From a virus: a DNA stretch of 35,315 bases. Every line of letters begins with the position of its first letter. Position 1 is the stretch's first letter. The stretch spans positions 1 to 35,315 of the IMG/VR virus record IMGVR_UViG_3300036719_005244. The stretch is one strand, 5' to 3'. Both the position numbers and the translations under genes were made by a program. This document shows positions 1-35,315 of this stretch, one piece after another. Under the pieces are notes generated by a model, which saw only the letters and a program-made list of their open reading frames with translations, was not told where the DNA came from and did no database searches.

Positions 1-720
1 CATGTGGTCTGGCATAAAAATCTATCGTTGTTGAAGATAAAAGATTCGCAAAGTTGAATGCTGCATTTGCATGTATAAAGGTATTATTTGAAAAATCATA
101 TGCAGCATTAGCCGTATCCCATGCGCCTTGCCCTGTTCCTAAATCTACAGAGTTTGCTTTAGCGTAAGCTGCAAGAGCAATAATGGTTGATAAATTGGCT
201 TGTAAATATGAAGAATTTGCAAAAGCAAAATTTAAATTTGCATTAGCAAAAGCTGCATTTGCCTGCGTTCTTGCAAAAATGTCAGTCGCACCTAATGAGA
301 TAGTATTTGCAAAAGCAAATGCTGCGTTTGCTCTATCAAAAGAAGAATTGGCATATGAGCCAACTACATTTGCGACATTATTTGATGATTGAAATGCTGC
401 GTTAGCTCTATCAAAAGCAGACTGGTTGAACGATGGATTTAATGCGTTTGCCGTTGCAAAAGCAGCATTCGCATGTAAATATGCCGAATTTGCATGTTGA
501 CTTGGTGTATTCGCTTGAACATAGGCAGCGTTTGCATGAGAATATGCCGTATTAGCGTGATTATTTGCTGTATTAGCAAAATTAAACCCTGCGTTTGCAT
601 GTCCATATGCAGACGTTATTGCTAAACCATTTTGTATAGCTATAGCATAAGACGTATTTGAAAGATCAAATGCTGAATTGGCGTATGATGATGCTGAACC
701 TGATCCAAGATTCGCAAAGT
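1..720. repeat. Degenerate protein-coding repeats (YANSAF/HANAAF) of fibre shaft
   Basis: Related short coding units of the form gcatttgc, gcgtttgcatg and gcattagc (plus strand) recur through this stretch. On the minus strand they translate to A-N-(A/S)-(A/G)-F-x-x-A-N. A second patch lies at about 1000-1480. The units are diverged at the DNA level and match the repeats in the other fibre gene, so recombination between the two genes is conceivable. Confidence 0.75.
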
Positions 721-2026
721 TAGTTCCATCATTTGTAAATGTCCAACTACCTAAACTTTCGTTCCAAATTATAGAAACATTAGGAGAAGCACCTCTTTCA
801 ACTTCTATACCAGCATTTTCTGTTGGTGTTGTAGATTGTCCTAAATCAGCATTTAAAGTGATAATGTTATCACCAATATTCAGGTGATTTGTAGCAATGT
901 AACTTACATTTCCTGCAACTGTCAAATTACCAGTAACAAATAGGTTGCCCGTTACAGTACCGCCTGTTAAACTTAGCTTTGTATTCGCAGCATTAAAAGC
1001 AGCATTAGCTTGTCTATATGCTAAAGTTGTGGAAGCATTGGTTGATACGGAAAGGTTTTCCGCATTTACGGCAACACCTTGAAACGCAGTTACAATTATA
1101 TTTAAAGCGTTGACAGTTTCATATACAGCATTAGAAATAGCTATCGTGGAATTTGCAACATTAAACGCCGAATTAACCGATGTTGAAATATAACTAGCTA
1201 AATTAAATGCTGCATTTGCAGTGTTCGCTGTGTATAAGTCAGTATTAGCAGCCGCAAAAGCTGCGTTAGCATGTCTATAAGATGCTAAAGAACTAACTAT
1301 AGCAAGATTAGCTATTTCAAAACTAGAATTAGCATATGAAGAAGCAACAACTACATTGTTAGCAGTATTAAATGCCGCATTTGCATGATTAAACGCAGTT
1401 TGATTAAAAGACGGTGTTGAACTGTTTGCGGCATCGAAAGCAGCTTGTGCTAATACATTTGCAAGATTTGCTTTTTGAAAAGCTGAATTAAGTTGCTCTT
1501 GAGATGCTACTGATATAGATAAATTAGAAACCTGTGTTAACCTACCGGCATCATCTACAGTTATGACAGGAATTGTAGATGAGTTACCATAAGTTCCTGG
1601 GTTAACGCCAGTCGGTTCAATTGCAACTTGAATAGTAACCGTATTGCCAAAATTTGTTATGGCGTTTCCAGTCAAATCACCAGTCACAGATATTTCTACT
1701 GGATTAAAAATTGTGTTTGCTGAATCGGCTATACCTTGAAGATTACCTACAAATCCTGGTGTAGATGTCGATGTAGAAAAGAATACTAAACTGACTATTT
1801 CACCGTTTGGTGTTCTTTCTACTAAAGTTGAATTGGAAGTTGTATTACTTCTTCGGTCTACTATATTGGAATAATATCTACCACCAATTATCTCATAAGA
1901 ACCTCCTTCAGTTCCTATAAAAAGATTACCAGAAGGGAACGAATAGGCTAATTCGCCAGCTAAAAGAGAATTTGCGGTTGGTGTAGTATTCGCTGTAGAA
2001 TACTTCGTTACAATTGCTGTTGACAC
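1..2026 (-). CDS. Long tail fibre protein with ANAAF-type repeats (3' end cut by window)
   Basis: The frame is open from a GTG at 2026 to the window edge, giving at least 675 residues; the C-terminus lies outside. GTG directly follows the TAA of the upstream gene, with GGAAG just before it. The N-terminal part (STAIVTKYSTANTTPTANSL, LLAGELAYSF, LFIGTEGG) resembles the start of fibre and appendage proteins of marine T4-like phages. The middle and end are filled with degenerate YANSAF / HANAAF / ANAAFNFANTA repeats. They are interrupted by a module reading VTGNLTVAGNVSY, LNIGDNIITLN, ENAGIEVERG and WTFTNDGTNF, which recurs in cyanophage fibres. The repeats suggest an elongated trimeric shaft. 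A role in host recognition is inference. It shares repeat style with the fibre at 23632-26904. Confidence 0.85.
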   Translation of the reverse strand, partial: MSTAIVTKYSTANTTPTANSLLAGELAYSFPSGNLFIGTEGGSYEIIGGRYYSNIVDRRSNTTSNSTLVERTPNGEIVSLVFFSTSTSTPGFVGNLQGIADSANTIFNPVEISVTGDLTGNAITNFGNTVTIQVAIEPTGVNPGTYGNSSTIPVITVDDAGRLTQVSNLSISVASQEQLNSAFQKANLANVLAQAAFDAANSSTPSFNQTAFNHANAAFNTANNVVVASSYANSSFEIANLAIVSSLASYRHANAAFAAANTDLYTANTANAAFNLASYISTSVNSAFNVANSTIAISNAVYETVNALNIIVTAFQGVAVNAENLSVSTNASTTLAYRQANAAFNAANTKLSLTGGTVTGNLFVTGNLTVAGNVSYIATNHLNIGDNIITLNADLGQSTTPTENAGIEVERGASPNVSIIWNESLGSWTFTNDGTNFANLGSGSASSYANSAFDLSNTSYAIAIQNGLAITSAYGHANAGFNFANTANNHANTAYSHANAAYVQANTPSQHANSAYLHANAAFATANALNPSFNQSAFDRANAAFQSSNNVANVVGSYANSSFDRANAAFAFANTISLGATDIFARTQANAAFANANLNFAFANSSYLQANLSTIIALAAYAKANSVDLGTGQGAWDTANAAYDFSNNTFIHANAAFNFANLLSSTTIDFYARPH

Positions 2027-2227
2027 TTAGAAGCTTCCACCATTAATTACTGGAATTTCTTTCATAACAAATTTATTGGAACCGGCTTCATATGTCAAAA
2101 CATATCCGTCTTGTGATCCCTGAGTTTCTACATTGTTTAATTGAGAGAGACTTAGGTTTGCAGTTCTAGCTACGGTGACTGAAGATATGGTTGTTTTTTG
2201 GGGTTTTACGTTTACATTTATTGGCAT
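2027..2227 (-). CDS. Small virion-associated protein (66 aa)
   Basis: Short protein beginning MPINVNVKPQKTT. It contains LSLSQLNNVETQGSQDGYVL followed by TYEAGSNKFV. The form 'L..L.NV.....DGYVL.Y......F' is common in small structural and fibre-associated proteins of T4-like marine phages. The ATG at 2227 lies two bases after the TAA of the upstream gene, and the stop is followed at once by the GTG of the long fibre, so the three genes form one translational unit. No transmembrane segment or catalytic motif is seen. A capping or connector role for the fibre is inference from position. Confidence 0.65.
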   Translation of the reverse strand: MPINVNVKPQKTTISSVTVARTANLSLSQLNNVETQGSQDGYVLTYEAGSNKFVMKEIPVINGGSF

Positions 2228-2229
2228 TT

Positions 2230-2562
2230 TTATCTCGTAACGTTAGGAAGGACAGTAATCACACCTTCAAAAATCCTAGTCACCTCACCTGCACCATCAT
2301 CTATTTCTACATCATAAACGTATCGTCCTGGGGTTAAATTTGCGGTGTTTGCTGCCGACATAATCATGGTAATTTCTCCAGTATTGGGAGTCGTCACCTG
2401 AACATTGAAATCGTATTTTGTTGAGGAGTAGTAAGATTTTCTCATCTGCGACCTGGCGGAATAACCATATAAGTTCTGTCCTGCCCCGGTACCATCATTT
2501 ACGGTGATGACGGTGTTAAAAGTCGCACCCTGGTCTATAGTAAGTTCTACAAATTCAGCCAC
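2230..2562 (-). CDS. Small beta-rich structural protein (110 aa)
   Basis: Begins with GTG at 2562 (MAEFVELTIDQGATF). No in-frame ATG is available upstream, and GAGGAG sits about six bases before the start. The sequence reads like an immunoglobulin-type or BppU-N-like beta sandwich: an opening 'DQGATFNTVITV', a middle 'MRKSYYSSTKYDFNV', 'TGEITMIMSAANTANL' and 'PGRYVYDVEIDDGAGEVTRIFEGVITVLP'. Proteins of this design are frequent beside tail-fibre genes in phages. Its place directly upstream of the 66-residue protein and the long fibre supports a tail or fibre-base role. The exact family is not certain. Confidence 0.65.
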   Translation of the reverse strand: MAEFVELTIDQGATFNTVITVNDGTGAGQNLYGYSARSQMRKSYYSSTKYDFNVQVTTPNTGEITMIMSAANTANLTPGRYVYDVEIDDGAGEVTRIFEGVITVLPNVTR

Positions 2563-2584
2563 ATTAAACTCCTCTCTTAATGTG
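2560..2584 (-). promoter_or_regulatory. Perfect hairpin enclosing ribosome binding site and start codon
   Basis: On the minus strand, CACATTAA (2584-2577) is followed by the 9-base loop GAGAGGAGT and its exact complement TTAATGTG (2567-2560). The Shine-Dalgarno GAGGAG is in the loop and the GTG start of the 110-residue protein forms the 3' foot of the stem. This could tune translation of the downstream structural genes. The structure is read directly; the function is inference. Confidence 0.5.
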
Positions 2585-2606
2585 GTATTTAGTCAAACCA
2601 ATATCT

Positions 2607-2927
2607 TTATTGTACCGAAAAACTACTTCCACAACCACAGGTAGTTTGAGCATTGGGATTTTTTATAGTAAAAGCTGCACCCATTAAATCCTCCGCATAA
2701 TCTATGGTTGCTCCCTGGAGATATTGAAAACTTATACTATCGACCAGTAAGGTGAAATCGTTAAAAGGAAGTTGAAAATCTTCTTCTTCTGGCTTTTCCT
2801 CCAAATCAAATCCGTACTGCATACCACTACACCCTCCACCTTCAACGAAAACTCTTAAAAATTTCTCATCCTCATCTTCTAAATACTCTTGTATTTTTTG
2901 TTTGGCCATTTCAGTTACATCAATCAT
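2607..2927 (-). CDS. A-type Fe-S cluster carrier (HesB/IscA/ErpA family)
   Basis: 106 residues, the normal length of the family. It has the three cysteines that hold the cluster in A-type carriers: Cys33 in [11 protein letters not shown], and Cys97 and Cys99 in TTCGCGSSF. These proteins pass [2Fe-2S] or [4Fe-4S] clusters from scaffold to client enzymes in the cytoplasm. ATG at 2927 is preceded by a strong GGAGG. It has its own upstream region because the neighbouring gene runs the other way. In this window it is the only Fe-S assembly gene, beside nine radical SAM enzymes that each need a [4Fe-4S] cluster, so supplying them is a reasonable inference. HesB/IscA-like genes are known in marine phages, so a more general host Fe-S supply role is also possible. 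Confidence 0.93.
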
Positions 2928-2943
2928 AGAATCCTCCGTTTTT

Positions 2944-2962
2944 AATTTATACTATATTTATT
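2944..2962 (-). promoter_or_regulatory. Candidate T4-type late promoters upstream of the Fe-S carrier gene
   Basis: The 44-base gap between two divergent genes holds, on the minus strand, AATAAATA (2962-2955) and TATAAATT (2951-2944). Each is one base off the T4 late consensus TATAAATA and lies 17-35 bases upstream of the ATG at 2927. In such AT-rich DNA a chance match is easy. The isolated position of the gene argues that some promoter is needed here. Confidence 0.35.
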
Positions 2963-2971
2963 TCAAATAAA

Positions 2972-3550
2972 ATGATAAAAAAACCAGTTTTAATGATACA
3001 TGAAGTTTTTGATGATATTTTTAAATTAGATTTGCAAAATTATTTGTTGACTTTTGACGATGCATTATACAGTCAGTTTTATCATTATTCTAAAATTTCT
3101 AAAATACAAACAAATAAAATTTTTTTTGTTTCTACAAACATACTTTCAGAGTCTAGACAATCAAATAATTTTGTTTCATGCACAGAGGCGCATAAAAAAG
3201 CTTTTGATGGAAATAAAGAAGATTATATGAATATTGAACAAATAAAATTTTTAATGAACGAACATGATGTTGAGATTGGAGCTCATTCACATAATCACAG
3301 AAGATTAAGTAAATTTAAATCACTAAAAGATAAAATTGACCACATAAAAAAAGACACAGAACTAATGTTGGATTGGTTCAAACAAAATTTAAATTATACA
3401 CCCAAAAAATTTTGTTTTCCTTACAATGAAGATTTGGACGGTATTTATAAATTACTCTTGAAAAAATACGGTTTTGAACAGTTTTATGGTAATGAAAGGT
3501 TAGACATCAATCATCTTTTGGAAAACACAAGTTTAAATGATTCAGCATAA
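2972..3550 (+). CDS. Polysaccharide deacetylase, NodB-like (CE4 family)
   Basis: The only plus-strand gene of the window (192 aa). It keeps the main CE4 metal-site motifs: TFDDA at 27-31 (usual TFDDG, both Asp present), HSHNH at 105-109 (the H-S-x-x-H pair), and FCFPYNE in the place of the usual R-x-x-P-x-G loop. CE4 enzymes remove N- or O-acetyl groups from GlcNAc-type polymers or peptidoglycan. The C-terminal motifs of longer members are not seen, so it is a minimal domain. No signal peptide is visible, so it acts in the cytoplasm or on lipid- or nucleotide-linked sugar. No clear Shine-Dalgarno precedes the ATG. Its 3' end overlaps the convergent PIG-L gene by 40 bases. Confidence 0.8.
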   Translation: MIKKPVLMIHEVFDDIFKLDLQNYLLTFDDALYSQFYHYSKISKIQTNKIFFVSTNILSESRQSNNFVSCTEAHKKAFDGNKEDYMNIEQIKFLMNEHDVEIGAHSHNHRRLSKFKSLKDKIDHIKKDTELMLDWFKQNLNYTPKKFCFPYNEDLDGIYKLLLKKYGFEQFYGNERLDINHLLENTSLNDSA

Positions 3551-4155
3551 TTAAATCCAACTTGCCTACCTCTATTTTTTGCGAGAATTTCCACAGCACC
3601 TAAGCTCCTAGAATCAGGAAAACTATAAATTTCTGTATCATATAGACTTACAATTTGTCTTTTTATGTCCATGTAATCTTCAACGTCCTCGTAAACACTA
3701 GGAACAAAACTTGGACTAAATTGATGGAACGACCAATCTGTACTCGATGGAATCTCATACATATATAATTCTTCAACTACAGATCCTATCTTAGGCCTAC
3801 AAGCAGAAAGTGTTGCTTCAGCTGTTATTCTATGATCTTTATGAACATCCGAAATATTATTAGTATAAACTATACTTGGTTTTACATACGAAATAGTTTC
3901 TTCAATATTTTTTAAAGCTACATGATAATCTAGGTATAAATCACTAGAATCAAAAATTTCATATTCTACCTCCAATATTTCACAAGACTTTTTGAAACTG
4001 ATTTGCCTAGTATATTCTACCTCTTCTGATCCTGGTCTATTACCTTTACATAAACTAATTAAATGTACATTATTATTTTTTGATAATTTAGCTATTGTTC
4101 CTCCGGGACCAAAAGCTTCGTCATCGGGATGAGACAAAATGAACAATATATTCAT
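3511..4155 (-). CDS. PIG-L / LmbE-like N-deacetylase
   Basis: 214 residues from ATG 4155, which forms a classic ATGA overlap with the stop of the upstream epimerase. An alternative TTG two codons earlier is less likely. The zinc site is complete: SHPDDE at 8-13 and HKDH at 105-108 (H-x-D-H). The family removes acetyl groups from GlcNAc-type substrates such as GlcNAc-phosphatidylinositol, GlcNAc-malate or sugar nucleotides, exposing a free amine. Sitting directly after an NDP-sugar epimerase, it probably deacetylates the amino sugar built by this cassette; the substrate is inference. The tail-to-tail overlap with the CE4 gene puts two unrelated deacetylase folds next to each other. Confidence 0.88.
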   Translation of the reverse strand: MNILFILSHPDDEAFGPGGTIAKLSKNNNVHLISLCKGNRPGSEEVEYTRQISFKKSCEILEVEYEIFDSSDLYLDYHVALKNIEETISYVKPSIVYTNNISDVHKDHRITAEATLSACRPKIGSVVEELYMYEIPSSTDWSFHQFSPSFVPSVYEDVEDYMDIKRQIVSLYDTEIYSFPDSRSLGAVEILAKNRGRQVGFNYAESFKLVFSKR

Positions 4156-5042
4156 AAACAATCGTTAATAATATCTTCTATAGATTTTTTAGGTCTGTAA
4201 TTTATAAACGATTTTATTTTAGTCAAATCTGGACATCTATATTTTATATCGGAGTGGTGTTTAGAAAATTCTTTTTCGTAAGGTGTTAGATCAATTTTTG
4301 AATTGGAATTACTTATAGTAATAACTTTTTCAGCTAATTCTTTAATGGTGATAGGAACATCATTACCAACATTAAAAATTTCCCCGTTAAATTTTTCTAG
4401 TTCCAGTAAACATTCTACAGCATCTTCAACATGACAAAAAGTCCTAATTTGACTTCCATCTCCATGTACAATTAAATTTTCATCGCTTTTTGCTGCGTTA
4501 ATAAACCTAGGAAGTACCATACCATAATCCGGTAGTTGACCTGGTCCTACTACATTAAAAAATCTTATTATAATATATGGAAAACTACTAGAGGTAATCA
4601 TAAATTCTGTAATCAACTTTGCAGTTGCATAAGCCCATCTTAATTTTGTTGGAGGACCTATGGTCAAATGATTATCTTCGGAGAAAGGACCATCACCATA
4701 AACTTCACTTGTACTGGTAAAAATTACTTTTTTATTATATTTTCTGAAAAGTGGAATAAGTTTATTCATTAGTCCAATGTTATTGTCTAATGTCAATTGA
4801 GGATTTTTATCGTTATAAGAAACACCAACAGAACCAGCTAGAAAATATATTATATCATGATCTTTAATCAAATCTTCTACATCTAGATTTTTTATATCAC
4901 CATGTATAAAATTCACATCATAATCAGGTTTTTTGGAAGTTGTTAATGAATCAACAATTGTAACCGTTTCGCCTCGACTAATAAGTTTTTTTGAAAGGTA
5001 TGTACCAACAAAACCTGCACCACCAAGAATAAGATATTTCAT
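4152..5042 (-). CDS. NAD-dependent NDP-sugar epimerase/dehydratase (extended SDR)
   Basis: 296 residues with the Rossmann motif GGAGFVG at 7-13, the catalytic TSTSEVYG region near 110-116 and YATAK at 138-142 (Y-x-x-x-K). Substrate-side motifs typical of UDP-glucose epimerase and UDP-glucuronate decarboxylase relatives follow: VVGPGQ, GDGSQIRTFCHVEDAV and IFNVGND. It oxidises a nucleotide sugar at C4 through bound NAD and then epimerises or further converts it. The sequence alone does not fix which. It is coupled to the PIG-L deacetylase downstream by ATGA, so the two probably act in one pathway. ATG at 5042 is chosen because the Rossmann strand starts at residue 2. Confidence 0.88.
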   Translation of the reverse strand: MKYLILGGAGFVGTYLSKKLISRGETVTIVDSLTTSKKPDYDVNFIHGDIKNLDVEDLIKDHDIIYFLAGSVGVSYNDKNPQLTLDNNIGLMNKLIPLFRKYNKKVIFTSTSEVYGDGPFSEDNHLTIGPPTKLRWAYATAKLITEFMITSSSFPYIIIRFFNVVGPGQLPDYGMVLPRFINAAKSDENLIVHGDGSQIRTFCHVEDAVECLLELEKFNGEIFNVGNDVPITIKELAEKVITISNSNSKIDLTPYEKEFSKHHSDIKYRCPDLTKIKSFINYRPKKSIEDIINDCL

Positions 5043-5060
5043 AAATTAAAATAATAAATG

Positions 5061-5888
5061 TTAAATGTATCTAATGACTAAACTATTTTCAAAATCATCA
5101 CAAATTAAAGATGCAAGTTTTTTTACAAATTTATATTCTTCTTGAGTTAATTCTGAAAAAGGATAAAAAATATGTTTATCGGAGTAAGGAATTTTACCTT
5201 CTTTTGTATCCATCCAAACCCCTATTTGTCCTTTAGGATTAGGATTATATATCCAACTCAATAAATCTAAGAAATAAAGTTCACCATCTTTACCAATATA
5301 AAGATACTCCGACATATCATTTAAAAGTGGATTCCAATCTGAGTCGAATCTAGTTTTAGCTTTATTTAATATTTGTCTATCAATGTTGTTGATATTCACA
5401 TAATATTCACTTGAGGGATCCAAAAAATTATCATCGGCCATAGGATTTTCAAATTCATAAAAGTGGGGACTTTCTGATAAAAAAACTGGCATTCCAGCAG
5501 GATTCGAATTAATAATTAACTCTATATTATCAAGTGTATTTTCATATCTCATTTTTACCAAGTCATAGCCCAAATATTCTTTAAGAAAATTTAAATTTTC
5601 TTTTTCGGATTCATTCTCTTCAATAAATTGTAAAAGGTTTTCTCTATCAGATTGAAGAGATTGTTCAATAATTGGTTTATAATAATAAAGCTTTCCGTCT
5701 TGACAAAAGAAACTTACATTATAAGCAAAACCCCATTTAGTCGTTGGTTTTATGTAAGTATCAAACTCAGCCTCAAAATGCATAATTATATTATCTATAA
5801 ATTCATTTTGAGTAAAACGGTTTTCGTCATCTGGTCTTTCGACACTTGAAGGAAGTATGGAAATATTCTCTAAATTCTCTTCAGTCAT
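5061..5888 (-). CDS. Unknown acidic protein (275 aa)
   Basis: No family recognised. The protein is rich in Asp, Glu, Asn and aromatic residues, with no signal peptide, membrane helix or metal motif. Stretches such as LYYYKPIIEQ, EYLYIGKDGELYFLDLLSWI and GQIGVWMDTKEGKIPYSDK suggest an alpha/beta domain with several hairpins. The ATG at 5888 overlaps the stop of the kinase-like gene upstream as ATGA, so translation is coupled. It lies inside the sugar cassette, between the amidinotransferase block and the epimerase-deacetylase pair, so a role in glycan synthesis or transfer is possible but only by position. Confidence 0.6.
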   Translation of the reverse strand: MTEENLENISILPSSVERPDDENRFTQNEFIDNIIMHFEAEFDTYIKPTTKWGFAYNVSFFCQDGKLYYYKPIIEQSLQSDRENLLQFIEENESEKENLNFLKEYLGYDLVKMRYENTLDNIELIINSNPAGMPVFLSESPHFYEFENPMADDNFLDPSSEYYVNINNIDRQILNKAKTRFDSDWNPLLNDMSEYLYIGKDGELYFLDLLSWIYNPNPKGQIGVWMDTKEGKIPYSDKHIFYPFSELTQEEYKFVKKLASLICDDFENSLVIRYI

Positions 5889-6547
5889 TTTAATTCCTTT
5901 TTGTTGTAAATAAAAATTTCTGTTTCATTAATGGGGTAATCTGTTTTAAGTAAATTAGTTACTTTATATAAATCATTTTTACTCTCAATATAAAGTCTGT
6001 TTATACAATTTTTTAAATTATAAAAATATACAAAAAACGGTAAATTCTTCTTTTTTTCTAAATGTTTAAAATCAATCAATTTTATATCATCAACAGTTCG
6101 CACCAAATTAAATGCCATACTATTATAAAATGGAGTAATTTTAATGTCAAGAATTTTTTCTTTTAAATTATAAAATTCTTTAATATTTAGATCAGTTACC
6201 AAATCACCCTCAACATATTCATAAACGAAAAATTTATCATTATTGTCTAAAAGTTTAGGTAATAAATTACCGTTATATTTTTCCAAAAAAGGTTCAGGAT
6301 CGAAAGGTTCAAATTCTTTTTTTAAACTGCAATAATAAGGATTTAAATCTGTGGTATAGGTTTCGGCATTACTATTTACAAATCTTAAAGACTCCTTATG
6401 TACATATTTTTTATTACCTAGTATAAAAAAATAAAAAAATATTTTTCTAGTAAAAGGAGTATGGTGTATACCATAAACATCAAATAAATCTTTTTTTGCT
6501 TGTTTGATTAGTCTTACCTTAGAATTAATAATATATGTATTCATCAT
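5885..6547 (-). CDS. Kinase-like-fold protein with degenerate catalytic loop (220 aa)
   Basis: Weak resemblance to small sugar/LPS kinases and aminoglycoside phosphotransferases: KKYVHKES near 46-53 (possible VAIK-type strand), the hinge-like FVYEYVEGD at 107-115, then FYNSMAFN at 140-147 and IKLIDFKHL at 155-163. The last two can be aligned to H-x-D-x4-N and the DFG Asp. In that alignment the catalytic loop Asp is Asn142, while Asn147 and Asp159 are kept. It is thus either an unusual kinase or a pseudokinase-like binding protein; the fold call itself is tentative. Two adjacent ATGs (6547, 6544) are possible starts. It overlaps the upstream amidinotransferase by about 20 bases and is ATGA-coupled downstream. 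The DNA is very AT-rich (8 G/C in 6001-6060). Confidence 0.5.
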   Translation of the reverse strand: MMNTYIINSKVRLIKQAKKDLFDVYGIHHTPFTRKIFFYFFILGNKKYVHKESLRFVNSNAETYTTDLNPYYCSLKKEFEPFDPEPFLEKYNGNLLPKLLDNNDKFFVYEYVEGDLVTDLNIKEFYNLKEKILDIKITPFYNSMAFNLVRTVDDIKLIDFKHLEKKKNLPFFVYFYNLKNCINRLYIESKNDLYKVTNLLKTDYPINETEIFIYNKKELK

Positions 6548-7598
6548 CTCTTACTAAGTCTAAAGTGGAACAATGTATCCCACCAGCAAAAATTTCACCA
6601 TTTTCCAAAGAGACCTCAACAATATTAAAACCATTTTTTTCTAAAATGTCTTTAACGCCAATTGCTCGTCTATTAACCAACACGGTATTTTCATCGATAC
6701 TCAAAACATTCACGTCCATTCCTCTACTGGAGGCCAAACGAATATCAATATTCGTCATTCCTCGAACGTCAATATTTTGTGTTAAATCTTTAGGATAAAG
6801 ATACTTCCAATTTTTAAATTTTTTAGGTAATAAGTCTCTGATATTCGAATATAATGGATTAACAAGAAATACACCAGGTTTTAGACATATTAGGCACCCA
6901 TCTATGTGGTTGTCTGCGACATGAAGAATATGAAAATCTGTGTTAGGAAAAAGACTTTTTACCCATAAGAAACCGAGATATTGATTATAACTATTAATAT
7001 TAACTATACAGTCTCTACCTATTCTTAGAAATTGAGCTCCATCAATCGCCATCACGAAATTTTTCGGTATATTTTTATAATCCCTAGTATCACCCCAATG
7101 TCCTAAATCTACAGTTTTCTCAGTTAATTCTATATGAGGAGCTTTAATCCATTGCCCTCCTAATCCATTATTCCAAATACTATTATATGTATCATACAAC
7201 AAGGTGTTTTCGTAATATCTATTTTGAACGAAAGTTGGAGTTTCTATTATTTTATTCTGATATACTAACGTTAAATCTCTAACGTTACTAGCACTACTCA
7301 TTTCACTTTTAAAAGAAGGTGTAGAAAAAGATATTATCTTGTCTAAAGTTTTAGGACGATGAACAAGAATATTTAATTTAGAAAGAACGTTTGCTAAATT
7401 ATTTAACTCTTCATTTCTTTGATCTATGAGATTCATACTAACGTGATAATCTTCGAACGGAGACTCGTAAATTTTTTCGTCTAAAGCTTCTCTATAAAAC
7501 TGTTTAAATGTAATGTCACTGATGCGTTTGGTTAATTTTAACTCTCTACCGACGACGACTTCTTTTAATTTACCAAAACTTGTATTAGAATTAATCAC
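6525..7598 (-). CDS. Amidinotransferase (glycine/inosamine amidinotransferase-like)
   Basis: 357 residues, typical for the AGAT/StrB1 family. Visible active-site parts are MAIDGAQFLRIGRD (Asp186, Arg192, Asp196), DNHIDG with His231 and Asp233, and the nucleophile Cys343 in GGIHCSTLD. These enzymes move the amidino group of arginine to an amine acceptor through a Cys-amidino intermediate. Acceptors include glycine and, in streptomycin synthesis, the aminocyclitol scyllo-inosamine phosphate. GTG at 7598 is chosen for its GAGGAA seven bases upstream; it overlaps the GT gene by eight bases. With an aminotransferase and sugar dehydratase just upstream, an amino-sugar acceptor is a plausible inference. 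A free amino-acid acceptor cannot be excluded. Confidence 0.88.
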   Translation of the reverse strand: MINSNTSFGKLKEVVVGRELKLTKRISDITFKQFYREALDEKIYESPFEDYHVSMNLIDQRNEELNNLANVLSKLNILVHRPKTLDKIISFSTPSFKSEMSSASNVRDLTLVYQNKIIETPTFVQNRYYENTLLYDTYNSIWNNGLGGQWIKAPHIELTEKTVDLGHWGDTRDYKNIPKNFVMAIDGAQFLRIGRDCIVNINSYNQYLGFLWVKSLFPNTDFHILHVADNHIDGCLICLKPGVFLVNPLYSNIRDLLPKKFKNWKYLYPKDLTQNIDVRGMTNIDIRLASSRGMDVNVLSIDENTVLVNRRAIGVKDILEKNGFNIVEVSLENGEIFAGGIHCSTLDLVRDDEYIYY

Positions 7599-8418
7599 GT
7601 AACTTCCTCATTCTATTAAAGTATTCTACTTTTTCTCTAACTTTGTCATAAACAGGATCATGTATGAGATGTTCATGCCAAAAATATACACTTTTAAGTT
7701 CTTCATCTGTAAACTCCTTAACTGGAGTATACCACTCACCTATTTGATATTTTTGTATTGGTTGCACTGGCCAGAGTTTGTTGTTATAGATTTTGTCCAT
7801 GACATATTCTTCTAAGTAATAGTCTCCACTAACCGCACGAACTTTCTCCCATTCAGGATCATGACTATTCATTGTGTCAGTTAATACGTCGAAGAAAAAT
7901 TTATAAAATCCACTACTACGTCTACTAATAGTAAATCCGGTATCAAAAGGATTTGCCCATCCCTCTTTAACAGTACGTTGTTGTGATGTACAATAGTCGT
8001 CATATTGCCCACATATTAATTTTTCATTATTAACCAATTCTTCAGGTAGAGGTTTGATCAAGTTCATGTCTAAATCAATTTTGATTAACACATCTTCGGT
8101 AAGTCTTTGTTCTAATAGCATACCCACTAAAGGAACATTTAAGAAGCCACTGATGAATGTTTCTGTGATAGGCTGATACTCCTCTATGTAAGTTACATTT
8201 AAGTCTTTAAATCGCTCTTTTGTTTTGTCAGTTACAACATTGTGTGTAGGACAAAAAGTATAGATAGCGCAGTCCTTTAACCATCCGCCATTCTTACGCC
8301 AGTTTTCGAAACATAATATGGCTTCACTTTCGAACAACCTTTTAACATTAATGATTCCTTTTTCCTCATTTAAATTATTGGAATCACCTTCAATCGCGGT
8401 AATTAATGCATATTTCAC
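7591..8418 (-). CDS. GT-A-like glycosyltransferase (275 aa)
   Basis: Starts at a GTG (8418) that overlaps the aminotransferase stop as GTGA, with AAGGAT about eight bases upstream. The protein has the layout of a GT-A domain: strand MKYALITAIEG, a middle LIKIDLDMNLIKPLP with an Asp-Leu-Asp at 115-117 that can serve as the metal-binding DxD, and a C-terminal FWHEHLIHDPVYDKVREK. GT-A enzymes transfer sugar from a nucleotide donor with a divalent metal. It lies between the aminotransferase and amidinotransferase genes, so it could attach the sugar made here. A second DLD protein occurs at 12384-13361. No family number can be fixed by eye. Confidence 0.68.
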   Translation of the reverse strand: MKYALITAIEGDSNNLNEEKGIINVKRLFESEAILCFENWRKNGGWLKDCAIYTFCPTHNVVTDKTKERFKDLNVTYIEEYQPITETFISGFLNVPLVGMLLEQRLTEDVLIKIDLDMNLIKPLPEELVNNEKLICGQYDDYCTSQQRTVKEGWANPFDTGFTISRRSSGFYKFFFDVLTDTMNSHDPEWEKVRAVSGDYYLEEYVMDKIYNNKLWPVQPIQKYQIGEWYTPVKEFTDEELKSVYFWHEHLIHDPVYDKVREKVEYFNRMRKLRD

Positions 8419-9053
8419 ATGAAATCCTTAAATATAGGAAAAGATTTTAAATTTGGATAGTCTTTATAAGAGCCCAAATTATAAGTATTGGTTAACTGAT
8501 TCATTAGTAGTATACCTTTAACAGCTTCATCTGGACTCATGTACATGTGATAACCCATAATAATATCATTTGGATTTTCCTTAGAAACAGGAATACTACT
8601 ATCTCTACCATCATGTCTCATACGTTTTAGTTTTTTGTACATATTCTCATCATCTAGAAGTATAGCACCTCCTTTTCCTATAGGAAGTCTTTTCTTTTGT
8701 TGAAAGCTCAAACACTGTATTTGTCCAGAAACATACATATCTTTTTCAAATCCAACAGCATAATCATAAACACATGTTTTTCCTATTCTATAACTACCTT
8801 TCCATTTTTTATCTTCGAAAATTATTTTGTAACCTAAATTCAAAAGAGTCATAGGGACACTTATATAAGTTTGAGATGGTATTGACAAAACTACACTCTT
8901 ATCATTAAAATATTCCAAAGATAATAATATGGCATTTGTGCATTTATCGACAGCTACAGCAAAAGGTGCTCCTGTATACTCACATAATTTTTGTTCAAAC
9001 AACTCTACAAAATCGTTGTTGTTGCTATAATTTTTTTCAATTTTTTCAAACAT
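8415..9053 (-). CDS. Short DegT/DnrJ/EryC1/StrS-type sugar aminotransferase
   Basis: A PLP enzyme of the sugar-aminotransferase family, much shorter (212 aa) than the usual 360-400. Retained are FEQKLCEYTGAPFAVAV at the start (substrate loop), VYDYAVG with Asp97 (pyridine-nitrogen Asp), and CLSFQQKKRLPIGKGGAIL, where Lys121 aligns with the PLP-binding Lys of SF-x3-K-x-L. RMRHDGR follows. The large C-terminal small domain is missing, yet the frame is intact, so this is a compact phage form rather than an obvious pseudogene. It follows the 4,6-dehydratase with a 49-base overlap, giving the classic order for making a 4-amino-4,6-dideoxy sugar nucleotide. Activity of the short form is unproven. 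Confidence 0.83.
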   Translation of the reverse strand: MFEKIEKNYSNNNDFVELFEQKLCEYTGAPFAVAVDKCTNAILLSLEYFNDKSVVLSIPSQTYISVPMTLLNLGYKIIFEDKKWKGSYRIGKTCVYDYAVGFEKDMYVSGQIQCLSFQQKKRLPIGKGGAILLDDENMYKKLKRMRHDGRDSSIPVSKENPNDIIMGYHMYMSPDEAVKGILLMNQLTNTYNLGSYKDYPNLKSFPIFKDFM

Positions 9054-9967
9054 ATTCTTTTCCTATTCAATTCATTCTTTATCTTTCTAAGATTAACACT
9101 CATATCAATATGTTTCCAATTTACTCTTTTAATTAATTGTATTTCAGTATCTTCTAATTTTTCATAATCATATACCAATTGTTCTTTTATTTTTTCTCCT
9201 GGTCTTAAACCGATTATTACATAAGGATAGTTTTTTGGTATCAAATCAACGATGTTATTTTCTTCACCCATGTCTAATATGTAGGTTGAGTCTGTTTGTT
9301 CGAAGTCTATAACAGAAAGTATTAAATTACCAGCATCCTGAACTGTCATAAAGTGTCGCCTCATTTTAATATCAGTAATAGTAATTGGCAAGTTATTTTG
9401 TAATTGCCAGTTCATGGTTTCAATAAACGATCCCGAAGAATTATAAATGTTGCCAAACCTAACAATTTTAAACTTATTTTTATATTTTTTAGAATAATGT
9501 TGTACGATCCTTTCACACCATAATTTAGTATATCCCATATTGTTAATAGGATTTACAGCTTTATCACTTGAAATGTGTATCATGCTTTTAACTTTTTTGG
9601 CTTTTTTACATAAATTAATAGTACACAATATATTGTTTTTTATGACAGAATATGAGTTGTTTTCATCTTCCAAAGTATCGACATGTTTATAGGCAGCAGC
9701 ATTAAAAATATAATCAATTTTATATTTCTTAAAAATCATATCTACAATTTTCTTATCACTTACATCACCAACTATACAGTGAACATTTTTATGCGACAAT
9801 GATCTTTGTAATTTATATATTGAATATTCACTAATATCTATTGCTATGATAGTCTTAGCCTGTATTTTATTCACAAGTTCACTACCTATAGTTCCTCCAG
9901 CTCCAGTAATTAAAATAACGGAATTTTCAAAATTATTGCTATTTTCAATTATTAATTTATTTTTCAT
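9005..9967 (-). CDS. UDP-sugar 4,6-dehydratase (FlaA1/CapD/PseB-like)
   Basis: 320 residues from ATG 9967, which overlaps the radical SAM stop as TGATG; a GTG one codon earlier is possible. Motifs of polysaccharide-biosynthesis SDRs are clear: TGAGGTIG at 21-28, NAAAYKHVD near 89-97, SSDKAVNPINNMGYTK at 133-148 (catalytic Asp-Lys, and Met-Gly-x-Thr-Lys in place of YxxxK), RFGNIYNSSGSF and LRPGEKIKE. Relatives convert UDP-GlcNAc to a 4-keto-6-deoxy sugar, the entry to pseudaminic acid, bacillosamine and related amino sugars. The C-terminal tail is Lys/Arg-rich and its coding end runs 49 bases into the aminotransferase gene. The substrate is inferred from the family. Confidence 0.88.
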   Translation of the reverse strand: MKNKLIIENSNNFENSVILITGAGGTIGSELVNKIQAKTIIAIDISEYSIYKLQRSLSHKNVHCIVGDVSDKKIVDMIFKKYKIDYIFNAAAYKHVDTLEDENNSYSVIKNNILCTINLCKKAKKVKSMIHISSDKAVNPINNMGYTKLWCERIVQHYSKKYKNKFKIVRFGNIYNSSGSFIETMNWQLQNNLPITITDIKMRRHFMTVQDAGNLILSVIDFEQTDSTYILDMGEENNIVDLIPKNYPYVIIGLRPGEKIKEQLVYDYEKLEDTEIQLIKRVNWKHIDMSVNLRKIKNELNRKRICLKKLKKIIATTTIL

Positions 9968-11475
9968 CACAAACTCAACTTGTTATTTTTATATTCTTCC
10001 AAAAAGATATCAAAAAAGTTTTTTATGTATTTTCTTGAACCATGTACATTCAATTTTATTTTTTTGTCTAATGATAGTATTTGGCCATCGTCATCCACTA
10101 AAGTGCTAGGTAATACAAAAACTTCTAATTTAGAAAGATCATATTTTCCTCTTTCCCAAATAGTTCTAAATTTATTACTATACTCAGTCGCTTGAATTAT
10201 GTTCATATGTTCATTTTCCCAACATAGTCTTTTAAAAAATCCAGTGTTACTATCTTTTCTTAAAGCATCCAAAACGGGTTTTAATTGAGGATCATCCTCA
10301 TTCATTTTTTTATAACCATATTTTTCATAGTTAAACGACAATCTAGATTGCTTAGTCTCTACTTCCAACTGTCCCATACCTATATCTAAAACACTTGGAG
10401 CAATAGTTTGATCTATCCAATTATTTTTTACCCATTGATAGGTCTCTTCCAAAGATTCTATAGTTTCATGGGGTAATCCCATAATTAATCCCATTTCAAG
10501 CCTATGATTGCTATTTTTATAGAAATTTTTAATTTCAATCAGTCCTTCTTTTACTTTATCCGGATGCATTCCTTTTCCAACAACTTTAGCACTTTTATAA
10601 TTAAATGTTTCTATACCATAAAAGTGGGCTAAAAATCCCATTCTAAGTAATTCTTCTCTATCTTTTTTTCTACTTATCAATAAGTCTGCTCTAATAAATC
10701 CAGTAAAAAATGGTTTCCATGGTAAGGATTCCACAACATCCGCATATTTTGTAATTTTTTCCGTATAGTCATTAAATGTTTCATCACTAACCATATAATT
10801 TTCTATACCATAATCATAATAGGATCTTAACATTTGTTCTCTTACTTCATCTGAATCTCTAGTATGATCCTCCTTTACTCCCAAAACTGGAAAATTACAG
10901 AATAAACATTGAAATCTACAACCTCTAGAAAACTCTATTACTCCCCATTCACCAGGTTTTATAAAATCTCTTTTTTCGTAAAGTGTAGTGGGTTGTTTTA
11001 TTGGAAAAGCTGGATAAGAATGTATAGCATTTATAACTTTAGTTTTTCGAGACATCAAAAAATCAAATTTTGGTTTTTCTCCATTACTAAAAAGGTATTT
11101 CAACAAAGAATCTAAAGCATATTCTCCATAACCATAAACATGGTAGTCAACAAAACTCAAATCTTCTAATTGTGATTGTGCTCCAGAAATTAATACTATA
11201 TGAGGATATTTTTCTTTTAACCACAGACAAATTTTTTCTATAAAAATTTGAATTGGTAATTCATTGAAAATATAAGAAAATCCTATGAATTTTATTTCTG
11301 AAGGATTTCTAGAAATAATTAATTGTTGTATCTCTTCCATTTTCCAAAAAAAAGAGTAATCAATTACTTCACAATCCCATCCTTGCTGTCTAATATGATT
11401 AGCTATTCTATGTGGTCCCGATGATCTGTAAAATGTTTTATCGTTAACAGAAAATAATAAACTTTTAAATTTCAT
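9967..11475 (-). CDS. B12-binding-domain type radical SAM protein
   Basis: 502 residues from ATG 11475, which overlaps the upstream radical SAM stop as ATGA; a GTG ten codons earlier is less likely. The N-terminal 130 residues look like the cobalamin-binding Rossmann domain of this class (IKFIGFSY, IVLISGAQ, YHVYGYGEYALDSLL). The cobalt-ligating DxHxxG motif is not seen, so B12 binding is doubtful. The radical SAM core starts with SRGCRFQCLFCNF, Cys186/190/193, the CxxxCxxC cluster site. Later MGLIMGLPHETIESLEETY matches this class. Members perform methylations, ring changes and other radical steps. It closes the radical SAM run and is coupled to the dehydratase, so it may act on a sugar or lipid-linked intermediate; this is inference. 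Confidence 0.88.
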   Translation of the reverse strand: MKFKSLLFSVNDKTFYRSSGPHRIANHIRQQGWDCEVIDYSFFWKMEEIQQLIISRNPSEIKFIGFSYIFNELPIQIFIEKICLWLKEKYPHIVLISGAQSQLEDLSFVDYHVYGYGEYALDSLLKYLFSNGEKPKFDFLMSRKTKVINAIHSYPAFPIKQPTTLYEKRDFIKPGEWGVIEFSRGCRFQCLFCNFPVLGVKEDHTRDSDEVREQMLRSYYDYGIENYMVSDETFNDYTEKITKYADVVESLPWKPFFTGFIRADLLISRKKDREELLRMGFLAHFYGIETFNYKSAKVVGKGMHPDKVKEGLIEIKNFYKNSNHRLEMGLIMGLPHETIESLEETYQWVKNNWIDQTIAPSVLDIGMGQLEVETKQSRLSFNYEKYGYKKMNEDDPQLKPVLDALRKDSNTGFFKRLCWENEHMNIIQATEYSNKFRTIWERGKYDLSKLEVFVLPSTLVDDDGQILSLDKKIKLNVHGSRKYIKNFFDIFLEEYKNNKLSL

Positions 11476-12383
11476 ATAATATATCTTAAATCCTTTTTGT
11501 TGCACAATTCTATTACAGACCTATCGCAATATTTACAGACTTCATACTGCATATTCAGAATCTTTTCATAGTCTCCATCCCAAGGTTTTCCACCACTAGA
11601 TTCTAGAAACAGGTAACAGGGGTAAATTTTACCATCAATATCCACTTGCTGACTTTTATTTTCCCAACTCATACAGTAAGCTTTACCTTTTACGGGGCTA
11701 GCATATTTAGCTCGAGCAAATTTATCCATATGTTGATAATCTAAAAGTTTTTTACTGTGCGGCTTTAGTTTATCTAAATTAATTTTATTTTTATAATTAC
11801 TTTCTTCTTTTAGTAAAAAAGTTTCAGTCCAATAAATATTACTAAAGACTGAAACCATATCTTTAAATTTTTGGCTGTCAAAATCATCACTATTATAATT
11901 AAATCTTATACATTGAGCATAATCATTTTTTTTATTACTTCTAAAAGCTTCAGCGTTTTTTAAAATATTGATTAATTTAGTATTTTTTCTGTAAATTTCA
12001 TGTAACTCTTGAGTTGATCCACAAATTGTAAAATATACTCTATCTCTTTCATCCATTAATAATGAAAGTTGTTTCCACCATTCAACATCATTAGTATCTC
12101 CATTGGTGCATATTTCTATATTAACATTTCTATTTTTAAAATATTCGATCAACTCAAAAAAGTTTTTATATAAAGTTGGTTCTGATATTGTTCCAACCAA
12201 TCGAACCCATTCCAAATCTTTAAAACTGTTCATCTGAGAAATTATATCTTCAATAGGCCTAATTTTGTTTACTGGATAATGATCTTTATAATTTACATAG
12301 TTTCTATAACATAAACCACAACTGGCATTACATAAAGTAGTCAGTTCCAATTCAACATCAATAACTTTAGGTAAAGATAACAT
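11472..12383 (-). CDS. Radical SAM enzyme, SEPT-type paralogue A
   Basis: 303 residues. CxxxCxxC is at Cys18/22/25 (LCNASCGLCYRNY). It shares with the two paralogues at 13355 and 14275 the string GxxSEPTxY in the position where most radical SAM enzymes carry GGEP, then a long FTICGSTQELHEIYR and an IRFNYN strand. The C-terminal part holds cysteines in a SPASM-like layout (YCMSWENK, YPCYLF, CKYCDRSVIELC), which could hold an auxiliary cluster. ATG 12383 directly follows the TAA of a GT-A-like gene. The reaction is unknown. Peptide or sugar substrates are both open. Confidence 0.88.
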   Translation of the reverse strand: MLSLPKVIDVELELTTLCNASCGLCYRNYVNYKDHYPVNKIRPIEDIISQMNSFKDLEWVRLVGTISEPTLYKNFFELIEYFKNRNVNIEICTNGDTNDVEWWKQLSLLMDERDRVYFTICGSTQELHEIYRKNTKLINILKNAEAFRSNKKNDYAQCIRFNYNSDDFDSQKFKDMVSVFSNIYWTETFLLKEESNYKNKINLDKLKPHSKKLLDYQHMDKFARAKYASPVKGKAYCMSWENKSQQVDIDGKIYPCYLFLESSGGKPWDGDYEKILNMQYEVCKYCDRSVIELCNKKDLRYII

Positions 12384-13361
12384 TTATTTACCTAATAAAA
12401 AAATATCTTTTACGGTTAAATCCGGAATCTCATGTGCATCTAAAACGGACAATATTGATTTAATTGCAGTTTTTTTATATTCGTATTTTGGTAAATCATT
12501 TTGAAGTAATCCTGCCATATTGTTATAGTGATATATGACTGTATTTTCACTACAGCGTAATGTCTGGTCATTATCTATGTTAGCTTCTATAAAAGATAAA
12601 GCATTGTTACCATAAAACTCTCTGATGTCGATAAACAGTTCTGGATTTTTAGTATACATAATCATCGAAGCCATTTCTTCACAATTTGATTCTAACCATT
12701 TCATCTCAAGGCCATCACTGTTAAATTTATCGTAGTAGTTTTCATGTACGATATCCAATAATATGTAAGTTAATTTTTTCCATTCTTTCCAAAATTTATT
12801 TTTAGTTTTTCCGTATATGAACCAACTACTAACATATTTTTTAACACTTTCGACACGATACATTTCTGGCAAATAATCTTTATAGTAAGAATATAATCCA
12901 TTTGGATCAAATTCTTTCCAATATTTTGAATCTGTGTCATATAGTGTTAATACTATTTTATCAGTAGATTTGAAGAAATCAGAATCAATATTTTGCAAAA
13001 ATAATACATCTAAATCTAGCCAACACATATATTCGGTCTTTAGATTTTCACTGAACCACTCCGCAGTTACACACTTATTAGTGTAATTCACCTCAGTATT
13101 TTTTTGTTTATTACTTAAATCACCAATTTTAGTATAAGTAGCTCCATAAGAAACTATATTTTTTACACAATCTTTACTAATATCATTATGAGTTGGTTGT
13201 AAAAAATGAATATCAATCTCGTCTATTAGTTTTGAATTTGTTCTTTTCAAACTATTTAAATAAATTCTAGATTCTTCCTCAAACCGATGTGATGACTTTT
13301 TTTCTATACAGTGTATAAAAGATATTTTTTTATCTTTTTTAAAAATAGTATCATTTAACAT
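12384..13361 (-). CDS. GT-A-like glycosyltransferase (325 aa)
   Basis: Contains KTEYMCWLDLDVLFL with Asp-Leu-Asp at 116-118, the likely metal/nucleotide-sugar DxD. SWFIYGK and VIYHYNN follow, which resemble the acceptor side of GT-A enzymes that work on short glycans. It has no membrane helix, so it would be soluble. It sits between two paralogous radical SAM genes, overlapping the upstream one by seven bases and abutting the downstream one (TAAATG). This interleaving suggests that the radical SAM products or substrates are glycans or glycosylated proteins; that is inference. The exact family is not identifiable by eye. Confidence 0.65.
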   Translation of the reverse strand: MLNDTIFKKDKKISFIHCIEKKSSHRFEEESRIYLNSLKRTNSKLIDEIDIHFLQPTHNDISKDCVKNIVSYGATYTKIGDLSNKQKNTEVNYTNKCVTAEWFSENLKTEYMCWLDLDVLFLQNIDSDFFKSTDKIVLTLYDTDSKYWKEFDPNGLYSYYKDYLPEMYRVESVKKYVSSWFIYGKTKNKFWKEWKKLTYILLDIVHENYYDKFNSDGLEMKWLESNCEEMASMIMYTKNPELFIDIREFYGNNALSFIEANIDNDQTLRCSENTVIYHYNNMAGLLQNDLPKYEYKKTAIKSILSVLDAHEIPDLTVKDIFLLGK

Positions 13362-14278
13362 ACAAACTTTAATCCTGTTTTATCTATCAGAGTTCTGGTT
13401 TTCTTTTCACATAAAAAACAATCTGGATATTTAAAAGATAATATATCCGAATAATCATATTCTTCATTTTCGAAATAGTCCGCTTCGTTTTCCGCATGAG
13501 TATAACAGGCACTAACTTGTCCTCTTTGATTAATATAAACTTTTTTTTCTAGAAAACTTCTACAGCGTATTTCATAATTTTTACCGTCATCTGGTCGTGG
13601 TCGCATAAAAAATATTTTTTTAATCGCTTTATCTCGCAACTCCACTGGCCTAACATCTGCTTGAAAAGCTCGATTATAGTTTGTCAATCTTCTAATACCT
13701 TCACTATCAATTAACATTTTATTAGAAAATTGGTTTATAATGTCTTGCATCCCTTTTGATTTCAAATCTTCATCATTGTATTCAAAACGAATATGTTGTA
13801 TCCAATCATTTTTTTTACCATTTTTTCGATAAGCATCTGCGTGATCTAATATTTGTTGTAGACTGGAACCTACCCTGTATTTTTCATGTAATTCTTGTGT
13901 ACTACCACAAATTGTAAAAACAGTCATACACTTTTGTGGAACTAGTTCTCCTATCATTTGCCACCAATCAGGTTTATGTGTATTTCCATTGGTAAATAAT
14001 TCATAATAAATATCTCGACTGTTTAGATATTCTAGAAATTTTACAAAGTCTTTATACATAGTTGGTTCTGAAACAGCGCCGGCTATGAAGAATCTCTGTA
14101 GATTGGTATATTGATCTAATTGAGTTTTTATTTCATCAATAGAACGAACATTTTTATAAAGCATGTGATTGGCATGAGAATAATTTCTTGTGCAAAGAGG
14201 GCATTGGAGATTACACAGACCAACAAGATCCATTTCCACTTCTTCAACTTCACTCTTTTTCATAATATATCGACTCAT
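13355..14278 (-). CDS. Radical SAM enzyme, SEPT-type paralogue B
   Basis: 307 residues with Cys22/26/29 in LCNLQCPLCTRNYSHA. It has AGAVSEPTMY in place of GGEP, FTICGSTQELHEKYRVGSSL, and QHIRFEYNDED. C-terminal cysteines (IRCRSFLEKKVYIN, QVSACYTHAE, DCFLCEKK) follow a shortened SPASM-like pattern. ATG 14278 overlaps the stop of paralogue C as ATGA, so the two are co-translated. By eye it is closer to C than to A. It probably arose by tandem duplication in this lineage. The substrate is unknown. Confidence 0.88.
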   Translation of the reverse strand: MSRYIMKKSEVEEVEMDLVGLCNLQCPLCTRNYSHANHMLYKNVRSIDEIKTQLDQYTNLQRFFIAGAVSEPTMYKDFVKFLEYLNSRDIYYELFTNGNTHKPDWWQMIGELVPQKCMTVFTICGSTQELHEKYRVGSSLQQILDHADAYRKNGKKNDWIQHIRFEYNDEDLKSKGMQDIINQFSNKMLIDSEGIRRLTNYNRAFQADVRPVELRDKAIKKIFFMRPRPDDGKNYEIRCRSFLEKKVYINQRGQVSACYTHAENEADYFENEEYDYSDILSFKYPDCFLCEKKTRTLIDKTGLKFVC

Positions 14279-15195
14279 CCCATTCTCTCCATACCGTTAC
14301 TTTCTAACATTGTTTTGGTCATACTCTCACATTCGTAACAGTATTTGTTTTTAAATTTAAAAATATTACTGTAATCATTATGATCAAATAATGTTTTATC
14401 GTAAACCCGGTGTAAAAAACAGGGATGTTCACCTCCAAAGTTATCGACGAATAGATATTTTAATTCGAAACTTTTACATTTCATTGTGCATTTTGTGCCT
14501 GAATCATATCGTTTTAACACTGCATTTTTAATTACATTATATTTCTCTCCAAGCTTTCCCGCCATACGAATATCAGTATTAGTATCCTTAATAATATTAA
14601 ATCTTTCTTGATATGGAGCCGATTCACAGATATACAGATGATTAAATTCTTCTGTAATTTTTTTCATATCATCCGATTCTAAGTTGTCTTTGTTATATTC
14701 AAATCTAATTAATTGAATCCAATCAGTAGTTGTTCCTGATTTACGGAATGCTCTAGCATTTTTCAATACTTGTTCTAAACTTGATCCAGATTGATACTTT
14801 TCGTGTATCTTTTGAGTGGTTCCACAAACTGTGAATAGTACACGATTTTTTGGATGTACAATTAATGTACCTAGTTCTTCCCACCAATCCTCTTCATGAG
14901 TATTAGCGTTAGTGTAAAGGTCATAGTTTATATTTCTAAAATTAAGATAACGTATTAGTTCCAGAAATTGATCGTACATAGTAGGTTCACTGACTGCCCC
15001 ACTCAAACAAGCATAACGTAAATTAGGAAAACTATCTAAATGTGCAATCAACTCATTTAAAGGACGCATGTGTTTAACATTAAGATGTTGAGCATACTCA
15101 TAAGAACGAATACATAGGGAACATTCGAGATTACACTCACCCGTAAGTTCAAGTTCTACTTCTAAAATTTCGTACTTATTTAAACCGGTTTTCAT
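14275..15195 (-). CDS. Radical SAM enzyme, SEPT-type paralogue C
   Basis: 306 residues with Cys21/25/28 in ECNLECSLCIRSYEYA, then SGAVSEPTMYDQF, FTVCGTTQKIHEKYQSGSSL and IQLIRFEYNKDN. Cysteines near the end (KCTMKCKSF, HPCFLHR, YCYECES) again suggest a reduced SPASM-like region. It follows a 58-base gap, the largest in the cassette, which carries a possible late promoter. It may therefore be first in a transcript covering paralogues C, B, a GT, A and the sugar genes. All three paralogues open with the same beta strand pattern (EVELELTGECNL). Function is unknown. Confidence 0.88.
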   Translation of the reverse strand: MKTGLNKYEILEVELELTGECNLECSLCIRSYEYAQHLNVKHMRPLNELIAHLDSFPNLRYACLSGAVSEPTMYDQFLELIRYLNFRNINYDLYTNANTHEEDWWEELGTLIVHPKNRVLFTVCGTTQKIHEKYQSGSSLEQVLKNARAFRKSGTTTDWIQLIRFEYNKDNLESDDMKKITEEFNHLYICESAPYQERFNIIKDTNTDIRMAGKLGEKYNVIKNAVLKRYDSGTKCTMKCKSFELKYLFVDNFGGEHPCFLHRVYDKTLFDHNDYSNIFKFKNKYCYECESMTKTMLESNGMERMG

Positions 15196-15220
15196 ATTAT
15201 TATTTGAGTATGTAATTTTG

Positions 15221-15228
15221 TATTTATT
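15221..15228 (-). promoter_or_regulatory. Candidate T4-type late promoter in the 58-base gap
   Basis: AATAAATA on the minus strand, one base off the T4 late consensus, lies about 25 bases before the ATG at 15195 in the only sizeable gap of the radical SAM run. An 11-base direct repeat (TCAAAATCTTT on the plus strand, 15245-15255 and 15273-15283) lies beside it. A chance match is possible in AT-rich DNA. Confidence 0.3.
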
Positions 15229-15253
15229 TGTAGTATGGATAAAGTCAAAATCT

Positions 15254-15868
15254 TTATATGTAAATTATACTATCAAAATCTTTTTCCTTAAAAACTCTTC
15301 TCTTACTCTCTTTACTCATCCTTTGATAGTGACGAGCTAACATTTTGTGTTTTAATTTTCCATTTAATGTTACATTGTGTATACCTTCTGGGTTTGTTGC
15401 TCCAACTAAATGAAATTCAATATTAGGATATTTTTCTAGGAAAGCATCTAGTTTATGAAAATTATTATCAGTAACAATTAATAGATATTGTAAATCTAAT
15501 TCTGAATCAACAATAATTTCGTCATCAATATTCAAATCTTCCGAACAGTGATATAGAATAGTATCGAAACGATTTAACAAATCTCGGTAACGTTTAATAA
15601 ACAATCCATTAGTATTAATACTAGGACGACAACCTTTTTTCTCTAGTTCATCCAAAATAAATTCAATATCTTCACGTTTCATACTACCAACTTCACCACC
15701 ACTTAATGTTACATTATAACCAGGAATAACTTTATCTAATTTTATAATAACATCTTCCATACTCATTTTAGGACGATTATGTGTATCTACACAGCAGTAA
15801 TCGCAGTGCCAATTGCACACCCAAGTAACTACTAGTTCAATTTCTTTTTCTTTAGCCTGAACTGCCAT
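15254..15868 (-). CDS. Minimal radical SAM enzyme, DTHNRP paralogue 1
   Basis: 204 residues if the ATG at 15868 is used, four bases after the upstream stop. The frame stays open further upstream, but that part overlaps the neighbour. Cys18/22/25 lie in VCNWHCDYCCVDTHNRP, and TLSGGEVGSMK takes the GGEP position. SINTNGLFIKRYRDL, YHCSEDLNID and YLLIVTDNNF follow. Motif for motif it matches the next gene. Both lack any SPASM or twitch domain and are near the size of QueE-type small radical SAM enzymes, although they do not look like QueE itself. The C-terminus is basic. Substrate unknown. Confidence 0.85.
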   Translation of the reverse strand: MAVQAKEKEIELVVTWVCNWHCDYCCVDTHNRPKMSMEDVIIKLDKVIPGYNVTLSGGEVGSMKREDIEFILDELEKKGCRPSINTNGLFIKRYRDLLNRFDTILYHCSEDLNIDDEIIVDSELDLQYLLIVTDNNFHKLDAFLEKYPNIEFHLVGATNPEGIHNVTLNGKLKHKMLARHYQRMSKESKRRVFKEKDFDSIIYI

Positions 15869-15872
15869 CACA

Positions 15873-16448
15873 TTATCTAGAAACAACAGTGATGAATTCT
15901 TGCAGAGATCCAGGATGCACTTTATCACCATGGTCATTAAAAAAATTCATCATAAGATTTAAATTTATTTTTCGTTGTTTGCGAACATCTGGCAACAATA
16001 AAAATTTAATATGAGGATAACGATTTATCATAGTATGTATACTCCCATCTAAAAAATTAGTATTAGTCACGACTAGTCCATAAAATATATGGTCATATGG
16101 TAAGTTTGGAAACTCTATCTCACCTGGTAAATATTCGACACAGTGATAATGTACTTTTCCAAACTCATTAACTAGAGGCATGTGACGTTTAAAGAAAAGT
16201 CCATTAGTTAATAAATCAATTACACAGTTTTTATCTTTTAAGACTTTAATTAATTCGTTCAACTGTTCTCTCTTTAACAGACCGGGCTCACCTCCTCCAA
16301 AAGTGATTTCCGATTCAGGTTCAGCAGCGTGAGCTCTACGAAGAACTTCCTCGTATGTTAGTTCCGGACGATTGTGAGTGTCTGCTATACAGTAATCACA
16401 ATACCAGTTACATTTATACGTTAAAGGAAGTTCAACTTGTTTTGTCAT
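15873..16448 (-). CDS. Minimal radical SAM enzyme, DTHNRP paralogue 2
   Basis: 191 residues with Cys13/17/20 in KCNWYCDYCIADTHNRP, FGGGEPGLLKREQL, LLTNGLFFKRHMPL, HYHCVEYLPGE and YGLVVTNTNF. It is a tandem duplicate of the downstream gene with a more standard GGEP. The very short length means a partial TIM barrel of about six strands and no auxiliary cluster domain. ATG 16448 overlaps the end of the larger radical SAM gene by 17 bases. Two paralogous minimal enzymes side by side could work as a heterodimer; this is inference. Confidence 0.86.
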   Translation of the reverse strand: MTKQVELPLTYKCNWYCDYCIADTHNRPELTYEEVLRRAHAAEPESEITFGGGEPGLLKREQLNELIKVLKDKNCVIDLLTNGLFFKRHMPLVNEFGKVHYHCVEYLPGEIEFPNLPYDHIFYGLVVTNTNFLDGSIHTMINRYPHIKFLLLPDVRKQRKINLNLMMNFFNDHGDKVHPGSLQEFITVVSR

Positions 16449-17466
16449 ACCACCCTTTTCTATAAAAGTTTACCTTATCAATCTTTTCACCAGGTTCAGG
16501 TTTCAGAATAATGTTTTTAATTTGTTTTTCTACACCGTCGCAGATATAATAATGTTTACACTCTAAGCAATCTTTGGTTTTATAATAAGTTCTATTACGT
16601 TTAAATGCTGCGGCCGAATACAAAGCCTTGTGTGGATCTGAACGATATGTTTCTGGATCAATGTCACCATTATATACGGCTATATTCCAATCATAAATGT
16701 CGTAAATGTGTTGGTAGTAATTACAAACGTACTGTTCATAACCTTTCATAAAACAATATGGTGTGTAACGAACATTGATCTTTTCAACCATATCTTTGAG
16801 TAAATCTATGGCTTGATGCACATACGGAGTAACTTCAGTATAGTCTATGGTTTCTTGTATACCAGCATCATCCCAATAGTTTAGTGTTAGAAAGTTTACT
16901 TCAAATGGTTTGAGTTCTTTAACCAATTCAACAAACTTAGTTGGCAAGTTTTTAAAATTTTTATGTGTAACTGTACAATTAATTCTAACCAATATTCCTA
17001 GTTCGTGGGCATTTTTAATTGCCTGTACGATATTCTCAAAACCTTTGCGATGTCCTACTAGGATGTTGTGACTGTCCTTATCGTAACCATGTACTGAGAA
17101 CAGTATTTCTTCTAATCCGTGTTCTTTGCTTTTGCGTAAGAACTCTTTGTCAGCAAATTTGTAGCCGTTGCTCAGTGTGCTGATCTTTAGTCCTTTACTC
17201 TTACAGTAATCAAGTATGTCAAACCATTGCTTGTGTATGCTACTTTCACCACCACTAAGGTCTGCTTCTTTGATGCCGCAAGCAACAAGGTAATCTATTC
17301 TTTGTCGTATGACTTCAAATTCAGTTACATCATTTAACTGAGTTTTGTAATAGCAGAATTCGCAACGATAGTTACAGTGAGTACCTGTGTCTAATTTGGC
17401 ACGTTCACAGATTGGCTCGTCACGGTCTATCTGTAATTTGTTACTGAGTTCGTTGTAAAGTCGCAC
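16432..17466 (-). CDS. Radical SAM enzyme with partial SPASM-type C-terminus
   Basis: 344 residues from a GTG at 17466, with no ATG alternative before the cluster site. CxxxCxxC is at Cys31/35/38 in HCNYRCEFCYYKT. DLSGGESSIHK at 69-79 replaces GGEP, and HGYDKDSHNILVGHRKGFENI is typical of many SAM/SPASM enzymes. Near the end CLECKHYYIC (Cys300/303/309) with Cys238 and Cys248 could bind an auxiliary cluster. Its DNA is clearly richer in G/C than its neighbours (27 of 60 bases in 17221-17280, against 8 of 60 in 6001-6060), which may mean a different origin. It overlaps the GT-B-like gene by 40 bases. Confidence 0.88.
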   Translation of the reverse strand: MRLYNELSNKLQIDRDEPICERAKLDTGTHCNYRCEFCYYKTQLNDVTEFEVIRQRIDYLVACGIKEADLSGGESSIHKQWFDILDYCKSKGLKISTLSNGYKFADKEFLRKSKEHGLEEILFSVHGYDKDSHNILVGHRKGFENIVQAIKNAHELGILVRINCTVTHKNFKNLPTKFVELVKELKPFEVNFLTLNYWDDAGIQETIDYTEVTPYVHQAIDLLKDMVEKINVRYTPYCFMKGYEQYVCNYYQHIYDIYDWNIAVYNGDIDPETYRSDPHKALYSAAAFKRNRTYYKTKDCLECKHYYICDGVEKQIKNIILKPEPGEKIDKVNFYRKGWYDKTS

Positions 17467-18362
17467 GTTATAATGCCTTTAAGTATATTCACAAGGTCGT
17501 CACTGGGTTTTAGATGTAAACTATCAAAGTCATTTTCTATGTCCCAGTTACGCCAATATAATCCTCGATCTTCATTCCAATAATCTATATTGTGAAAGAC
17601 TACAGATTTTTTGTAGTATTTACATTCCGCTATAAATCGTGGACTACAATCCCATTTTCGTTTGACTGGAGTGTAAACATAGGTATTAAACTGTTCAAAT
17701 AAATTGTCCACAGGAGCAACTACAAAAGTAAATCCAGGTATTGGATCAGGTTTATTTTCTTTATTTGTTATGACTAAAATATCATTCCCATACTGCCTCA
17801 ATTCTTCATAAGAATCTAAATTTCTACAGTTTTTTGTGGCGTAAACTAATACACTATCTTTACCATTGGTTAATGATTTTAGTCTATCAAATAGTATTTT
17901 CTTTTTATAGTTAATACCGTTTTTCTTCACAGGTTCATATACACGGTCGTCTTGTAAAATCCACACATTATCTCGATCATTATTTTTTATTTCTTTATTA
18001 CCACAGGCAAAATAAAAAATGTTATCGAAAATTAAAACTTTAGATGACATGTTAATCGTACCGCCATCTGTAATTAATATATTGCGTCCTTTAACCAATT
18101 GGGGTCGTAATGAAAATACCGTATTGGTTTGAATATCTTTAATTTCAGATTCCGAAAAGTCATATTTGTTTCTAATAATTACTTCAAGTGTAGGCCAATC
18201 CATTTCTTCAGCAATCAATATGCCTACACGAAAATACTGTTTTAATATATGATAGTAATCTATAACCTCAAATGTGTGTCCACAAATTCCATGATTATTG
18301 TTACTCCAAGAATAAGTTAACCACAAGTCATAATTAGGATCAAGTTTTGTTATCTTAGACAT
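17427..18362 (-). CDS. GT-B-like glycosyltransferase (311 aa)
   Basis: Has a two-domain alpha/beta build. The C-terminal half holds the donor-site-like stretch YVYTPVKRKWDCSPRFIAEC with Ser240-Pro-Arg and Glu246, followed by YYKKSVVFH. This resembles the E-x7-E region of GT4-type enzymes (S-P-R-x-x-x-E). The N-terminal half includes SNNNHGICGHTFEVIDYY, a possible acceptor loop. The fold call is tentative because the full set of GT-B motifs is absent. It overlaps the next GT-like gene upstream by 13 bases and the radical SAM gene downstream by 40, so it is part of the same transcript. Confidence 0.62.
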   Translation of the reverse strand: MSKITKLDPNYDLWLTYSWSNNNHGICGHTFEVIDYYHILKQYFRVGILIAEEMDWPTLEVIIRNKYDFSESEIKDIQTNTVFSLRPQLVKGRNILITDGGTINMSSKVLIFDNIFYFACGNKEIKNNDRDNVWILQDDRVYEPVKKNGINYKKKILFDRLKSLTNGKDSVLVYATKNCRNLDSYEELRQYGNDILVITNKENKPDPIPGFTFVVAPVDNLFEQFNTYVYTPVKRKWDCSPRFIAECKYYKKSVVFHNIDYWNEDRGLYWRNWDIENDFDSLHLKPSDDLVNILKGIITCDFTTNSVTNYR

Positions 18363-19135
18363 GCTTGTATAATTTCGTCTTGTTCAGTCAAGGTATAGTT
18401 TCTCAACCCATTCTCCGAACAATCTTTATACCTCAATTGTACAGAATCTAACACAGGATACCTATCTTCTATCGTCACTTTCTTACCATAGAAAAATGCT
18501 TCTGGTATAATTCTATTATCTCGATCCTGCGATGTGTGTATATAATGCACGGCATCAATCATTTCAAATATATTTCCATTGCCACCATGATGTTTTTTTA
18601 ATATTATAGGACGTTGAAATTGCTGTTTGTATTTTTCTAGATTATCTTTGATATAAATGTGATCGGGAGAACTAACAAACACACCTGGCATACTACCAAA
18701 TGGTTTGAATATCTCAAAATTTAATTTTAGATAACTGAACACATCATAATTTTGATAACTGTAGGATCCATAGTAAGTAACTGTTCTATGGTTCTTATAT
18801 CGAAACATTTTATGAGATTCGTTCGAGTAACAATAAACATCACCCGTAAGAAATTCTTTACAGTCGTAGAAAGACATTATGTCTAGAATAATTGCCTTAT
18901 CTAGTTTGATTTTGTATAAATCTGTAATTTTTATAGGAATAATATTGTCGAAGTCAGTATTATACTTTTCTCGAAATATACTGAGTACTAATTCTAAATC
19001 TTTAGCATTTATTCCTATAATATAAAACTTGGCGTCAACAAACTTACGTAGAAACTTAAAATATTCAAAACAGTAAAATAATGTTCCATTTATTTTATTA
19101 TTAGGCTTAAACTTATATACTACACCTATTTCCAT
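18350..19135 (-). CDS. GT-B-like glycosyltransferase (261 aa)
   Basis: Shows a weaker version of the pattern in the next gene: AVHYIHTSQDRDNRIIPEAFFYGKKV, where Glu212 is the likely nucleotide-sugar contact. The first half reads like a glycosyltransferase N-terminal Rossmann domain (IGVVYKFKPNN, VYCYSNESHKMFRY, GVFVSSPDHIYIK). It is shorter than most GT-B enzymes. It lies three bases after the unknown 206-residue gene and overlaps the following GT. The two GT-like proteins may form a pair that builds consecutive links, which is inference from adjacency. Confidence 0.58.
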   Translation of the reverse strand: MEIGVVYKFKPNNKINGTLFYCFEYFKFLRKFVDAKFYIIGINAKDLELVLSIFREKYNTDFDNIIPIKITDLYKIKLDKAIILDIMSFYDCKEFLTGDVYCYSNESHKMFRYKNHRTVTYYGSYSYQNYDVFSYLKLNFEIFKPFGSMPGVFVSSPDHIYIKDNLEKYKQQFQRPIILKKHHGGNGNIFEMIDAVHYIHTSQDRDNRIIPEAFFYGKKVTIEDRYPVLDSVQLRYKDCSENGLRNYTLTEQDEIIQACLR

Positions 19136-19138
19136 TTT

Positions 19139-19759
19139 TTAATAACTTTTGTAAAAATTTTCTAGAAAATTTTTCTCCAGTTCTTTGACCTGCTCTTCGG
19201 TTGAACACTGTTTTATCTCTTGGGAAAACTTACTAAATTTCCTTTCTAAGCTAGATACTGATTCTATTTCATCTTTATAATTTAAATAATCTTCAAGTTT
19301 GGAAATTAATTTTTCATCTCCAGTTTCCAAAATTTGTAAATATTTTTCTTCTCTATTATCGTTTGTAATAAAATATCCTTCATTGGATAAATCATTATTC
19401 AAAACGATAAAACCATAAAGAGCAAATCCTGAAATTTTAGATAATTCTGGTGTAACTAACATTCTAATTTTTGTTATTGAAGAATTTTTCACTTGTTGCA
19501 AATTATCTTCTTCAAACTCTTCGACAATTTCAAATTCTCCAGGCAAAACTTCATCGGTCATCATTCTTTCTTTAAAAATAATAACCTTTTTCTTATCGAT
19601 TAAAGCTTCCTGTATCATCTTATAGGACATATAAGATAGTTTTAACAGTTTTTCTTCACGGTTAACCAAATTGTCAAAAGAATTTTTCATGACATTTGTT
19701 ACCACCCATTGATTGCCTCTATTTTGAACGGAAGCTAATTCATAAATCATTTGACTCAT
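19139..19759 (-). CDS. Unknown protein (206 aa)
   Basis: No family recognised. ATG at 19759 is chosen for the AAAGGA six bases before it; a TTG two codons upstream is less likely. The N-terminal half is mixed alpha/beta (QMIYELASVQNRGNQWVVTN, VIIFKERMMTDEVLPGEFEI, GFALYGFIVLNND). The C-terminal third is strongly helical and charged (LISKLEDYLNYKDEIESVSS, EQVKELEKNFLENF) and may form a coiled coil. It follows the cysteine-rich S74 protein by 18 bases, so it could be a partner or chaperone for it; this is only positional inference. Confidence 0.6.
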   Translation of the reverse strand: MSQMIYELASVQNRGNQWVVTNVMKNSFDNLVNREEKLLKLSYMSYKMIQEALIDKKKVIIFKERMMTDEVLPGEFEIVEEFEEDNLQQVKNSSITKIRMLVTPELSKISGFALYGFIVLNNDLSNEGYFITNDNREEKYLQILETGDEKLISKLEDYLNYKDEIESVSSLERKFSKFSQEIKQCSTEEQVKELEKNFLENFYKSY

Positions 19760-19777
19760 AATCAATCCTTTAAAATT

Positions 19778-20500
19778 TTAAATTGGTAGTTTAGAATAGT
19801 CCACTTTATAAAATCCCTTCGAATCAACGGTTAGAGCTGAAGAGAATTTGGTGTTTAAGAGTTCTTGTGCTATAACTCCAGTGTAACGTTTTGTTTTATT
19901 CCAGATGTAATTCCAAGAATATATTTTTAAATTATTTCTTGTTTCAATATATTCTATATTTCGTTTCAATCGAATATCGCTATAGTTGCATCCACAATCA
20001 TTATGGCAACTGCAAACCAAATTACAAGAACAATCGGAGTTACAAATACAATCCTGTCTCATAGTATCATACCTGGATCTTAGACCAGACCAATCAGTAT
20101 CCTCAATCGTATTACCTGCTGCATAAGTTTGTGCAGCAGTAGTTAAATCTGGATCATCTCTTAAATTGGCAAAACTGGATCCTACAGGTTCAACCACATT
20201 CGTTATTGCTTGTACAACCGAAGAAAATTCATTAATGTGAGCATCATCTATCAACTGTGTGTTCGAAATCGTCGAGGTAGCAGAAGTCTTAGTTGAAAAA
20301 CTCCTGTGTTGTTTATATCTAGCTATTTCATCATTTATAGCAGTTTTTAGAAGGTTTATATCAGTAGCAGTAATTGTTTGACCTGCAACTGCAAAGCTGC
20401 TACTTGAGACAGGTCGATTCGTAGCGCAAGACGCTCTATGTCCAGTACAAGTTGTTGTTCCTGTTCCATGTGACGCACAATGTGATCCTGAGCAAGCCAT
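19778..20500 (-). CDS. Cysteine-rich virion protein with C-terminal S74 chaperone domain
   Basis: 240 residues in three parts. The N-terminus is rich in Cys and His (MACSGSHCASHGTGTTTCTG; Cys3, 8, 18, 25; His7, 11, 21). The middle (40-150) is helical and polar. A block at 151-171 repeats CxCxxx four times in exact six-residue steps (CICNSD, CSCNLV, CSCHND, CGCN). Straight after it comes SDIRLKRNI at 174-182, then RYTGVIAQELL and KVDYSKLPI. These mark the Peptidase_S74 intramolecular chaperone found on phage fibres, whose members can cut themselves off near this Ser-Asp. The mature protein would then end at the CxC block. The ATG overlaps the SPASM enzyme stop as TAATG. Twelve cysteines beside a SPASM enzyme suggest thioether or other radical modification. 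Metal binding is the main alternative. Confidence 0.82.
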   Translation of the reverse strand: MACSGSHCASHGTGTTTCTGHRASCATNRPVSSSSFAVAGQTITATDINLLKTAINDEIARYKQHRSFSTKTSATSTISNTQLIDDAHINEFSSVVQAITNVVEPVGSSFANLRDDPDLTTAAQTYAAGNTIEDTDWSGLRSRYDTMRQDCICNSDCSCNLVCSCHNDCGCNYSDIRLKRNIEYIETRNNLKIYSWNYIWNKTKRYTGVIAQELLNTKFSSALTVDSKGFYKVDYSKLPI

Positions 20501-21663
20501 TATGCTATCTCCCTCTTAATACTTATTATTTCTGTTTGTTTTTGCATTAAATGTTTCTGTACAGTTCTATCTATTTCACCGAAAGATTTAAAGAAACCGC
20601 ACATGTTATTTACCCATCGATCAGTCCAGCGATCAAAGTAATCTCCTTTCTTACTATTATCCAAACTAGAAACTGGGCAAATCATACAAGTGGTTGCTAC
20701 ACAACCTTTACACGTATCACTCATATCTCTAATAGGAATCTGATACGATTTTGCCATTTTTTCTACGTCTTGCACAAATGAATTTTTTTGTATGTCACTA
20801 CCTTGCATCAATTCTTTGTTTGGACTATACAATGATCCGTGACAAGCATAACTTTTTCCATCAACATCAATAGCGTGCATATGAGCACCAGAGGCGCAAT
20901 GTTGTTTTGAATCACTACCATTAAACCAAGTACACAAATGTCTGCCGTGTTCCTCATAGAAAGAGATTTCTTCTTTAGCTATTTTTAACATCTCTTTTCT
21001 AAAAGATTCTATCAATTCTGGTAAATTTTCTTTTGGTATTTCTTCAACATAATCTATTGTTGGCGCATAAGACACCGTAATATTTTTTCCGATATTATTT
21101 AGTTTTTGATGCAAATCTTTAAAATCCAACCATGTTTTATATAAACCCGTCATACTTTTAAGTGGTATTGTGGACTTCAACGAAAGGCCTATGCCTTTTT
21201 TGGCAAAGTATTCTATATTCTCAACCACTTGTGATGAAGTTGGTTTTCCAGAATGAGTTATTCTAAATTTATCATTAATTTCTTTTCCATCATAAGATAT
21301 TTGAATATGCAATTTTGAACAATCTACATTATCTAAAATATCATCAAGTCTTTTTCTATTATAACCATTTGTGTAGATGTGAAATCCAATATAATCATAT
21401 CTTTGAAATTCTTGCATTATATCAATTATTAATTTTCCGTTAAGGGTTGGTTCTCCTCCCCAAAAAGAAATATTTAAATTATCATAATTATTGATAAAAA
21501 AATCACTTTCAATAAATTCATAAATTCTTTTTTTGACGAGATCGACCTTATCATCCAATCTTTGAGTGTTAGTTTTTACACCCTCAAAACAATAAGAGCA
21601 GCCTAAATTACATAAAGCTGTAGTGGTTATTTCCAAAGTAAATTGATTGGACTTGTTATTCAT
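20500..21663 (-). CDS. SPASM radical SAM enzyme (peptide-maturase / anSME-like)
   Basis: 387 residues, the length of anaerobic sulfatase-maturase and peptide-maturase enzymes. Core site Cys18/22/25 is in LCNLGCSYCFEG; ISFWGGEPTLN contains GGEP at 69-72; IQISYDG follows. The SPASM part carries Cys256 with Gly269 and Cys274 (CASG...DVDGKSYAC), then CKGCVATTCMIC (Cys318/321/326/329) and Cys355, enough for two auxiliary [4Fe-4S] clusters. Members act on Cys, Ser or backbone carbons of proteins or peptides. The stop shares one base with the start of the 12-cysteine virion protein (TAATG). This makes that protein the best substrate candidate, though this is unproven. Confidence 0.92.
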   Translation of the reverse strand: MNNKSNQFTLEITTTALCNLGCSYCFEGVKTNTQRLDDKVDLVKKRIYEFIESDFFINNYDNLNISFWGGEPTLNGKLIIDIMQEFQRYDYIGFHIYTNGYNRKRLDDILDNVDCSKLHIQISYDGKEINDKFRITHSGKPTSSQVVENIEYFAKKGIGLSLKSTIPLKSMTGLYKTWLDFKDLHQKLNNIGKNITVSYAPTIDYVEEIPKENLPELIESFRKEMLKIAKEEISFYEEHGRHLCTWFNGSDSKQHCASGAHMHAIDVDGKSYACHGSLYSPNKELMQGSDIQKNSFVQDVEKMAKSYQIPIRDMSDTCKGCVATTCMICPVSSLDNSKKGDYFDRWTDRWVNNMCGFFKSFGEIDRTVQKHLMQKQTEIISIKREIA

Positions 21664-21895
21664 CTTTCTTGTTCTCCGAAAAGTTCATAATTTCATCGAG
21701 TATTGAATTCATTTTTTCTTCTGTTATTTTTTCTGGTTCTGGTTGAATTATTGATAGCATTTCATCTGCCATCCTAAGAAGTCGAATTGATTCTTCTCTA
21801 AAAATGTCAACATTACTTAAAAATTTTCCTGCTTCCATTAAACTCATAGAAGCATTGTATAAGGACATATTCATCCTGTTTATTTCATTAGCCAT
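21656..21895 (-). CDS. Small helical acidic protein between two SPASM genes (79 aa)
   Basis: Predicted almost wholly helical (INRMNMSLYNASMSLMEAGK, FREESIRLLRMADEMLSIIQ, EKMNSILDEIMNFSENKKDE), rich in Met and acidic at the end, with no cysteine. It overlaps the upstream SPASM gene by eight bases and the downstream one by eight, so all three are co-translated. It might be a small subunit, a leader-binding helper (as RRE-type proteins are in RiPP systems) or a virion helper. It does not look like the winged-helix RRE fold itself. No family recognised. Confidence 0.65.
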   Translation of the reverse strand: MANEINRMNMSLYNASMSLMEAGKFLSNVDIFREESIRLLRMADEMLSIIQPEPEKITEEKMNSILDEIMNFSENKKDE

Positions 21896-22889
21896 TAATT
21901 AACTCTTCCTTTATAATTTTCCTAAAATGAAGATCACTTTTCAACTTTGATGACATTTTACCCACTAAAGAGTAAATGTATTTATATGCAACACAGAGTT
22001 CTTCTATTGGACCTTGATTTTTTATTTGTTCAAATAGACAACCTTTTCTACAATAATACTTGACCTCACAAGATTGACATTTTTCCATATTAATAAATTT
22101 AGGTATTTTTTCAATCATTTCTGGACTATCTTTAAATCTTGTACAGGGTACAACTTTATTATCAGAAAACATGAATATGTCTTTACCCGCCCCACAAAAT
22201 TGTGTTATATGTCCTTTATCATGATATTCTAAAAAATGTCTTAAATAAAAAAGTATTAGAAATGGCATCTCTTCATTTGTATTGTTTTCATACCAATCAA
22301 AAAGTTCTTTGATGCCCATCTTTAATTTTTCTATACTACTTTTATTCCATAAACCAACATCTCGAACTAATGTAAATTCCGAATTAAATCCAAACTCGTT
22401 TTTAATGAATAAATGATTTTCTAATAAATTGTAACAACCTCTAGATATCATTGTATGACATTTAACATTATTTAATTTTTTAAACAGATGTTTTTTTTCT
22501 AAAAATCTATCTAGCGTACCTTTACCATTCAATTGTAATCTATTTTTATCTTGCCACAATCCATCAAAACTTATAGATATTTCAATGTTTTTTTCATTCA
22601 AAAAATTTACAATTTCATCCGTCAACAACAAGGCATTAGTTGGCATGAAATACTTTATATTATCGTCTTTGATGTTGTCAATAATATATTCTATCAAATC
22701 CATTTGAAGAAGGGGTTCTCCTCCAAAAAAATCTATTTTAATTTTTTCTGTGGGAAATTGTTCTCTTAGTTTTTTAAATTCTTCCAAATATAGGTCAGCA
22801 TCGATTCTTTTTTTAGACCACTTATCTACACCACAATAAGAACAATTTAAATTACATTTTTCAGATAAAACTGCTAATAGAGTTTTCAT
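21888..22889 (-). CDS. SPASM radical SAM enzyme
   Basis: 333 residues. Cys12/16/19 in KCNLNCSYCGVDKW, FFGGEPLL near 55-61, and ISISFDG. The SPASM region fits the consensus spacing closely: Cys232 and Cys249, then CQSCEVKYYCRKGC (Cys271/274/280/284, exactly C-x2-C-x5-C-x3-C) and Cys299. It should carry two auxiliary clusters. ATG 22889 overlaps the stop of the sugar dehydrogenase as ATGA. Its place one small gene upstream of the second SPASM enzyme suggests both work on the same target or in sequence. Peptide substrates are usual for this architecture. Confidence 0.92.
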   Translation of the reverse strand: MKTLLAVLSEKCNLNCSYCGVDKWSKKRIDADLYLEEFKKLREQFPTEKIKIDFFGGEPLLQMDLIEYIIDNIKDDNIKYFMPTNALLLTDEIVNFLNEKNIEISISFDGLWQDKNRLQLNGKGTLDRFLEKKHLFKKLNNVKCHTMISRGCYNLLENHLFIKNEFGFNSEFTLVRDVGLWNKSSIEKLKMGIKELFDWYENNTNEEMPFLILFYLRHFLEYHDKGHITQFCGAGKDIFMFSDNKVVPCTRFKDSPEMIEKIPKFINMEKCQSCEVKYYCRKGCLFEQIKNQGPIEELCVAYKYIYSLVGKMSSKLKSDLHFRKIIKEELING

Positions 22890-23617
22890 ATCCTAAATTT
22901 TTTATTTAATTGTAAGACAGTATTTAAGATATCAATATCAAAATGTTTAGTGAATGCTTCGGTATCTTTTGGTAAACAGGGACCACCGAATCCTCTATAA
23001 CCATCGTTTCCTGGAACATTTAAATGATAATTTCCTATCCAAGGATGTTTAGATATTATATTTTTAAGTTCATCATAATTAACGTTCATCTTTTCAGCTA
23101 CATCATATATTTGATTCATAAAAGTAATTTTTGTGGCAAAAAAACTATTTAAAGTGTATTTAATTAATGAAGCCGTTTTTATATCAGTAAGAAAGGTGTT
23201 TTTTGGTTTTACTTGAGACTTAGTTTTATATAACTCTAACAACTCTTCAGACCTATTTCCACCAATAATCAACAGATGTGGATTGATAAAATCATCAAAA
23301 GCCGTATCTCTAGATAAAAATTCAGGATTATATATCACATCACGATTGAGTATATAATCGGGAAGAATTGTTGATTTAACAACGACCATGCCCTTATAGT
23401 TGCACAAAAAAATCTCATCTAAAACATCGGTCAAAATAGAATAATTAATATCACTATTTGGAGTAGGAACACAAACAAATATCGCTTCTGTATCAATAGA
23501 ACAAAGCTCTTTTATAGTTGTAGAATTATATTTCGGATCTACAATAACACATTTTGTTTTGTTAAAACCATATTCAACTGCTCTACCAACAAAACCATAA
23601 CCTACAATACCAATCAT
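22886..23617 (-). CDS. Short UDP-glucose/GDP-mannose dehydrogenase-like protein
   Basis: 243 residues, against 390-450 for full enzymes. NAD-binding GYGFVG is at 6-11, then FVCVPTPNSD, VVKSTILP, IYNPEFLSRDTAF and the catalytic GFGGPCLPKD with Cys214, Lys217 and Asp218. The protein ends soon after the central helix, so the C-terminal UDP-binding domain is missing. Full enzymes oxidise C6 of UDP-sugars to the uronic acid. The intact reading frame and kept catalytic residues suggest a deliberate short form, but whether it binds UDP-sugar is uncertain. It starts 14 bases after the long fibre gene with GGGAG before the ATG, and opens the modification cassette. Confidence 0.85.
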   Translation of the reverse strand: MIGIVGYGFVGRAVEYGFNKTKCVIVDPKYNSTTIKELCSIDTEAIFVCVPTPNSDINYSILTDVLDEIFLCNYKGMVVVKSTILPDYILNRDVIYNPEFLSRDTAFDDFINPHLLIIGGNRSEELLELYKTKSQVKPKNTFLTDIKTASLIKYTLNSFFATKITFMNQIYDVAEKMNVNYDELKNIISKHPWIGNYHLNVPGNDGYRGFGGPCLPKDTEAFTKHFDIDILNTVLQLNKKFRI

Positions 23618-23631
23618 TTAAACTCCCTAAA

Positions 23632-26600
23632 TTATAAAATCACCGCTTCAATTACACCTTCTTCTTCATCATCTTTATTTTGTAGAGATAGTGCGAAATA
23701 ATTATTTTCGTTGCGGGCACCTAAACCAGCGTGAGCACTTAATCCAATCGGTTGGCCTTTTTTAATTTTACCTATTACTCTGACAGGAACTCGTCCTTTT
23801 AGTGCAACAAAAGTTCCGTTTTTCAATCCATCATTCATTATAAAGGCAGGATTTAAGGATACTACACCTAGCGCTCTAAAGTCAAGCGTGGTGCCGGCAG
23901 TAATTTCTTTTTCACCACCTATTGCCATAACCGTTCCTTCGGGGTATTCATCATCGGCTAAATATTTTTCGGCCAAGTCAGCATATTGGGCATGAGTAGC
24001 GGTACCTCTAAGTATATCACAAACAATATTTTTTTCACAGAATATACCACCTTCAACGTAAAGTGCGGCACCTGATGCAGGACTACTACTATTGTCTTGA
24101 TCTAATACTGCTTGTGCGCTATTTTTAATTCTAACTCTACCAGTTTCAAATACACCGCCGCCATAAACAGTAAGGCTAGTTTGACCAGCAGCACCTGATC
24201 CTATCGTTCCTGTGGTTACTGTTCCACCTACAAGAACGTTTGTAGCATTCGTTGCCGTTGTGGCTGTCGTAGCTGTTGTTGCCGTTGTTGCTGTTGTTGC
24301 AGACGAAGCACTACCTGAAATACTGATGCTGTAAGTACCAGTAAGTCTTGCGGTAGGTACCGTTCCACTTGTTAAATTGGACGCATTTAAATTACTTAAA
24401 TCAGCAGAGGGAACATCTGCCCAAGTAAACGCTGAACCTGTCCAATTCAAGAATCGATTCGGTGTTGTGGGCGCATCAATAAATCCTGTTACATCAGTAG
24501 AAGTTTGAATGTGAATTCTATTCGCTGCACCGCCAGTAACACTATTTGCTCTTTCACTTACAAATCCCAATACAGTAAAGACGCCAGGATCAGATAAAGC
24601 ATGAGTATATTCCCATCTGTCAATTGTTTCATTATATCTGAATATAGCATTAGGAGAAACACCTCTATCTACTTCTATTACAGCCGATAACGAAGGAGAC
24701 TGATTTTGATTTTGATTAGCGTTAAAGACAAACTTAGAACCTTGTAATAAAGCTGAGCCTGGAGAAAATCTAAGGTCACCTGTATTTACATTTCCGGTTA
24801 CTTCTAAACTTCCACTTAAAGTTTGAGTTGTTTGTCCAGTTCTGTATATTGCATTATTAGCATTTGCAAAAGCTGAGTTGGCATAACTTGATGATGAATT
24901 AGCAGCATCTCTTACCCAAGTATCAACAGCATTGTTAGCAGCTGCAAAGGCAGCGTTAGCATATAAACCAGAAGAAACTCCCGAAGTCTGCGCTAATACT
25001 GCAGCTATTGCAGCAGTATTAGCCGCTTCAAAAGCTCCGTTGGCATAAGAAGAAGAACTTGTTGCCGTTGTATTAGCAATATTTGCTCTTGCGAAAGCTG
25101 AATTTGCATAACCACCAGCAATAGTGCCACCAGCAGTTAGAGCGGTGTTTGCAACATCAAACGCAGAGTTAGCATAAACACCAGTTGTATTTTGTGTTCT
25201 AAAAGCAGCGTTAGCATATACTTGAGCTGAATTGGCAGTCATATATGCATTATTAGCATAACTTCCTGCTGTTGCTACCCCAGTTGTCAATCGAGAGGTA
25301 TTTGCATTTGCAGTAGAGGATACAATATTAGCCCAATCAAATGATGCGTTTGCATGTAAATAACCTGAGTTGGCATATCTACCAACCGTTTGTGCTGTAC
25401 TGTGAGCAGTATTAACCGCTAAAGGTGTAGCAACGTTTGAAGTGCTAACATTTAAAACAGAAGAATCTAAAAAGCTTGCATCTAATATACCAAATAGTTG
25501 ACTATAGGTATTCCCCTTTGAAACAACCCACTGGTCGTTAGTTTCACTCCATTGTATGATCGCATCATTTCCAACAGGTCTTTCATTCCTAATGATTACA
25601 TCTGCATTTGTGGGTGTTCTCTTATTGAATATTATTTCATTTGTTTCATATTCAATATCGCCTAACTGTGTAAAAGTTCCTTGTACAGTTAAATTATCTG
25701 TTACTAATGCTGTTTGTAATGTTGTTTTACCATCTACGGTCAATGATTCGTATTCTTCGTTTGGTGCGTATATTCTTGAAACTGACCCACTACCAATCCA
25801 AAGATTTGAAGAAACATTTACATGTGCAACATTTATAGTAGAAACTATCACATTATTTGTAATAATAGTATTTGCAGTTATTCTATGTGTAGAAGTTAAA
25901 TTATAAGAACTTAATACATTAATAGAAGCTGTATTAACTGTTGCCACATTTATTGCAGATGAATTGCTTGTCAACGAAACTATGTTTCCAACCAAAGTGG
26001 TTGAATTATTAATTGTTGCTAAGTTGATCGCAGCTGCATTACTGGTTAAAGTTACTACATTTCCAACCAAAGTCGTTGATGTATTAACTGTTGCTACGTT
26101 AATAGCAGATGCATTACTGGTTAAAGTTACTACATTTCCAGATAATATTGTAGCAGTATTAATTGAAGATACATTAGAACTAAAATTAACAATATTACCA
26201 GAAATATTTGCTGTAATGTATCTTGTTGCAATAGAATTCGAAGTATGTGAGTTGGAAGATAGATAGTAAGAATTTCCAGTTACATTTTCTAATATACCAA
26301 TCCTTGCAAATGCCAAGTCATCCAATACGTCCACTCTAGCAAATAGAGCATAGAGGTTGGAGGTTTTTACATTAGTAGAATTTGTATCTTTAATATAAAT
26401 TGTATTTGCAGAGATAGATCCACTGTTTACATAAGCTACATTCCCTGTTCCGTTTAACCTTAAAACACCTGTAGAGACTGTAACGTTATTTGCTACAGTC
26501 AGAGCTCCATTGGCAGTATAATTATTTGCATAGATGTTACTTACAACTTGTAAATCAACACCAACATAAGAATTATTTGAGACTGATAATGCTGACCCGG

Positions 26601-26904
26601 GACCTCTTACCGAAATGGTACCACCAGCGATAATATTACCAGTAGCAGAACTTTGTACACCAAGGAAAAGTGTATTACCTAAGGTTAAACTACTTTGAAA
26701 TAGAACATTATTTGCTACTTGAAGTGGAGTGCCATTTGCTGTTATACTTAATAGAGAAGTGTTTGAGAGTAGTAAAGTACCCTGAGTTTTGTCGTAAGTA
26801 TAAAATCCAAGATCATTTAAATCTACAGCAGATTTATTTGTTTGAATTCTCCATTCATCGATGGTATTCGTTCTAGCAATAATCGGTATTAATGAGGTAG
26901 GCAT
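23632..26904 (-). CDS. Long tail fibre / appendage protein (1090 aa)
   Basis: The N-terminus (TSLIPIIARTNTIDEWRIQT, FYTYDKTQGTLLLSN) resembles fibre attachment regions of marine T4-like phages. A shaft follows: about 75-base repeats coding GNVVTLTSNASAINVATVNT, a module LTVQGTFTQLGDIEYETNEI, many YANSAFARANIA units, and a second module (AVIEVDRGVSPNAIFRYNET). Then comes the low-complexity SSATTATTATTATT stretch. The last roughly 115 residues (YADLAEKYLADDEYPEGTVM, IGLSAHAGLGARN) form a tip domain common in marine phage fibres; it is distinct from the S74 domain in the cysteine-rich protein. The stop lies 14 bases before the sugar dehydrogenase. A host-contact role is inference. Confidence 0.85.
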   Translation of the reverse strand: MPTSLIPIIARTNTIDEWRIQTNKSAVDLNDLGFYTYDKTQGTLLLSNTSLLSITANGTPLQVANNVLFQSSLTLGNTLFLGVQSSATGNIIAGGTISVRGPGSALSVSNNSYVGVDLQVVSNIYANNYTANGALTVANNVTVSTGVLRLNGTGNVAYVNSGSISANTIYIKDTNSTNVKTSNLYALFARVDVLDDLAFARIGILENVTGNSYYLSSNSHTSNSIATRYITANISGNIVNFSSNVSSINTATILSGNVVTLTSNASAINVATVNTSTTLVGNVVTLTSNAAAINLATINNSTTLVGNIVSLTSNSSAINVATVNTASINVLSSYNLTSTHRITANTIITNNVIVSTINVAHVNVSSNLWIGSGSVSRIYAPNEEYESLTVDGKTTLQTALVTDNLTVQGTFTQLGDIEYETNEIIFNKRTPTNADVIIRNERPVGNDAIIQWSETNDQWVVSKGNTYSQLFGILDASFLDSSVLNVSTSNVATPLAVNTAHSTAQTVGRYANSGYLHANASFDWANIVSSTANANTSRLTTGVATAGSYANNAYMTANSAQVYANAAFRTQNTTGVYANSAFDVANTALTAGGTIAGGYANSAFARANIANTTATSSSSYANGAFEAANTAAIAAVLAQTSGVSSGLYANAAFAAANNAVDTWVRDAANSSSSYANSAFANANNAIYRTGQTTQTLSGSLEVTGNVNTGDLRFSPGSALLQGSKFVFNANQNQNQSPSLSAVIEVDRGVSPNAIFRYNETIDRWEYTHALSDPGVFTVLGFVSERANSVTGGAANRIHIQTSTDVTGFIDAPTTPNRFLNWTGSAFTWADVPSADLSNLNASNLTSGTVPTARLTGTYSISISGSASSATTATTATTATTATTATNATNVLVGGTVTTGTIGSGAAGQTSLTVYGGGVFETGRVRIKNSAQAVLDQDNSSSPASGAALYVEGGIFCEKNIVCDILRGTATHAQYADLAEKYLADDEYPEGTVMAIGGEKEITAGTTLDFRALGVVSLNPAFIMNDGLKNGTFVALKGRVPVRVIGKIKKGQPIGLSAHAGLGARNENNYFALSLQNKDDEEEGVIEAVIL
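24243..24306. repeat. Short tandem repeat (Ala-Thr-Thr codons) in fibre gene
   Basis: Plus-strand gttgttgct/gtcgta-type units repeat here, coding about six Ala-Thr-Thr triplets on the minus strand. Near-identical nine-base units could slip in replication and change shaft length in whole codons. Confidence 0.6.
24850..25390. repeat. Degenerate YANSAF/ANAAF coding repeats in fibre gene
   Basis: Plus-strand units such as gcatttgcaaaagctgagtt and gttggcata recur, coding on the minus strand SYANSAFANANNAI, LYANAAFAAANNAV and similar. The same repeat type fills the fibre gene at 1-2026. Confidence 0.7.
25966..26190. repeat. Three tandem 75-base repeats in fibre gene
   Basis: Matching plus-strand segments such as actggttaaagttactacat recur at 26041 and 26116, exactly 75 bases apart, with a more diverged copy before them. 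Each codes a 25-residue unit (GNVVTLTSNASAINVATVNT plus five residues). Confidence 0.75.
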
Positions 26905-26913
26905 TTCTAATTA

Positions 26914-27153
26914 TTAATCCTTTTTATGAATCAAAGTCTTTAACAAAGATTTTATTTCATCCATGTCATTCGACATCTCTTCTATTTTAGTCTTTAAGTT
27001 ATTTATTTCAACATCATTTCCATTTATTTTTTGGCCTAGTTTTTTTCTAGCTTCATTTTGAGCCAAAACGTTTCTATTCACAGTAAGTAAAGCTCCATTT
27101 TTTCTATTTTTGACAAACTGTCCCCCTTCAACTTTTACTAAATCTTCACTCAT
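26914..27153 (-). CDS. Small coiled-coil structural protein (79 aa)
   Basis: Opens SEDLVKVEGGQFVKNRKNGA with a short basic N-terminal part, then a predicted coiled coil (VEINNLKTKIEEMSNDMDEI, KSLLKTLIHKKD) with heptad-like hydrophobic spacing. It lies three bases after the DUF4815 gene and nine before the long fibre, so it is co-expressed with virion proteins. A small trimeric connector or fibre chaperone is plausible but not shown. Confidence 0.68.
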   Translation of the reverse strand: MSEDLVKVEGGQFVKNRKNGALLTVNRNVLAQNEARKKLGQKINGNDVEINNLKTKIEEMSNDMDEIKSLLKTLIHKKD

Positions 27154-27156
27154 TTT

Positions 27157-30100
27157 TTAACCTGCTGGAAGAGCAATTATTCTCAAATCTCTTACTCTAG
27201 GTATGACTGATGGATCTTCTGAAGTCATAACTATTTTGATGGAGAAAGTTTTAAATGTATCGTATGTTACGCCAGAATCAGAAACATAAGTAACTTGATC
27301 TTCTGTTAATGAAGGACGATATTCATATTCTCTAAATTCATTTTCATCAATCGATCCTCCGACAGTTGGATTGAAACATTCAAATCTTCCATAACCTCTG
27401 TTATTGAAACTAGTTGTATCTGAACCCGAAAGTAATTTGTAAAATACATGAATTTCAGTTCCAACTGGTTTATTTGCTGATAAGAAAACTCGAAGATCAC
27501 CAGCATCAAAACCATCAGATAAAACTATAGGCTTAGTAATATATCTAGCAAGACAAGGTCCACCAGAACTATCGAATTCACTATTCAATGTGATAACGGC
27601 ATTCGCAGTAACATTTGGAGTGTTCCCGGTATCAGCATATGATATTGTAAAATCGTCAGTATAACCTATACCAGAAGATACAACATTAGCTGAAAGAACA
27701 TTTCCTTTAACACCATCACAACTCATAAATACAAGAGCTCCTTCACCCGTAGATGAAGTTATTGTAATCGTGTTTGAGTTTGCGTATCCCGCACCAGATT
27801 TAACAATATTAAAATCTTCATTGTCTATTTCACCATTATCAATAAAGTTTTCCCAACAATTTAAAGATAGACTTTCTAACGATACCAAAGGAGTAACAGC
27901 ATCGTCAGAAGAACTCATTTCCAACTTAACAGTAAAATCTCCTTGATCTAAAATTTCTTTTCTTCTATTTCCTATGGCATAAAAGGTATCATCGGCCATA
28001 TTATAGATTGTTTGTGGATCAATATTTCTATAAACAGTTTCTTTCGATCCTCCAACTGGTGTTGAAACAAACGAATATTTAATACTTATTGGTGAAGATG
28101 ATTGTGTTTGAATAGACTTTTCGAGTAAACGGAATCTGTCTATGTATTTTACCGAATCTTGTCTTTGACTAACCAAAGAGAAGGTCGCAGCTGATGTATC
28201 AAACACACAACGACTTAATTCAAACATCAAATCTTCATTTAGATAAGGAACATATTCCATAGCATTTTGTGACTTGTACAAAGTGCCTACGTAAGGATTA
28301 ACAGAAACAATTTGATTGTTCAAAGTTGTTTGACCTTTTTCAGCAGTCCAAACAACATAGTCTGGAGAGTCTGTTAGTATAACCAATGAATAAACTCCTG
28401 GTTTTAAGAATACAGGAGATTGAAAAGTAAAAGTAGTTTTTGTGCTGTCGTTGTCAACACTCGGATTGTCTGTAACTGTTATTTCATTCGGATATTTTTC
28501 AACAACCGACTCTGGATACCAATATTCTGAAGATGGAAAAGCATTTACTGTAGGTCTAATTTGAACAGTCAATGGTAGATTTTCATCATCTTTGGCACTA
28601 AAGAAAATATTCACACTATTTAAATATAAACCATGTGGATAATTTTTCTCATCGACAAAGAATGTTTGTGCTAAAGGATCAACTCTCCATGTGCTAGTTA
28701 TTCTACTAGCTGTTGTAGTCGATTGTAGAAGTGGACTTGTAACTGTACCTACAATATTTGTTTGTGTTCCAACATTATAAACCGTATCAACTAATGCAGT
28801 TTTTGTTGTTGTAACACCAGAAGATACATAAGTTTTTTCAGCAAAAGAAATTGCGTCAGCATCGTAAGAATTATTGAAAGATTCCGTAAGTCTATACTTT
28901 CTCTCACCACTTCTAAATGTTGCTTGTGGAATGTAAAAAATTCCTCCAACTTGACCAGAATTACTAGAAATGTTAGTTCCTATGCTATAGGAGAAAATTT
29001 TTCCAACTTCAGTTGAAGGTATTGTTTCCGAAACAGTTGCAACTTTTGTTGTGGTATTGTAGGCTATGATGTTATACTTAGAACCTACTGAATTTCCTGT
29101 TGTATCTGCAAAATTTCTAACCAATGTTACAGTATTTCCACTTATATTCACACTAGGAGCATCTGCTGCTAAAGTTATAGTGCTTGAACCAACAGCTCTT
29201 GTTTGCCCACAACGGTGATCGTCAACTGTAGAAATCACTCTTGCTATAGAACTATCAAGTCCAATTATATATTTACCAGCTAATGATAAACTACTTTCAT
29301 TTACTATTCGAACATTTGAAGTATTTGCCTCCGAAACTGCACAAACTCCTAAATGATAAATTCCAGAATCATTTGTATAATTGACTATATGTGAAGATAA
29401 TTCTCCACTGGTATTAGCAATCAATACCATTTCGCCGGATCTGAAAGGATTAGTTCCACTTAATGTCACTTTTGTTGGAACAATAGTGTAATCATCAACT
29501 AAAACATCATCAAAGTATGAGTAGAATCGAGTTTTAGGTCTTAATGCTGATCCATAAAAAACTATACCTCTAGGCTTCATGTAAGGATTAATTGCAATAT
29601 CAGTTATATAAGAACCTAAATCAACTTTAGATGAAGAAACTGTAATCTGTTCTTGACTTAGTGTTGCTCCAGCTTTAACGTAAACTCGGTCTGTCGTTGT
29701 TTGTAAATTTCCTTGAGTTCTGCCACCTAAGTCTACTGTAGCATTAGTAACGGTACTAATAGTTTCGAACCAAGAAGAGTCTGGAACTTTTGCAAAAGGA
29801 CTATCTTTGTCACTGAGCCAGGTTGGATTTTTATCTGAAATAAATTTGAACGCATCATTGACGTAATTAAATGCGTTTTCCAAACCTTGTACTGAGTTTA
29901 ATGTAATTCTAGAAGTTACACTAGTGTCGTGTTCCGTGGTTACTTCTGGGAATAATCGCAAATTGCCATTAAAATTACCATATAAAGCACTAGCAACAGG
30001 AATAGTTTTTGTTGCATACGGTTGATCAGCAAAAACTGATGAAGTATAATTCATCGTTAAAGTCTTTTGCGTATTCGTGCCACTCACTTTATAATTACCA

Positions 30101-33100
30101 GAAGAACCAGATTCTCTCCACAACAATTTTATAGTTCTCATGAGTGAAGCTGGTTTTAGTTCGCCACCCTCAACTAAGTTTCTATTATCAAAACCAACAT
30201 CACCATAAGTAGCTTGAACATCAGTTGAAGTGAAGTTATCAACTAAAATTCCATATTTCGATCTCTCTAATCCATTTCCATCTAAGATTTTAGAATCATT
30301 CGCATTTTTCTCTAATGAATTTAAAGCAACATAATATTCTAATCCTTTAATTCTATTTTCAAAAGCACCAATATCTCTCATTGTAAATCTACGATTGTTT
30401 TGAAAATCAGCACGAACTTCTTTAACACTTTCTGTGTAAGGAGGAATATACAATGTGTATATTAACATGTCATTAATATCATTAGGTGGCGGCAAAGGTT
30501 TAACAGCAGACTCACCAGAAATCACTACAATTTCTTTAGACGGTTTAACAACAATTTTATCTACTCTTCCTAAGAAATTCTGGAAAGAAAGTTCAGCAGT
30601 AAAATCTGGGTCAGGACAAACTGCTCCAGAAATAGAATCACTAGCAATTTCTCTTGTTGGTCTGAAATCAAAGGACGATCTTCCTGATAAAAACTTTCCT
30701 TTATCCCTATCTAAAAACTTAGATATAGTATCATATGTAATATTTGAACCACCACCTAAGTAAGAATCAACGGTAAATAAACCTATATTTTGTGGTGATG
30801 GAGCTTCACTATGCCTCATGTAGTTGTATAGTACGTAAATTGATCCGCCAACAGGAGAACTAAATCCTCTTTTCAATCTAATCGTAGCATGGTCGTAATG
30901 TGTTTTTCTTTGTCCATTATCAAATTCATATCTATTTGTAACATCGTATGCTGGATCTGTTAGCATAGCCGTTGTGATGTTTCCTGTAGTAGTTCTAGAA
31001 TCAATAATTTTTACGATCTCATAAACATCAGGAACCTGTAAGCTTACAGGAACACCAGGTGTTTTTAATTTTCTTACTGTACCTTCATCGTTCAAAGATT
31101 CATTATCGAAGTATGTCACACCCAAATCTGGGAAAACATAACCACCAGAAATCGGAGTTACTGTTCCTGTATTACCTGAAGTTAATCCAGTTGTGGTATC
31201 AACAGTGTATGCAACAGCTTCGTGTTTAATGTTAGATAGAGGGTACATCGTTTTTACGCGAATTGCCCCGGTTGATCCATCTTCGGCATTATTAACTTTT
31301 GTTGTAACAATAAAATCGGCACGCACACCAGCTGTATTTAAATCAATTTCAAGTGTTCTACTATCCACAGTTCTAACAGTAAATAAGTTATTAGCTAAAC
31401 TTAAAACCGTATTTTGTGAAATTCCAGAAGCGGAATTTGAAGCGCCGTCATATCTAATGAAACATATAATATTATTTAAAATAGTATTATCAGATAATAA
31501 AGTTCCTGGACTTCCAGCAAAAGGGAAAGTATCTGTTGTTCCATCTGCAACTAAAGTTATTATTCCTTCAGAATTTGTAAGTTTTTGTGTATATACTTTT
31601 CTAGCATAAAAATCAAAATTAGTAATCGTATTTGCTTTGATTGCTTCATAGGGAACATCGAAAATTAAACCTTGTCTATTAGGCTCAGTAATAAATGAGA
31701 ATCCGTCAACGTCTTTAGATTTTGAATCGATATCTGCTGCAAAAACTTTTGCAGCTCCATCCCTCAATACAATTGATTCTGAAACTTTAAAATCCGAATC
31801 GATTGAAAAAGTGTTTGAAGCTGGCGTAAATGGTAGTGCAGAGGATAACCATATTGCCTTTGCTGATCCATCAGAACCCTCAATTCTGATTGGTGACAAA
31901 CTAGCGCCTGCTCCATTCTTTATACTAAAGAACATTCCAGAATAACTGTTTGCTGGAAGTTGAGCAAAAGAAGAAGGTAAAACAACATATCTGGTATTTG
32001 AACCAGAAGAAGCTAAAGTTCCAGTAATAGAGGTAGTGTTTACATCAAAAACGTTTATTGTAAATTTATGTGTAGTTCCTAAATCGGTTGATGATGAAGT
32101 GTCATACTTCATCATATGAGCACGTAGAGTGCCTATTTTTGAAGAATTATATTCCGCAGTGGAAGCAAAACTTACACTTGAATGATTGGCGCAATGAATA
32201 TCTAACAAATCAAAATCAGAAATCGCTAAAGAACCGTGAGAATTTGCTGCATAAAAATAACTTGAATAATTTGTCGGCAAATCGTAATCATTGACGTTTG
32301 CTGTTACTCTTCCTCTAGCAACTTGTAATTTTGTTGGAGCAATGGTTTGCACTTCAAAACCACCAACATAAGCTTTACCTGGATCTAGAACGGCAGTAAA
32401 ATAACTTGGATCAACATAATTATTATTTGAAGTATCCACATAATCTTCTTCTAATGAAATAACAAAAGGATCGACTGTGTAATTTCCAGATTCTTCGAAG
32501 GTTCTTCTAGCAAGGGTTTTTTCGATTTCACTATAGATTGGATAATCTATTTCTTTTGTTTTTATACCATCAACAATTCTTATTACTTCAAAGAAAGAAG
32601 ATTCGTCAACTGAATCTAGCGTTCTTTTACTTAAAATCGTATTGACTTTAAATCTTGTAGCTCCAGGAGCTTGATAGTTGAATGATCCTTGTGCAGGATC
32701 CAAAAGACTAACATCATCAATTTCATCAATAACAATTTCTTCAAATTCAATGCCTATTCTATACGAAGGTTGTCTATTAACAGTTGTCGAATTTAAACCA
32801 AGTCTATAAAAAATTTCTAAAACTAAAAATTGAGGAGAAATTTTAACAAATTGGCCTTTAAAATAATAAACACCATCTTGTATACTGGCAACATAAGAAC
32901 GACCTGTAGCATCTGTATCTGCAAGCTCGGCAAAAATATTTTGGCCGTATAATTTTAATTCATCACCCTCAGCAAAAAAATCTCCACTTAAATATTTTAC
33001 AATCAAAATTGGAAAAGCTGTTGAATTATCAATAGCTATAACTTTAGCTCTAATTATTTTTGTAGAATTATAAGAAACGATTGTTTTATCTAAAAAATCT

Positions 33101-33366
33101 TCTAAAACTATATCTTGACCAGAGTATTGTGATTTTAAAATTAAATAATAAGCTCTATCATCTAAAGATACTTTTCCACCAGTTATAGGACTTCCATTTT
33201 TAAAAATATGGTTACCAAACTTTTCTATTTGATTAGATAAAATTGTTTGCAGTTGAGTTAATTCTCTAGCCTGAAGGGAATATCCAGGTCTAAAAAGAAC
33301 CCGCATGAAATTTTTATCTTCATCAAAATCGTCAAAATATGGATCGTAATTAAAAAGCTTAGTCAT
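27157..33366 (-). CDS. Large virion structural protein, DUF4815-type (2069 aa)
   Basis: The N-terminal sequence (LFNYDPYFDDFDEDKNFMRV, LFRPGYSLQARELTQLQTIL, FGNHIFKNGSPITGG) is the hallmark of the DUF4815 proteins of T4-like cyanophages and other marine myoviruses. It is very long and beta-rich, with a C-terminal part ending VMTSEDPSVIPRVRDLRIIA. GAGGAA precedes the ATG. It follows the gp8-like wedge gene, in the position of the T4 gp9-gp12 peripheral baseplate genes, so it is probably a baseplate or tail-fibre-network component. Its own function is not established. No frameshift or obvious stop codon interrupts it. Confidence 0.88.
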   Translation of the reverse strand: MTKLFNYDPYFDDFDEDKNFMRVLFRPGYSLQARELTQLQTILSNQIEKFGNHIFKNGSPITGGKVSLDDRAYYLILKSQYSGQDIVLEDFLDKTIVSYNSTKIIRAKVIAIDNSTAFPILIVKYLSGDFFAEGDELKLYGQNIFAELADTDATGRSYVASIQDGVYYFKGQFVKISPQFLVLEIFYRLGLNSTTVNRQPSYRIGIEFEEIVIDEIDDVSLLDPAQGSFNYQAPGATRFKVNTILSKRTLDSVDESSFFEVIRIVDGIKTKEIDYPIYSEIEKTLARRTFEESGNYTVDPFVISLEEDYVDTSNNNYVDPSYFTAVLDPGKAYVGGFEVQTIAPTKLQVARGRVTANVNDYDLPTNYSSYFYAANSHGSLAISDFDLLDIHCANHSSVSFASTAEYNSSKIGTLRAHMMKYDTSSSTDLGTTHKFTINVFDVNTTSITGTLASSGSNTRYVVLPSSFAQLPANSYSGMFFSIKNGAGASLSPIRIEGSDGSAKAIWLSSALPFTPASNTFSIDSDFKVSESIVLRDGAAKVFAADIDSKSKDVDGFSFITEPNRQGLIFDVPYEAIKANTITNFDFYARKVYTQKLTNSEGIITLVADGTTDTFPFAGSPGTLLSDNTILNNIICFIRYDGASNSASGISQNTVLSLANNLFTVRTVDSRTLEIDLNTAGVRADFIVTTKVNNAEDGSTGAIRVKTMYPLSNIKHEAVAYTVDTTTGLTSGNTGTVTPISGGYVFPDLGVTYFDNESLNDEGTVRKLKTPGVPVSLQVPDVYEIVKIIDSRTTTGNITTAMLTDPAYDVTNRYEFDNGQRKTHYDHATIRLKRGFSSPVGGSIYVLYNYMRHSEAPSPQNIGLFTVDSYLGGGSNITYDTISKFLDRDKGKFLSGRSSFDFRPTREIASDSISGAVCPDPDFTAELSFQNFLGRVDKIVVKPSKEIVVISGESAVKPLPPPNDINDMLIYTLYIPPYTESVKEVRADFQNNRRFTMRDIGAFENRIKGLEYYVALNSLEKNANDSKILDGNGLERSKYGILVDNFTSTDVQATYGDVGFDNRNLVEGGELKPASLMRTIKLLWRESGSSGNYKVSGTNTQKTLTMNYTSSVFADQPYATKTIPVASALYGNFNGNLRLFPEVTTEHDTSVTSRITLNSVQGLENAFNYVNDAFKFISDKNPTWLSDKDSPFAKVPDSSWFETISTVTNATVDLGGRTQGNLQTTTDRVYVKAGATLSQEQITVSSSKVDLGSYITDIAINPYMKPRGIVFYGSALRPKTRFYSYFDDVLVDDYTIVPTKVTLSGTNPFRSGEMVLIANTSGELSSHIVNYTNDSGIYHLGVCAVSEANTSNVRIVNESSLSLAGKYIIGLDSSIARVISTVDDHRCGQTRAVGSSTITLAADAPSVNISGNTVTLVRNFADTTGNSVGSKYNIIAYNTTTKVATVSETIPSTEVGKIFSYSIGTNISSNSGQVGGIFYIPQATFRSGERKYRLTESFNNSYDADAISFAEKTYVSSGVTTTKTALVDTVYNVGTQTNIVGTVTSPLLQSTTTASRITSTWRVDPLAQTFFVDEKNYPHGLYLNSVNIFFSAKDDENLPLTVQIRPTVNAFPSSEYWYPESVVEKYPNEITVTDNPSVDNDSTKTTFTFQSPVFLKPGVYSLVILTDSPDYVVWTAEKGQTTLNNQIVSVNPYVGTLYKSQNAMEYVPYLNEDLMFELSRCVFDTSAATFSLVSQRQDSVKYIDRFRLLEKSIQTQSSSPISIKYSFVSTPVGGSKETVYRNIDPQTIYNMADDTFYAIGNRRKEILDQGDFTVKLEMSSSDDAVTPLVSLESLSLNCWENFIDNGEIDNEDFNIVKSGAGYANSNTITITSSTGEGALVFMSCDGVKGNVLSANVVSSGIGYTDDFTISYADTGNTPNVTANAVITLNSEFDSSGGPCLARYITKPIVLSDGFDAGDLRVFLSANKPVGTEIHVFYKLLSGSDTTSFNNRGYGRFECFNPTVGGSIDENEFREYEYRPSLTEDQVTYVSDSGVTYDTFKTFSIKIVMTSEDPSVIPRVRDLRIIALPAG

Positions 33367-33377
33367 TTATTCCTCTT

Positions 33378-34715
33378 TTAGAAACTTAAAATAAATCTTA
33401 TTCTATCTGTTTGGTCTGGGTCTCTAGTAACTGGTACTTTATCGGAAACAAATAAAACTTTTCCCGAATATAACTGCAATGGTGGTGGAGTCAAGTTAAT
33501 TCCAATTCTTATTGCTCCACTTGTTAGTCCTTTAATTGGAGAGTTTGATGAAAATGTTCCTCTCAAATTATTAACATAAACTACGTTTGTTCCTTCATCA
33601 AAAGAAATTACTTCAGCACTAAATGTTGAGTTTTCTAAATCTTCTCCCTGTATAAGGATTTCATCATTATTATAATCTCCAACACCAGGAGAAACTAAAA
33701 CTTCACTATACATTTCATAAAAAGTACTTGGTGCTAAAGTTTGTGTTCCTCGAAGATAGGGGTTATAAAGTAAGGTAACTTCTCTAAACTCGTTTTCGGC
33801 AGGAAATAATCCACCAACACTACCTTCAAAGTCAACATTAAACATAACAGTATTAGCATACAGTTCTTCAACCGGATCATACCCATGTCCATTTTGCGGT
33901 GACAATGTAACAACAGCTGAAGCTCCAGTTCCAACACCACCACTGATGTCAGTAAAAGAAAGGTTAGCTTTCGTGTAATCTTGCCCCCTATTCTGAATAA
34001 CAATATCAACTACTTGGCCGCCCACCACATTTGCTTTTAATGCTGCGTTTCTTCCGTCACCTTCTATCGTTATAATATTCTGATTCGGACCATCAACATA
34101 ATTATTTCCAGAATTTGTTAATCTAACAATATCTATACTTCTATTAATAGCAGCAGCTTTAACAAATCGATTAAATGTTACTGGCATCCATTCATCATCC
34201 AAAAACTTTTGTCTTTGATTTGAACTTAAAGTATACAAATATTTCCATTTGTAACCATCAGAAGTTACAAAATAAGGTTCTTCTAATGACGTTGCGGATA
34301 AAAATAGTTCTGGTTCATCAGTAGATGCGGTGTTTCCATTATTGTCCAAACATTTGAAAACCTGACCTTTGGAGTTTAAAACATAAAATGGCGTTCCTAT
34401 TGGGCAAATAATACAACCGTATCTCGAATAAGTTATACCAGAAGTCCAATTATATCTCGGCACGACAAATGAAACGCTATCCAAATCAATTCTCTTTGCG
34501 ACGATTGCTCGATCACTAAAATCAATTAAATCACTAGTTGATTGTCCTGGAGTAGGAGCGGTATCATTTTGATTCCAAACAGTTTGTTTTCCTAGGGTCG
34601 CAAAAACATACGCCTTTCTTGATAAAGGAAGGTAGGAATTCGCACCAACATCCAATATATTGATGAATTGTTGTGCAATTAAAGTAGAAAAAATATTTGT
34701 TATAATTGAGGACAT
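33378..34715 (-). CDS. 8: Baseplate wedge subunit, T4 gp8-like
   Basis: 445 residues, longer than T4 gp8 (about 334). Several stretches follow gp8 in order: YVFATLGKQTVWNQNDTAPT near the start (T4: FITFGRSEPW), FVVPRYNWTSGITYSRY (T4: VIPRRDWGDTRY), VFKCLDNNG (T4: YRCLD), YKWKYLYTL (T4: KWIYLYEI), FREVTLLYNPYL (T4: FRQISIITNPL) and the end DRIRFILSF (T4: EINILFTF). These T4 comparisons are from memory. gp8 is a dimeric part of the baseplate wedge. An insertion around residues 190-290 (NSGNNYVDGPNQNII, GDGRNAALKANVVGG) may be an added beta domain. Confidence 0.75.
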   Translation of the reverse strand: MSSIITNIFSTLIAQQFINILDVGANSYLPLSRKAYVFATLGKQTVWNQNDTAPTPGQSTSDLIDFSDRAIVAKRIDLDSVSFVVPRYNWTSGITYSRYGCIICPIGTPFYVLNSKGQVFKCLDNNGNTASTDEPELFLSATSLEEPYFVTSDGYKWKYLYTLSSNQRQKFLDDEWMPVTFNRFVKAAAINRSIDIVRLTNSGNNYVDGPNQNIITIEGDGRNAALKANVVGGQVVDIVIQNRGQDYTKANLSFTDISGGVGTGASAVVTLSPQNGHGYDPVEELYANTVMFNVDFEGSVGGLFPAENEFREVTLLYNPYLRGTQTLAPSTFYEMYSEVLVSPGVGDYNNDEILIQGEDLENSTFSAEVISFDEGTNVVYVNNLRGTFSSNSPIKGLTSGAIRIGINLTPPPLQLYSGKVLFVSDKVPVTRDPDQTDRIRFILSF

Positions 34716-34723
34716 AGACTTAT

Positions 34724-35315
34724 TTATCTCACTTTTTGTACGATTACCGAGACAAAATTATTTGTGGCGGTAAAGTTAGTGTCTACAAGAACAGTATTGG
34801 AATTTACAAATGATACTTCTTTTGTTTCATCAAAAGATACATTAATCGTCAAATCATTTGAAGTAATATTCAAAGACGATTCTGCAAAAATTGTATTCGC
34901 ATTAACTACAGATTTTACTATAACCGTATTACCAGAAGAAAGATATATCGTCTGGCCGTCAACAACATCATTTATAAAGTTAGTACCATTACCTGTAATT
35001 ACATTGGAACTAGAAACTACGTTCGCTGTTCCAACTAATTGTTTTCTCAGATTTTTTAATACGATAATATCACCAACCGTAATTTCCGATTGTACATTAG
35101 GTGTCGGTGAGGTAGAAATCATATTGTTTGTAGAATTTGATATATTGAATGTATTCGAATGTACATCTTGAGTTAAGTATATAACATTTAAGTTTTTCGT
35201 AGAAGCTTGTTTAGAATTGGTATCAATTCTAGTTGCAAACGACTTCATACCTATCGGGTGCAAAACTTCCTGTAAAGTTTTCTTAAACTTATAATTTTCA
35301 TTTGTTGTATTAATT
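34724..35315 (-). CDS. C-terminal part of a baseplate-region protein (5' end outside window)
   Basis: The frame is open to the window edge, reading INTTNENYKFKKTLQEVLHP before IGMKSFATRID, so the internal TTG at 35263 is not the true start. The YKFKKTLQEVLHPIGMK phrase is shared by tail and baseplate proteins of marine T4-like phages. The rest is a Ser/Thr/Asn/Val-rich beta domain (GDIIVLKNL, VVSSSNVITGNGTNF). Position directly before gp8 matches T4 gp7, a large wedge protein; assignment to gp7 is by synteny only. Confidence 0.6.
   Translation of the reverse strand, partial: INTTNENYKFKKTLQEVLHPIGMKSFATRIDTNSKQASTKNLNVIYLTQDVHSNTFNISNSTNNMISTSPTPNVQSEITVGDIIVLKNLRKQLVGTANVVSSSNVITGNGTNFINDVVDGQTIYLSSGNTVIVKSVVNANTIFAESSLNITSNDLTINVSFDETKEVSFVNSNTVLVDTNFTATNNFVSVIVQKVR

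Follow-up and report, generated by a model that had tools for sequence, protein, structure and literature searches.

Why should the gene for a cysteine-rich phage protein overlap the gene of a radical-SAM enzyme, and could such an enzyme be modifying a structural component of a virion? The locus that raises this question lies in a 35,315-base IMG/VR virus record (the whole of which is referred to here as the window), with T4-type tail genes located upstream of the cassette in question. Running along the minus strand from 23617 to 19778, this cassette starts with the gene for a sugar-nucleotide dehydrogenase and continues with those for enzyme A, a small protein of 79 aa, enzyme B and a protein with 12 cysteines, and neighboring genes overlap: the stop codon of enzyme B overlaps the ATG of the Cys gene in a TAATG at position 20500, and further overlaps join B to the small gene, the small gene to A, and A to the dehydrogenase gene (Table 1). 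An earlier, sequence-only reading had drawn attention to the TAATG overlap and to a second SPASM enzyme and a small helical protein encoded upstream, all of which are borne out, the small protein being predicted to consist of three helices. The operon is wider than that reading had described, extending by one gene at its start, the dehydrogenase gene (whose position is kept in contigs L002-L008, L028 and L029), and by three conserved downstream genes and at least seven additional radical-SAM genes. With few exceptions, window-type relatives also have, 3' of the Cys gene, the 208-, 261- and 311-aa protein families encoded at 17427-19765. The 261- and 311-aa proteins were considered as glycosyltransferases, but PDB profile searches returned no supporting match, and we have therefore left them unnamed. 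Elsewhere in the window, the radical-SAM protein of the same cluster encoded at 9967-11505 may contain a B12-binding domain (PF02310, 0.0023, below cut-off), and the product of 6525-7598 gave a weak match to the arginine deiminase/amidinotransferase type (PF02274, 0.0044, below cut-off).

Table 1. Positions of the genes and protein regions of the window that are discussed in the text
Feature	Coordinates	Strand	Evidence
UDP-glucose/GDP-mannose dehydrogenase-like protein, first gene of the cassette	22886..23617	minus	PF00984 4.6e-17, PF03721 3.4e-10
Enzyme A, radical-SAM/SPASM, 333 aa	21888..22889	minus	PF04055 5.3e-15
Possible helper of 79 aa and three helices, encoded between A and B	21656..21895	minus	AF2 pLDDT 88
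Enzyme B, radical-SAM/SPASM, 387 aa	20500..21663	minus	PF04055 1.2e-12
Proposed substrate, a 240-aa S74 protein with a Cys array	19778..20500	minus	Pfam S74 and Cys pattern
N-terminal Cys/His box, residues 1-30	20411..20500	minus	Better conservation of C18 and C25 (mostly kept) than of C3 and C8
Helical middle, residues 31-149, G..I.A.DIN.L-type repeats	20054..20410	minus	AF2 helices 45-65, 86-100, 134-149
(CxCxxx)4 Cys block, residues 150-173, where the mature protein is predicted to end	19982..20053	minus	Homologue alignment; L011 and L012 end here
S74 intramolecular chaperone/autoprotease, residues 174-240	19781..19981	minus	Pfam S74; Ser174/Lys179 dyad in SDIRLK
Conserved protein phrog_25260, 208 aa	19139..19765	minus	Close 3' of the Cys gene in relatives
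Conserved downstream protein, 261 aa	18350..19135	minus	Conservation in relatives
Conserved downstream protein phrog_24441, 311 aa	17427..18362	minus	Conservation in relatives
At least seven further radical-SAM genes (16432-17466, 15873-16448, 15254-15937, 14275-15195, 13355-14278, 11472-12383, 9967-11505)	9967..17466	minus	PF04055 matches

The protein at the end of the cassette contains exactly 12 cysteines, namely C3, C8, C18 and C25, and eight in the block 151-CICNSDCSCNLVCSCHNDCGC-171. Both features that had been singled out from its sequence, a CH-rich N-terminus and a (CxCxxx)4 block of exact six-residue period, are present, and this block pattern never arose when the protein sequence was shuffled 200,000 times. 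In a comparison of 13 homologues, the Cys block was the most conserved part of the protein, with six of its eight cysteines invariant and a mean identity to the window protein of 0.80, against 0.32 for the helical middle and 0.42 for the S74 domain. The structural route was uninformative, both for the AF2 model (pLDDT 61) and for the fold search carried out with it.

The Cys block is directly followed by SDIRLK, the start of a domain that belongs to the S74 family (Pfam S74, 2.3e-7; the score of 31.5 bits exceeds the cut-off, 22). The five-residue spacing of S174 and K179 is identical to that of the dyads in endoNF (S911/K916) and in T5 pb1 (S1264/K1269), in which the bond before the serine is cut. 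Since the dyad is as in known S74 domains, the mature window protein is predicted to end in ...CGCNY. The Cys proteins of contigs L011 and L012, which have no S74 domain, end in CGCNYS or CGCNYA, which is where the cleaved window protein is predicted to end, and the Cys array is therefore the predicted mature C-terminus. The S74 domain is split in contigs L043, L051, L055, L057, L060, L061, L076 and L218, and less clearly in L066: the Cys protein stops about 12 residues past the catalytic serine (SDxRLKxxIxYM stop), and the rest of S74 forms a separate downstream ORF (in L043, this ORF was not seen within the stretch read), an arrangement suggestive of a chaperone that is completed in trans. 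L043 and L051 have several Cys genes in tandem. Because S74 is missing from two contigs and split in about eight, we rejected it as the key to function. The view that a self-chaperone marks this protein as a trimeric fiber or tip protein thus holds as far as the S74 domain and its dyad are concerned, but not for the class, in which the domain may be absent or split; a trimeric state is implied solely by S74, and AlphaFold assigns no confident structure to the Cys block. Compared with the S74 fibers endoNF and T5 pb1, the window protein is small and carries a Cys array, and none of 80 control S74 proteins had two or more CxC motifs within the 40 residues before the S74 serine.

Enzymes A and B are both members of the Radical_SAM family (PF04055 above cut-off) with a CxxxCxxC motif. 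The Pfam SPASM model matched neither enzyme, but each has seven SPASM cysteines, which include CX2CX5CX3C in A and the variant CX2CX4CX2C in B, and across 13 homologues of either enzyme, all ten cysteines of the two motifs are unchanged. The best NCBIfam model was PapB (NF047865) for both A (4.3e-32, 111.6 bits) and B (8.4e-25, 87.7 bits), far under its curated cut-off of 340, and QhpD (TIGR03906) came second for A (8.3e-26, 90.6 bits; 54.5 bits for B), also below its curated cut-off, 453; as all cut-offs were missed, these likenesses are leads rather than family assignments. The closest solved structure, found by PDB profile match for both enzymes (A 1.8e-23, B 3.6e-16), is 5wgg, titled radical SAM domain protein in the database, which we take to be CteB. 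CteB, PapB and QhpD all form thioether links from Cys. The phage systems resemble the PapB/CteB maturases of ranthipeptides/SCIFFs in having these as their closest SPASM profiles and in the Cys-rich putative substrate encoded next to the enzyme, but they differ in usually having two enzymes per system and in that the proposed substrates are phage proteins of 71-534 aa with a C-terminal array, not short leader-core peptides. QhpD, the quinohemoprotein amine dehydrogenase maturase, is a SPASM enzyme that acts on an entire protein subunit, cross-linking Cys within it; its substrate is different, and no amine dehydrogenase genes were seen here. A precedent for two radical-SAM enzymes in one system is provided by thuricin CD (PMC12093266). 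The 79-aa protein has a homologue at the corresponding place in relatives; domain and family profile searches gave no family match, and comparison of its predicted fold gave no convincing PDB relative. The RRE family matched neither A, B nor the 79-aa protein. The sequence-only description of a RiPP-like system is apt with regard to a dedicated pairing of putative substrate and enzymes, which is seen as co-occurrence, but not with regard to a short leader-core precursor and an RRE.

Searching IMG/VR with the window protein, its alignment and the DNA pattern of the Cys block yielded 13 further contigs, all of which keep the gene order A-small-B-Cys, with two other genes between A and the small gene in L014. 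To view the class more broadly, the pattern C.C[DN]CNYC.C[DN]CNY was used, giving 44 array contigs that were compared with 50 control contigs that had been selected by an ordinary S74 motif, with gene calls made by a simple ORF script both here and in the reverse search below. It had been proposed at the outset that the idea would fail if homologues of the Cys protein were common without a nearby radical-SAM gene. Instead, radical-SAM genes accompany the array in 13/13 window-type contigs and in 39/44 of the broad class, compared to 2/50 controls (p=1.8e-18). The difference remained when contigs were clustered at 70% identity (27/30 array clusters versus 2/50 controls, p=1e-15) and when, because the array contigs are longer than the controls, only contigs of up to 70 kb were counted (19/24 versus 2/49, p=5e-11). 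One of the two control exceptions encodes a protein ending in CECQCQCAC directly upstream of radical-SAM genes. Profiles of A and B matched 37 and 38 of the 44 array contigs, respectively (E<=1e-8), most of which matched both. Contigs L039, L045/L068 and L046/L048 have arrays without any radical-SAM gene; they encode long CxC-array proteins among tail genes, and because they may be fragments the enzymes may lie elsewhere. The array is nearly always C-terminal: either it closes the protein with CNY(S), or an S74 domain, complete or split, comes next. Its length runs between 3-4 and upwards of 50 CxC motifs, with a period of six or seven residues.

The reverse approach started from B's own alignment. 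A CxC-array gene is present in the fetched stretch of 35 of the 38 full-length B relatives (E<=2e-14), usually directly 3' and mostly 3-65 bases downstream, versus none of 12 weak matches. Among the 17 contigs with B relatives that had been found without selection for the array, a few of them near-duplicates, 14 have the array, or 16 when variants are included. Variant Cys-rich ends occur beside B in L218 and L222 (CLCDGQCGLNYTCVC and CHSDC repeats), and L225 has A and B and no Cys gene in 8.6 kb. Other Cys-rich proteins are encoded near radical-SAM genes at L222:9154-9657 (CHSDC arrays) and L237:5653-6378 (mixed Cys/His), hinting at a class broader than CxC arrays. The pairing of the array with two SPASM enzymes is real and far wider than the window.

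These results bear on whether the array is modified at all. CxC and CxxC are common metal motifs, T4 gp37 contains an HxH-iron needle, and the regular period of six or seven residues, together with the trimer that S74 implies in many members, would also suit a metal- or Fe-S-binding needle stacked in a trimer without covalent modification, with the radical-SAM enzymes serving another step. We consider such a needle unlikely, given that it leaves unexplained both the association of the same two SPASM types with the array in nearly all lineages and the outcome of the reverse search, and that the array varies so much in length and S74 is dispensable.

Cultured phages also carry the system. In Campylobacter phage CP220, homologues of A (CPT_0023) and B (CPT_0184) and a sugar dehydrogenase-like gene (CPT_0019) are present, and four genes upstream of B lies CPT_0180, which encodes a protein of 534 aa with 35 Cys and a (CTCDCNY)6 array; this gene is about 2 kb from B and about 30 kb from A. 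The window-family profile gave no array match on CP220, and CPT_0180 was found by reading the gene neighborhood. One set of 15 Campylobacter phage records contains homologues of A, of B and of CPT_0180; as these records are close relatives, we count them as one lineage. The accessible parts of the original description present the radical-SAM clusters of CP220 and CPt10 as probable metabolic genes, and note the 21-bp repeat of CPT_0180 without tying it to the radical-SAM genes (PMC2853527); these clusters resemble the window in having A and B homologues together with a Cys-array protein, here the (CTCDCNY)6 protein. A glycine amidinotransferase has likewise been reported from the CP220 and CPt10 clusters (compare window 6525-7598). 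The Campylobacter clusters have been called unusual, with metabolic or DNA-protection roles proposed (PMC2853527, PMC3322345).

A and B might, then, belong to a sugar/radical-SAM cassette dedicated to glycan or nucleotide chemistry, with the Cys gene merely sharing a hypervariable region. The window and its relatives do contain genes for sugar epimerases, for an aminotransferase and for a deacetylase, as well as numerous further radical-SAM genes, and such modules are described as variable in Campylobacter phages (PMC2853527) and in pelagimyophages, for which radical-SAM clusters are reported (PMC7029224). However, distant lineages agree in having B overlap or adjoin the Cys gene and differ in their other radical-SAM genes, most B relatives retrieved independently of the array still have it, and the Clostridium contig described below has a single SPASM enzyme with its Cys protein right after tail genes. 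This explanation is thus improbable, slightly more so than a metal needle, and the large clusters with their sugar enzymes leave room for other roles of A and B.

Where would the Cys protein act? A baseplate wedge gene is present in the window (phrog_438, 2.7e-86), A and B of L225 lie beside tail sheath and tube genes, and on Clostridium rectalis contig L077 Dit-like and Tal-like tail genes are followed by the one SPASM enzyme and then a 142-aa CxC protein. The idea of a tail tip is based on these neighbors, T4-type tail genes in the window and Dit/Tal in the Clostridium contig, from which we judge it likely that the Cys-array protein is a tail part. A secreted, RiPP-like effector (a toxin or superinfection factor) that is modified by A and B and functions outside the virion is very improbable: the top relatives of the enzymes are peptide maturases, some Cys proteins are as small as 71 aa (L088, the smallest noted) and tandem copies occur, but no leader peptide or RRE was seen, S74 is a chaperone of virion proteins, and the genes adjoin tail genes.

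The regular array and its near-constant pairing with two radical-SAM enzymes suggest a tail part that is chemically remodeled in the manner of some peptide natural products. That the Cys protein is the substrate of A and B is probable, and it is somewhat less so, if still favored, that the whole constitutes a dedicated phage maturation system. Counting against such a system are the array contigs that lack radical-SAM genes, all of them possible fragments, as well as contig L225, the wide margin by which the PapB and QhpD cut-offs were missed, and the 30 kb or so between enzyme A and the Cys gene in CP220. In this system, the CxC array of the Cys protein, which is co-translated with the enzymes, would receive post-translational, Cys-centered modifications from A and B, possibly with the small helical protein delivering the substrate. 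Where S74 is present, the chaperone would first trimerize the protein and then release itself by a cut before Ser174, so that a small tail-associated protein is left whose exposed C-terminal end is the modified array. Covalent stiffening or capping could favor survival outside the cell or during penetration. PapB substrates show C-x3-D spacing. The array does not show this spacing cleanly, so that our tentative choice of intra-chain thioether bonds as the likeliest single chemistry follows from enzyme similarity only; epimerization, other Cys chemistry and metal loading are possible alternatives.

Peptides and a few enzymes are known to undergo radical-SAM maturation. In the open-access literature, we found no report of such maturation of a phage structural protein, and open-access papers contained nothing relevant on CNCNY-type motifs; the available parts of PMC2853527, PMC3322345 and PMC7029224 make no link between radical-SAM clusters and a Cys-array protein. 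Because cultured phages carry the system, it is directly testable, and 38 virion proteins of Campylobacter phage IBB_35 have been identified by MS (PMC3322345). We see the chances as evenly balanced that these proteins form a widespread virion-protein class whose C-terminal Cys array is rebuilt by a dedicated radical-SAM pair into a covalently cross-linked tail tip. If true, this would be a new way of building phage tails, bringing natural-product chemistry into the virus particle, and it would open a large and varied set of substrate/enzyme pairs to peptide cross-linking chemistry and provide a function for radical-SAM genes that have long been called odd in Campylobacter and other phages.
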